Source of the DNA: Pseudopyrenochaeta lycopersici
Taxonomy: Eukaryota > Ascomycota > Dothideomycetes > Pleosporales > Pseudopyrenochaetaceae
Assembly (NCBI GenBank): GCA_003313425.1
Contig: NHZP01000027.1
Coordinates: forward strand, 765,779 to 829,778
DNA length: 64,000 nucleotides
Direction: 5' to 3'
The notes under the pieces were generated by a model. That model did no database searches. It was not told the origin of the DNA and saw only the letters and a list, made by a program, of their open reading frames with translations. A program made the position numbers and the translations under genes. Each line of letters opens with the position of its first letter. The first letter of the stretch is position 1. Below, in pieces: positions 1 to 64,000 of the stretch.

Positions 1-3000
1 TCCAGTTGTCGCATTTGCGCGATGAACGGCTCAATCGCCTCGTAGAGCTTCAATATCGTGGAGTACATGGGAACATGCTCTGATTCGGATGATGCCCTGT
101 AAATCAAGCTTGCGATTGCGCTACTTCGCTTCGCAAGGTTCTGAAGTGGTTGCGGAATTTGACCACGCGTAAGAAGCTGATTGCCGAAGAGAAGGACATG
201 CGACCTGGCCATAGATAGTGTGGACTTCCCTGGTCCAGGGGGTATAGATACATCGGCGCCTGCGTCAAGAAGCAGTTTCACCGCAGAGAGGTTCTTATTG
301 GCAATTGCGACATGGAGAGGTGTCAGGCCGCTGACATGTCTAGCATTAACATGATCTGGCCCAGAGAAATGCTTCAAGATTAAGGCTGTTAAAGCATCAA
401 ATTTATCGGCCGCTGCATGCGTGCCATCGTCCTTCTTTAACTTCTCCAGTGGTTCGAGGTCTACATTCACGGCCATGTGAAGGATGGTCTGCTGAGTAGC
501 AGGGTTTATCACAAAGTCGGGCCGTTCTTGTGGATTATCCAGGCTGAGAATAAATCTACGCATTGTCAGTATCTTCGCCAGTGCCATGGCGTTGACGACC
601 TTACTCTATGGCTCCAAGGAAATCATGGAAGTGTTCACGGATCGTAGGAATCATGAGTGTCCCGGCAACAGTATAACCAGTGCTCAGTATTCGATTCAAG
701 CCACCACCTCGTCGAATGAGCAACCTGGCTAGATCATATGACTGACGTACAAGTGCCATGTGCAACGGCGGGCTTCCATGCCTATCTGGGACGTCCGGAG
801 GTACTCCAGTATTCATCAATCTTTCGGCGAACCAGATATCAGCCCTATGGCTGGCACATACGTGCAGGTAGCTGGTGGTGTCAGCAGTGCCCGGTGGGTA
901 CGATATGCCTTGCTTGTACTGAGCACCAAGTTCGATTAGACGATCAAATGTTGACTTCGCTCCATGCCTTATGCAAGAGTGTAAAGGTGTGAGCCCTGTC
1001 ACAGGATCTGGAGTGTCGATTGCGGCCACAATGGCGTCAAAGGAAAGAAGGTTCGTTGCCATCTCTTCATTTCCCGTCTCTAGGGCACAAAGCAGTGTGC
1101 TCTGTGTCCTAGAATGGAAGACTAGAACAGGCTCTATGAAGCCGAAGTTGTCCAGCACTCGCAAGGTTTCTTCAGCAGCAGTAACGAAGTGCGAGCCATG
1201 CACGGCAATCCGATTAGTGGTGTATTCGGCACTGACAGTATATCGCACAAGAGAGTCACCTTTTCCAACACGCCAGGCTCTGCCAATCGACTTCTTTTCT
1301 ACAAGCTCGTCATGGCCCACCATACCTGTTAGCAGATGTTCTAGAATTGCTGCAGTGTGAAGTTGGGCTGCTGCTTCGACGCTGTAAGTGAAGTATCGCT
1401 TGCGTTCTTCGAATCTTTCAGGAATACTGCCTTCAGATATCGCGATGATGGCCTTCACGACGTCAAGACGGTTGGTCCCAATGGCTTTGAGCATCGCATC
1501 ACCCTCGATCATGTCTAGGAAGAAGTAAGTATTGTTCATGGAGGATGTCCCGATACACCATGCTTGTCGAATTCGAACACCACGATCGTGAAGCGCTTGC
1601 GTAATGGTTTCAATGTCTTCGGGCCGCATTATCGCCAGATAGTCGAGCAAATTTGCTCCATTTGATAGATGGATACTTGCCCCAGCCTCAATCAGGTAGA
1701 GAGCCTCTTTGGAGCGGCCATGCATGCTGGCAAGGAGCAGAGGGCTCTCGCCAAGTCCGTTTTGAAGATCGATGCTGCAAGCATGGCCGTGGATGAGATC
1801 CTTAAGCATTTGGATATCTCCAAACAAGGCCACAGCATGGAGAGTTGTGTTTCCATGTCCAAAAGTAGGTTCGTCTGCACGGCCATCGCCCTTGAGACGT
1901 TTGGCGTGTCGTTGGAACCCTTCTTGTGACTGAACTTCCAATGCATTTTCTGCCATTCCGTGGAGTTCGCAAAGTCGCTCGTCTCTACGCGTGGTATAAT
2001 TAGGGTGTTCAAGTATTTCTGGAATTCGGTCCAGTATCCAGCGGCGTGCCGTGATTGCCTCGTTCACCGCGGCAATGATTGTAGCATTCAGGGCCTCGCT
2101 GGTTTCGCCGTCGGTGAGACTGCCTCCAAGAGCATCTCGGATGCTCAAGATTGTCGATGATGCAAACATGGCTTGAATACCGCCTAGCTTTATCAATTTG
2201 AGTAACAATCTGAAGACCTCGGTCGGATCCTTCCGGCATCCAACCCCAGAAAGCCTGCAGGATATCATCACGTAGAGAGAGCTGTATGCTATTGCCGTGT
2301 TTTCTTCGTGGCTTCCAGCGGCGGAAGGTTGCTCGTATTGAGCTAGCATGTCCTCCAATGCTTGATAAAAGCATGTCTGCAAGGGCGCTCCCAGAACGGC
2401 TAGGAACTCAATAGATCTCGGTAGCTTGAAGAGCTTAGCATTGCACAGGTTTACTAAACTAGACAAGTTCTGTACTTACAAGTTCAAACTTGCTAGGCAA
2501 CGGCTGTATCGGCTGCGCCGCATATTGTCTACTATTCCTATTCGTAGGTGTATTGTTAGAATTGTTAGCCAGGGGGGGAAGGGGGCTGCGGAATGCTCAC
2601 GGCGTTGGCACAATATTAAGCGATTCTTGTAACTCCTGAGCAGCCACCTCAAGGCTTCGAGTAAGTGGTTCTAGCGCCAGCGTGTGCAAGAACAAACGTA
2701 GCAAGTGATTTCGGTCCTCACTGCTGAGGGGAATGGGCTCGATAAAATTTTCAATACTAGCTGCGACGAATGCACAAAGACCATAACCGACGAGTTGAAT
2801 CTGCGTGATCGCAGCGCGTCTAGATGCTGTATCGGCAGGAAGATCAAAGAAGGTGGAGAAGGGCTCGTTGCCATCGGCCAGGACCCTCCATACTAGCAGT
2901 CCGAATGAGTACACATCCGTGAGATGTAGTTGGCTTGAAGTCAGAGCATCACCACCTTCTGGAGCACGGAAGTAAGGCGTATATCCTACAAGATGTGTAG

Positions 3001-3772
3001 TGCTGTTCTCCATTTCGAGGCCTGGTGAAGAATTGATGACAGCGCAGCCGAAATCCGATAGCTTTGCAACATATTTGTCTTTGTCATGAGGAAATACTAA
3101 GACATTCTCAGTCTTGACGTCTCCGTGGGTTATGCCACAGCTGTGCAGTGCCAGTAGACCCTCCGCAACATCAAGACACAGCTTCTTTTTTACTTGGAGC
3201 TCGATAGGATGAATCGACCTATAGCGCTGGAGATGGGCCAGTGTGCCAAATTGGGCATGCTCCAGAACAAGGCAAACGGTAGTCTGGGTTGTGTCGCTGG
3301 GATCGGGTGTCCACAGGATCCGTTGTAATGAGACAATGTTCTCGTGGTGTGCAAGTGGCGGATGCGTCAGTACGCGGCATTCAGTGACCAAGGCTCGAAT
3401 TTGATGCTTTACTGTGGAGGTGTAGCCTTGTGTACGGCCTGCTGACCCAAGCCCCGCTTTAGAGATCTTGTATGCAAATACAGGGCTGCTCGTCGGATAT
3501 GTGCTCTTCCGCTGCGGCAATCTCTTTACCAGAAATGAGAGACCATTGCCAATGACATCCAGACTCGAGAGCGGGGTTAGCTCCCGTTCGAAGTCGACGC
3601 CATCGGAGCGGAGGATCAGGTTAGATATTGTGAGAAAGATGTTGCTGATTGCCGGCTCTTCGGAGGTCTTGAAGGCATCACTGTCTCCGGAGTCTGCCAG
3701 ACTAATAGATCTCTCGGATAGAATGAGGGACGAATCGGCATCCATGGCGAGATCGGTAGGAGCACCGTACAT
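1..3772 (-). CDS. Protein kinase-ankyrin repeat fusion protein (3 exons visible, C-terminus outside window)
   Basis: Predicted Ser/Thr kinase joined to ankyrin repeats. I joined three exons: 2601-3772, 605-2458 and <1-555. Intron 2459-2600 (142 nt) has donor GTGAGC and acceptor TCTAG. Intron 556-604 (49 nt) has donor GTAAGG, branch ACTGAC and acceptor CGTAG. Both junctions keep frame, and the middle exon has no ATG near its start, so it is not a separate gene. The kinase part shows Lys102 in FAYK, HGDVKTEN at 216-223 (HGD replaces HRD, the catalytic Asp is kept), DFG at 240-242 and APE at 270-272, so it is probably active. Ankyrin motifs (TTLHAVALFG, SPLLLASMHG, TPLHSCIRHG, LTPLHVAIANK) follow. 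Transcribed divergently from the HeLo pseudokinase gene, with 467 bp between the starts. The exact acceptor of the longer intron is the least certain part. Confidence 0.82.
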
Positions 3773-4239
3773 GAGACTCGAAAGGGATGCTAGTTTGGCG
3801 GCCGAAGTGGATGCGGCCGGGGCGGTGCTGTGCTTATCAATGACTCGACCTCACCAGGAACAACGCACAACGTCGTATAGCCTCATGAAGGTTCAGCTTC
3901 AAGGGTGACACACAGCTCAACTTTGATTTTGCCATCTTCTTATTGGGTCTGAAGCGCTACCGCTCTTAACGAGTCTATGATTGGTGTAGAGCTTGGTGTC
4001 GTTCACCGGAAGCCTAGCTGGTTATTTGAGGCGCTGCCTCGGTAGGGTTGCACAGGCGCTCGATTGGTCGCGACACGCGGCCTAGACTGCGCCACCGTCA
4101 ACACTTCGCCTTGTGGCATCACGCCTCATTCCAGGAGTTGCGCAAAGCTAAAGACAAAATACCTATCAGCCTCCCTTGTTTCCTACGTGATGAGTGCTTT
4201 GGCCTGCCTGACCCCAATCACTCGTCCCAAGGACCCGTC
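3773..4239. promoter_or_regulatory. Divergent intergenic region between kinase-ankyrin and HeLo-pseudokinase genes
   Basis: This 467-bp stretch separates two head-to-head starts, so it should hold both promoters. I see no clear TATA box. Upstream in-frame ATGs (for example 4048) extend the HeLo frame into it, but the added residues look unlike a domain. Confidence 0.4.
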
Positions 4240-6012
4240 ATGGATGTTGCATTCGGAGTTGTGAGTGTGATAGGCGTTGCGATTCAGCTCTTCCAGACCA
4301 TCAAGGCTTCGTACGAACTCTTGAGCACGGCCAAGGGCTTGGAGAAGGATGCACCCGTTCTGCTATGGAAGCTCAAGATCCAACAGGCACGATTCGTTAG
4401 TTGGGGTCAATACTTCGGCGCAGAATCTGGAGTTCTAGATGCACAACTGCAGGAGAATGGCTTGTTCGATGTAGTGGTTGGCCTGCTGCAACAAACAAAG
4501 CAAATGCTCAGCCATGCGGATACTCTTGCATCTAAGTACGGTGTCCATTGCCCACCGGGCTCATTTCCACTGCTACCGACTAGCTCTACAGCAGCGAGAC
4601 AGACAATACCTTCAATCAACGCTAGAATCAGTTTCAAGCTTCGCTGGGCAGTATCAGACAAGGCTAAATTTGCCTCTCTCATAGCAGACCTCAAAGATTT
4701 CAACGATGGACTTCATGCACTATTACGAATCAATGAAACTGTTGCCATCGACAGGCTTATCCACTCAGCTGTCCTTCGAGGGACCCGCAACGCCAGCCAG
4801 GTAGAAAGTGTCAATGTTGCATGCAGGGAGCTCAAGGAGTCTAGTAGCTCATCACCACCGAATGTTGCTCTGTTGTACGACCACATCCAGAGTTCTACGC
4901 AGTCAAAGCTTGCCATCATGTCTCCTGAGGACAAGGCCATGGATATGTCACAGCGGCGGAGCCGTACACAGATTGAAACATTCAAAGAACGTACGACATC
5001 TGAATTTCGGACTGTGGGTCGATATCGCATCTACGGGAAGGACAGCAATGGCCAAGAAGTTACAGACAACATCAGAATCCTGATCGAGTGGAAGGAATTT
5101 GATCCCAAAAGTCCTGTGAAGGCACTGATCGACAGGCGCGTCAATCGCATCGCCGAGCTGCTCTCTGCAAAAACGCCCAAGCCTACGGATTTCCGTATAC
5201 AAGATTGCCTGGGGTTTTTCGAAGACGATGAGTTTCCTAGATATGGCGTGATGTATAGAGTGCCTCAGTCGGCAAGCGGACAAGTGGTCTCTCTCTACAG
5301 CCTGCTTGGCAGGAGCGAGGATCCATATCTGCCCGACTTGGGAGACAAGTTTGAGTTGGCTAAAATCCTCGTCACTGCACTACTGCGGCTTCACGATTGC
5401 GGATGGGTGCATGGGTCCCTCCGCTCGAACAACATCATTTTCTTAGCCGACGAGGATGAAAGCGAAGCTAGACATCTTCGTGACCCATATATTCATGGGT
5501 TCACCTTCTCAAGACCCACCGACCCCAGCGAGATCACATTGGAATATTCTATGACGCATTTCGAGCACGACCTTTACCGGCACCCTCAAATCGCGCAGTT
5601 CACTTCCCGCAAGGTTCTAAAAGATATGACTGATCATCAAAGGTTCCAAACTGTTCACGACCTTTACGCCTTGGGGGTCATCCTCTTAGAGATTGGCTTG
5701 TGGAGGAGGATCAACACCCTTTGGAAAGACAAGTATACGCAGGCGAGATTCCATGAAAAACTTGTTACTGCCTATGTCCCTAGATTGGGCCCCAAGATGG
5801 GTATTATATACAGAGACACGGTACAGCGTCTATTGACTGTTCCCGTTACGCAAGAAACCCAGAGGGATGCAGCATCAGACGATGCGAAGCAGGACTCTGA
5901 CACGGTTCTCGATTATCACCGTGAAGCATTGGTACCAGAAGTCTTACCACTCTCTGATAGTATTCAATCATACTGGAAGTTCGTGGCGAGGCTCGCAGAG
6001 TGCAAGGTATAA
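4240..6012 (+). CDS. HeLo-domain protein with C-terminal pseudokinase
   Basis: Single-exon, 590-aa protein. The N-terminus (MDVAFGVVSVIGVAIQLFQ onward, about 210 residues) matches the fungal HeLo (prion-inhibition/propagation) four-helix membrane-targeting domain, known from HET-S and related in fold to the MLKL executioner bundle. The C-terminal half is kinase-like but degenerate: the catalytic loop reads HGSLRSNN (391-398) in place of HRDLKxxN, so the catalytic Asp is lost, and DFG is replaced by HGF (419-421). The helix-F-like motif HDLYALGVILLEIGLW is kept. I chose the ATG at 4240 because HeLo domains begin at their initiator Met; an in-frame ATG at 4048 would add 64 low-quality residues. 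The likely role is a membrane-active cell-death effector gated by a pseudokinase (inference). It sits head-to-head with an apparently active kinase. Confidence 0.85.
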   Translation: MDVAFGVVSVIGVAIQLFQTIKASYELLSTAKGLEKDAPVLLWKLKIQQARFVSWGQYFGAESGVLDAQLQENGLFDVVVGLLQQTKQMLSHADTLASKYGVHCPPGSFPLLPTSSTAARQTIPSINARISFKLRWAVSDKAKFASLIADLKDFNDGLHALLRINETVAIDRLIHSAVLRGTRNASQVESVNVACRELKESSSSSPPNVALLYDHIQSSTQSKLAIMSPEDKAMDMSQRRSRTQIETFKERTTSEFRTVGRYRIYGKDSNGQEVTDNIRILIEWKEFDPKSPVKALIDRRVNRIAELLSAKTPKPTDFRIQDCLGFFEDDEFPRYGVMYRVPQSASGQVVSLYSLLGRSEDPYLPDLGDKFELAKILVTALLRLHDCGWVHGSLRSNNIIFLADEDESEARHLRDPYIHGFTFSRPTDPSEITLEYSMTHFEHDLYRHPQIAQFTSRKVLKDMTDHQRFQTVHDLYALGVILLEIGLWRRINTLWKDKYTQARFHEKLVTAYVPRLGPKMGIIYRDTVQRLLTVPVTQETQRDAASDDAKQDSDTVLDYHREALVPEVLPLSDSIQSYWKFVARLAECKV

Positions 6013-6117
6013 AGATTAGTATAAACACGCCAAGCGACGTGCAATCGCAATACAGAAAATGCTAGAGCGCTAAACCCCGCACCCTCCAAAACAAAGTAAT
6101 GTTAGCATAGGGAGCCG

Positions 6118-6459
6118 TCATGATACGACTGCTGCGCACGAACAGGCGCCGGTCCAGCTCTCCTGCAGCGTTCCATGTTTGCTTTCCATGACATCAAGGC
6201 TTCTTAGCAAGGCTACCAGCGTAGGATGGCGCTTGCTAGTGATCATTTGACGTATTGTAGTATCTGTGACCAACATCTGGAGCCTCTCTATGAGGTAACC
6301 TGCTTGGTGGAGCTCTAATGCCTCCTGATAACCGGCAGAGTGAGCGGTTGCGGAGAGAGACTGGTTTACACGATTAGAAATGTACTTTTCGGTCAGCCCT
6401 TGTAGCGCCAGCGTGAGTGGAAGGTAAGTGAACTTCCCCTTAGGCCACTTTGGATTCAT
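6118..6459 (-). CDS. Hypothetical short ORF (113 aa)
   Basis: Open frame from ATG to stop between the HeLo gene and the FunK1 relic. The composition is protein-like, with a Leu-rich segment (VALLRSLDVMESKHG), but I recognise no domain, signal peptide or membrane helix. It could be the tail of a decayed gene or a chance ORF. Confidence 0.25.
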   Translation of the reverse strand: MNPKWPKGKFTYLPLTLALQGLTEKYISNRVNQSLSATAHSAGYQEALELHQAGYLIERLQMLVTDTTIRQMITSKRHPTLVALLRSLDVMESKHGTLQESWTGACSCAAVVS

Positions 6460-6789
6460 GTCCCTCCCCTTACACTAGAAGGGACCCCGCTGTCCTAGTT
6501 CAGCATCAACAAGCGGTTGTGGTGGAGAGAAAGCTAGGTGACTAAACGCAAAGAAGATGGAGCATACTCCCTGCTGGGCATTTTTCAATATCAACTTAGC
6601 GCTAGTTTATAGCGAAGGGGCGGCTGGCGCCTTTAGACGCCTTACGGATAAGATCTACATGCTTAAAAGATAGGTTTAAGACATATACAGCGCATATTCT
6701 CGTAATGACAATAAGCGCATTAAGGATACGAAGGGTAGACTGCAAGCATATTCCTACCGCTGGGTTCTTAACAACACCACTTTCTAGTT
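6460..6789. other. Intergenic or decayed sequence
   Basis: No convincing gene seen. Because it lies directly upstream of the FunK1 relic it may contain more of that gene in unreadable form. Confidence 0.3.
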
Positions 6790-7038
6790 TCAAAAGCACG
6801 TAGGAAGACTAGTACGAGGGCCTTCATGGCAATCGGAGTACTTCTAGATGATGCAAGCCACTCGTTCATGCACAACATAGAGTCATTCTTTTGGGTATTC
6901 TTCTGGATATGCATTCACTATAACGGGCCAGGTAAATTTATTAGGGCAACGGAGTTTAAGTGCTGGAATTACGAGGATGATCGAAAACTGGCTAAGATAA
7001 AGTTCAGCACAATCCGATCATTTACTATCTCCGTCTAA
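6790..7038 (+). pseudogene. FunK1-type protein kinase C-terminal relic
   Basis: The plus-strand frame reads TSTRAFMAIGVLL, then HSFMHNIESFFWVFFWICIH, then WNYEDDRKLAKIK. These match the conserved C-lobe order of the fungal-specific FunK1 kinases (TGTRAFMAIE, HSFMHDLESFFWVL..WI, FDKWNY, LAxxK). The glycine-rich loop, VAIK lysine, HRD and DFG are not readable upstream and the frame ends abruptly, so this is a truncated, non-functional fragment. Confidence 0.75.
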
Positions 7039-7407
7039 CAAGGACAATTATCCATCTGTTTTAGACTCTTATATAGTAATAGAATATTAAATAAGTTTTC
7101 TTAAAACTTATCTAGCTCTTAAGTTGCCACAACCCCGTCGCATGCGCTTATCCAACGCCAGCTCGTTGTCTCGCGAGCTAATCACAGCTAGGCTGAGTAC
7201 GTAAACTGCTTCGGTACAAGAGGATACTTTTCAGTCATAGTTTAAGCTGGCAATTAAGGGGTCTCTAATTAGATACTAATTCATTACCTAATAAGTGGAT
7301 TATCTGAAAATGGATGGGCAAGACTCATGGTTGGCTCCTACAATGGAGAAGCGAGGAGCAGGAAGAACGTATATAGCTAACGCTTCGGGTTGCATGGCCA
7401 TAATAAA

Positions 7408-7487
<80 letters not shown>

Positions 7488-7938
7488 CAACGCAACGCAG
7501 CGCGATACAACGCTAGGCAGCAAGGCTGAATACAGCCTTGTGGCTGGTAGAAGTGGCTATTCTGATTTGGCAGCTTAGGCCATCTTCATTATCCCAAGGG
7601 TAAGCGTAGGATGAGAGTTTGCGCGGCGTGCAAGAACCGGGAGTTGCGATTGCAGGCGAGGAATGGTAGCTTTAATGCCTACGCGACGCATTTCACCGGA
7701 ATGCCTCTCACCAGAATAGCCTTACCGGAAGCTACCTAGCGCATTCACGTTATTGGGGCATATTCGGGTGTTGTTCACTTGTAATAACATACTGAACCTC
7801 TCGCGCATTCGACAAAGATTCATCCGGTGAAGCCACAATATTGGAACTGCACGGAGCCAAGCGCTGTTTCAGTAATTTGGGTTACCGCGACCTATAAAAT
7901 GTGAACGATAGACGCTGAAGTAATCGAAAGTCGACTGT
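7039..7938. other. Intergenic region with microsatellite
   Basis: No gene found. It contains the CA repeat described separately and the probable promoter of the HET gene. Confidence 0.5.
7411..7482. repeat. (CA)36 microsatellite
   Basis: An uninterrupted 72-nt CA dinucleotide run. It creates spurious open frames on both strands (poly Thr-His on plus, poly Cys-Val on minus), which I do not annotate as genes. Confidence 0.99.
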
Positions 7939-8016
7939 TTGTGGTTGCAGGTGCAATCAACTCATTGTGCAAATACGTTCAGCAATACCGAAGCGGCCAC
8001 CATCCTGGGCATTACA

Positions 8017-10025
8017 ATGAGTGTTGACTCTCGAGGATTACGATGCCAGGCTTGTCATGGGTTTGGGCAATATTGGCAAATGGAAATGAGCCTGGAAAGT
8101 GTTCGCGAGGCAGCATCTCTGGGATGTTCTCGTTGCAATATTTTATTAGAGTCTATGGTCTTCTATCGGCACCGTTGGCTTCACCTTGGAAAGGATGAAG
8201 GGACTATCGTTCGAATGGTTATCAGCAAGCCTTTGGTAAGTAACGGTCTTGTTATGACAAATTTGAACTGGAAGTCTGAGAGTGGAGAGACAAAAGATGT
8301 GCCAATTCAAATTATGGCAGAGGTAAGTCTATATCGTTCTTAATAGCGGAGATTACGACTCACTCTCCACACAGGATGATGTCTCATTCCTTTGACCCTT
8401 CGTTGCGACGGGTCGAGCAGTGCCTCTATACGCAACTGATCCTTCATGTTTTAATTTCCTTCGCTCCAAGATCGCGCCCTGCGATGAAAACCATGATGAC
8501 TGCACATGAATCAGTAACGCAGCCACTCGCACCAAGGCGATTGCCAAAAATTCCCAACCACGACGATAGTAGTCGAGCAATCTTATTTGAAACCTCAGGC
8601 CACAGATACAAGTACGCTGCACTAAGTCACTGCTGGGGATCGAACTGCGACATTCCCAAGACAACGAGAGCGACTCTAAAAGCACACTTATCCAGTGGAA
8701 TACCGGTCTCCAATCTTTCAAAAACGTTCATCGACGCCATGGATATACTAGAGCGTTTAGATATACAGTGTATATGGATTGACTCGCTTTGCATTGTTCA
8801 AGACGATGAAGAGGATAAGTCTAGAGAGATTCCAAGAATGGGGAGCGTATATGGCCAAGCGTATATCCCTATCGCCGCGACACTTGCGGAAGATGGAAAC
8901 TACGGTTTATACAGCCAAAGATTGCAGCGTCGCATTAGGGTACGGACCGCAACCGGCATCGCACTCAAGGTTGCTGTGTACGATAAGAGTCATCATGACG
9001 TATGGAAAAAAGGAGAAAATTTCTGGGCTGCTCCTGAGCTTCCTCTGTTTGGGCGCGCCTGGGCATTTCAAGAACGCTTGTTGGCTAAAAGAGTAGTGCA
9101 TTTCACTCCGGCTGAGCTAGTATGGGAGTGTCGCTCGTCCGTGGACTGCGAGTGCGGAGACCTCCAAAACCCACAAACGAGTTGGCCTGAATTTGGGGTA
9201 GGGAAAAATTTGAAAACGAAGTATGCGCAGGTGGCAAGGTGGGGAAGTGATATGTGTCGACTTAACTTCTGGCACGACATCTGTGCTCAGTACAGTGCAA
9301 GGCAGATAACGCGGGTTGCTGATCGTCTATTAGCTCTATCTTCCGTCGCAAGGCAGATCGATATGCCCGATTTTCTCGGCAGGTATCTGGCAGGAATATG
9401 GGAAGATATTTTACCAGGCGGGTTGCTGTGGTGGTCAGAGTACACGAATCCGAGTCTTTACTCAACGGGCGACAGAACACACTGGCGAGTACGATCGTCT
9501 TACGTACCAACTTGGTCCTGGCTATCAGTCGAAGGGCGCGTGAGTACATGGGGAAGATACATTAAAGCGCTGGTCCGCATACACTCCATCCAATACACGA
9601 TCAGTGGAGAGGATAGTTACGGTCAATGTCTTGGGGGAGTGACCACGATCACTGGCCGAACATTGACCGTGCAAGTGGTCGATGCCGTGCGAGAAGATGG
9701 GCCAAGCAGTAAGGAAATACGGCTTGCTCATGAACAGGAAACCTATGACTTCACGACAGATACTAGTCCTTTCGAGCTGTCAAGTGAGGAATTAGACAAA
9801 TCAGAATTACTAGCGCTCTGCTTCAGCGTCGCAGGACCCCCTTATGTTCATGCAATCATTTTGAAATTGGTGTCGGGCACGGCCGACAATTATGAGCGCC
9901 TTGGATTAGCTTCGATACCGGAAGATCTGTTCATGGGGCAAGCGACTAGGTTGATCAAGCCTAGTTTGAAAAAGGATGGTTTCACTGAACAGCTTATTCC
10001 TCAGCAGAGGGTATACTTGTGGTAG
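8017..10025 (+). pseudogene. HET-domain (heterokaryon incompatibility) gene, probably disabled by a stop and a frameshift
   Basis: Exon 1 (8017-8322) encodes a typical HET leader with Cys pairs (LRCQACHG, LGCSRC). The intron 8323-8374 (52 nt) runs from GTAAGT to CACAG. From about 8610 the main frame carries the canonical HET blocks: YAALSHCWG, LSKTFIDAMDILERLDIQ, IWIDSLCIVQDD, GSVYGQAYIPIAATLAEDG and FGRAWAFQERLLAKRVVHF, and runs to a stop at 10025. The stretch just after the intron shows family-like sequence (CFNFLRSKIAPCDENHDDC) in the splice-consistent frame. That frame has a TGA near 8393 and must shift by one base near 8508 to enter the HET frame. An alternative splice could avoid the stop but would replace this conserved linker. 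HET proteins trigger programmed cell death on non-self recognition (family knowledge). Confidence 0.72.
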
Positions 10026-10856
10026 CTATAGTTTATTTTAAATATAGTCTTTCATTTTTTACTTTCTTTTATATAAATAAAGTTATACACTTTTTATAAG
10101 TTTAATACTATAAAAACTTTTATAAATGGTAATTAGTCTTATAAGTTTACTATATTTAGTAAAGAGTATTAATTTTTAATTATAATATTATTAAGTTTCT
10201 AATAGTTAACGTATAATATTTACTTCTTATTCTTTTTTAGTATAAATAATATAAAGTATCTTACTAGTAATTATAAGTTTTTAATAATTTTTATTATTAT
10301 TTATCTTAATATATTTACATAGTATTTTAGGTTCTTTTTTTAATAAACTATAAATTAAGCTAGAAGCTAGTTACTTTTTTTTATAAAATTATCTTATAGT
10401 CTTAAAGTTAGTATCTAAGTAATACTTGTATACTTATCTTTTTTTAGAAAAGTAACTTATATTCTTTATACTTATTAAAATTACTAAAGTTATACTTTTT
10501 TTCTGAACTTTAGCTTATTAGTCTAAAAGTCTTTTATTAGTAGTTACTAATTTGGATTCTTATATCTTAAAGTTATGCTTAGTAGAAGTAAGAATTATTA
10601 TTATTATTTTCTTATTTACTTAAGGACTTAGCTATAGTATAAGCTTACTTATAGTAGTATTTATCCTATAGTAATTAGATAAAAACTTTTAAATTCCTAG
10701 TTTATTTTTAAGCCATATACTTTTAACTATAAAAGTAATTATAGAGTTTAATAATATAAGTTATTTATTAGCTACTATTAATAGATATAATACTAACTTT
10801 AATACTAAGATAAAGCTAGCTTATTTTATTACTTATATAAAAATATAACTTTATTA
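10026..10856. other. AT-rich, RIP-like sequence of unknown origin
   Basis: An abrupt fall in GC directly after the HET stop codon marks the start of the AT-rich block. No readable domain on either strand; stops are dense in all frames. Probably a transposon relic too eroded to classify. Confidence 0.6.
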
Positions 10857-11515
10857 TACAGTTACATGAATAAAGTTTCTACTACTAGCGCACAAGCTAG
10901 CCTTACATGCATTTATACGTAAAACTTTAATGCTATATATCTTAGCTAAAATATAATATAATTATATTTATATTAAGAATTACGTACGTAGTGAATATTT
11001 AGTTTACTAACTTTATACTTATCTATATATAATAATTTATTATAGTATACTTAAAATAAAGTAGTAAATAAGCATTACTAGTATATAATACTAGTACTCT
11101 TTTAATATACTATAAAAGCTATCCTCCTCTTCTTTAGTAGCGCTATAATTATTATACAAAAGATAGAATTTATATATATACTTCTTAAGATACTACTAAA
11201 GGTACTTAATTAAGTTAAGGTTAAGTAAGTATACTAGCTAGTTAATATTAGTAATATAGTACTTATAAAGAAACTTACGGGTTACTATAGCTATATATAA
11301 TATTTATAAAGTAAAAGGCCTTTTATTAAAGCTTAAATAGAATTTTAAGTAAAGTAGCTACTTTTAAGAGTATTAAAATTACGCTCTATTATAATAAGCA
11401 TACGTCTCTACACTTACTTATATTTATTTATCTATATTAATACTTATACTATTTATACTAGTTTCTTATTAGTATTATAAGTTTCTAGTATTCTTAAGTT
11501 CTATTTCTCTTAACG
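10857..11515 (-). mobile_element. RIP-destroyed Tc1/mariner copy (partial)
   Basis: The DNA aligns by eye with the intact Tc1/mariner element at 42154-43503, with C-to-T changes throughout. The left terminal repeat is recognisable near 10857 (TACAGTTACATGAATAAAG versus TACAGTGACCCCGCAAAAG). The part equivalent to the transposase C-terminus lies near 11130-11240, and the part equivalent to 42755-42850 lies near 11420-11500. Similarity fades after about 11515, so the copy looks truncated before the Gypsy insertion. Confidence 0.7.
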
Positions 11516-11890
11516 TATCCTCTAAGTAAGCGCCGCGCATAAGCGAGCGCCGCACCTACTAAGTTTAAGTGCCTCTCTTATCTCAATATATAATAGCTTA
11601 ATACTATACTCTTTAAATACCTTTAAATATAGTAGATATCTAGCTTACTATCTTAGCTATTTATATATTAAATTAGGTGGAACTATATTACTATAGTAAT
11701 CTTTAATATATCTAAAAAAAATAATCTATTACTAATATACTAAAACTACTACTTAATATAATTACTAGCTCATGTAAGGAAGCCTTCAGAGGTAAGACTT
11801 GGATATATAAAATAGATTTAAGCTAGTACTAAAGTAGACTAGTACTATAATATATATTATAATAGTAGGATAGATAAAGGTATAATAGAC
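11516..11890. other. AT-rich relic sequence flanking Gypsy-1
   Basis: No readable gene. A short GC-richer patch near 11530-11560 stands out inside AT-rich DNA. The last five bases (TAGAC, 11886-11890) are the left target-site copy of the Gypsy-1 insertion. Confidence 0.5.
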
Positions 11891-12279
11891 TGTTACGATC
11901 CTGCTGAGAACCCTGCCCCAGCGGCCCCACCTGGACTACGTAGGCATTGGCCCAACAACCAAGATCACGTGACATGCTCAGTTAATTAGTCTAATCAGTA
12001 GTACTGAGCACACTGAGCACACTAAGCAACCTGGATAACCTCTATATATATAGATTACTATAATAAACCCTTATAGATAATTATATTTAACTTAATATTA
12101 TACTCTATAGTATAGTAATAGTAATACTAATTATTCTTAACTCTTAGTACTCTTTATAGAAGCGCCCTCTTACTATCTGAGTATTAAACCCCCTTTTATA
12201 TAGCCCCTTACTCTATCCTAGAGAACTAACCTTATAGTCTTATTAGTTATCCTTACAAATAGTCTTTAAGATCTTTATA
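11891..12279 (+). repeat. Gypsy-1 left LTR
   Basis: 389 bp. Less RIPped than the right copy at its 5' end: it keeps GAGAACCCTGCCCCAGCGGC where the right copy reads AAGACCCTGCCCTAGCGGC. Confidence 0.92.
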
Positions 12280-15200
12280 CTTTAAACACTCTTAAGATAA
12301 GTAACACATATATAGAAAACGCAGTCTACTATACTACTAGGCTAGGTAACGCTGTTACTAAACTAGACCTCTTCTATAGTAATTAATTTAAGCTTAAAGA
12401 ATAGCTACTTTAGTTTAACCTATTCTTTAAGTTTAATTCTACTACTATAGAAGATAATAACTAAGTAGTACTTATAATACGCTATATAAGGGGCGAAGCT
12501 GCTAAGTAGGTAAAGCCTTATTTAGTTAAGTACCTAAGTAAGGAAACTAAACTAAAGGAGTTAATTAGTATGTTTAAGGAAACTAGCAACTTTAAGACAC
12601 GTATACGTTAAGCGTTTAAGCTCCTAAACAAGACAACTATCGCAGAATAAAAATTCTAGAACATGCGATAAACTTAGTCTGTAGCTAACTACGCTAATAA
12701 GTTTTTAAGGTATGCTAGATAAACTAACTAGAACGATAATACTCTAAAGACTATATATAAATAAGGCCTAAAGGCAGACGTCTAAACTATGCTAATACGC
12801 TCTAGTATAGGTATTATAACGCTAGATAACCTAATTAATAAAACTATCTAACTAAATATTAAGCTCTATAAGCTCTATGCGCGACTTAGAGGATAACAAT
12901 TAGGATAAATAAAAGAAGATAAGAAACCCTAGAAGGATTATCATAATAAGTTAAACAGCAGTTACCTATAATATTAGTACTAGCTATAAGGAGTACCTAA
13001 ATAGTATATATCTAGAGGACCTAAAGTAATACACCTAGATAACCTTAATAGAGGAAAATTAGATAAAGGTAGAAAGAAAAAGGAAATAACCTACTTTAAC
13101 TATAATAAGAAAAGCTATATAGCTAAGGACTGTAGGAAGAAGAATAAAGTAACCTACTAGATTAATATAATAACTATAAAAGAAGAAAATAGTAATAATA
13201 AATTATAGGAAGTTATTACTACATAGGAAGAAAAGGCTTAAGATATAGAAATATTATAGCTACCTCTCTAAGAACCTACTAAGAGAGAGATCTTAGGAAC
13301 CTAGTATAGTAATAAAGAGGAAGAAAGTAATAACTTCCTATCTCTAGTCTATAAAGATAGTAAAGAAGACTTTAATAATACTATAGTACTTCTAACTAAG
13401 AAATAGAAAATAGAGAACTTTTAGAACTAATATTAACTAAGAACTCTAAGGCTATTAACGCCTATAGGAGTAGAAAAAGATATAGCAGAACTTAACTACT
13501 AACTACGCGCGTAATATATATATAAAGTATAATATATTAACGCGCTAACTCTAGTAGAATAGGAAGCAGATATAGTATAAGGAATAAGTATAATTATCCT
13601 AGCTAAATAAGTAATATAAGATATATTATAAGAATATTATAATTACCTTAAATATTATATAAAGGTAATATAACAATAGGTAGAAAGGGCTAAGGAAGTA
13701 TAGTACCCTATAAGCGTTAGAGACGCCCCCTAGAAACTTTAATAAGCTAGATAAATATAGGTACTAGAACCCCTAATAGTTAAGACCTTTAAATATATAT
13801 TATAACGCTAAATAATACTACTACTAATATAAGAAGATACTTTCTACATACTAAGTATTAAGGACCTAGTGTAGTAAGAGTACTTTTAAGTTAATTTCTA
13901 CAGTAAGATTATACTTATAGATACTAAGAAGTAAGACGCTTATACTTAGCTTAAATAATAACTATATTAGGAGGATAATAAAGAGAATATTAACCCCTAC
14001 TAGTGTCTTATAGTAAAAGAAGCTAGAAAATTATATAAGCACGCAGAGGCAGCTTAAACCCTGTATACTATGCGTAAAGGACTATAGAAGTAGATACTAG
14101 ACTATTTAAAAGACCTACGTAATTAATACTACAGTGTTATCTACTAGTCCTTCTATACTATAGACCTGTGTATAATACACTATTTAAGTAAAATAGAATA
14201 GAGATATTTCCTTAATTTATTTTACTAGTGTAAATACTAATAGTATAACTGTCCTAAAGTTAAATATAATAACTACCTATAAGATAAGAGAACTATCCTC
14301 TATTTTCTAGGGAATAATAATCCTGTAGCTACTATAGTAATGTAGCTTATCTTTAATAGGAAGTATAATTAGTAGTAATAGCAAACGTGCCTTAACTCTA
14401 ACTATCTTAAGTATAAAGATATTAAGATAATAAATAGGTATTAGGAGGAACCTTTTTTAGAGTCGCGCCTACTAATAAGTAAGAACTATAAACTCTATAT
14501 ATAACAGGCGTATAAGGACTCCTTAAGCTAGATATTAGGCTTAATAGAAGCTAGATAAAGGCACTAGTAGATTCTAGAGCATAACAAAGCTATATTTCTG
14601 CGTAAGTAATAAGATAAGCTAGCTTTATCTTATTACTAAAATTAGTACTATATCTATTAACAGTAGCTAATAGATAACTAATACTATTAGAGTCTGTAAT
14701 TACATACAAAGTATAGAATATATAACTTATTATCTAGAACTATAGGGAGATAATTAACCTAGACGTCTTTAGACTATTATAACACGACGTAATACTAGGA
14801 CTCTTATAGTTAAGAGAATATAGCATAGAAATAGATTAGAAAAAGAAAAGTTCTTATTTAGATGCTGTAGAACAGACGTAACTATAAGTAAGCCTACGCT
14901 GTAGCTAAGTGCTTAGGTAGATAAGAAGATAATAATAGGAATTCTTACTTTAAATAAGGATAACCTTAAGGTATAAGGGTCTAACTTAGTAGGTACTAAT
15001 AGGAGGCCTTTAGACTAATAAGCTAGAGTTAAAGAGTAAAGTATAACTCTAGTAATCCCTAATAAGTATAAAGAATATAAGTTACTCTTTTAGGAAGAGA
15101 TAAGTATAAAGGTATTACTTAAATATTAACCCTAGGATTACAAGATAATCTTATAGAAAGGAGAGTAACTAACTTTTAGCCTAATTTACAGTTTATTAGA

Positions 15201-18200
15201 AAAAGAACTTAAAACCCTACGCGAATATATTAAAATAAACTTTAAAAAGAGAATTATTAGAGAATTATAGTCGCTAGTAGGATACCCTACACTATTTATA
15301 CTAAAAAAGAATAAGAAGTTAAGATTATGCGTTAACTACTAGAAACTTAATAATATTATAATAAAAAATTAATACCCTTTACTAAATATAGTAGAACTAT
15401 AGGATTAACTAGCCTTTATAAAAGCCTTTCTAGTATTAGACTTAAAAGGAGCGTATAACTTTATTTATATAAAGAAAGGTAAGGAATAGAAGACTATATT
15501 TAAAATACGCTATAGCTACTATAAGTATACAATATACTCTTTAGTCTTACTAACGCACTAGCTACATGCTAGGCGCTTAATAATAACGTATTAAGAGAAT
15601 ACTTAGATATATTAATTATTACATACCTTAATAATATCTTTATATACTCTAAGAATTTATAGGAGCACGTTAAGCACATTAAAATAGTTCTTACCTATTT
15701 AAGAAGATTTAGCTTACTACTTAAACTTAATAAATATAAGTTCTATAAAGAAGAAGTTAAATTCCTAGGATATATAGTAGGTGTATATAGAGTAAAGATA
15801 AGTAAAGAAAAAATAAGAGTAGTAAAAGAATAGCCTAAACCTAAAATAGTTAAAGATATATAGTTATTTATAAGATTTATTAACTTTAACTAATAGTTTA
15901 TTAAGGACTTCTCTAAAAAATCTATCCTACTTACTAAACGCATAAAGAAAGAAATAAAATAGGAATAGGGAAGTAAATAAAGGAAAGCATTTTAAGTACT
16001 TAAGAAAGCCTATATTATACTACTAGTGCTAATTACGTTCTAAATAGGAGAACCTTTATAGTTTAAAATAGATGCCTTAGACCTTACACTAGGTATAATA
16101 GTAAAATAAGAATATAATATGAAATAGTACCTAATTACCTACTACTTTAGGAAATTTACAGACTTAAAAGAGTAATATAACGTACATAATAAAGAGCTTA
16201 TAGCAGTTATTAACGCCCTTAACTACTAGCAGATCTACGCAGAAAGCTGCTTAGATCTTATAATATTTATAGACTATAAGAACTTAGTTAACTTTACTAC
16301 TACTAAGACCTTAAACTAGAGATAGGTCTAATAGGCAGAAATACTAAGATAATATAAGTTTAAGATTATATACACACTAAGAAAAGATAATAGTAGAGCT
16401 AATGCTCTTAGCCGCAAATTAGACATCGCAGGAATAAAAGTAATAGTTAATAACACTATCCTTCAAGTAAACTAGGATAGAAGCCTAGGACCTAATAAGT
16501 TATTAAATCATACTATAATAATTACGTCTAAGGTACCTAAAGAATTATAAGAAGTAATTATCTAATAACACTATAATAACCTAGTATATAGTTACCTTAG
16601 AATTAAAAAAATAATAGAACTTATACAGCGACACTATAGCTTTAAGAATATAAAGGCTAAGGTTAAATAGTTTATTAAAAAATGCGCAGACTATTATAAG
16701 AAAAAATATAGTACCTATATACTATATAGAGAAATATAAGCTATAGAGCTACCTAATAAACCTTAGGAAGATATTTCTATAGACTTTATATCAAGGTTAC
16801 TACTATCTAAAGATCCCGCGATAGGAATTAAGTATAACACTATCTTTAATATAGTCTGTAGGTTTATAAAAGCAGTAGAGGTAATACTATTTAGAAATAA
16901 CTCTAATACAGAACAGCTAGCATTTATTATTCTAGACAGACTAATATAATACTATAGTATACCTAAGTCTATTATAAGTAATAGAGATAAGCTCTTTATA
17001 TCTAACTTCTAGTCTTTATTAATAGCCGCGATAGGGATAAAGAGAAAGTTATTAACAGCCTATTACCTATAAACGGACAGATAAACAGAAAGAATAAATA
17101 AAATAATAAAGACCTACTTAAGGATTTATAGTAACTAATAATAGAATAATTAGGTTTTATTATTACTAATAGCATAACTAGCCTATAATAATAAATTATT
17201 AGAATTAACTAGAAAGATACTATTCTTTACTAACTACAGGAGACACCCTAATCTCTTTATAAAGTTATATCCTAGTAGAAAAGCTAAAGCAGCTATAAAA
17301 ATAGCTAAAGAAATAAAGAAAATATATAAACAACTCTAAGAGAACCTTAAGAAAGCATAATATAACAGTATTTCCTACCAGAATAAGAAAAGAAAAATAG
17401 TAACTTAGCTAAAGAAGGGGGATAAAGTATACTTACTTATAAGGAATTTACGCAATAAATAACTAAGTATAAGACTTAATTATATTAAGGTTAGACTATT
17501 TTTAGTTAAAGAATAAAACAGACCTGTAAATTACACACCTAAGCTACTACTAGATATAAAGATCTACCTCCGCTTCTATATCTCTAAATTAGAACTAGCT
17601 ACCTTTATAACGCTATTATAAAAAATATTTTAGTATAACCTAGAGGAAGAAAATAAGTTTAAAGTTAAGAAAATCTAGGAATACTAACAAAATAGAAGAA
17701 CTAATAACCTAGAACTAAACTTTAGTTACCTAGTTAAATAGAAAGGATACCTAAGCTTAGAGAGCACGTAGGAACTAGAGGAATATCTAAGAAACTACTA
17801 ATAAAAAATTAGAGAATACTAGAAAAGAGAAGAATCTAAAGAAAAGAATAATACACCTTAAAAGAACTAAGAACTAGAGGGAACTACTAGATCTACTACT
17901 AACAGCCTATTACTAATTAGTGCCTCCTAGTACTTAAGAGGGAAGCCCTTAAACGCACCCTAGGTGCTAAGCAATAAACTAAACCTAAGGGAGTTAGAAG
18001 CGTTTTTAGGTAATAAGGCCTCCGCCGCTTCTTACTCCTTAATATCCTACTCTTCTACAGCTATTACCTCCTCTGCAAGTTAGTTAATTAAATCTATTTA
18101 TTATTATAACTACTCCTTATAAGCTTAAGTAACGCGCAGCTCTTCTAGAGCCTTTTTATGCGCCTTTATTATAACCTCTTACGTATTTCTAGATTCTTTT

Positions 18201-18449
18201 ATTTACTCCTAAAGCTTTATCTTTTAATTAACTAGTTATTTAAACTTAGACTCTGTAACTTGTACGTTATAATGTTACCCTTAATAAAGGCACTTACTAC
18301 ATTTCCCTAAGCAAACATAGACCTTACACACCTAGCTATACTCTATATACGTTGTATACTTCTAAACTATAGCTTCCTTAAAAGAGTAAATAAAATTATA
18401 GAGGCGTTAATAATAAGTAGTGCTAGACACCTATAGTAGGGTAGTAAAT

Positions 18450-18910
18450 AAGTATAGGTTAGGGTTAGGTTAGGTTTAATTATATAAGACCTGTACCTAA
18501 ACTAGCTCTATACCTAATCTTTATACGCTAGTAATAGGTATAGGTTAAGGTTACTGTAAATAGGTTAAGGTTAGGGTTAGGGTTATTAGCCTTAGGTACG
18601 TCTAGGTCTAACTAATTACGTCTTTTTTATATTAGGTCTAATACTAACTAATATATATCTAAAATAGCTAGTTATGCTACTAATTATAGTAAATTATTAT
18701 AATTACTAAGCAACCCTAGTAGATACCCGTAACTAAACCTAAACCTATACGTGCATAACCTTAGCCTTAACCTAACCTAGAGTCCGTGTGACCTAACCCT
18801 AACCTATACCTATAGTCCGTGCGACCTAACCCTAAACCTAACCTACTTATCTATAACCCTATACCTAACCTATACCTATAGTAGGTACCCGTAACCTATT
18901 TACTACCCTA
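18450..18910. repeat. Telomere-like repeat tract in the 3' non-coding part of Gypsy-1
   Basis: Contains GGTTAGGGTTAGG-type motifs on the plus strand (18460-18590, including TTAGGGTTAGGGTTA at 18571-18585) and CCTAACCCTAACC-type motifs at 18740-18900. The two tracts therefore face each other, and a unit starting AGTCCGTG(T/C)GACCTAAC is repeated in the second tract. Confidence 0.75.
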
Positions 18911-19001
18911 ACCTGTATATATTTAGGTATAGCGAGATATAGTAAGGTAAAAGTAAGAAACGCCCGCGTTATATAATAAGCACTAAGGACAGCGCTAGGA
19001 C

Positions 19002-19014
19002 AGGAGGGGGATGG
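19002..19014 (+). other. Gypsy-1 polypurine tract
   Basis: A purine-rich stretch (AGGAGGGGGATG type) directly abuts the right LTR, as expected for the plus-strand DNA primer of reverse transcription. Confidence 0.75.
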
Positions 19015-19402
19015 TGTTACAATCCTGCTAAGACCCTGCCCTAGCGGCCCTAGCTAGACTATATAGGCATTAGCCTAACAACTAAGATTACGTGACGTGC
19101 TTAGTTAATTAGTCTAATTAGTAGTACTAAGCACACTAAGTACACTAAGTAACCTGCATAACCTCTATATATATAGATTACTATAATAAACCCTTATAGA
19201 TAATTATATTTAACTTAATATTATACTCTATAGTATAGTAATAGTAATACTAATTATTCTTAACCCTTAGTTCTCTTTATAGAAGCGCCCTCTTACTATC
19301 TTAGTATTAAACCCCCTTCTATATAGTCCCTTACTCTATCCTAGAGAACTAACCTTGCGGTCTTATTAATTATCCTCACTAATAGTCTTTAAGATCTTTA
19401 TA
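19015..19402 (+). repeat. Gypsy-1 right LTR
   Basis: 388 bp, colinear with the left LTR; differences seen are mostly C/T and G/A transitions, as RIP produces. Confidence 0.92.
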
Positions 19403-20479
19403 TAGACTTCTTCCTATATATAGTAGGACATAGCTACTAGCTATAGATAGTAATTCTGCTTATATAATATATAAGTAAGAAGCGTAACCTTAATAAGGAT
19501 AGGTAGGAGGATAAATAAAATAAGTTTTATTAATGCTAGGTGCAGAATAAAAGTAGAGGTAAGCCCTACTTTTATAGATATAAAATAAGATTACTAAGCT
19601 AAACTATAACTAACTAATAAAAGATAAAATATCCTTTTAAGCTTATAAATTAGATTTATAAGTAAAAGTAAAGAGCAGTAAAGAGGAGTTTTAAAGTAAT
19701 AACCTAGGTTATTACTCTATTTTAACTTTTACTAAAAGTCTTAAGAATCTTAATAGTTTCTATAGTAATTAGAAATATCTGGAACTCTATAGTTACTAGC
19801 TCTATTTACGTACTTTAAGATTTAATCTTAGATAGTTTTATACGCTCTATAAGATAGCTATTTATAATTAAAAGCTTATAAAAGGAGATAATCTTTACAG
19901 CTTAACTTAAGGAAGCTTACTTTATTAGAAAAGGAAGTAATAGTTAATTATATACTTAATCTAGATTAATATAACTTTCTACTTATATATATAGCTTTAT
20001 ATAATATAGCTAAGAAGCTAATATCAATATATAGTAGAAGTTTAAAGTTAAAATAAATTAGCTATCTAACTTTATAAAGTATATAGGTAGTCTAATAATA
20101 TATTTTACTTAAGTATATAATAAGTAGAGAGCTTTTTATAAAGATCTAAAGTTAGTCAATACCTAGATTAAGTAAGTAAAAGAGATAAAAGTAAAGTATA
20201 GTATACTAAATAAAAATATATTTAACTTTAATAAAGCTAGCTTTATAATAAGTAAGATAATAATTTAGCTAGTTATAACTAAGTTAGAAAAGAGAGTATA
20301 GCTAAAGGCTATGTAGCTAAGTAACTATAAGTAAGTAATATTAATTTAAAGTATTAATACTACTAGCTAAGTAATCTTACTTTTTCTAACCTTTACTAAC
20401 TAGTATTACTATTATACTTAGTACTAGAAAGAAGCTATCTTATATAACTAAGCTATCTTAGTAATAATAGCTAGATAAC
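19403..20479. other. AT-rich relic between two Gypsy elements
   Basis: Dense stops, no recognisable domain. The first five bases are the right TSD of Gypsy-1. Probably an older, fully eroded repeat. Confidence 0.5.
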
Positions 20480-22403
20480 TGTTACGAACAGGAAGTAGGA
20501 AGGCGGCGGTTATGAGGATGAGGGAGGAGGCACGGACGACCAACGAGGAGGCCAAGCCTCTGAACTAACTAATAACGCTAGGATCACGTAATCCCAGAAA
20601 ACCCACGCCAAGACGGACTATATTCTATAGGACAGAGACAAACCTAGAAATCCTAGAGAGGGCCTTATAGGAATCCTATAAGATAATTATGTATATAGAC
20701 TCGCATAATATAGCCTTATAGCATATTATAATTAACTTAAGATAATCTATAAGTATACTACTATTCTATACTTCTACTTTTAACCTAACCTACATATCTA
20801 CAGAATACTCTAAAGATATTAACTAGTTAATACTAGTTACTTTATATTATAACTACTTAATTAGATCTTTAATATTTTAATTACCCTTAAGATAAGTAGT
20901 ACTAGCGAATACGTAGCTACCCCTAACTCTTTAACTATAACTACTAAAGGTCGCCTAATTAGTAAACCTACTACGTTTAGTAGTAATAGATAATATCTAA
21001 AAGGATAGTTACTCTAACTTAACCTGTACTTCTATCTCTATAAAGACATTACTAAAAGTAATAAGGCACCTATTATAATTACTTACCTTATAGGTAAAGT
21101 ACTAGACTAGGTTACGCTATAACTAGAATAATATATAAACTAGGAAGTTATTAACGCAGATAATACAGAAATATTTAAAGATTAGGATAAGTTTAAAAAG
21201 TATATTTAGTAAATCTTTAGAATACAGACTAAGAAAGTCGCAGCAGAATAACACATACAGGAACTTAAATAATACATCTCTGTCGCTAACTATACTAATA
21301 GGTTTAAGTAGTATTCTATAATTATTAGATAGGATAATAAGGCTCTTAAATATATATTCTAATAAGGCCTAAAACTATAGGTTAGGGAGGAACTTATAAG
21401 AACAGGATGCGTTATTAAAGACCTTAAAAACCTAATTAATAACTATATAAGAATTAATAATAACCTATATAAACTAAACTAAGAACTATACAGCTATAAA
21501 AAAGGAAGAATAAACTATATAGGTAAATAAAAAGGCTATATTTACTACCCTAGAAACACTTACACTACTAGTTACTATACTTCTAATAAACTAGAACTAA
21601 TATATCTAGATAATATTAATAAGAAGTAAGGGAATAGGAAGGAAGGAAACTAGAAGATAGATATAGAGAAGTTAAAAAGAAATTACTATAATTATAGGAA
21701 GAAAAGATACTTTATAAAGAACTATAGGTAAAAGAATAAAGTTACCTAACTTAAAGTTAATATAATTAAAAACTTTAATAACACCTAATTTAGAGACTAG
21801 AAGGTAGTTACTACACATAACTATAATACTATACCTTTATTACTACTATATTAAGATAATAACTAGATTATAGAAACCTATAGACAGGTTACTCTAAATA
21901 TATAGGAGATTAACTAAAATAATAAGGCTTTAGCAGAACTATATCTAGGGACCCTAGTTAACTAGGACTAACTACTACTTATAGAAAGTATTAAGGAAGC
22001 ATAGGCACTAGATAATAAGATATAGAGAATATAAGGTATAACAGCACTATAGAAAATACACAGCAGGAAATATATATACACGCGATGCTAAAACTAGAAA
22101 ATAAAGTGTAAACTCTTAAACTAGAATAGTATATATTAGGAATACGTAATAGAAAATATTAAGTATATTAGATTCTTTATAGAATAAGCTAAGCAGTAAA
22201 TTAACTAGAAAGCTGCGGCCTAAGTAGAGAAAGGATAAAGACTCTTCTAATATAATTACGACTAGAGAAACCTAAGACATAGACTACTGTTATACTTCTA
22301 CTGCACATATAACTACTATAACTACTATTACGCTATTAAGCTATAAGAAGGACACTTCCTAATACTAAAGGGAGCGTGTAAATAGTAATAGTATAACTAC
22401 TAG
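20480..22403 (+). mobile_element. Gypsy-2 (5' part): RIP-destroyed Ty3/Gypsy element, LTR and gag
   Basis: Starts TGTTACGAACAGG, like the TGTTACGA start of Gypsy-1, inside AT-rich DNA. Gag-like sequence lies near 21170-21320 and a zinc-knuckle remnant near 21680-21730. The element is interrupted at 22403 by Gypsy-3 and resumes at 35137. The left boundary is inferred from the LTR-like start only; I could not find a matching right LTR. Confidence 0.7.
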
Positions 22404-22776
22404 TGTGCCGTTGCACAGGGTACCTGGGCAATCAGGTGATGATAGGTTTCCTTTGTCAGCGAGATTTGATGATAAGACTTGGAGATGCGAGAGATCTCAA
22501 CGTCATGCACCAAAACCTCATGCACCACACACTACGAGAATTCACTTCAAAACTGAGATTTTGCAAAGTAGCTAGTGCATTAGTTACGTCAATTCAATAA
22601 GATTTCAGACCATTTTGTTTATTACTTTTAATCAGGCTCCATACTTACCTTCGTTTCTAGCAGACTACACAGGCAGGGCTGCTCCTGTTATTTACGCACG
22701 CTTAGATTCCAACGTTACCTCTCATTCACAACACCAGAACTGCGGGATTGTACCGAACCACCTTGTTAACTCCACA
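22404..22776 (+). repeat. Gypsy-3 left LTR
   Basis: Differs from the right LTR at four positions only. In all four the left copy has A where the right copy has G, always after T (TpG to TpA), which is RIP read on the opposite strand. Confidence 0.96.
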
Positions 22777-22781
22777 TATAA

Positions 22782-22797
22782 TGGCGAAGCCCAAGGG
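22782..22797 (+). other. Gypsy-3 primer binding site (candidate)
   Basis: TGGCGAAGCCCAAGGG begins six bases after the left LTR. PBSs normally start TGG, complementary to a tRNA CCA end. The tRNA was not identified. Confidence 0.5.
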
Positions 22798-22959
22798 GCA
22801 CAACGGTCTGTTCTAGTTAGGCTATAGCTAATGAGAGCAGAAAAAGCCTACATGGCATTAAACTGTCAACGTCGAAAACACAAATATGAGAGCGCTACAT
22901 TGCAATACAGAGATCATAGGATTACCTAGAAAGAGCTGGGTGTCTGTTTGACCCTAACA

Positions 22960-23112
22960 AACCTTTGAGAGGGATGGCGCTGTTGCGGCCAGCCTTCAGA
23001 ACCTTTGAGAGGGATGGCGCTATTGCGGCCAGCCTTCAGAACCTTTGAGAGGGATGGCGCTGTTGCGGCCAGCCTTCAGAACCTTTGAGAGGGATAGCGC
23101 TGTTGCGGCCAC
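22960..23112 (+). repeat. 40-bp tandem repeat (about 3.8 copies) in the Gypsy-3 leader
   Basis: Units start at 22960, 23000, 23040 and 23080, each beginning AACCTTTGAGAGGGATGGCG. They differ by one or two G/A or C/T-type bases. Position between PBS and gag suggests a leader element (packaging or translation), but that is inference. Confidence 0.93.
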
Positions 23113-23446
23113 CCCCTCTACATTTTTGGAGCTAAGAGTTGACAGGGACCAGCTCTGTTGAGGCTGTATCCTTGTTATCTTGCTATGACAAATTAAGACT
23201 TCCTATAACATGAGCGGAAGCTAACTTAGTAGTAGTAGGACAAGAAGACGAACAAGAATAAGACAACAGAAAACAAAAAACGAGAACAACTATAAACGAT
23301 CAGGAAACAATTCAGAAGTAGTACAGTATCAGATTTTAGTCAATTATCAGCGTTAGCAAGGAACTGCCTAGTAGTTGCAGTCTCCTTATTCAGTTATACT
23401 GAAGGGCTGCAGCAGCCTATTCAGGATTCAGCCTTCAGCCATCCTC

Positions 23447-24613
23447 ATGGCTGAATCGACACCAGATTCGCTGTCATTCAGATCAGATCTTACGCCGGCT
23501 ATTGAGGTCATTGAGAAACATACTATAGATACCAGCAAAGTACTTGTGCCTATAAGGCCGGCAAGGAAAGACTTTCTATTTACAGGAAAAGACGTCACTG
23601 AGTTCCTAGATGACTTCAATCGCCAGGCAGACAATAGCGGCTATAACAACTATCAAAAGATAAGAATCCTTCCAGACTTCTGTGACACTATGTGCAGAAG
23701 CTTCATTAAGAAAATGAGGCCATACAGGGTACCAGACTGGAAGAAGCTTCAAGAAGCAATGAAAGAGCATTGGCACGATCAAGATGTAGCTCAACGCATG
23801 GGAACGCGAGCGTTCCTGGAGACCTATGTTTCTGAAACGTCAAGAAAATTCCCAGGACTATCTGAGTATTCAACCAACTTCGCAGCGTACAGTGACGCTT
23901 GCATTGAGACAGGCCAGCTACATAGGACAGAGGCTGGCTTCTTTTTCGCCAGAGGCCTTCCAAGAGAAGACCAAGATATGATCTTCATCCACATGCATGA
24001 AGGGCCGATTCCAGACAAGCTAGAGAGTTTTGATATTAAGAAGATTTACACGTATCTCAAGCGCGTGTACCGCCAGAGAGAGGGGATGAAACAGATATCC
24101 CCTAGTCATGCAGAAAGAGAGGCTAAGCTTGCACACCAGATCCTGGATCAAGAAAAGAAAACATCAACAGCTGAGCAGCTGAAAGATGCAGTTGATGAGT
24201 ATAAGAAAAGCAAGGTTCAAGAGGAAGCTAGGCCTACTCTTCCACCTAGTATAGATCCAGAGGTTCAAGACCTTATTTCAGCCCTCGGCGACTGGAAGAT
24301 TAGCCTAGCTGAGGTCAACGAGATGATGGTTCATCCCAAGCTTGGTCAGATTCTGAGGAACCCAGCTACGTACGCGTACTTCATCGGCCGAGTCGTCACA
24401 AGAGATGATGCCAAGCAGCCACTATCGGAAAGGAATGATGGCTCGTACATGACGACGGCTCCTCGCAACTTGAATCCTCAGCAAGGCGCGATCACTATCC
24501 AAGGCCGTGAATATCGAAACACTTGTAATATGTGCAACCTCCCTAGTCACATTGCGAGAGAATATGAGCTATATCAGCTGCTTTTGCATCTTAGCTGGAT
24601 TAGCTTTAAGTAG
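23447..24613 (+). pseudogene. Gypsy-3 gag (frame interrupted)
   Basis: Nucleocapsid/capsid polyprotein of the retrotransposon. From the ATG at 23447 the frame shows a capsid-like segment (FTGKDVTEFLDDFNRQAD at about residues 45-65, then RMGTRAFLETYVSE and LSEYSTNFAAYSDACI). A zinc knuckle at the end reads CNMCNLPSHIAREYE: the CX2CX4HX4C pattern with the last Cys replaced by Tyr. The TAG at 24613 is followed by open sequence in the same frame, so gag originally ran on toward the protease. Confidence 0.85.
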
Positions 24614-26470
24614 AACAGGGAAGTTGGATATAAGACTTACTATTTTAGTCCTTCGCACAAGAGGTTAGGGCAAATCCAAGGAACTGCACCCCAAACGCTG
24701 CAGCTCCATTGGTTGAAACAGAAAATTCGGGAGTATTACAGAGTCACTGACGATGTCCTAGATCAGCCAGCGTCGGCAGTATGTCCAGAGAAGTTTGATG
24801 GAGTAGACTCAAGGCCTGCTCAATATCGAAAGCTTAGACTACTAGCTGTGCAGCAACAGAAGGTGGTTAGTCCCAATACGAATACGATTGCAGAAGATAG
24901 ATATAGCAGGATAGCCATAAGCCCGGCCAAGGACCTACTGAACTTTCAGAACGTCAGGATATTGCCAAGAGGCTCGACTGAAGCGTGTTTTGCCCTCGAT
25001 GAGGTCACATCTCAGGACATTATTCTTAGTGCTTTTAAGGAAGGAGCAGTGAATGCTGGCTCAACTTATGCAGCAACACGCTCTCAAACGCGTCAGAATG
25101 TCGGGAAAGATCCAGTTCTTAAGAAAGTCAGGCAGAGCAAAGTTCAGAAGCAAGCTCCTGCCAAACCTCCTCATTCTGAACAACCAAAGCGAGTCACAGT
25201 CAAGGACCATCGTATGCCTGTTATGAGGGGCAACACTGCATTCGAACCAATGGATATTGAGGAGTTTGAACGAGTGGAGCCGATTCCATTCGCCAGCCAA
25301 GCCCATAACAAGCCATTCTCTCTCATACAGCCTCTGGACGACGATAGAAGCTTTCAGGATTTAAAAGCTGAGCCTGAATTTGTTAGTCAGAACAAGAAAA
25401 AGAAGAACCAGAATGACGGCCTTACTGACACGGAGCTCCGTCATTTACTAGGCCCGCATCCAAACCGTATCGCCACCACCATGCTACGTCAGGAGGTGCG
25501 TGGTGTGACTTTTAGGGACCTTATAAGCTAACATCAGCTTCAAAAATAAGTTGGAAATATATTGAAAGCGATTAATGAGCCTGCCGCGTCGTTAGCCAGC
25601 GTGAACGCCGTGGAATTGAGTATTGGGCCGGCCAGCCAATCAGCAATCGCCAGGTCAGCTAAGCGAGACCTGTTGGAACCTGATTGGCTGACACTGCAGT
25701 GCCTTACCCCGCACAACCCCGCGTCCGCCCATGTCATTGGGGATGTTCGGAGGCATTTTTCTGATGAAGAAAAGGTTAAATCAAATCAAGTAGAGACGGT
25801 TGGTCTCGAAAAAGGACCGAATTTGGAGCTTAACTCAATACAATTTAGGACTTTCAATGCACAAACTAGGCATGAAGCCCCGGGAACATATGACACTTGG
25901 CATGAAGCTTCAGTTGATCCTACTGAACAAGAAGCCACGATAATTCGAAAGAAGATAGGCATAGCCTACGTGCAGTGTGACCTTCCAACCTGCTGGGCCT
26001 CATTCAATGGGCATGCAGTGAAGTGTCTCATTGACACTGGCGCACAGATGAACCTTTTGAGATATAGTGCGGCCAAGGCATTGAAGCTTACATATGAAGA
26101 CTATGAGCAAGGTAGCTCGCATCAAGATGGAGTGGTTACTGCAAATAGAAGCACTGATCCTTTTGTGGGAACTGCGTGGAGTGTCCCAGTCAAAGTAGGA
26201 GAGGTGACTGTTGTCAGTCACTTCAGGATCGTTCGAAACCTGACGAGATCAGCGATTTTAGGTGGACCTTAGTGCGCTTCAGCAAGGTTATTAATTCAGT
26301 ATAACGTATATAGAAGGATCACGTGCAGGATCATTTCTAAGAATGGAGACAGAAACGCCGTCTTCATAGCCTCTGATCCTGCTCCGCTGCATCCGAGAGA
26401 CCATGTGCCGACTCCTAAAGATAAGGAAAACATGTAGCAGACACCCTTTCTAGGGAGGAGTGTCTGGATT
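24614..26470 (+). pseudogene. Gypsy-3 gag-pol linker and aspartic protease
   Basis: Same frame as gag, interrupted by TAA/TAG codons (near 25530, 25548 and 26270) that look like RIPped Gln or Trp codons. The retropepsin core is seen as CLIDTGAQMNLL near 26022-26060 (catalytic DTG), with the C-terminal SAILGGP near 26250. The upstream linker is basic and rich in Lys/Gln. A frameshift near 26470-26530 separates it from the RT frame. The protease would process the polyprotein, but as read it cannot be made intact. Confidence 0.8.
25634..25689. repeat. Hairpin element copy 1 (inside protease linker)
   Basis: A 56-nt stem-loop: AGCCAATCAG pairs with CTGATTGGCT, and an inner CAGGTC pairs with GACCTG. 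A second copy lies at 30402-30455. Confidence 0.8.
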
Positions 26471-26529
26471 TAAGTGGAAGATACCTAGGGCGATGTTTCA
26501 GTTCAGAATCTTATTTATCTTATGCTTAG

Positions 26530-28482
26530 GTTAAGTATATTCAGGAGGCTGAGTTTGTGAAAGCTTCTGTTGGATTTGGCGAATTTTCACCTATTTTTAC
26601 GACTAATGATAAGCAGCAATTTGAAGAATAGGCAAAGCAAGTAATAAGCTATAGAGTTGGAGCCTCTGAGGATCCTTTAGCTGTGCGAGAATTGGAGTCT
26701 TTTTCAGTTATATGTGAACTTAACCGTCAGGCGCAATAGGAAAAGAGAAGGAAGTACACAGGCAGTCAGGTCAATACCCTGCATAAGAGGGTAGCTGACA
26801 AGGTGCGACCTGTGGATATTCCTGCGGCATCAGATATTAAGGAGTTTGGGCGTGAGGATTGGAAGCGACATGCTGTTAAACTGCAACTCTTAAGAAAAAG
26901 TCTGAGACCTCCTGATATAGGGCCTTTTGATCACCTTTTTGAATGCAGACATGCAGCATTCCCACGGGGCACAAGATTGACACTAGAAAGGCTAGCCTCA
27001 CAAAAGTTTGGATCTGAGTTAACAAAATTAGAAGTTCAGCTATTTATTGAAATGTTGATGAACAGAGAAGGCGCGATCGCTTTTACTTTCTCTGAGACAG
27101 GACGAATTATTAAGGATGTATGTCCTCCATATAAGATACGGACTATTAAACATAAAGCTTGGCAAGAAAAATCGTTCCCAATAGCGCGAGCTGTTGAGGA
27201 AGAGGTAGTTACAATGTTCAATGACAGACTCAATAGAGGGGTACTGGAAAGATGCGCCAGTCAGTACAGAAACTCATGGTTTCTGGTCAAAAAGAAGGAT
27301 AAGAGTCATCGGATAATACTTGGGTCAATTAAGATGAACGCAGTGTCTCTCAGGGATGCTAATCTGCCTCCGACAGCAGATGAATTCTCTAAGCGTTTTG
27401 GTGGATGTCGTATTCTGTCTCTCATGGATCTATTCTCAGGATATGACCAGATCACACTTCATCCAGACAGCAGAGACATGACTGCCTTTCATACGCCAGT
27501 TAGTTTGCTTCGATACTGTACGATGGTTCAAGGCGCGACCAACTCAGTTGCGGTCTTTCAGCGAGTAGTTACAAAGATTATAAAGGATCATTAGCCATAT
27601 ACTATTCCTTTTATAGACGACATTACTGCTGGCGGTCCTAAAACTGACTATAGAGGAGAAGAAGCATTTCCTGGAGTAAGAAGATATGTGTTGGAACACA
27701 TTCAGCAGCTAGACAGGGCTCTAGCTGACGTAGAAAGAGCTGGAGCTACAATTTCAGGCAAGAAGTGTCATTAGGGAGTCTCCAGATTGGGGGTAGTTGG
27801 ATATGAAGTTACTGCGCAAGGAAGACATCCAGATTAACAGAAAGTAGCCAAGATTCTAGATTGGCCAGAATGCAGAAACGTGAAAGAAGTAAGGGCGTTT
27901 GTGGGTATCTGTGTCTACTACAGGATATAGGTGCCTAGCTTTGCTATTCGCGCGAAGCCCCTGTTCCAGTTAATAAGGACTGGCGTTGAATGGACATGGC
28001 AGGGGGCTCAACAAGAGGCTATGCGTACCTTAAAGCAATACATTACTTCAGCCCCAGCGTTAGCGAGTCCTGATTACAAGAATAGAGGTATGCTTTTTGT
28101 GGCAGTAGACGCGAGCAAGGAAGGCGCAGGCGCGTCTCTTGAACAGATTGGAGCAGACGGAAAAAGACATCCGTGTCGATTTGAAAGTACAATATGGTCA
28201 AAAGCTGAGAGCCTCTGGCACTCAACAAAGCTTGAGTGCAAGGCGGTATTATGGGCGCTAAAGAAATTCAGAACCTGGCTATATGGACAACATTTTACCA
28301 TTGAAACGGACGCGCAGACGCTCATTCATCAACTCAACAGATCATCGCCTGACGTTCCTGGGTCAGTCCAAAACAGGTGGCTCGCAGCTATCCTTACCTG
28401 GGACTTTGACATTAAGCATGTTCCTAGAAAGAAGAATGTCGTTGCTAATGCGTTGTCACGTTATCCGAAGCCAGAAGGATAG
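26530..28482 (+). pseudogene. Gypsy-3 reverse transcriptase and RNase H
   Basis: RT blocks in order: YRNSWFLVKKKDKSHRIILG (27270-27330), LMDLFSGYDQITLHP (27420-27470), a QGATNSVAVFQRV primer-grip region (27530-27570), and the active site PFIDDI (27607-27624; FIDD in place of YLDD, both Asp present). RNase H follows: FVAVDASKEGAGASL, then LECKAVLWALKKFRTWL, then ETDAQTLIHQL and DIKHVPRKKNVVANALSRYP. Stops at 27592-27594, about 27772, 27838, 27928 and 28480 are TAG in an otherwise single open frame, consistent with RIP. Confidence 0.9.
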
Positions 28483-28689
28483 GAACAGCCAGACAAGACT
28501 GAAGACGACCTCGAAGATTTCATTGAAAACCTGGTCGCTAACCTCGAGTTTGCCTCGCCTGCTGAGACGAGTAGGGTACTGAATGAGCAATACTCAGACG
28601 AGTCAGAAGCGATTACTCAGTTCTTAACAAGATTTAAGAAGCCTGAAGGCCTCACGAGGGCACAACTTCAAGCATAGAAAAAGAGGGCG

Positions 28690-30177
28690 ATGAATTTCTT
28701 TGTGCGAGAAGGCTATCTGTTCCGGAAGTCTATAAGGAATATAGCCATTCGTCGAGTTGTGGATGATCCTAATCTTAAGACTGCAGCTATATGGGAAGTA
28801 CATCAACAGATTGGTCACAGAGGAGTGAACGGCGTCTATTTAATGCTTACTCAACAATACTGGTGGGAAAGGATGCATGAGGAGGTGCGACGCACGATTG
28901 CATCATGCGAACAGTGCCAGCGAAGATCATCAAGTCGTAAGCAAGAGATGCTGACGAATACCTACTGTCACGCGTTATGGGAACGAGTTACTATGGACGT
29001 TGTTTACATGCCGCATTGTCAAGGAAAGAAATTCATCGTGATTGCACGAGAATACCTTAGTAGATGGCCAGAGGCACGAGCAATAGCTGACAACAAGTCA
29101 TCCACTATCGCTAAGTTTTTATATGAGGAAATCTTGTGTCGCTGGAGCATGACAAGGACGCTTACTGTGGACGGCGGGCCTAATTTCAGAAAGGTAGTCA
29201 AAGCCCTTGCTAAGATTTATCGTATTAGGAGGATCCAGGCATCAGCATACAACCCTCAGGCTATAGGAAAAATTGAGGGTGGTCACAAGCCAATATGCAA
29301 CGCACTGGCAAAGCTTCCTGGACCTTAGGTTAATAATCTTCCGACAGTATTGTGGGCAGACAGAATTTCTACTCAGAGTTAGACTGGATATTCTCCTTAT
29401 CAGTTGGTCACTGGTCAGAATCCAGTACTTCCGATTGAGCTTGCTCTTCCAACATGGCAGACATTGCCATTCAGACAAGTAACATCAAGAGGCCAGTTAT
29501 TAGCAGTGCGAGCTATGCAGCTAGATTTGAGAGATCAATTTCTTAAGGACGCAGTGTCAAGAACTAAGCGCCTACGACGCGAAAAGAAGGAATATTAGGA
29601 CGATCACAGGGAGATTCGTCAAGAAGAAATCAAAGACGATGACTTCGTACTGATGTGGGACTCAGCTAGAGACATTAACATGTCAAGAGACAAGAAGCTT
29701 GCGAGCAGATGGCTGGGACCATACAAAGTCTTTCATGCTGACCAGGATAAAGGCAACTATCAACTCATAGACCTTGACGGCACGCGATTCAGAAACACTA
29801 CCCCAGGATGGAGACTTAAACTGTGGGTACCTCGAGATGAAAGCAAGGTCGCTCAGGAGCATCGAGGTCGTGCAAAACTATGGGATCCTTCGTTGTGGGA
29901 TGCTGAAGCCGACTTTTCACCACCGCCTGCTCAATCTGACAACTCTTAAGATAATAAGTTCACAGTCATTGAAAATCCTAACCAAGACGCGATTCAGTCA
30001 CAAGAGAAAGAGAATAATCCTCCTACAGACTTGGATTCATCTGAAGATATGATACAGCCAACTGCGCGCAGCCATCCTATCATCATACCAAGATCTTTAA
30101 CAGAGACTGAGAGACGACAATACGTTCGAATACCTGATTCAGAAATTGGTTCTGACTCAGAAGATAAGCTTGCTTAA
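28690..30177 (+). pseudogene. Gypsy-3 integrase
   Basis: Inserts the cDNA copy into the genome. The HHCC zinc-binding domain (EVHQQIGHRGVNGVYLML, then SCEQCQ) is followed by the DDE core: Asp in MDVVYMP, Asp in TVDGGPNF and Glu in AIGKIEGGHK. The C-terminal part contains GYSPYQLVTGQNPVLPIE and WLGPYKV. No chromodomain is evident, unlike Gypsy-1. The frame continues from RNase H through several TAG/TAA stops (near 28675, 29326, 29380, 29596, 29947) to a final stop at 30177. Confidence 0.88.
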
Positions 30178-30918
30178 GCCCAGGGGACGGGCTTTCATCT
30201 TGAAGCAGGGGAGGGGCTGTATTTCCTTTGTCAAATTTTCGCATATTTTTACACATTCAGCATCACACACACGCAGCGCAACCTCCCAGACACATAAAAA
30301 TGAGTCAAAACTGAACGAAATATCATTTAGAGCCGCTGGGAGGTCGATCTCCTGGTTGCGCGATCGAAAATAGTGGAGAAACCAGGGTGTTGAAGGATCT
30401 GGCCAATCAGCAATCGCCAGGTGAGCTTAGCGAGACCTGCTGAAATCTGATTGGCTGGACAACTTGATATCTGCGCCAACAGCAGCAACGCAACCACGAG
30501 ATCACGGAGCGACAATTCGAAGATGCAGAATCAATTGAAGGAGGTGGAAGATGAGATGATTGATATTTTTAAGTGTGAAGGTGAGTTTATAGCTGCGTTT
30601 GGCAGTAAGATGAGACCCGCTCAGGAAACGTTCCTGAGTGGCCAACTCTTAAGAGGACCCGCTATGCCAGCCAATCAGGCAACAGGAAGGAGTTAAAATG
30701 ATAGCAACTTCACCTTTTACTACGTCGTCGAGCCTTGGCGGGGCTTTCAAGTAAAGTTAGGGAGGGAAAGATACCCTCCGCCGCTCGAACCCCCTCCAAA
30801 TCTCGAGCCTGCGGTTGATCCTACAGGGCCTGAGTTTCTCTTTCTTGCTTCCTGTCACTATCTATTGAAACTTTCTGAGGTAGACACACGAGTGCCTGTC
30901 AGGTACAAACTTCAAGCG
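30178..30918. other. Gypsy-3 spacer between pol and accessory gene
   Basis: About 740 bp without a convincing gene. It contains hairpin copy 2 and a CT/GC-mixed stretch. It could hold an internal promoter or splice acceptor for the accessory gene, but nothing in it proves that. Confidence 0.5.
30402..30455. repeat. Hairpin element copy 2 (Gypsy-3 spacer)
   Basis: GCCAATCAG (30402-30410) pairs with CTGATTGGC (30447-30455). The loop half closely resembles the copy at 25634 (CAATCGCCAGGT.AGCT.AGCG.GACCTG). Confidence 0.8.
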
Positions 30919-33900
30919 ATGTCACAGCCGCCTCAGACACCCAAACAGCCTGGGAAGCGTCCACTCCCACCGTCAAACCCAAATCCTCAACCAACCACAA
31001 CTACAATTGAGCCTGCGCCGACGGAGATCGTACGATTTACTAGCAAAGAAGCTATCAAAGACTACGGAACCGAGCTTAAGCGTTATAGTAACGTTGAAGT
31101 CCCTTGGCACGCAGGGATCACAGTAGACACTTGGGTTCGAAGCTTGCTGCAAGTCTCGCCTGTTGAACAGAAGGGCATGGTAGATGATTGGATGGTGGCC
31201 TTAGCGACTTACTTTGACAAGACTTCGACCCTTATTATCGCGACTAGAGAATTCCTGAAAGGAAGACCGAGCCTGATGTCGCAGTATGGAGGCATCGCTG
31301 CTTTTGAGCAGCAATATCCTATACTCAAGGACATAGACACTTACAAGAAGAAGAGGAAAAAGGAGACAGAGAGCGCGTTTGCCTATCTGGACGAACACCA
31401 TCAGCATGTACTGAGGCAGGTTCTCATTCCATATTCCGTTCAGGTGGTGTACTCGCACTCTGGCGTGACGGCAGTCCAATGGTTACTGCGCAGGACCTCG
31501 CTGGACAACCTCGCTCCCTTCCTTAACACAGCTCTTTACTATCGACGACAATCTGCGAGGAGGAGGCAGGATGGATTTGTTAACATCACTGACTGGGAAG
31601 AAGTACGTCAGCAGATAGCCAACATGCCTGCTTGGATAAAGAAGTATTATGAGGATGGCAACGCCGAGTTGCGCGGCATCGTTATCAAGCACAAGATGCC
31701 TGCCTCCAAGATCACAGCCGACAATATAGACACGCGCTCTAGACAAGGGTACCTTGACTGGATGTTCTGGACAGAGGCAATCAAATGGTATGGAAAGCAA
31801 TTGCATGCAGGGACGAAGCTTCCTCTGAATGTGCCTATTCCACCTGAGTGGCTGCGGGAGAATCATTTCAGGTATCATGAGCAGACTAAGTTACTTCTTC
31901 CTGCTGCTGGCGATAGCAAGAACGATTCTGCGACTGAGGCTGGCGTCCAGACGACAGCCTTAGCGATAACTGCCTCTGAACGTGCTGGAAGCCAAAGCCC
32001 AGCCACTTCATTAAACATTGGAGGGCGCACGCAAGTCATTAAGCCTTCTAGTCTTAGTTATCGACGCACAAGCAAAGAATTTGGAAGCGACATCCAGAAT
32101 GAGCTAGAGAAGCTAGGCGAGCCTCGAACGGACAGGCTGTCTGTTACAGCTGAAAGCATTCAAGAAATCCAGCCAGAAGAACGACGTTTGAGAGGAAACA
32201 GGCGCACTCAACAACAAGTCAAGGCAGTAGAGGCCCTTCAAGAGAAATTCCGTCTTGGGCGGCGTCAGAGATTTCCCTCTACGCAGCCTCTCGCTCCAGA
32301 TGAGATTCGCGTGAGAGACTCAGAGTCAGTGAGGCAGTTACGCGAAGAGTCAGAAATGCTGTTAGCAACACTTGACGACAGTATTGACGTTCGAGACTCA
32401 ATTGAAGAAGACATCTCGCTTGAAACCAGCATCGCAGTGAAATCGCGCAAGGGATGCAACTGTATGAACAAACAGTCTGCTCTAGTCAAGATGACCGCGT
32501 CGCTCACGTCTAGGAAGTTGAATGATGGTGAGCGCGTCCAGCTGATTGATACCTGGTATCAAGAGTGTGTGAATTTCAGCACTCTCAAGGATAGGCAGGG
32601 TAGTCAGGTATTCGACCATCGCAGGGTGTGCTGGCAACATTACCGTTACGTGGCTGGCAAGATAGGCCTGCTTACTCGAAGCCTCAGCATTTCAAACACA
32701 GTTCAGCTGCTCAAGATACTATACCATCGTCAGGATAGGTGGGGTCAGCTTCAATCGGACCCAGTAACTCAAGTTCTGTTCTCAGCCCCGTTTCGAGGAG
32801 ACTATACGCATCAAGACCTGAAGAGCTATCGTTATCGCCCGGCAAAAGTTCGAGTCCAAATTGACTGGGACGAAGTTGCTAAGGCTCTTGATTGGGGAGT
32901 ATATGTTAAAGCATTCAAGGAATACGGCAGCATTACCTACGACGCCTTCAGCTGGATTTTTAAGGATCCTGAGCTAGTCTCAATCCTTGATCAAAGTTTT
33001 GACATGTACCTCTACCACACGCGGCTAATTGATAGCAAAAGCAACCTTGGCTGGTGTCGGGTAATGTATCATTCGTTGATGCAGCAGCTTGTGCGAGGTG
33101 ACGTTGAATACTGGCTGCTGTACGCAGTCTTGCGAAAAGAGCCTAACCTGATTTCCTACCCTTACTACACGAAATACACCAAGCCTGGGGATAGGACTTA
33201 CTTCCGTCACGTTGACTTGAACATCTCTGAGGCTGTATACTCAGGCAGAGGCGTGGACATCATCCAAGGAAGCGTCTCTTTTGACGATGAAGATAAGGAC
33301 AACTGCACGCAGATACTACGTGGCTTTCATAATATCATCCACAAGTACCAGAACTGGCGAGAAAACTCAGGACTCAAGAACTCCACTAGTTACATTGAGG
33401 GATGGGACGATAAGAGGGACTGGCCAGAGAGTTGCAGTGCGAAATTCCCTGACGTTGAATGGTTCAGCCAGCCTTGCAAGGCTGGTCACGTCCGCATCTC
33501 TGATCCTAGGCTGCCTCATGGATCCACTGGGCCTGCAACCAAGCAACGACGAACTATCTTGCCTTAGTTTGTCAAGGTGGAAGAGGACATAACTACGATG
33601 GAGATTCCTGAGATGGGCTCCTATCAAGAGCTCGCTGCTGCCTTTCAAAGCTTGACTGCCGCGCCAAAGTCACCGTCTGGACACTCAAATCACTATGGCG
33701 GCGTCAAGTAGGCCTTTCCTGGAGATATTACACCAGTGTACTCGTCAAACATTGCTAAGGCTGTGAACTGTCAGCTGAGATGGGATTCTCCGCTGGTTTT
33801 AGAGGAACTGACTGACTTGTTCACGGATCAGCCTGACCCTGGTTTGATCCGTCAATTTATCAAGGATACTAGGAAGGCTACGGTAAAGATGATCAAAGAG

Positions 33901-34380
33901 CATTGGGTTGTCTGCCAGCATCATGAGAAGCTTGCTTTTAGGGAAGACAAAGACCTCGGCGTACCTAACAGGTCGTTCTTCTCAAACGAAGGTATGAATC
34001 CAGCTCAGGAAGCTGAGTGGTGGAAGCACGATAGGCAGGTTGAACAACGCACTGCCCTAGACAAGGTTCTTGAGGAGCTTTCTGATAATCCTGATGGCAA
34101 GGCTGCTAGGATGCTGGACAGGAAGGAGAAACCGAGGCGCCTGTCCATCCGAAGCGCTACTGAGTCTCCACAGACTTCAACTCATGCCGGTTCACGAAGG
34201 TCGTCATCGCAGCAACAGGCGCTAGGTCAGTATTCGCCTGGTCAGTCACCTATGGGACCTCCTCCTGCGCCTTCTCGTCCTGGGCAAGCGCAACCTGACA
34301 TGAGCGCGTCAAATCTGCATGCACCGTCGCAGACTCCTCGTCGTAGCAAGAGGATTGAGGAGATCAAGAAGAAGAAGTAA
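30919..34380 (+). pseudogene. Gypsy-3 accessory gene: ~1,150-codon protein with a 2OG-Fe(II)-dioxygenase-like C-terminal domain
   Basis: One frame from the ATG at 30919 to a stop at 34380, broken by two TAG codons only (33565-33567, and just before 33712), each consistent with a RIPped CAG. Residues 1-30 are Pro-rich; 60-330 are largely helical; 360-520 are charged and polar. Around residue 740 onward the order YTKYTKPGDRTYFRHVDLNI, GSVSFDDEDKDNC.Q.LRGFH, then DPRLPHGSTGPATKQRR appears. This resembles a double-stranded beta-helix dioxygenase: HxD iron ligands (His764, Asp766), distal His867, 2OG-binding Arg877/878. The C-terminal tail (34100-34380) is Ser/Pro/Gln-rich and ends in a Lys cluster. 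No membrane segment or envelope-like feature is seen. The protein family is not one I can name; the enzymatic call is inference. Confidence 0.6.
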
Positions 34381-34623
34381 GGCTTGACAGACTCTGATTG
34401 GCTGAGTGCCTCCAGGTCGTTTGAGGGATACTAGGACGATGGCATACTTGCTGGCGTCTTCAACAGTGAGGTTGAGGCGCATTTTCTTTTGTTTTTCCTA
34501 CTGTCTTTGGGAGATTTGACGATGAAGTGCGGGAGTTCATGAAGGAACCTGCACAATTACGAGGACTGCTCCTCCTGCAGAAATGCAGCCTATGCTGCCT
34601 TCCCTTTGTTCGTGGGGCAACAA

Positions 34624-34650
34624 TTTCTTTCTTTCTTTCTTTCTTTCTTT
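34624..34650. repeat. (TTTC)n microsatellite
   Basis: About six TTTC units just upstream of the right LTR of Gypsy-3. Confidence 0.95.
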
Positions 34651-34747
34651 CCTTTTCCCAGTTCTCTTCTCCTCCTGCTGGTAGTTCTACTTGCGAGGAG
34701 AAGGAACGATAAGTAGGAGTTGTGAGCTCAATGGGACTGAGCTCGAA

Positions 34748-34759
34748 GTAGGGGAGGTT
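34748..34759 (+). other. Gypsy-3 polypurine tract
   Basis: A purine run (GTAGGGGAGG type) ends at the right LTR boundary, as expected for plus-strand priming. Confidence 0.7.
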
Positions 34760-35132
34760 TGTGCCGTTGCACAGGGTACCTGGGCAATCAGGTGATGATG
34801 GGTTTCCTTTGTCAGCGAGATTTGATGATAAGACTTGGAGATGCGAGAGATCTCAACGTCATGCACCAAAACCTCATGCACCACACACTACGAGAATTCA
34901 CTTCAAAACTGAGATTTTGCAAAGTAGCTAGTGCATTAGTTACGTCAATTCAATAAGATTTCAGACCATTTTGTTTATTACTTTTAATCAGGCTCCATAC
35001 TTACCTTCGTTTCTAGCAGACTGCACAGGCAGGGCTGCTCCTGTTATTTACGCACGCTTGGATTCCAACGTTACCTCTCATTCACAACACCAGAACTGCG
35101 GGATTGTGCCGAACCACCTTGTTAACTCCACA
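34760..35132 (+). repeat. Gypsy-3 right LTR
   Basis: 373 bp; carries the unmutated G at all four sites that differ from the left LTR. Confidence 0.96.
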
Positions 35133-35136
35133 CTAG

Positions 35137-36415
35137 CAGGATAATTACATTAACTACTTATAGGATAAATAAACAATAAATTATTTGCTAGGATATAACG
35201 ACGAGTATACTATAAACTAAATTTTATTATAAATAAGTAATATACTAATAAATTATAGTAGACCTATATAAATCTAGGATATAAACGCTATAAGCTAGAA
35301 AAGGAAGTAAACAGTTTTAAGGAAAATTCTTTTTTAGATAGAAACTAGAAACTAAACCTTCCTATAGTAAGAAGGCTAGAACTAGGTAAGGGATTTGTCT
35401 ATAACTAGACAGCACTAATAAGCAGTATTAGGCTATCTAACAAAAGGAAGAGAGTCTCTTCTAACTTAGAATAAAACTCTAAGGAAAGGAGCTAAAGGCA
35501 CTAATAGATTCTAGATTATAAGTAAACTACATCTCTAAGACAGCTATATTAAAAGCAGGGCTATAACTTATCTTAAAAAAATACTCTACTAAATAATAGT
35601 AGTAAATAGAAAATTAGGAGGGATGATAACCTACAAGGTTACTACTAGCCTTAGCCTAGCCTCTAAAATATACTAGGTTAGACTAGACGTCTTTAGGACG
35701 GCTGCCTACAATATTATACTAGGACTACCTTAGTTAAGATACTATAACCTAGTAATTAACTAGACAAAATAAAGAGTGTCTGTACGTATAAAAGATAAAC
35801 GCGAGAATACTTACGTAATAGTTATATATCTTAGTAGATAAGAAGATAATAATAAGTATTAAGCCTTCGCGAAAAGCTAAGAAACAGCTACTTTATTAGC
35901 AGCTAGTAAAGAACACTAAGAAGAATAAAGAGTTTATTACTACTCCTAAGATCCTAAAAGAATATAAGGAATTTAGAGATATATTTACTAAAAAGGTAAG
36001 AAGAGGAGTACTACTAAAACACTAAGAATAGGACTATAAGATAGAACTTATAGAAGGTAAGCAGCCTAGGTTCGTACTAATATACTTCCTAAGCGATTAT
36101 AAGCTAGGCGCCCTAAAGAAATATATTAATAAAAATTTAGTAAAGGATTTTATTAAGAAATCTAAGTCTTTAGTAAGATATCCTGTTCCGTTTATACTAA
36201 AGAAAGATAGAGTACTAAGGTTATGCATTAACTATAGAAAGTTAAATAACATTACTAAGAAGAATTACTACCTGCTACCTAATATATAAGAACTACGCGA
36301 TAGATTAATAAGAGCTTAATACTTTACTGCGCTAGACTTAAGAGGAGCGTATAACCTTATTAGAATAAAAGAAGGAGAAGAATAAAAGACTGCCTTTAGA
36401 ACAGGGATGCATAAA
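35137..36415 (+). mobile_element. Gypsy-2 (3' part): protease and reverse transcriptase relic, truncated
   Basis: Continues Gypsy-2 after the Gypsy-3 insertion. A protease trace (ALIDS...NYISK) lies near 35495-35530. RT blocks at 35960-36415 read EFRDIFTKK, RYPVPFILKKDRVLRLCINY, RKLNNITKKNYYLLPNI and FTALDLRGAYNLIRIKEGEE. Stops and AT bias show strong RIP. The element breaks off around 36415, before the YLDD box, and no right LTR follows. Confidence 0.85.
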
Positions 36416-36785
36416 ATTTAGTAATTAGTAAATCTAGTAATTACTTAGTAATTACTAATTACTAATTACTAATTACTAAAGGTATACTTAGTAATTACTA
36501 AATTATAAATTAGTAAAAATCTAGTAATCTATATTTTATATTATATAGTTACTAGTAGTAAAATCTAGATTCTTTAACTATTAGAGACTAGAATATATTA
36601 ATAAATTATATATTAAAAAAAAAGTACTTAAATTTAAATAAAAAATCTTTATTAATCTATTAAACTAACTAAATTTATAAAACTAACTAAATAAACACTA
36701 CTATTATATATTAATAATATTTAGACTATAATATCTTATTATTCTATATATTATAGTATAGTAATATATAATATTATAATTATAT
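36416..36785. repeat. Low-complexity AT tract
   Basis: Reiterated TAGTAATTACTAA-type palindromic motifs (36418-36500), then featureless AT-rich DNA up to the sharp GC boundary near 36786. No gene. Confidence 0.75.
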
Positions 36786-36985
36786 AGTAAACAAGCAGAC
36801 GGCAAGCCTGCGTCAGGAAATGGACGCCCCCCGTTTGGGTAATCCGGGCCTCGCTTATGGATTCGCCCTACGCCCGAACAGGTAATCGGCCTCGACGGTC
36901 ACCCATAAAACGCCCTTCCTCCGCCGTCATTTTCGCTCCTTCTCCTCAACCTTTTCTCTCTATTCCTATCCCTTCATTCGCACCG

Positions 36986-37000
36986 CCCCCCCCCCCCCCC
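36986..37000. repeat. Poly-C run (15)
   Basis: Uninterrupted cytosine homopolymer in a pyrimidine-rich stretch. Confidence 0.95.
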
Positions 37001-38211
37001 TCTTCCCTTGCCTATACCAACTACTCTTATTGGGCCTCAGCTAATCCTTTGTGAGGCATTTTTCGAAACCCGCCGGCCGCCCCATCACACTGCCTCCCCT
37101 CGTCCATGTCATTTCCCCCCCCTATTCGGGCAGTGCCGTCCAGCTTTTCGTGCTCTCACGATTGCAGCTGCTGAAACTAAGGCTCAGCTCGCATTCACAG
37201 GTATTTGGCGGCCCTCCTACTTTCCATGCTCAAGCTCGAGCTCTCGCACTCTCTCGCTTCTCGTCTTTCTTCGCTGCAAGCTTTCCCTCTTCCCTCGCAA
37301 GATGCTTGCTCACTTCACACCAGTAAGCTGCGATTGAAGGGCGACGCTCTCTACGCATCGTATGAGCTATACCAGCATGCGGTCCTATGAAAACCTATCC
37401 CCCCTCTCCTTGCTCCGGACTTGCCGATAGTAATTTCCTGCGTCCTTTTCTTTTCCCGTTTTGAGCGAACGAATGCGTAGCGCTCACGCCGTTGTCTCAG
37501 CTCTGATATGACTATATTGCGCCCCACCCCACCGGTCGAATATGCTGGCCCCATCCTTCCGGTAGTGGTGTGGTCATTCACCCGCATGACACATTAATTT
37601 GAGCCACCCTGGTGTCTGCGTCAGCGCTATGGCTCCAGTAGGATGCTCCGCCTCGAACGAGGCATACGGCGTTGCTGTAACATTGCAATGCAACCAGCAG
37701 GGGGCTGATACCTGGACGCTGGCAGCTGATAGCTCCAAGATGGCTGCGGGTGTGCCACAGGAAGCGAACGAAGCCCTGAAGCCAAATCACCGGACAACAC
37801 AGGGCGCCGTTGACGAAAATCGCGCATTCATGCGTTACCTGGCACGGACTTGTTCTACGTAAGAGGGTGGTTAATGATCGAAGAAGAAGCTGGCGATCGA
37901 TGGTTTCATTCAAGGTGATATGGATCCTTGGACAGCTGAAAGCCGCGCACGACCAAGTCGTAGCGAACCCTTGCTAGCCAATCGCCGGATGAGCTAAGCT
38001 AATTATTGACGCGGTGAGGCCATCCACGCCGCTTGATAGAGCGATACGGGGGTCCTTTCGGAGACGCTGATGCTGACGGGTTTCTAGCCCGCCCGCCCTC
38101 CCTACAGAGAGCGTCCTTGCACTGCTCGCTGCGCCCGTTACAACCATTTCCGCGATGAATGCGGCATTTATGCTGTCTCTTCATTCCTGGGCGGCAGTAT
38201 CGACCGCGACA

Positions 38212-38218
38212 TATAAAG
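38212..38218 (+). promoter_or_regulatory. Candidate TATA box of the Myb/SANT gene
   Basis: TATAAAG located 84 bp upstream of the ATG at 38296. Confidence 0.45.
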
Positions 38219-38295
38219 CGATGCTCAGTCCGGAGAGGGAGCTGCTTCTTTCCAACTCCTCGTGGCCAGAGTAGTCACCAGATCGCCACACCAAA

Positions 38296-40353
38296 ATGGC
38301 CTCCTCTTGCAGCACCTCTTTATTAGACCCTTTGTTTTCTATGAAATTTTGTCCATACGTTCCTCGAGCGGCCAAACCTAGGCCAAAATCCAAGGCCAAA
38401 CCGATGTCTACAACCAAGACGGCAGAGCACAGCCGTTCAAGAGTCGACTCCTCCAAAGATGATGGGGACTGGTTCCATATCGACGATTTCCCAGTGCCAG
38501 ATTCAAATGGATCTCGCTCTCTCGACCCGAGAGAACCTGGTCTGCTCGGAGCTGTAGACGCTTCTAGTTCTCTAGACCATGGTATTACCCTCCCACTGAT
38601 CGTTGCAAGCCAATAGAACCGAACTAACACAGGGGTGCAGACGTAGTCGATGGCCTTGGTGCCGCCACCGAATCGGAGAAGCCAGAGCATTACCAGTCTA
38701 GCTGGAAATCGCTTGACGGAGGAGGGACAGACCACGTTACGAGCGTGGCAAAGACGGACTCAACTCTGAACGATTTGTTTGACGGAAGCAGTCTGGGTAA
38801 GTATACGAGTGGATTGCGATGCTAATTTACTAAATTCACGATAGAAAATCCTTTCATTTTAGAGAGCGACGCAGCGGAAGAGCACCACAGTACAACGCAG
38901 GTCAAGCCTAGCAGCGGAGCATCCGACTATCACGAGAAGGGCTACTACGCGACTGCTAGCACCGAAGGAGACCATGCTAGCATGCGTGCCCTCTCTGTGG
39001 AGGGTGTGGAGGGTCTTTGCCATGGTGAGTAGTGTTCTAGCACTGGTTAAGGAGACCATTTTGACATCCTCAGAAGCGCCATCGCCGGCGGAGGACGAAC
39101 CACTTTTCAACTTCGACGTGACGAGCGGATCGCCGTTATCACGCAAACGGACACGCCTCTCATCTGTTGGCATGATAATCTCTTCGGCAGAGGTGTCGGA
39201 CATTACGTCAGAACCGGAGCTGGAGGACCCTCGTTCAGCGAAGCGGCAAAGGCCGTCTGAGCGACAAGCAAAGAGCCTCATACTCGATCATGTGCCCACA
39301 CCCAAGCCAACGCCTCTGCCGACCCCCAGCGGCCCAGATTCTCGTTCTAGAGCCAGCAATGAGGCTAGCCCTAGCCCTCCTAACAATGACAGCCAAGGTC
39401 GTGGCGCCGGAAGCCTAGTCCCGTCTTCAAACAACCTCGATGAAGGTGGAGCTAGGAAGAGCCACGAGGATGGACTCGGTCAGGTCGATGAGGTGTCCGG
39501 TAAACCTTCGGTGAAAGCTTCTCAACGTAGTAGACGCAACGATCAGCTAGTCCAGAAGAGGGGGCGCGGTCTATCACGGACTACTCTTAGACAACCAGGC
39601 TGGGGCAAGCTGCCTACGAGGACATCGCGAAACGTAACGTCAGCCCAACCCTGTCAACCATCCAAGTCCGGAATGGATAGCGCGAATTGGTCTTGCTCCC
39701 CACGAACATCATCTCCAAGAACGGAAGTTGGAGGTGGAACCAACGCAAAGCATGGATCCAGCGACGATATGGCTTATCAGATAACCGATATCACGCATTG
39801 TTATGTGCCAGAGGGTTCGTCGATTGTGACGGCAATTGTCCGTTACCGTGACTCGAGCTTGTCTCTTGACCCGGTAACCCTGAATCACAAGCTCCTCGGC
39901 GGAGAGAGCAAAATCATCCGCATGACCCAGCTATCGCCTGATTCATGGATGCTACTAGGTTACCGATATGACGCTGGCACATTAGAGGCACCTGCCCATG
40001 GAAGCTTGACGCTGCTCAATGCGGACCAGATGAGGAGCAGTCACCATAGAGGTGCTCCCAGTCATGATGTTGACTACTCATATGACGACGGTGATGAAGA
40101 GGACGAAGATGGGGAGGAATACAAACCTCACGCTAATCCTCACGCTACCGATAATGATCGGGGATGCCGCAGAGATGATACGTGCTGCCGACAACGAAAG
40201 CATAAACCGTGGTTAGAATCGGACGAAGAGCGTTTGCTCTCGTATAAGGATAAGATGGGTATGAACTGGAATCAAATTACACCTCGCTTCCCAGATCGGT
40301 CAGAGGGCGCCATAAAATTGCGCTACTACACGTTGCGCAAGAAAGATTCGTGA
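38296..40353 (+). CDS. Myb/SANT-like DNA-binding protein (4 exons)
   Basis: Model: exons 38296-38581, 38641-38796, 38845-39024 and 39074-40353, giving 633 aa. All three introns (59, 48 and 49 nt) are phase 1. Donors are GTATTA, GTAAGT and GTGAGT; acceptors are GCAG, ATAG and TCAG; the first intron has an AACTAAC branch point. The protein is mostly disordered, with basic patches (RKRTRL, KRQRPSERQ) and an acidic run (DDGDEEDEDGEE) before the C-terminal domain. The last ~50 residues form a single Myb/SANT-like helix-turn-helix: KPWLESDEERLLSYKDKMG, then WNQITPRFPDRSEGAIKLRY. The role is probably transcriptional or chromatin-related in the nucleus. The hAT element inserted about 100 bp downstream of its stop. 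Confidence 0.82.
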
Positions 40354-42153
40354 AGCGATTGCTTTCATGCCACTTGACGCCTCGTCTGACAGCGTTACCG
40401 TCCCTGAATGCAGGTCATCTCGGCGGCCTGCAACGTGATGTATGCGATGAACAGGGTTGCTATGTATATTTTACTATTCATGAATAAAATACTATACATA
40501 AACTATTCACGATGAATATGTATAGTTTTGAGGGCATGAATATGATTTGTATAATACATATATTTAGTCAGAGATTTATATATGAAATAGCTAGAAATTT
40601 GAAAGATTTCAAGTACAATTAGCTCTCAATATGAGGCTATTCGGCTACAGTGCATGCCCTATACTAGAAACGTGATAGGGTACTTGGCATTTACACACTG
40701 GGTCCTGTACTACTAAAATACATCTTACCTATCAAATCCATTAATAATTTGATCCTAATGTCGTCGTCAACACCCGAACCTTCATTAAATACATCAATTG
40801 TAGCCTCTGACAATTCGTCTGACGTATCCGAACTTGATTCTGCGTTGTTTGACGGCCTTACTGTCGCGGAAGACTCTACCCAGGCTGATGCCCTAATACG
40901 CCCCCGAAAACAACGTTGTATACGAGCCAAGTCAACATGGGACCTATACAGGAGGCCAAAGGAAGGTGAATTAAAGAAAAGGGGTAACCGGAACTGCTGG
41001 TACTGCTCAATCTGTAATAAAATGGAATATTTAAGTGGAAACGCGCGTACGCACCTTAAGGAACACCATGGGATTGTTATAGCTCCTGAAGGCAATCTCG
41101 TTAGGAAAGCTTCGGAAAATAATATTCAAAATATGATGCAGAAGCAGGCAATCCGCGCAGAAGCTACAGCCCAGAAGAAGCTGGATAGGCAGCTTAAAGA
41201 GTGCATTAATAAGCCCCTGGTTCGAGAGGCCCTCGCAGAGCTTATCGTCGTTCGAAACCTTCCGTACAGTGCAGTAACCTGGCCAGAGCTACATGCACTT
41301 ATCCAATCGGTAAATTATATGGCCAAAGACGTTCTTCCAACTAGCCATACGACTATTAGTAATATAATTCGCGAATCGTACGAATTAGATAAAGAGGTGC
41401 TTAAGAAGAAGCTCAAGACATCTATCTCATCCATACACTTAGCGCTCGACGTCTGGTCGTCACCAAATCGGAAGAACTTTCTAGCGATAGTGGCACATTT
41501 TGTCGATTCAGAATTCAAGCGTCGTAAGGCTCTCCTTGCTCTACCCTACCTACCTGATAGCCACGGTGGTGACGATCAAATTGACCCTCTATGGAATACG
41601 ATTACCGAGTACGAAATACTAAATCAGATTGGCTACTGCGTCGGCGATAACCACGGTTCGAACGATCTACTATTAAGGCGCCTTGCCCGTCGCCTTGATG
41701 AAGCAGGATTCGCTACCTATTTGAACGCTACCCAGCGTCGAATTCGCTGCCATGGCCATGTAATCAATATAGCCATACAAGCCTTCTTCTTCTGCCCAGA
41801 TAAGGCGGCTGTACAGGCCGCATTCGAAGCTGCTAGAAAGCAACTTCAAGACAACGACACTATCGATCCGGATGATATAGATGCGATCGTTCAGAAACAA
41901 TTCCGAAAGTCAAAGCTTGGCAAATATGCATTTCGCAAGATGGGGCCTATTGGTAAGCTTCATAACACTGTAGTTACTATTCGATCCACCAATGCACTCT
42001 ACCAAGCGTTTGTACGGCTCGCTGGCCGTATTATACCTCTAGACAACGAGACTCGATGGAATTCTTGGTACACAATGATAAAAGTAGCGCTGCTACTTAA
42101 GCGCTATATAATCAAGTTTCAGGAAGAGCACTACACTAAGTTTGATGATGATA

Positions 42154-43503
42154 CAGTGACCCCGCAAAAGTTTCCGTTGCGCACGCACGAGCCACCCTCA
42201 CAAGCACATGTACACCAAACTTCAACACCATGGATCTCAGCCAAAACATTATATAATTATTATTATTTGAGTCACAGGTTGCTCAGATGGTCAGTATCTA
42301 GTTTGCCATCCTTGCGCCTTTGTGCATGCAGCGATTCGTCGTCGCATACTCAAGATGAGGCTCTTGATGAGCCTGGCTGGGATGCGCCGCCAGCAACTCT
42401 TTTAATGCACTACAAAAGCCATCCCACTCTTCTATAGCTTGGCTGTAATTATTATATTGTGGATATAATTTATACATGCGCTTCTTCAGGTACCACCAGA
42501 GGTGCTCAATTGGGTTAAGATCAGGTGAGTATGCTGGCCATTTGATAGTGGTGATGTAGTGCTCGCGAAGGAACTCACGCGTTGCAGCTGCTGTGTGTAT
42601 GCGCGCGTTATCCTGCATAAAAAGCTGAGAACGACGCCAAGAAGGTAGAAGTCCTTTAGTCAAGGCCTTAATGTAACTTTTGGCGGAGTACCCTTGCTTT
42701 TTTGCATCAAAATCACGCTCCATTATGACCAGAGGACTTCTTCTAGCATGCCCGCGTTCATCCAACCATATTGAGCCCCATACCATTTGTGCAACCTTTT
42801 TACCGCAGCCATAGGTTTGCAGCATTATTGCCTTCCATTTCTCATCTAGTTTTCGAAAAACCCACTCCTGGTTTTGCCCTGAGCCCTTCTGAACTAGGCA
42901 CTCATCTGAGAACTTGACCGTGCGCCGATGCCACGGGAATTGAGAGTACTCCTTGCAGAACTTGAGGCGCCTCAACGCACGCGAGCGATTAAGCTTAGGA
43001 CGTTTTTTACAAGGTCGATTGGTGAGGTCTTGTCTTTTAAGGAATCGTGCTAATGTGTCATTGCTGGGTGGCTTCGAAGAGGTGCCATCTGGATTCACAA
43101 CCACTGCCACTTCAGCTAGCTCTTTGTACTTAATTTTTGGCTGCGCGCGTGCTTTGCGATAGATAATCTTCTTTTGATGAAGGGATAGTATAGGCGGTCG
43201 ACCGCTGCGAGGTTTATCTGCAGTTGTACCTGTTTGTTGATATTTTTTCCTCAGGTCGCGTATGGCGCTTTCGCTTCGGCGATACGCGTTAGCAACTTGA
43301 GCAACTGTAGAACCACCATGCAGCATCCCAATAATTTGATCCCGCTGCTGGACAGTTAAATTAGGACCTCTGCGCACATTTTGGTCTATTTCTTGTAAAA
43401 TTCGGCGTTGTGGTGGCATAGTTATGATACATGAAAGTTGAGAAGGAGATGTTGTGAGGGAACGCGTTGCGCTTGTGCAACGGAAACTTTTGCGGGGTCA
43501 CTG
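42154..43503 (-). mobile_element. Tc1/mariner transposon nested in the hAT element
   Basis: 1,350 bp flanked by TA at 42152-42153 and 43504-43505. The inverted ends start CAGTGACCCCGCAAAAGTTTCCGTTGC on each strand and extend for about 50 bp with some mismatches. It has one intact transposase gene on the minus strand and no visible RIP, unlike the relative at 10857-11515. Confidence 0.96.
42298..43419 (-). CDS. Tc1/mariner transposase
   Basis: 373-aa transposase, cut-and-paste DDE type. N-terminal helix-turn-helix region (LTVQQRDQIIGMLHGGSTVA, then RRSESAIRDLRKKYQQTG and a GRPP AT-hook-like motif) recognises the inverted repeats. The catalytic core shows Asp in VKFSDECLV, Asp in FMQDNARIHTA and Glu in SPDLNPIEHLWWYLK. 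The ORF is uninterrupted and flanked by matching inverted repeats, so the element may be autonomous. In the last ~20 residues I see no usual motif. Confidence 0.94.
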   Translation of the reverse strand: MPPQRRILQEIDQNVRRGPNLTVQQRDQIIGMLHGGSTVAQVANAYRRSESAIRDLRKKYQQTGTTADKPRSGRPPILSLHQKKIIYRKARAQPKIKYKELAEVAVVVNPDGTSSKPPSNDTLARFLKRQDLTNRPCKKRPKLNRSRALRRLKFCKEYSQFPWHRRTVKFSDECLVQKGSGQNQEWVFRKLDEKWKAIMLQTYGCGKKVAQMVWGSIWLDERGHARRSPLVIMERDFDAKKQGYSAKSYIKALTKGLLPSWRRSQLFMQDNARIHTAAATREFLREHYITTIKWPAYSPDLNPIEHLWWYLKKRMYKLYPQYNNYSQAIEEWDGFCSALKELLAAHPSQAHQEPHLEYATTNRCMHKGARMAN

Positions 43504-44635
43504 TATACTATCACCAAGCGACTGGGCGCTTCTGCAAGACGTTGCGAACTTCCTCCAACCGTTCGAGCGTATTACCAACGAGGTACAGCGTGATAATGCG
43601 ACCCTAGATCAAGTTTTATTTAGTATGGATTTCCTAGGATCGCATTTCCGGGCGTCAGATGTATGCACAGTAGTTATTTACATAGTCGCAATCACTAACT
43701 CGCGATAGGTCAAATACGCCGGCCAGCCGAAGTTACACAACGCGATTGACGCCGCATGGGCAGCCTTTGATGTGTATTACAGCCTTACCGACAAAGTAGT
43801 AGTGTACGGCGCAGCCCTACTACTCGCACCTCATCGTCGCGATGCATACTTGAAGCGGGAGTGGAAGACAGATTGGAAGAAGAAAACTATTGATGCAACA
43901 CGCCGACTTTGGGTGAATCAATACAAAGATAAATACACTGCCGATGAAATACTAGATAGTGAGGATAGGAACAAGGAACCTGATGCGTACGACCTATTCG
44001 AACGAGCTCATGCGATGAATTCGTTCGTCGACGAATTCGAACACTTCATCAATAGCCCACCGCTGGCCAAGCTACCTACTGGAACATCATCGCTAGACTG
44101 GTGGCTGCAGCCAGCCAATCGCCAGGCCTACCCGTCGCTCTCTCGTATCGCTATTGAGATCCTCTCTATTCCAGCTATGTCGGCAGAGCCGGAAAGGATC
44201 TTTTCCGGCGCCCGGAGGACTATAAGCTGGTCAAGATTCAAGCTTGGCGCTGCTACTATAGAGAGGAGTGAGTGTTTGAAGAGCTGGCTTCGTACAGGGA
44301 TTGCTGCCGACTGGAGGAGGGAGCTACTGGACAGGCTGGATGAGGATGAGAAGAATGATGAGAACCAAGAGGTATTTGATGACGACAGCGACGGCTACAC
44401 TACTACACCAAGCCAGGACTCGCGATAGAACTTTTGGCAGAACTCTACAGCCTCAAATCTAGGCCATATCACCTATTAGGTAAACTCTCGAACTTCAATA
44501 CCTTGCCAAGACTGGTGATAGCTGCTTACTAATGTAATTCATGAATATGATTATGAATTGAATAGCGACAGCTGAATATGTATATGTATTGAATATAGGC
44601 CTACTATTCAAATCATTCAATACATGGCAACCCTG

Positions 44636-45012
44636 GCGATGAAGGTACCCAGCTCCTCCATCATGCTGTTCTGAGGGACAAACCTGATACTCTAGATTTG
44701 GTCCGCCAGATTGTAGAGAACGGTGCACCGATTAATGAGATCAAATACGAAAAGGATCCGACGACATATATAGAGCGAGAGCCATTTAGCCTTGGGACAC
44801 CACTCCATCGAGCCGTAGAGTTTGGGAAAGTAGACATTGTGAGGTACTTGTTCAAGATGGGCGCTGACTCCCTGAAACTGGACAGCAAAGGGCGAACGCC
44901 ACGTTTCTGGGCGGAGCAGAACGGCTATGCGGAAGTGGTGCGCGTTCTCGAGGAAGCAGAGAATCGTCAGCTTCAGCTTCAGCACGTAAATATTGATTCT
45001 ACCAATACATAG
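44636..45012 (+). pseudogene. Ankyrin-repeat gene remnant cut by the hAT insertion
   Basis: The frame is open from the hAT boundary (DEGTQLLHHAVLRDKPDTLD) through two further ankyrin units (GTPLHRAVEFGKVDIVRYLF, then GRTPRFWAEQNGYAEVVRVL) to a stop at 45012. The 5' part should lie left of the hAT element, but only about 100 bp separate that point from the Myb gene. Either the ankyrin gene was already truncated or its upstream exons are lost. Confidence 0.65.
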
Positions 45013-45459
45013 TTATACCTCTGCGAGGTTCAATTTCCGGGGCTTTATTAGTACTTAGCTAAGTGGAGTTAGGTAGAAGAATGTTATTGTCTTCAACGAC
45101 AACGAAATTGTGACTGGTTTCGATAGTACGATATTCTCCCCGTAACCGCTCTGGGAGTAACTACCGTCGTTACGATTCCCATCGTTGACTCTAACGTCAT
45201 GCGCCCCGGGTTCCATGACGTCTTCCGACCCAAGTCCGGTCGACTCGTGCTTTCCGTCTCAGGGGATCAGGGTCTGGAATTGGTTCATCGGTTAATGGTG
45301 CCTGTCACATTTTGGTACTGCGTTCTCAGCCTTAGACTCAGTAAGGCTATCGCGTCCGCCCGTCGAACTTTGCCGCCGGACTAGCCAATAACGGTATCCC
45401 AGTCCGTGCTCAATCAATGCAATAGCGCTCATCAAATTTAATTTACAAGCCCTCTAACT
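45013..45459. other. Intergenic sequence
   Basis: No gene, RNA gene or repeat that I can support. Confidence 0.5.
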
Positions 45460-46214
45460 GCGCGGGCGTGGAGCAGTTCAAGATTCCATTCCATTCTGAG
45501 ACTAACAACGCCAACGGACAAGCCGATCATAGCAACGGCGAAGCTCAGACTATTCCTCATGGCGCTGCGTTACAACGTTTTAAAGTACCTTTCACGCTTA
45601 AGAGTTCCGTCTTGCCTGAAATAACTGCGAGGAGCTGAAAGTTAAGCCGGCCGCCGGTGCAGGCACCAGTCCAGACAGCGAAGCTAGCCCCACCCATATC
45701 TGCCCCTCGCATCGGGAAAGCCCAGGGTGCACTCAAGCGAAGCTTGGGGGGGGGGGGGGGGGGCTAGAATGTCTGATGACGAGGCCGGCGACAGTCTTAC
45801 ACGATCTAGAAGTCTGCATGTACAAGCCTAGTGTGCCATAGAGACCCTCGTATCGGAGTTGAAAGGCCACAACCACCGTCTTGGGTGTTTGATCAAAAAT
45901 TTCAAAATTTTAAGGCGTATTGGTTTGAGTTTTGTGTGAAGGTAAGACACAGCGGGTCGATTAATTTATCAAGCGTAGCGGAGCTCATCAATTATTAGAA
46001 GGTAGAGCAAGAGCTGGAAAAAGTCCCAGGTAATAGCAAGACGCAGCGTAAGGTGCTCAAGTTTAGGCAGACTTTAGATTAACTTAAGGATAAAACAGTA
46101 CTGTATGACTGCATCAGGGATTACTCAAGCTCCACAGATCAGAAGGATAAGGACAAGGACGAGGACTTCAAGGACAAGGAAAGCCAACGCCCCGCGAAGA
46201 CTCGGCGTCGATGA
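45460..46214 (+). pseudogene. Decayed paralogue of the three-exon gene at 50730-52621
   Basis: Two blocks align with that gene. Near 45770-45830, MSDDEAGDSLTRSRSLHVQA matches SNNETGDSPARFRSMQVEA. Near 46010-46214, KVPGNSKTQRKVLKFRQTLD, a stop, then LKDKTVLYDCIRDY ... KDKDKDEDFKDK ... KTRRR matches KVPEDGEEKSKMLQFEQALD ... LCDIIEECLG ... KDDNKDKDYKG ... KTQRR. Similarity extends a little into the 3' flank. Stops (near 45834 and 46080), an 18-G run and lost sequence between blocks make it non-functional. Confidence 0.7.
45746..45763. repeat. Poly-G run (18)
   Basis: Uninterrupted guanine homopolymer inside the paralogue relic; its length is likely to be unreliable. Confidence 0.95.
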
Positions 46215-46239
46215 TTATTATCAAAAGCCCTTCATATCA

Positions 46240-46930
46240 GACTAAACATACTTGCTTTTTAATTTTGCCCTACACTATGTTCTGCCCATGTTCTGTTGAA
46301 TGGCTTTGCCCCTGGCCGATTCCCATGATCTATTTCCTGCTGGGCCTTGGCGTAGGCAGCGGTAATTAGCCAAAAGGTAGTAAAACGTGAACGCGAGCAG
46401 ACCTGGCGTTGTCTCGTGACCGACGATCAAGAATGTGTAAGCCTTAGTGGGTGCACGAAGAAATTGTTTATAGAAGTGCATATCATGTTGATTGTCTGTT
46501 TAAGATGGAGGGTGGCATGCAGCTATATGTTCATGAGAGAATACTAATTCTCGAATCATGTGTCCAATACTGCCACCTCAATTGGCCCAGGGTAGTCCTT
46601 GCCGTCATCTTTTCACCAGTCTCAGGATCGACGCCGTGCAACATCCGTTGAGAAGATCTTTCTTATCATTGGGTTGCTCCTTTCTGGCTTCAATAACCTC
46701 TAGACTCGTCTTGCGCAGCTGCTCGATGTTCTTCCAGTATGTGTGGTTTTCAGACAGACAATCTACGAACGGACGATAGCCCATTCCATATAGCGCGATG
46801 ATATCCAGCGTCAGTCGTGAGAAGTCATCAGTTACTTGGGTTACGTGGCCTGGCCCAAAACGCGCCCATTTTTCAGTGAAACAGTAACGTATACCTAATA
46901 TTCCCTCCCACCTTGGTTCACGGTGAAGAG
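46240..46930 (-). pseudogene. Cytochrome P450 (CYP505/BM3-like) relic
   Basis: On the minus strand, KWARFGPGHVTQVTDDFSRL, then LDIIALYGMGYR (near 46870-46780), PFVD, then EVIEARKEQPNDKKDLLN, and the I-helix FLIVGHETTPGLLAFTFYYL (near 46440-46380). AYAKAQQEIDHGNRPGAK follows in a shifted frame. The order matches self-sufficient fatty-acid hydroxylases of the CYP505 family. The heme-binding Cys loop and the reductase domain are absent, and at least two frame breaks occur, so it is a broken fragment. Confidence 0.8.
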
Positions 46931-47737
46931 GATTTCCATGATTGCCACAGATGCAGTCATGGTTTGAGCAAGTTTGTTTCTTCTGGTATTTGATCGTAAT
47001 TATTTGTGGTCACAGCAATGCTTAGAGAGCTGATCTGGGGAGCTCAGAGGGAAAAAATAATGACTCCCCTAAACTCTAGCTGCAAAAATGCTTGCGAAAT
47101 TAGACAAACCTCTGTGCATGCTTGTCTCGCTCGGTGTTAAGGCAAGGGTGGATGTCCCCCCCCCCTAGTTAGCCTAGCTTGCTGTGAAGGCACAGACGAG
47201 TGAAGGTTGATGCGTTATGAAGCGAGGCCGTCGAGCGTTTTCACAATCTGCAGCTCAGTTCGGATGAAAACTATTTTCGGCATGAAGTCTACAATGAATG
47301 ACGGCCCACCTCAACTACGCCTCCGCTGCAGACAGGGTCCCTGCTAGGAGGCATTGGTTCCGAATCTTGGATATGCATTCACCTGTCATGCGCCTCTTTC
47401 CTTTCCCCTGCCGTGTAAGGCGGACACGAACCCCTAGTCTGAATAGCAAGCTCCATGGCTGCGTCCCGTCTCTCGGCAGCAGTAGCGCCATGTAAGTCAA
47501 TGTCTAGCATCGTATGACTTTCCTCGCCATGAGATACGCGCCCCTGTCTCCAGGGGGGGAATTGGCTAGACCCTGGCTTCGGAGCATGAACGAGTTGTTG
47601 GCATCAGCAGGTAACGTTACATGCTGTCTCAAATTGAAACTGATGATGGAGGAGTACCATCCTATCCTGGCCCAACGACAGCACCACTGCCCCGCTGTAA
47701 TGCATGGAGCATCGCTGGTGGCTTAGGCATGTCGTGC
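46931..47737. other. Intergenic region
   Basis: Short frames only; none with recognisable features. Contains a C-rich run near 47157-47166. The final part is the promoter of the next gene. Confidence 0.5.
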
Positions 47738-47738
47738 A

Positions 47739-47745
47739 TATAAAG
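47739..47745 (+). promoter_or_regulatory. Candidate TATA box
   Basis: TATAAAG 115 bp upstream of the ATG at 47854, followed by a pyrimidine-rich leader typical of fungal genes. Confidence 0.55.
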
Positions 47746-47853
47746 GTTTTCATATTCGCCCGCAATTGCTGCTCTAAGAACACTTACTATTTTTCTTCTA
47801 CACTTTCTACCTGCCTCTTATCTTAGTTTACGCTCTCCTTCGCTCCACACAGA

Positions 47854-48882
47854 ATGAAGACACGAGGACGACCCAACGGAGAAACTTGGCCTAGTCCCGG
47901 CCCTCTGCTTAGTGGAAATCCATCAAACAATCAGACGGTCGAAGAGCAATCATACACATCTCAGCTGAACGATAAAGAGATGTTGCACATTGTGGAATGT
48001 GAACATCACTTTGGCACGGTGTTGCTGTCTTCATGGGAGCGCACGGCCTGGTTACAGCGCCGCGTTCGAAAACATCCCCATTCCCTCCGGGCCCGATGTG
48101 CAGCAATGCTTATATGTGGACATCGATGCGGACGGCCATTTGTCCGTACAGATGCACGAGACCAACAATGGTACTGCGGCGGCCACGATCTATTACTGCC
48201 TAAAAGACAATCTAAGGTGCTCGAACTTCCAGGGGAAATCCGAAATGAAGTTTACAAGTACGCATTTCCTCCATTTTTAGGGCTCTTTCCCCAGCGTAGG
48301 CTTGAGGGGAGCAGTATAGGGCTTCTTGCGGTCAACAAACAGGTCCATAAAGAAGTTATAAGTCTAATGTATAGCACGAAGCCACTTAGACTTAAATATG
48401 AGGAGGACGACTTGAGCATTGATGATGAATTTTACGATTGGGACGGCCAAGATCACAACGTTGGACGCTACTTAGGATCGAGTTGGAACAAATCCGCGCT
48501 CCTCCGATTGCTCGGCGGAAATTCGTTTCAATACGTTAACGATATTGAGATTTACGTGGATCTCGAAGACTCTGACGATGCCGAACGCTCGATTTTGCTG
48601 GACTTCGTCCATGCACTCTGCCCTAAACGAAGAACGCAGCCAAGGCGCTTTACGATAAAGTTCACGGTAGCGACGTTGACAGGCGAGGAAGAGGAGGTTG
48701 AAGTTTTACGCTTTCTCCAGGCGCTTAGCGAGGTTCCGGAGTTTAAAGACGTACGCTTTGAACTTGAGGATCCTTGTCGACTTAAAGGGGAAGATGGACA
48801 ACAGCTCCTTCAGAGAGCATGTGCAATGAGGGACAGCCTATTAGTGGGACGTAAACGTAAATTTGAGCAATTTCAGGGGTAG
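47854..48882 (+). CDS. Hypothetical protein with an F-box/2EXR-like motif
   Basis: 342-aa, single exon, ATG after a CT-rich leader. Residues 123-136 (LELPGEIRNEVYKY) match the short helix seen in fungal F-box-like or 2EXR proteins. SSIGLLAVNKQVHKEVISLMY follows, a pattern also typical of that group. Residues 82-111 hold Cys82, Cys88, His90, Cys92, Cys108 and His111, which could bind a metal. The rest is acidic. No membrane segment or signal peptide. Such proteins are abundant and mostly uncharacterised in Dothideomycetes; substrate or partner unknown. Confidence 0.78.
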   Translation: MKTRGRPNGETWPSPGPLLSGNPSNNQTVEEQSYTSQLNDKEMLHIVECEHHFGTVLLSSWERTAWLQRRVRKHPHSLRARCAAMLICGHRCGRPFVRTDARDQQWYCGGHDLLLPKRQSKVLELPGEIRNEVYKYAFPPFLGLFPQRRLEGSSIGLLAVNKQVHKEVISLMYSTKPLRLKYEEDDLSIDDEFYDWDGQDHNVGRYLGSSWNKSALLRLLGGNSFQYVNDIEIYVDLEDSDDAERSILLDFVHALCPKRRTQPRRFTIKFTVATLTGEEEEVEVLRFLQALSEVPEFKDVRFELEDPCRLKGEDGQQLLQRACAMRDSLLVGRKRKFEQFQG

Positions 48883-50522
48883 AATTGATGTCTCTTAGTG
48901 TTATAGGAATAACGTTCAATCCCTACGCAACGGAAAAACCCCCGTGACGGAAAAATCACGAGTACTTTGATTTCCAACAACTCTCACTCCAATCACACCT
49001 CAATTTCTGCTGTGCACTAGCGATTATTATGTGCTGTAGGTGCTTCCAAGCATGCAGACACCATCGCACTTTAAAATTACTGTCGCATCACAACAAATGT
49101 GATCGAATAATAGATGAGGACTGCGTTGGCGAGGAGGCTCCGCTGCTTGCAGGATATGATTCGCATATAGACTCGACGTTCCTCTTAAATTCTTCTACTG
49201 TGTATGAGAACATCAGGCTTCCGGCCCATTCCTCAATCAAGTGGTGCTGTCGACAATCTCGTTCGCTGATCAATGTTGTTGACCAATCACTAGCGGCTAG
49301 GATTTCCCGCAGCCGCATTGACCTTGACCTCAATTAGGTTGTGCCAGCGCTTGCCATTCCGCACAGACCAAACCTAAATCAATCTGTCCACCACCGCTTC
49401 TCGATACAACCACCACGCATTAACCCAACTTACTTTAACCACCAGTTAATTGGAGATCAGGTTAGGAGTATGCATCGGTTCCACAAGTGCAATGACTTCT
49501 CCTTAAACGTCAAGGTCAACAACGCCCTTTCCGGCATATTCCATTCGACCTTCGTCCCCGAATTCCCCTTCTTGCCCGTACGACCGACGTCACACGAATT
49601 CTCTGAGCCTCCACGTCCACAAGGAACCCACAGAGCTAGATGAATCAGGTTTGCTCCGCAGTTGATTTATTTTGCATTACTGTCATTCCAGCACCGGGCC
49701 ATATGAGCTGTAGAGGAACAATAGCGCCCAAAATAAACAACATGCATCGATGCAGATGATGGGAGATCCAGCCAAATGTGTCACCGCACAAAGCCAGAAA
49801 CTGTCGTATGAGTATCCATGCCCGGATTTCTTTCTGCTCAAGATCGACGCAACCAGGGGAGCATACTGGACTTGAGGCCCGGACTGCGTCGGTCGCGCAG
49901 CACCGTTCAACCTGCTCTGTCTTCAGGGCAAGGCCATGTGCTCGCACGGTCGCTCGCGGCTCCAAGGGAGCACATGATCTGGTTTTCGTTGTGCTGCTGT
50001 AGCCACTTGCCTACATCACCACCGCATGAATGCGCCTGCTTCAAACTCGTCCACGTCGAGGTTCCCAACTCCTTCCGGGTGGGACAGCTGATTGCTCAAC
50101 AATGAACAGTCTTGCGTCATCCTTCGAAAGGCGTTAGACGAGGGACATTTGTAGAATGGAGCCTACAATTGCGTGACAGCTCGTCTTGTCCACGCTCCTG
50201 CAACAGACATGGGCCCAGTCCTGACCAAGGGCACGAGTTCAGATGCATCGATTGCATTGAAGCTACGACCATCCTCCGCAACGATTTGCGCCAGTACGGC
50301 GCTTCACCAACCCCAGCTACCCAGCTGTGTCATCGTACAAGGCAGACTTCGGCCCTTTGACCATATCAAGCCACTGTGAAAGGCTGGTAACTCCCTTCAT
50401 GGTGACAACTTCCAATCAACATGAGCGGTCATGGCCGCTGAGCAGGCATCGTGTGACTTGGTGTGTCACGACATGCATATTACCACCCTTCGCATGCCCT
50501 AGCGGTGGCAGGATCCTGGCAG
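48883..50522. other. Region without a supportable gene, left of the visible inverted repeat
   Basis: Several 60-110 codon frames overlap on both strands with no domain, no splice pattern that joins them, and no repeat. Because the right arm of the palindrome is cut at 64000, part of this may also belong to the repeated unit. Confidence 0.4.
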
Positions 50523-50685
50523 TAGAACACCAACAAGGCTCGTCCGGTGATGATTGAGCTGCGCCCTCTATGCGTTGTAAGAGGGGAGGTGTCGATTGGT
50601 GGAGGCATCGTTGAGGACGGCTGAGGATGGCGTGGCGGGACGCTTTTGGAGCGTGCTCCCCTGCACCCCGAAGCCCGGGATGAAG

Positions 50686-50692
50686 TATAAAG
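50686..50692 (+). promoter_or_regulatory. Candidate TATA box (left arm)
   Basis: TATAAAG 44 bp upstream of the ATG at 50730; mirrored in the right arm. Confidence 0.45.
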
Positions 50693-50729
50693 TCATGCGT
50701 GAGGCCCGCTATGGTCTGCTCATCACATC

Positions 50730-52621
50730 ATGGCCTTCTCTCCTTTACTTTTCTCCTGGAGTTCGGACGCAATTGAGCAGCTGTTTAACTCTGTCCCGGA
50801 TCTCATACACGATGACTTTCTTTGTGACTCTCCCTGGACTTTAGACATGGAAAATGGAGAAACTGGGGAAACAGTGAGTGAACCCTTCCCTCCCGTCTTG
50901 ATGTCAACGAGCTTATCCTGATGAGCAGGAACAAGATCTTTTCTGCATTGATCCCGATACTTACATGAGCTTGATTCTGCAAACAGAAGAGATGGATGCA
51001 TCTCGCCTCGCCTATGCTGTTACGTCGAGCCAGGTATTAGCGAAACAACCAGCCAATGGTGAAATTGCTGCTGGACTGGATTTCGATCAACGTGAACCTC
51101 GCATCACAAGCCACGAAGTGCCCTCGAACACACAAGTCGGGGAAGAGAATGCTCCTGGACACGAGGTCGGCCAAGAGTGGAGCGCTGGGGCGAGCCACGA
51201 GCCTGCTACGGAAATGCCGGACGTGGGTGTCGAGACTCTGGTAGCATTGGGCGAAGGCGGGGATGCCACCGTTCAGGGCATCTCTCTCGTCACGAGTTGC
51301 AAAGTGTCTTTGAGCCCACCATTTGAGGCGCTGCGCGTATCATCACCAGCAGACGCCGAGACACGCCCCGAGGAGTTATGCGAGGCACAGGCAGGCGGCA
51401 TAGAAGACCCTGTTGGTCTGGATCATACCCAAGTCCCCTGCCCCGTTGAGAACAAGGGAGCCCGAATGGAGCTAGCGACCATGGCGGCTGAGGATGTAAC
51501 CGGAGTGCAGGCGTTCCAAGACGGGGAATGCTTCTGCGAGCAAGCACGTACAGACCGCCTATCAGCAGTGCCACAGAGCGGATCGACCCAGAATGATGAC
51601 GCTGGGATTCGTAGCCCCTCCAACCAGAGTGCCATGAAAGGCGACCTGTTGAAGCAGAACGACACTGTTCCGCAAGGACTGCTTGTTAGCACGATCGAGC
51701 GGAAGGAGCCTGGAACTAAGACGGCAACTGGTGAAAGTACGAATCAAGGGCGCGGAACTGCTACCAGCAGGATCGGTCCGTCAGATCGAGGAAGCGCCAA
51801 GGTACGGGTGCAAGAAGATCGAGAGGGGCCCGGAACGTCTAATAACGAGACCGGTGACAGTCCTGCACGATTTAGAAGCATGCAGGTGGAGGCTGAAGGA
51901 AACAAGGGTGGACGTACAGGGACTCCAAAGAATGCTGCATGTGGCTCCAAAGGTATGACTCTATGCGCACTGCGAAATATCCGCTGACAATACAGACAAC
52001 CCAATATTGCTCGATGACGAGGAAGAATTACCAAGCCAGTTTTCTCACGAGTCAACCAATGCAGACACCGACATTGACGACAGCGACGGGGGCAGACGAA
52101 CCGCAGGTGATCCCCCTCGTAGGTCAGAACGACGAAAGCGCAAGAGGAGTTGCGACGACATGCAACCATGGGGTGGTGTGGACTTTCAGAATCAGAAATT
52201 CAAAGAGCTTCAAGACGCATGGGCCGTAATACAGGAAATGTACTTGTTCGAGATCAAACCTCTTGTAGCGAAGCTGGAAAGCCATAGCAACCATCTCGAA
52301 AATTTGGTTGCGGACTTCCGCGCGGAATTTTACCATCTTTATGAGAAGTTGGAAACAAGCGATTCGATTGATCCAGCGAGCGTGTTGGAGCCCATCGGCT
52401 GTTGGAAGAAGCTAAAGGGAGAGCTGAGGACAAGGAAGGTTCCGGAAGATGGCGAGGAAAAGAGCAAAATGCTCCAATTCGAGCAGGCTTTAGATTTGCT
52501 TGCGGCTAAAGCGGCATTGTGCGACATCATTGAAGAGTGCCTCGGCCCTATAGATAGGAAGGATGACAACAAGGACAAGGATTACAAGGGGAGACGTCCA
52601 AGCAAGACTCAGCGCCGGTAG
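50730..52621 (+). CDS. Hypothetical acidic protein, three exons (left-arm copy)
   Basis: Model: exons 50730-50873, 50929-51952 and 51996-52621, giving 597 aa. Intron 1 (50874-50928, 55 nt, GTGAGT to GCAG, phase 0) and intron 2 (51953-51995, 43 nt, GTATGA, branch GCTGAC, TACAG, phase 1) both keep frame. The first 60 residues are hydrophobic or acidic (IEQLFNSVPDLIHDDFLCDS). The middle is long and disordered. A bipartite basic cluster (PPRRSERRKRKRS) suggests nuclear localisation. The C-terminal ~150 residues are probably coiled coil (LVAKLESHSNHLENLVADF) and end in a Lys/Asp-rich tail. Family not recognised. A decayed paralogue lies at 45460-46214. Confidence 0.75.
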
Positions 52622-53483
52622 AAACATCGTCAATAGGCTTCCATGTCAGACTTAGTATGTTCGTGTTTCATCCAGAGATTACAGCTATATTAGTGGCTAA
52701 AGATCACGAATCGATGAATACTATTTTTTCGCGGCAAATCCGCAACTCAATAGCAGAGAACGCTCCCAAAGAGTATATGATTACCATCACTCAAATATAT
52801 CTTAGTCGCGGACGCATCGTACTTAGGGCGCTTTCTGTACACATGTGACGGTTTGAAATACAACGAAATGGAAGCGTTGCTTGAGGTTCCTTTTGCTTCG
52901 CGACAACGTAACTTCCGATCGTAGATATATAGCATTTAAGATGTGTACCTTGGGGGACTAGCTCTACTCCGGCGTATTCTATTCTTAAGATGAGGGCGCG
53001 GCTGTCTTAACAATGCAATTCTCACCGTGACAGCTAGCAACAGAGGCGGTTAGTAGACGATCCAAGCATTTAGATGGATTTTTGCGCCATGAAGGCGTTG
53101 AAGCCGCTCAAACATCGTGCTTTCAGTGCCTTTGACGGACATAGAGCTAGCTTTCGCTGCTAAACATTATTTTTAAGGGGCCATGGACATTGTGTATATG
53201 GTGTTGAGGCCTCTTCTGTTTTCATCGCGGAGCACTGTGGTGTCGGAAAGGAGATCAGGAGCCTGACCGGCTCCCTTGAGCGGTATAAATTATCAATCGC
53301 ATTGCTAGCAACAGGCAAACCGAGGAATGAATGGGCAGTCAGAGTCTTGGGCATGGTAGACTAATATTGGCGAACAAAAGAGTAGACCTTCCTGCTGCTG
53401 TAGCATTGGAGGTATGCATGCTAATAACTAAGAATCATTGAAGAGAAACATGATGCTGAAGAGCTGCATTCTCAGAACGAAAG
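52622..53483. other. Intergenic region of the left arm
   Basis: Short frames only. The mirror of the small secreted candidate (right arm, 61198-61377) lies at about 53175-53354 on the minus strand, but an extra G breaks its hydrophobic stretch here. Confidence 0.4.
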
Positions 53484-54600
53484 CTATGAAACATGCGAGA
53501 CAATGAGAACAGCACACAGAATAATGAGTATATGGCATACCATGGACAACAGCTCAGCGATCACAGCGACTGCTCGACATACAGCCAACAAAAAGAGTAT
53601 CGACCAAGCAATCATGAGCCAGATATGGACGTCGCTTCGAGAATGGCAGAGATATTCCGCGTCAAAAGGTTCGCTGGTGACTATTAGTATGAAAGGAGAA
53701 AAGGCCAAATGCACTCACTTGTGGTCGGAGCCAACGAGTGCACTGCCATCGTAGCTAAAGTCGCCCTCGGCCTGGCATTCGTTACTGTATTGAACCCCAT
53801 CTCGGAAGCCTACTGGACTACGGCAAAAGGGGAGCCCCAAAGGCCCTGTCGCAGATAAGTTGTAATTTGAGGTATCAATGGCAGTATGCGGTCGAACACT
53901 GAAAACATGTCGCGGAGAGCAGTCAAGTCGAAGACCCAAAGCCTCGTTCCGTTCTTCAGTTTGGTCGATACCGTCCATGTATACGTGGTCAGCACTGACG
54001 CTTGATCTCCTGTGGGTGCGCTTACCGTGAAGTAGCTGTATTGCTGATAATCGTGGGTGGCTTATCAATGTCAATGAGAGAAAGAGTAGGAAGAAAAGCG
54101 AGGGTTTTCTTAGCTTATATAGCCAGATTCCAGATCACGCCGTAAGCGAAACCCCTGACGAAACGCTTTCCTAGAAGCCAAGCCTCAATATAATGCAGTA
54201 CGAGGCGGACACCGATCCAGTGCATGAACAGGTTGCCGTCGTGGATTTGGGGCGACGTCTCCTTCGAGGCAATCAATCTGCTCGCTGCGCATGGCTTACC
54301 AGCAACGCATGAATCTGTGCTGCTGGCATTTTCTGACGAGCTGAAAGCCTTCTCAAATTCGTCATGAGAGGCTATGCAAATTAGACACGTTGCAATGAAG
54401 CTGTTCGAGACTGTGGCTTCAAAGCCGTAACGATTTCGAAATCGGAGCCATCCGGCGAGGAAGGCCAGAATTATATCTTGTTTGCTTAATCGTCCTTCAC
54501 AACTATATTGCAGCATCAGGTCATGTGACTCATGGCAATAAAGTACGGCGTAGTTTATGTGGAACAAAACTCGGGGAGACGATCAAGGGCGCACATCAGC
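53484..54600 (-). CDS. Hypothetical membrane protein, gene model unresolved (left-arm copy)
   Basis: Two segments join cleanly: 53719-54074 and 53484-53673 across a 45-nt intron (53674-53718, GTGAGT to ACCAG, phase 2). The joined frame reads ...ECQAEGDFSYDGSALVGSDH-N-EPFDAEYLCHSR and ends with two hydrophobic helices (WLMIAWSILFLLAVCRAVAV; VCHILIILCAVLIVS). No ATG begins the upstream segment; the first in-frame Met is in VYMDGIDQTEE. A further open frame at 54115-54567, with hydrophobic stretches (LAFLAGWLRF; HWIGVRLVLHYIEAWLL), also lacks a starting ATG and may be an upstream exon or a separate gene. A TATATAA near 54114-54120 complicates a single-gene model. Confidence 0.4.
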
Positions 54601-55314
54601 ATATCTGAGGTATGCACGAGGAGGTGGCAGCGGCTGAGTGTCGTAGATGCCCTACCTTTATCAACCATGTCTCGCGACTTGTTAATTCGAGCTTGTCTTA
54701 ACATTGTACTACCCACCACAAATCATAGATCGCAGCAAATGGTCGTGGGCCGTCACCTAGAAAATGGTTCCGTAAGTTGAGCTTCTCGGTATTTCTCATA
54801 CTAGAAAGCAGCTGCAAACTATGTTCAAGATGGGCAATGAAGGCAGTGGTCTTGTGACCTTGTCTATATGACTAATTAGCGTCATTATTTAGTCTTACTA
54901 AGTTTTGACAGAAGTCCCAATAAACAGCAGACGAAGAGGACAACTCTTAGACGCCAAATCCAAGTTGACGGGAGCACCGCATTGTGAAATCGGCACAGCC
55001 AGACTGTATTGATGGTTCCTATAATTAGATGCTCTGGTGGCGACGGCCAGATTTGTGACTTTCAGAAGAGCTATTTCGGGCTCCTCGACAGCGTAGTAGG
55101 TGTCTATATATAGAATCTGATGGATTTTAGGCTTTGCCCTGCGGCCATTTCGGGTTCTTTCGCAAAGACCAAAACATTTGCCTGAATGTGCTCTTTGTAT
55201 CTATTCTTCTCAGACTGTCGATTTTGCACCATCACATTTCTTGTGAAGTCATTCGGTTCAAGATGCGCTCCCTTGTCTTAGTAGGTGACCAATCTCGGCA
55301 ACGCCATTTCTAAC
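54601..55314. other. Intergenic region of the left arm
   Basis: An 82-codon plus-strand frame (ending LENGSVS) is open here and its mirror is 84 codons, but it has no recognisable feature. Otherwise promoter sequence for the gene at 55315. Confidence 0.4.
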
Positions 55315-56853
55315 ATGGACCAGAGCTCTATTGTCGACGAATCGCTTCTGGACTATGCTCGAGATAAGATGGAAGATGATGAGGTATGATTTGATGTTGT
55401 CGTAGAAGTGTTACTGATGTTTGACAGTTTATCTTCCGTGGGAAAGCCTTCTTGGCTCTCCTTGCCTCCGCTGAGACTGAGTACATCGGCTCCATTCAGG
55501 CAAAGCTCTTGCCGCATCGTCTTTACAATTATTCATCATATGCGGACTATACTAGGGTCCCTCAGCCGTTGCATAAGAACATGAGGAGGTTTAAATTTCC
55601 TTATGGAAAGTTCCACCGGCGTGATGAAAGAGCCCCAAACTCTAATGAAGAGCATCCAGTCGCCAATGTGGCATTCAGCCACACCCTCTCTGAGGACATT
55701 GTGATGTCAGACAGTCAGGACCAGGTACGAGAAACTGTCGAATCACTAACGAGCAGTAATCTTGCATTAGCTTCAAGATTCGAAGATGAATTCAATAATC
55801 CGGGAGCATTAAACGTAGGCGAGGGTTTGGGACCGAGAATAGAATTGGTCGGTAGAGATGGCAGTCCGGTGCCGCCACTTTCCCCCACAAGATTGCCTTC
55901 CATATCTCGATCGGAACTCTCTTCGAACTGGAATGGAGGAACGACTGAGGACCCATTAGGTTCGTTGTTACGATAAACTACGCAATATTTATGGACTAGA
56001 ACACCAGGAGATTATGCAGCTTACTACGATTGGCGATAGTTTCCTTCGGCAAGACGCTGTGGACTTCATCAATCACTTCTATAGTAAATGGAATGCAGAT
56101 AACCCTTAGGCACGCTTACAAGTGAGTAATCCAACATCGGGACGCTCACGTACAGAAAAGATACTCAAAAGCCTGCACTGCGCTGAATCGATCGAACACA
56201 ATGCGGCCATTGATCCTGTCAAGCTTAGAATGGCAAGAATCATCCTTTACCACCAGTACCAGCAGAAATGCAACGAACTCAAAGGAGACTCCCACCTATC
56301 GAGCCAACTTTCTTAGGGTAGAGGTGTAGCGAGTGTAGCGAAGGACTTCATTCTAGAGACGATCTATAAGTGTCACCACAAGGACATGAATGTGGACTTA
56401 AAGAAAAAGCGCAAAAACAGTTTGAAATGGCACATAAGATTAGGCAAGAGATGGTCTTACGTGGCGTTTTACCTAGGGCTAGGAATCATTTTGACCTGCA
56501 GCAACGACTTAGAGCTTTCTATGTAAGTCATGGATAATCACGCAAGCGCACGCACTTGGCTCACCAAATTGCTCTAGCAACGATACCGGAACATTTCTGG
56601 ACCGAAATTTGATGGCTCTTTGACATACTTGCTACATGGGTATCCGAGAGGCGTTCAGGTCAGCCAAATGGCTGACTCGCTAGTCAAAGCCATGATGGAA
56701 GGAGCCGTACTGCTTGAACTTTCAATGGCTATTGCTGCAGTGCGTGGCATGAGCGGATACCAACAGGAAGAAGAAAAGTCTACCGTCGAGATTCAAGATG
56801 AATGGCAGCTAGTGGAACGACCTAGAGGTTTCGTTCGTGTAATATCCGTGTAG
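55315..56853 (+). pseudogene. Hypothetical gene interrupted by single-base shifts (left-arm copy)
   Basis: Exon 1 (55315-55383, MDQSSIVDESLLDYARDKME...) joins 55428 through an intron 55384-55427 (44 nt, GTATGA ... TTGACAG, phase 0). The frame stays open to a TAA at 55976. Protein-like sequence continues in shifted frames: KLRNIYGLEHQEIMQLTTIG (near 55980-56050), IEHNAAIDPVKLRMARIILY (56180-56250), KKKRKNSLKWHIRLGKRW (56400-56450), a likely GTAAGT intron near 56523-56577, then QMADSLVKAMMEGAVLLELS (56660-56720) and a stop at 56853. Some shifts may be real, others sequencing errors, because the right arm differs at several of them. Family unknown. Confidence 0.5.
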
Positions 56854-57044
56854 AGCAGGTTCGAGGCAACTGATGAGGATGACCTAATCTTGCAGGGGGT
56901 CCTACGGAAACCGACGTCCTCAAATCCAACTAAGACGTAGCTAGTACATTTTCATCGTTTGGCTTGGGCCTTCTTGGGTATAATGTATTAACCCAATCAT
57001 ACCGTCTCTTCTAGAGATCACATGTCTTGAGAGTGACGAGGATG

Positions 57045-57510
57045 ACGAATATGGGTTGCCTTTGTCTCTGTAACAATCCGTGCTTGTACCGCTCCGTTTC
57101 TGGACTGATACGGGATGGGGATTGTTACAGAGAGGTGCATTTCCGTAATGTTCCAAAGAATGGACTGATACGGGATGGGGATCCGTTACGGATACCGGGC
57201 ATTTCCGTATTGTTCCAGAGAGCGGATTGGTACAATCAGCGTACTATTCCAGTGCAGTATCAATCCGCTCTCTGGAACAATACGGAAATGCCGGTATCCG
57301 TAACGATCCCCATCCCGTATCAGTCCATTCTTTGGAACATTACGGAAATGCACCTCTCTGTAACAATCCCCATCCCCGTATCAGTCCCATTCTTTGGAAC
57401 ATTACGGAAATGCACCTCTCTGTAACAATCCCCATCCCGTATCAGTCCAGAAACGGAGCGGTACAAGCACGGATTGTTACAGAGACAAAGGCAACCCATA
57501 TTCGTCATCC
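57045..57510. repeat. ~60-bp tandem units around the palindrome centre
   Basis: Units containing CTGATACGGGATGGGGAT, TGTTACAGAGAGGTGCATTT and CCGTAATGTTCCAAAGAATG occur about twice left of the centre and about three times, inverted, on the right. The right arm has one unit more. Confidence 0.85.
57234..57256. other. Palindrome spacer (loop)
   Basis: 23 bp of non-complementary sequence between the two arms; the flanking bases GGATTGGTAC and GTATCAATCC pair with one mismatch. Confidence 0.8.
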
Positions 57511-57695
57511 TCGTCACTCTCAGACATGTGATCTCTAGAAGAGACGGTATGATTGGGTTAATACATTATACCCAAGAAGGCCCAAGCCAAACGATGAAAA
57601 TGTACTAGCTACGTCTTAGTTGGATTTGAGGACGTCGGTTTCCGTAGGACCCCCTGCAAGATTAGGTCATCCTCATCAGTTGCCTCGAACCTGCT

Positions 57696-59239
57696 CTACA
57701 CGGATATTACACGAACGAAACCTCTAGGTCGTTCCACTAGCTGCCATTCATCTTGAATCTCGACGGTAGACTTTTCTTCTTCCTGTTGGTATCCGCTCAT
57801 GCCACGCACTGGCAGCAATAGCCATTGAAAGTTCAAGCAGTACGGCTCCTTCCATCATGGCTTTGACTAGCGAGTCAGCCATTTGGCTGACCTGAACGCC
57901 TCTCGGGATACCCATGTAGCAAGTATGTCAAAAGAGCCATCAATTTCGGTCCAGAAATGTTCCGGTATCGTTGCTAGAGCCAATTTGGTGAGCCAAGTGC
58001 GTGCGCTTGCGTGATTATCCATGACTTACATAGAAAGCTCTAAGTCGTTGCTGCAGGTCAAAATGATTCCTAGCCCTAGGTAAAACGCCACGTAAGACCA
58101 TCTCTTGCCTAATCTTATGTGCCATTTCAAACTGTTTTTTGCGCTTTTTCTTTAAGTCCACATTCATGTCCTTGTGGTGACACTTATAGATCGTCTCTAG
58201 AATGAAGTCCTTCGCTACACTCGCTACACCTCTACCCTAAGAAAGTTGGCTCGATAGGTGGGAGTCTCCTTTGAGTTCGTTGCATTTCTGCTGGTACTGG
58301 TGGTAAAGGATGATTCTTGCCATTCTAAGCTTGACAGGATCAATGGCCGCATTGTGTTCGATCGATTCAGCGCAGTGCAGGCTTTTGAGTATCTTTTCTG
58401 TACGTGAGCGTCCCGATGTTGGATTACTCACTTGTAAGCGTGGCCTAAGGGTTATCTGCATTCCATTTACTATAGAAGTGATTGATGAAGTCCACAGCGT
58501 CTTGCCGAAGGAAACTATCGCCAAATCGTAGTAAGCTGCATAATCTCCTGGTGTTCTAGTCCATAAATATTGCGTAGTTTATCGTAACAACGAACCTAAT
58601 GGGTCCTCAGTCGTTCCTCCATTCCAGTTCGAAGAGAGTTCCGATCGAGATATGGAAGGCAATCTGTGGGGAAAGTGGCGGCACCGGGACTGCCATCTCT
58701 ACCGGACCAATTCTATTCTCGGTCCCAACCCTCGCCTACGTTTTAATGCTCCCGGATTATTGAATTCATCTTCGAATCTGAAGCTAATGCAAGATTACTG
58801 CTCGTTAGTGATTCGACAGTTTCTCGTACCTGGTCCTGACTGTCTGACATCACCAATGTCCTCGAGAGGGTGTGGCTGAATGCCACATTGGCGACTGGAT
58901 GCTCTTCATTAGAGTTTGGGGCTCTTTCATCACGCCGGTGGAACTTTCCATAAGGAAATTTAAACCTCCTCATGTTCTTATGCAACGGCTGAGGGACCCT
59001 AGTATAGTCCGCATATGATGAATAATTGTAAAGACGATGCGGCAAGAGCTTTGCCTGAATGGAGCCGATGTACTCAGTCTCAGCGGAGGCAAGGAGAGCC
59101 AAGAAGGCTTTCCCACGGAAGATAAACTGTCAAACATCAGTAACACTTCTACGACAACATCAAATCATACCTCATCATCTTCCATCTTATCTCGAGCATA
59201 GTCCAGAAGCGATTCGTCGACAATAGAGCTCTGGTCCAT
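57696..59239 (-). pseudogene. Right-arm copy of the hypothetical gene at 55315-56853
   Basis: Mirror image, starting at 59239. Relative to the left copy it has single-base changes in length, for example loss of one A near 58780, gain of one A near 58742 and C gains near 57920 and 58442. These move its stops; the longest clean piece is 58743-59102. Confidence 0.6.
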
Positions 59240-59949
59240 GTTAGAAATGGCGTTGCCGAGATTGGTCACCTACTAAGACAAGGGAGCGCATCTTGAACCG
59301 AATGACTTCACAAGAAATGTGATGGTGCAAAATCGACAGTCTGAGAAGAATAGATACAAAGAGCACATTCAGGCAAATGTTTTGGTCTTTGCGAAAGAAC
59401 CCGAAATGGCCGCAGGGCAAAGCCTAAAATCCATCAGATTCTATATATAGACACCTACTACGCTGTCGAGGAGCCCGAAATAGCTCTTCTGAAAGTCACA
59501 AATCTGGCCGTCGCCACCAGAGCATCTAATTATAGGAACCATCAATACAGTCTGGCTGTGCCGATTTCACAATGCGGTGCTCCCGTCAACTTGGATTTGG
59601 CGTCTAAGAGTTGTCCTCTTCGTCTGCTGTTTATTGGGACTTCTGTCAAAACTTAGTAAGACTAAATAATGACGCTAATTAGTCATATAGACAAGGTCAC
59701 AAGACCACTGCCTTCATTGCCCATCTTGAACATAGTTTGCAGCTGCTTTCTAGTATGAGAAATACCGAGAAGCTCAACTTACGGAACCATTTTCTAGGTG
59801 ACGGCCCACGACCATTTGCTGCGATCTATGATTTGTGGTGGGTAGTACAATGTTAAGACAAGCTCGAATTAACAAGTCGCGAGACATGGTTGATAAAGGT
59901 AGGGCATCTACGACACTCAGCCGCTGCCACCTCCTCGTGCATACCTCAG

Positions 59950-61068
59950 ATATGCTGATGTGCGCCTTGATCGTCTCCCCGAGTTTTGTTCCACATAAAC
60001 TACGCCGTACTTTATTGCCATGAGTCACATGACCTGATGCTGCAATATAGTTGTGAAGGACGATTAAGCAAACAAGATATAATTCTGGCCTTCCTCGCCG
60101 GATGGCTCCGATTTCGAAATCGTTACGGCTTTGAAGCCACAGTCTCGAACAGCTTCATTGCAACGTGTCTAATTTGCATAGCCTCTCATGACGAATTTGA
60201 GAAGGCTTTCAGCTCGTCAGAAAATGCCAGCAGCACAGATTCATGCGTTGCTGGTAAGCCATGCGCAGCGAGCAGATTGATTGCCTCGAAGGAGACGTCG
60301 CCCCAAATCCACGACGGCAACCTGTTCATGCACTGGATCGGTGTCCGCCTCGTACTGCATTATATTGAGGCTTGGCTTCTAGGAAAGCGTTTCGTCAGGG
60401 GTTTCGCTTACGGCGTGATCTGGAATCTGGCTATATAAGCTAAGAAAACCCTCGCTTTTCTTTCCTACTCTTTCTCTCATTGACATTGATAAGCCACCCA
60501 CGATTATCAGCAATACAGCTACTTCACGGTAAGCGCACCCACAGGAGATCAAGCGTCAGTGCTGACCACGTATACATGGACGGTATCGACCAAACTGAAG
60601 AACGGAACGAGGCTTTGGGTCTTCGACTTGACTGCTCTCCGCGACATGTTTTCAGTGTTCGACCGCATACTGCCATTGATACCTCAAATTACAACTTATC
60701 TGCGACAGGGCCTTTGGGCTCCCCTTTTGCCGTAGTCCAGTAGGCTTCCGAGATGGGGTTCAATACAGTAACGAATGCCAGGCCGAGGGCGACTTTAGCT
60801 ACGATGGCAGTGCACTCGTTGGCTCCGACCACAAGTGAGTGCATTGGCCTTTTCTCCTTTCATACTAATAGTCACCAGCGAACCTTTTGACGCGGAATAT
60901 CTCTGCCATTCTCGAAGCGACGTCCATATCTGGCTCATGATTGCTTGGTCGATACTCTTTTTGTTGGCTGTATGTCGAGCAGTCGCTGTGATCGCTGAGC
61001 TGTTGTCCATGGTATGCCATATACTCATTATTCTGTGTGCTGTTCTCATTGTCTCGCATGTTTCATAG
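59950..61068 (+). CDS. Right-arm copy of the hypothetical membrane protein
   Basis: Mirror of 53484-54600. The hydrophobic C-terminal exon and the 150-codon frame (59986-60438) are unchanged. One C fewer near 60720 shortens the frame that ends ATGPLG. Start and exon structure are as unresolved as in the left copy. Confidence 0.35.
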
Positions 61069-61197
61069 CTTTCGTTCTGAGAATGCAGCTCTTCAGCATC
61101 ATGTTTCTCTTCAATGATTCTTAGTTATTAGCATGCATACCTCCAATGCTACAGCAGCAGGAAGGTCTACTCTTTTGTTCGCCAATATTAGTCTACC

Positions 61198-61377
61198 ATG
61201 CCCAAGACTCTGACTGCCCATTCATTCCTCGTTTGCCTGTTGCTAGCAATGCGATTGATAATTTATACCGCTCAAGGAGCCGGTCAGGCTCCTGATCTCC
61301 TTTCCGACACCACAGTGCTCCGCGATGAAAACAGAAGAGGCCTCAACACCATATACACAATGTCCATGGCCCCTTAA
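61198..61377 (+). CDS. Candidate small secreted protein (59 aa), intact only in the right arm
   Basis: Begins MPKTLTAHSFLVCLLLAMRL: a basic start followed by a hydrophobic core, like a signal peptide, then a polar mature part (GAGQAPDLLSDTTVLRDENR) ending TMSMAP. No cysteine in the predicted mature part, so not a typical Cys-rich effector. In the left arm one extra G after the tenth codon shifts the frame. Which version is correct decides whether it exists. Confidence 0.35.
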   Translation: MPKTLTAHSFLVCLLLAMRLIIYTAQGAGQAPDLLSDTTVLRDENRRGLNTIYTMSMAP

Positions 61378-61928
61378 AAATAATGTTTAGCAGCGAAAGC
61401 TAGCTCTATGTCCGTCAAAGGCACTGAAAGCACGATGTTTGAGCGGCTTCAACGCCTTCATGGCGCAAAAATCCATCTAAATGCTTGGATCGTCTACTAA
61501 CCGCCTCTGTTGCTAGCTGTCACGGTGAGAATTGCATTGTTAAGACAGCCGCGCCCTCATCTTAAGAATAGAATACGCCGGAGTAGAGCTAGTCCCCCAA
61601 GGTACACATCTTAATGCTATATATCTACGATCGGAAGTTACGTTGTCGCGAAGCAAAAGGAACCTCAAGCAACGCTTCCATTTCGTTGTATTTCAAACCG
61701 TCACATGTGTACAGAAAGCGCCCTAAGTACGATGCGTCCGCGACTAAGATATATTTGAGTGATGGTAATCATATACTCTTTGGGAGCGTTCTCTGCTATT
61801 GAGTTGCGGATTTGCCGCGAAAAAAATAGTATTCATCGATTCGTGATCTTTAGCCACTAATATAGCTGTAATCTCTGGATGAAACACGAACATACTAAGT
61901 CTGACATGGAAGCCTATTGACGATGTTT

Positions 61929-63796
61929 CTACCGGCGCTGAGTCTTGCTTTGGACGTCTCCCCTTGTAATCCTTGTCCTTGTTGTCATCCTTCCTATCTA
62001 TAGGGCCGAGGCACTCTTCAATGATGTCGCACAATGCCGCTTTAGCCGCAAGCAAATCTAAAGCCTGCTCGAATTGGAGCATTTTGCTCTTTTCCTCGCC
62101 ATCTTCCGGAACCTTCCTTGTCCTCAGCTCTCCCTTTAGCTTCTTCCAACAGCCGATGGGCTCCAACACGCTCGCTGGATCAATCGAATCGCTTGTTTCC
62201 AACTTCTCATAAAGATGGTAAAATTCCGCGCGGAAGTCCGCAACCAAATTTTCGAGATGGTTGCTATGGCTTTCCAGCTTCGCTACAAGAGGTTTGATCT
62301 CGAACAAGTACATTTCCTGTATTACGGCCCATGCGTCTTGAAGCTCTTTGAATTTCTGATTCTGAAAGTCCACACCACCCCATGGTTGCATGTCGTCGCA
62401 ACTCCTCTTGCGCTTTCGTCGTTCTGACCTACGAGGGGGATCACCTGCGGTTCGTCTGCCCCCGTCGCTGTCGTCAATGTCGGTGTCTGCATTGGTTGAC
62501 TCGTGAGAAAACTGGCTTGGTAATTCTTCCTCGTCATCGAGCAATATTGGGTTGTCTGTATTGTCAGCGGATATTTCGCAGTGCGCATAGAGTCATACCT
62601 TTGGAGCACATGCAGCATTCTTTGGAGTCCCTGTACGTCCACCCTTGTTTCCTTCAGCCTCCACCTGCATGCTTCTAAATCGTGCAGGACTGTCACCGGT
62701 CTCGTTATTAGACGTTCCGGCCCCTCTCGATCTTCTTGCACCCGTACCTTGGCGCTTCCTCGATCTGACGGACCGATCCTGCTGGTAGCAGTTCCGCGCC
62801 CTTGATTCGTACTTTCACCAGTTGCCGTCTTAGTTCCAGGCTCCTTCCGCTCGATCGTGCTAACAAGCAGTCCTTGCGGAACAGTGTCGTTCTGCTTCAA
62901 CAGGTCGCCTTTCATGGCACTCTGGTTGGAGGGGCTACGAATCCCAGCGTCATCATTCTGGGTCGATCCGCTCTGTGGCACTGCTGATAGGCGGTCTGTA
63001 CGTGCTTGCTCGCAGAAGCATTCCCCGTCTTGGAACGCCTGCACTCCGGTTACATCCTCAGCCGCCATGGTCGCTAGCTCCATTCGGGCTCCCTTGTTCT
63101 CAACGGGGCAGGGGACTTGGGTATGATCCAGACCAACAGGGTCTTCTATGCCGCTGCCTGTGCTCGCATAACTCCTCGGGGCGTGTCTCGGCGTCTGCTG
63201 TGATGATACGCGCAGCGCCTCAAATGGTGGGCTCAAAGACACTTTGCAACTCGTGACGAGAGAGATGCCCTGAACGGTGGCATCCCCGCCTTCGCCCAAT
63301 GCTACCAGAGTCTCGACACCCACGTCCGGCATTTCCGTAGCAGGCTCGTGCTCGCCCAGCGCTCCACTCTTGGCCGACCTCGTGTCCAGGAGCATTCTCT
63401 TCCCCGACTTGTGTGTTCGAGGGCACTTCGTGCTTGTGATGCGAGGTTCACGTTGATCGAAATCCAGTCCAGCAGCAATTTCACCATTGGCTGGTTGTTT
63501 CGCTAATACCTGGCTCGACGTAACAGCATAGGCGAGGCGAGATGCATCCATCTCTTCTGTTTGCAGAATCAAGCTCATGTAAGTATCGGGATCAATGCAG
63601 AAAAGATCTTGTTCCTGCTCATCAGGATAAGCTCGTTGACATCAAGACGGGAGGAAGGGTTCACTCACTGTTTCCGTTTCTCCATTTTCCATGTCTAAAG
63701 TCCAGGGAGAGTCACAAAGAAAGTCATCGTGTGGACAGAGTTAAACAGCTGCTCAATTGCGTCCGAACTCCAGGAAAAGTAAAGGAGAGAAGCCAT
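61929..63796 (-). pseudogene. Right-arm copy of the three-exon acidic protein gene
   Basis: Mirror of 50730-52621. At least eleven single-base length changes are visible, including a lost C just after the ATG, lost C or G in CC/GG pairs near 63420, 63350, 63210, 63160, 62720 and 62605, and a gained A near 61951. They cause several local frameshifts (the segment after EPRITS reads TKCPRTHKSGKR). Splice sites are unchanged. Confidence 0.65.
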
Positions 63797-64000
63797 GATG
63801 TGATGAGCAGACCATAGCGGGCCTCACGCATGACTTTATACTTCATCCCGGCTTCGGGTGCAGGGGAGCACGCTCCAAAAGCGTCCCGCCACGCCATCCT
63901 CAGCCGTCCTCAACGATGCCTCCACCAATCGACACCTCCCCTCTTACAACGCATAGAGGGCGCAGCTCAATCATCACCGGACGGCCTTGTTGGTGTTCTA

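What the first reader, a model, noticed from the sequence alone, without database searches (positions are those of the whole stretch)
30919..34380. Ty3/Gypsy retrotransposon carrying a putative 2-oxoglutarate/Fe(II) dioxygenase gene
Downstream of integrase, Gypsy-3 has a ~1,150-codon gene. Its C-terminal region shows FRHVDLN (HxD, His764 and Asp766), GSVSFDDED...GFH, and DPRLPHGSTGPATKQRR (His867, Arg877/878), the order and spacing of phytanoyl-hydroxylase-like double-stranded beta-helix oxygenases. It has only two in-frame stops in 3.5 kb, whereas pol has about ten, hinting at slower loss or a different RIP exposure. Dioxygenases of the TET/JBP group ride on some fungal DNA transposons (KDZ); I know of no such enzyme on an LTR element. 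A modified-base or anti-silencing role is speculation.
Basis: partly seen in the sequence, partly recalled or inferred. Interest (0 to 1): 0.9.

Follow-up and report, generated by a model that had tools for sequence, protein, structure and literature searches.

The report
Retrotransposon carrying an iron oxygenase gene
A fungal "copy-and-paste" jumping gene family carries, beside its own copying machinery, a third gene for an iron-dependent oxygen-using enzyme whose active site is conserved in relatives from many fungi, which suggests that the element uses chemistry of its own, perhaps against the cell's defences.

Summary
The finding is real. The frame at 30919-34380 is the third gene of a 12.7-kb Ty3/Gypsy LTR element (22404-35132; LTRs 98.9% identical; CTAG duplicated at both ends). 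In this genome 40 of 51 scored copies of the gene lie 2.9-3.1 kb downstream of the element's RNase H. A second, divergent LTR family has the same gene order.

The C-terminal domain scores just over Pfam's PhyH cut-off and is predicted (pLDDT 92) as a PhyH/DUF1479-type double-stranded beta-helix. H764, D766, H867 and R877 are kept in 134/136, 135/136, 131/132 and 130/131 aligned rows; relatives with species names are Pezizomycotina (six looked up, others recalled). Between the two families the enzyme core is about as constrained as RT and integrase (dN 0.31, 0.28, 0.25; dS saturated).

So a catalytically equipped 2OG/Fe(II) oxygenase is a selected part of these elements. Its substrate is unknown; I favour a nucleic-acid or chromatin mark (anti-silencing), unproven. 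An LTR precedent exists (orchid Gypsy AlkB) in another oxygenase family. My paper searches listed no report of this one.

The parts
22400..22403 (.). target-site duplication CTAG, left
   Evidence: read from sequence; matches 35133-35136
22404..22776 (+). 5' LTR (TG...CA), 373 bp
   Evidence: blastn of the two ends, 98.9% identity over 373 bp; found at matching offsets in other copies
22960..23154 (+). 40-bp tandem repeats in the 5' leader
   Evidence: the repeat finder D2; 5'-LTR offsets differ between copies, some by about 40 bp
23447..26269 (+). gag plus aspartic protease frame (stops at 24611, 25529, 25547; frame end 26270); protease domain about 26000-26263
   Evidence: Pfam gag-asp_proteas E 1.2e-8
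25633..25692 (+). 56-60 nt hairpin, copy 1, inside the gag-protease frame
26803..27594 (+). reverse transcriptase piece
   Evidence: RVT_1 E 5e-10
27931..28482 (+). RNase H
   Evidence: RT_RNaseH_2 E 7.2e-26
28690..29328 (+). integrase piece (H2C2 zinc-binding domain; the core profile was not listed for this broken piece)
   Evidence: Integrase_H2C2 E 6.8e-16
29653..29949 (+). SH3-like end of integrase (weak match)
   Evidence: SH3_Tf2-1 E 0.057, below cut-off; similar stretch in the four other copies read
30400..30459 (+). hairpin, copy 2, between pol stop (30175) and the ATG of the oxygenase gene
30919..34380 (+). third gene: PhyH/DUF1479-type 2OG/Fe(II) oxygenase; open to 33564, stops at 33565 and 33709
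30919..32268 (+). N-terminal part (residues 1-450), largely helical in the homologue model, fast evolving
   Evidence: P0003 model; A/B identity 31.8%, dN 0.85
32455..32640 (+). C513-x-C515 ... C571-x2-H574, possible zinc site
   Evidence: 69/69, 69/69, 76/76 and 74/76 homologues; in the locally trimmed set 40/42, 42/43, 108/108, 107/107
32869..33564 (+). double-stranded beta-helix core (residues 651-882)
33208..33216 (+). His764-x-Asp766 codons (Fe ligands by homology)
   Evidence: 134/136 and 135/136 rows
33517..33549 (+). His867 (third Fe ligand) to Arg877 (2OG carboxylate, by homology)
   Evidence: 131/132 and 130/131 rows
34745..34759 (+). polypurine tract (by eye)
   Evidence: sequence directly before the 3' LTR
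34760..35132 (+). 3' LTR
35133..35136 (.). target-site duplication CTAG, right

Best explanation
The gene is an integral third cistron (after gag-protease and RT-RNaseH-integrase) of a fungal Ty3/Gypsy LTR lineage. It encodes a large protein: a fast-evolving, largely helical N-terminal part, a Cys/His site that may bind zinc, a PhyH/DUF1479-type double-stranded beta-helix that binds Fe(II) by H764/D766/H867 and 2-oxoglutarate by R877, and a conserved C-terminal extension. SHOWN by computation: linkage to LTRs and pol in two divergent families, the predicted fold, near-invariance of the catalytic residues, purifying selection on the core. INFERRED: that it is an active oxygenase in intact elements, and that it serves the element. 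MOST LIKELY role (about 0.4): made during the element's expression, it oxidises a methyl or other mark on nucleic acid (genomic copies, cDNA or RNA) and so eases silencing or hypermutation; oxidation of a chromatin, capsid or host protein is nearly as likely (0.35). The stated confidence covers identity, linkage and selection for catalysis, not the substrate.
Against: No activity or expression data. Solved PhyH-type neighbours listed are mostly small-molecule enzymes, and no profile match to TET/JBP or AlkB was listed. The elements here are heavily RIP-mutated anyway (C>T at 41.6% of CpA sites against 1.6% of CpT, 19 copies against the window copy). dS is saturated, so the single ratio of 0.12 is rough. 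Within one family (20 of 51 copies) transversions were too few: singletons 1/4/8 by codon position (p 0.058), shared 4/2/2 (p 0.61). LTR context could not be read for homologues of other fungi.
Confidence: 0.85

Rival explanations
1. The oxygenase hydroxylates a protein (Gag, integrase, a histone or a host silencing factor) rather than a nucleic acid, to help assembly, nuclear entry, site choice or escape from silencing.
For: A large helical N-terminal domain and Cys/His site could be protein-binding; 2OG oxygenases acting on proteins are common (general knowledge).
Against: Nothing found points to a particular protein; the fast-evolving N-terminus (dN 0.85) would fit an arms race with a host factor but equally other roles.
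Confidence: 0.35
2. It is a metabolic (small-molecule) PhyH-type enzyme carried as cargo, useful to the host or neutral to the element.
For: Listed solved neighbours are mainly antibiotic, amino-acid and osmolyte enzymes (SnoN, GriE, EctD, KanJ).
Against: Same gene order in two divergent LTR families and constraint near that of RT and integrase; the places listed in this genome are near copies of one another or of family B, and no intact stand-alone ortholog was listed (only the best candidates scored).
Confidence: 0.15
3. The beta-helix is a non-enzymatic scaffold, as a related fold appears to be used in the trypanosome RNA-editing complex.
Against: Iron and 2OG residues are kept in 130 to 135 of 131 to 136 rows.
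Confidence: 0.05
4. A host gene was transduced once by chance into one element and merely hitchhiked in the amplification.
For: LTR elements can pick up host sequence (general knowledge); within-family data do not by themselves show selection.
Against: Two LTR families whose oxygenases are 61% identical in the core both carry it, with third-position excess and dN near that of RT.
Confidence: 0.03

Closest known systems
Orchid (Phalaenopsis) Ty3/Gypsy elements with an AlkB-type 2-ODD ORF (Gypsy_Pa_2799; PMC9289625)
   Same: Ty3/Gypsy element with a separate ORF after gag-pol that carries a 2OG/Fe(II) oxygenase at its C-terminus; multi-copy.
   Different: AlkB-type domain (PFAM13532) close to plant RNA demethylases, 25-kb elements nested in the Tat family, in that screen found only in Phalaenopsis; here PhyH/DUF1479 type, 12.7 kb, fungal, with relatives in several fungal classes and an N-terminal Cys/His site.
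Fungal DNA transposons and Helitrons with TET/JBP dioxygenases (PMC12730594)
   Same: Fungal mobile element that encodes a 2OG/Fe(II) dioxygenase as an accessory gene.
   Different: DNA transposons and Helitrons, TET/JBP family; [quoted passage not shown] No TET/JBP profile match was listed here.
PhyH family, Pfam PF05721, and solved relatives such as SnoN, GriE, EctD, FtmOx1
   Same: Fold, motif order HxD...H...R, marginal profile match.
   Different: About 10-20% identity to solved members, extra N-terminal domains, element-borne, unknown substrate.
DUF1479 (YbiU of enterobacteria, Gig2 of Candida albicans)
   Different: 10% identity, no profile match listed; that these are host genes of unknown function is from recall and entry titles.
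'Phytanoyl-CoA dioxygenase' proteins of giant viruses (Tupanvirus, Chrysochromulina ericina virus, Pithovirus)
   Same: Best named matches among predicted viral structures (E 7.5e-8 to 1.7e-7).
   Different: 14-15% identity, stand-alone viral genes, not on retroelements.

Membership tests
Ty3/Gypsy LTR retrotransposon | paired LTRs with TG...CA and target-site duplication | tested here: met
   98.9% over 373 bp; CTAG on both sides; family B 328 bp, 100%, CTAC
Ty3/Gypsy LTR retrotransposon | order protease - RT - RNase H - integrase | tested here: met
   Pfam matches in that order, integrase by its H2C2 domain only
PhyH (PF05721) | profile score over the curated cut-off | tested here: met
   22.9 bits (882 aa) and 25.9 bits (303 aa) against 22; 14 of 23 A1 members match at E <= 0.1; of 8 homologues 4 over the cut-off, 2 weak, 2 none
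PhyH / 2OG-Fe(II) oxygenase superfamily | HxD...H iron triad and Arg about 10 residues after the distal His | tested here: met
   H764 134/136, D766 135/136, H867 131/132, R877 130/131 rows
PhyH / 2OG-Fe(II) oxygenase superfamily | double-stranded beta-helix fold | tested here: met
PhyH / 2OG-Fe(II) oxygenase superfamily | 2-oxoglutarate-dependent oxidation of a substrate | not testable with these tools
   needs biochemistry
DUF1479 | structural similarity over core and flanking helices | tested here: met
DUF1479 | sequence profile match | tested here: inconclusive
   no DUF1479 row at E <= 10 for the window protein or E <= 1 for 8 homologues, but HMMER's filters drop most matches above about 0.1
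TET/JBP dioxygenase | sequence profile match | tested here: not met
   no such Pfam row for the window protein (E up to 10, filters apply) nor in 23 A1 members at E <= 0.1; that Pfam holds a TET/JBP model is from recall
TET/JBP dioxygenase | fold | tested here: inconclusive
   not among the rows shown; a family not listed is not excluded
AlkB (orchid Gypsy type) | sequence profile match (PF13532) | tested here: not met
   no such Pfam row for the window protein (E up to 10, filters apply) nor in 23 A1 members at E <= 0.1

The most novel reading that the evidence does not exclude
An old lineage of Ty3/Gypsy retrotransposons, spread through the Pezizomycotina, has a third enzyme as a standard part: a PhyH/DUF1479-type oxygenase that acts on nucleic acid or chromatin and blunts the RIP/DNA-methylation defence for which these fungi are known. 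It would be a retroelement-encoded counter-defence from an oxygenase family not, to my knowledge, linked to nucleic acids before.
Probability: 0.25. Interest if true: 0.92.

Novelty: new variant of a known kind. Interest (0 to 1): 0.75.

Why it matters
Extra conserved domains in LTR retrotransposons are considered rare (abstract of PMC9289625). One whose core is about as constrained as reverse transcriptase, in two LTR families and with relatives in at least five classes of Pezizomycotina (look-ups), points to a step in the life cycle or a fight with the host that is not in the textbook scheme. [quoted passage not shown]

Tried and rejected
First protein search with the whole 882-aa frame found nothing because its words come from the first 500 residues; repeating with residues 580-882 gave 78 relatives. 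PDB sequence searches gave no dioxygenase: 2 weak rows and 12 weak rows. NCBIfam: nothing relevant. Viral and prokaryote contig scans: no relatives. The family search for PhyH in the own genome found 8 places, none at element copies: the element's domain was too divergent for that first look.

Idea that the gene decays more slowly: stop density is lower than in RNase H in 18 of 21 copies, but the codons that can become stops are fewer too; slight at most. Rfam on the element: no match. TET and AlkB chains are not named in the 50 rows shown by VIA-align, which excludes nothing.

Error corrected: the gag query was one base out of frame, so the GAG row there is void; one search gives the right frame (23447) and shows that gag and protease share a frame. 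Covariation of the hairpin is weak: 5 of 500 shuffles reach the score, 8 of 17 pairs never vary, and some double changes are what RIP would make on both strands. The shorter CCAATCA motif is less telling than the 10-mer: 15 in the window, 8 of them in the element.

Full report
Observation. The frame 30919-34380 reads as the finder described: 882 codons open to 33564, stops at 33565 and 33709, end at 34378. Numbering of the motifs is right: H764, D766, H867, R877/R878. The RT-to-integrase frame has ten stops from 27592 to 29947.

Element. A 373-bp direct repeat, 98.9% identical, lies at 22404-22776 and 34760-35132. It starts with TG and ends with CA, is flanked by CTAG on both sides, and the right copy is preceded by a purine tract. 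Between the repeats are gag, aspartic protease, RT, RNase H, integrase (by its H2C2 domain) and the frame in question. Gag and protease share a frame; RT to integrase is read in another. So the gene sits inside a structurally complete LTR element of 12,729 bp.

Linkage. The own genome (62.7 Mb, 188 contigs) gave 52 matches to the 882-aa protein, 51 places when the two pieces at C31 are joined; only 51 of 232 candidates were scored. RNase H of the element lies on the same strand within 8.5 kb upstream in 46 of 51, at 2.9-3.1 kb in 40 of 51. Of the 40 LTR matches scored (298 candidates), some sit at both expected offsets for 9 of the 51 and at one for 4. The gene therefore multiplied as part of the element. 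Conversely, 64 of the 110 RNase H places compared (150 listed) had no scored oxygenase partner; given the cap this does not show that they lack it, and one search found it beside several.

Second family. RNase H hits with few stops led to G000:C74 (L009, L010) and C23 (L011, L012). Both have LTRs of 328 bp (100% and 97.9% identical) and the same order, with the oxygenase gene after integrase; C74 has CTAC on both sides. The LTR of this family gave 41 matches (40 of 158 candidates scored); besides C74's own two, three more are shown at 100%, which suggests recent movement. The copy read is itself broken (11 stops in the 1,135 codons read). All eight key residues (four catalytic, four Cys/His) are present in it.

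Relatives. Two searches of the 5.8-billion-protein set gave 78 and 78 hits, 137 different proteins. Named ones include Alternaria, Clathrospora, Plenodomus, Periconia, Paraphoma, Xylona, Penicillium, Aspergillus, Onygenales, Coniocarpon, Caloplaca, Xylographa, Lobaria, Vezdaea, Glutinoglossum, Geoglossum and Choiromyces. Six were looked up and all six are Pezizomycotina, in five classes plus Vezdaeales; the others are so from my own knowledge. In an alignment of 138 rows (window, family B, 136 proteins; P0122 had no match and was dropped) H764 is kept in 134 of 136, D766 in 135 of 136, H867 in 131 of 132, R877 in 130 of 131 rows with a letter there. In the first 78 homologues C513, C515, C571, H574 are kept in 69/69, 69/69, 76/76 and 74/76; in the larger, locally trimmed set in 40/42, 42/43, 108/108 and 107/107. 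A quick tree of 119 rows (those under 230 residues left out) puts the window gene and family B in one group of 15 (SH-aLRT 84, not strong) inside one of 24 (99); 13 proteins of other sources fall within the group of 15, which suggests, but does not show, that these too are LTR-borne.

Selection. Between families A and B the core (651-882) is 60.8% identical, with differences at codon positions 1, 2, 3 of 0.30, 0.19, 0.56; the N-terminal 450 residues are 31.8% identical with 0.56, 0.46, 0.68. dN is 0.31 for the core, 0.28 RT, 0.25 integrase, 0.18 RNase H, 0.52 C-terminal part, 0.59 Cys/His part, 0.85 N-terminus; dS is saturated or nearly so. So the catalytic core has been held about like the element's own enzymes. 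Within family A (window and 19 of the other 50 copies) 81-97% of the differences from the window copy are C>T or G>A (C>T at 41.6% of CpA, 18.8% CpG, 2.9% CpC, 1.6% CpT sites), the mark of RIP, and transversions are too few for a test.

Mechanism. Shown: a selected, catalytically equipped oxygenase is part of two LTR families. Inferred: it works for the element. I rank nucleic-acid marks first (0.4) because element-borne 2OG oxygenases of known or proposed role act there (orchid Gypsy AlkB: m6A demethylase in vitro, PMC9289625, abstract, passages and section 13 seen; fungal TET/JBP transposons, PMC12730594, passages and section 4.2 seen) and because the named hosts belong to the group in which RIP is widespread (same section). 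Protein hydroxylation is close (0.35), metabolite chemistry less likely (0.15). The solved neighbours are mostly small-molecule enzymes, which counts against the first choice. The fast-evolving N-terminus would fit a contact with a changing host factor.

Expression. A 56-60 nt hairpin occurs twice in the element, inside the gag-protease frame (25633-25692) and between pol and the oxygenase gene (30400-30459), and at the same two places in family B. Its arms hold CCAAT boxes; AGCCAATCAG occurs 5 times in the window, all in the element, against 0.17 expected, though the shorter CCAATCA is less specific (8 of 15 in the element). The 11 perfect genome sites of CCAATCAG-N(30-45)-CTGATTGG have the element's hairpin sequence; the backward control has none. 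It may be an internal promoter or an RNA signal for the downstream gene; this is inference, and covariation is weak.

Literature. Searches for phytanoyl-CoA dioxygenase or PhyH with retrotransposons, and for dioxygenases on fungal LTR elements, listed no title or abstract start reporting this gene on an LTR element; most listed papers were not opened. Opened for passages only: 'LTR Retrotransposons in Fungi' (PMC3248453), which has no 'oxygenase' but speaks of complex transposons with many additional domains in a supplementary figure that I could not see; PMC10799480 and PMC4112212, no 'oxygenase'; PMC5872316, only a host dioxygenase. Of PMC6338049, a review of accessory domains, part 1 of 4 was read. 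Subscription papers, preprints and Repbase were not searched.

Verdict. Real, well supported as an LTR-borne 2OG/Fe(II) oxygenase of PhyH/DUF1479 type; substrate open; a new variant of a known kind.

Noticed in passing
window 25633-25692 and 30400-30459; L009:7249-7309; L010:1821-1881: A 56-60 nt hairpin with CCAAT boxes in its arms occurs twice per element, at the same two places in two divergent LTR families; copies within a family resemble each other more than across families. In the gag frame the encoded residues differ between families, so the nucleic acid, not the protein, seems conserved.
   Followed up: partly
window 22960-23154: A 40-bp tandem repeat in the 5' leader; distance from 5' LTR to the oxygenase gene differs among copies, some by about 40 bp, so the number of units probably varies.
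   Followed up: no
window 26270-26803: RT is read in a frame shifted from the protease in the window copy and the four other copies read; the kind of frameshift was not worked out.
   Followed up: no
G000:C19:1071605, C28:534888 and others: The RNase H search also listed 17 weakly similar places (29-30% identity) inside open frames of 843-1,228 codons without stops, so another, younger element family may have escaped RIP in this genome.
   Followed up: no
window 10001-22400 and 35133-37000: AT-rich flanks (18-34% GC in 10001-22000, 30-32% in 35001-37000); by eye they look like other, heavily RIP-mutated elements in which this one is nested; not tested.
   Followed up: no
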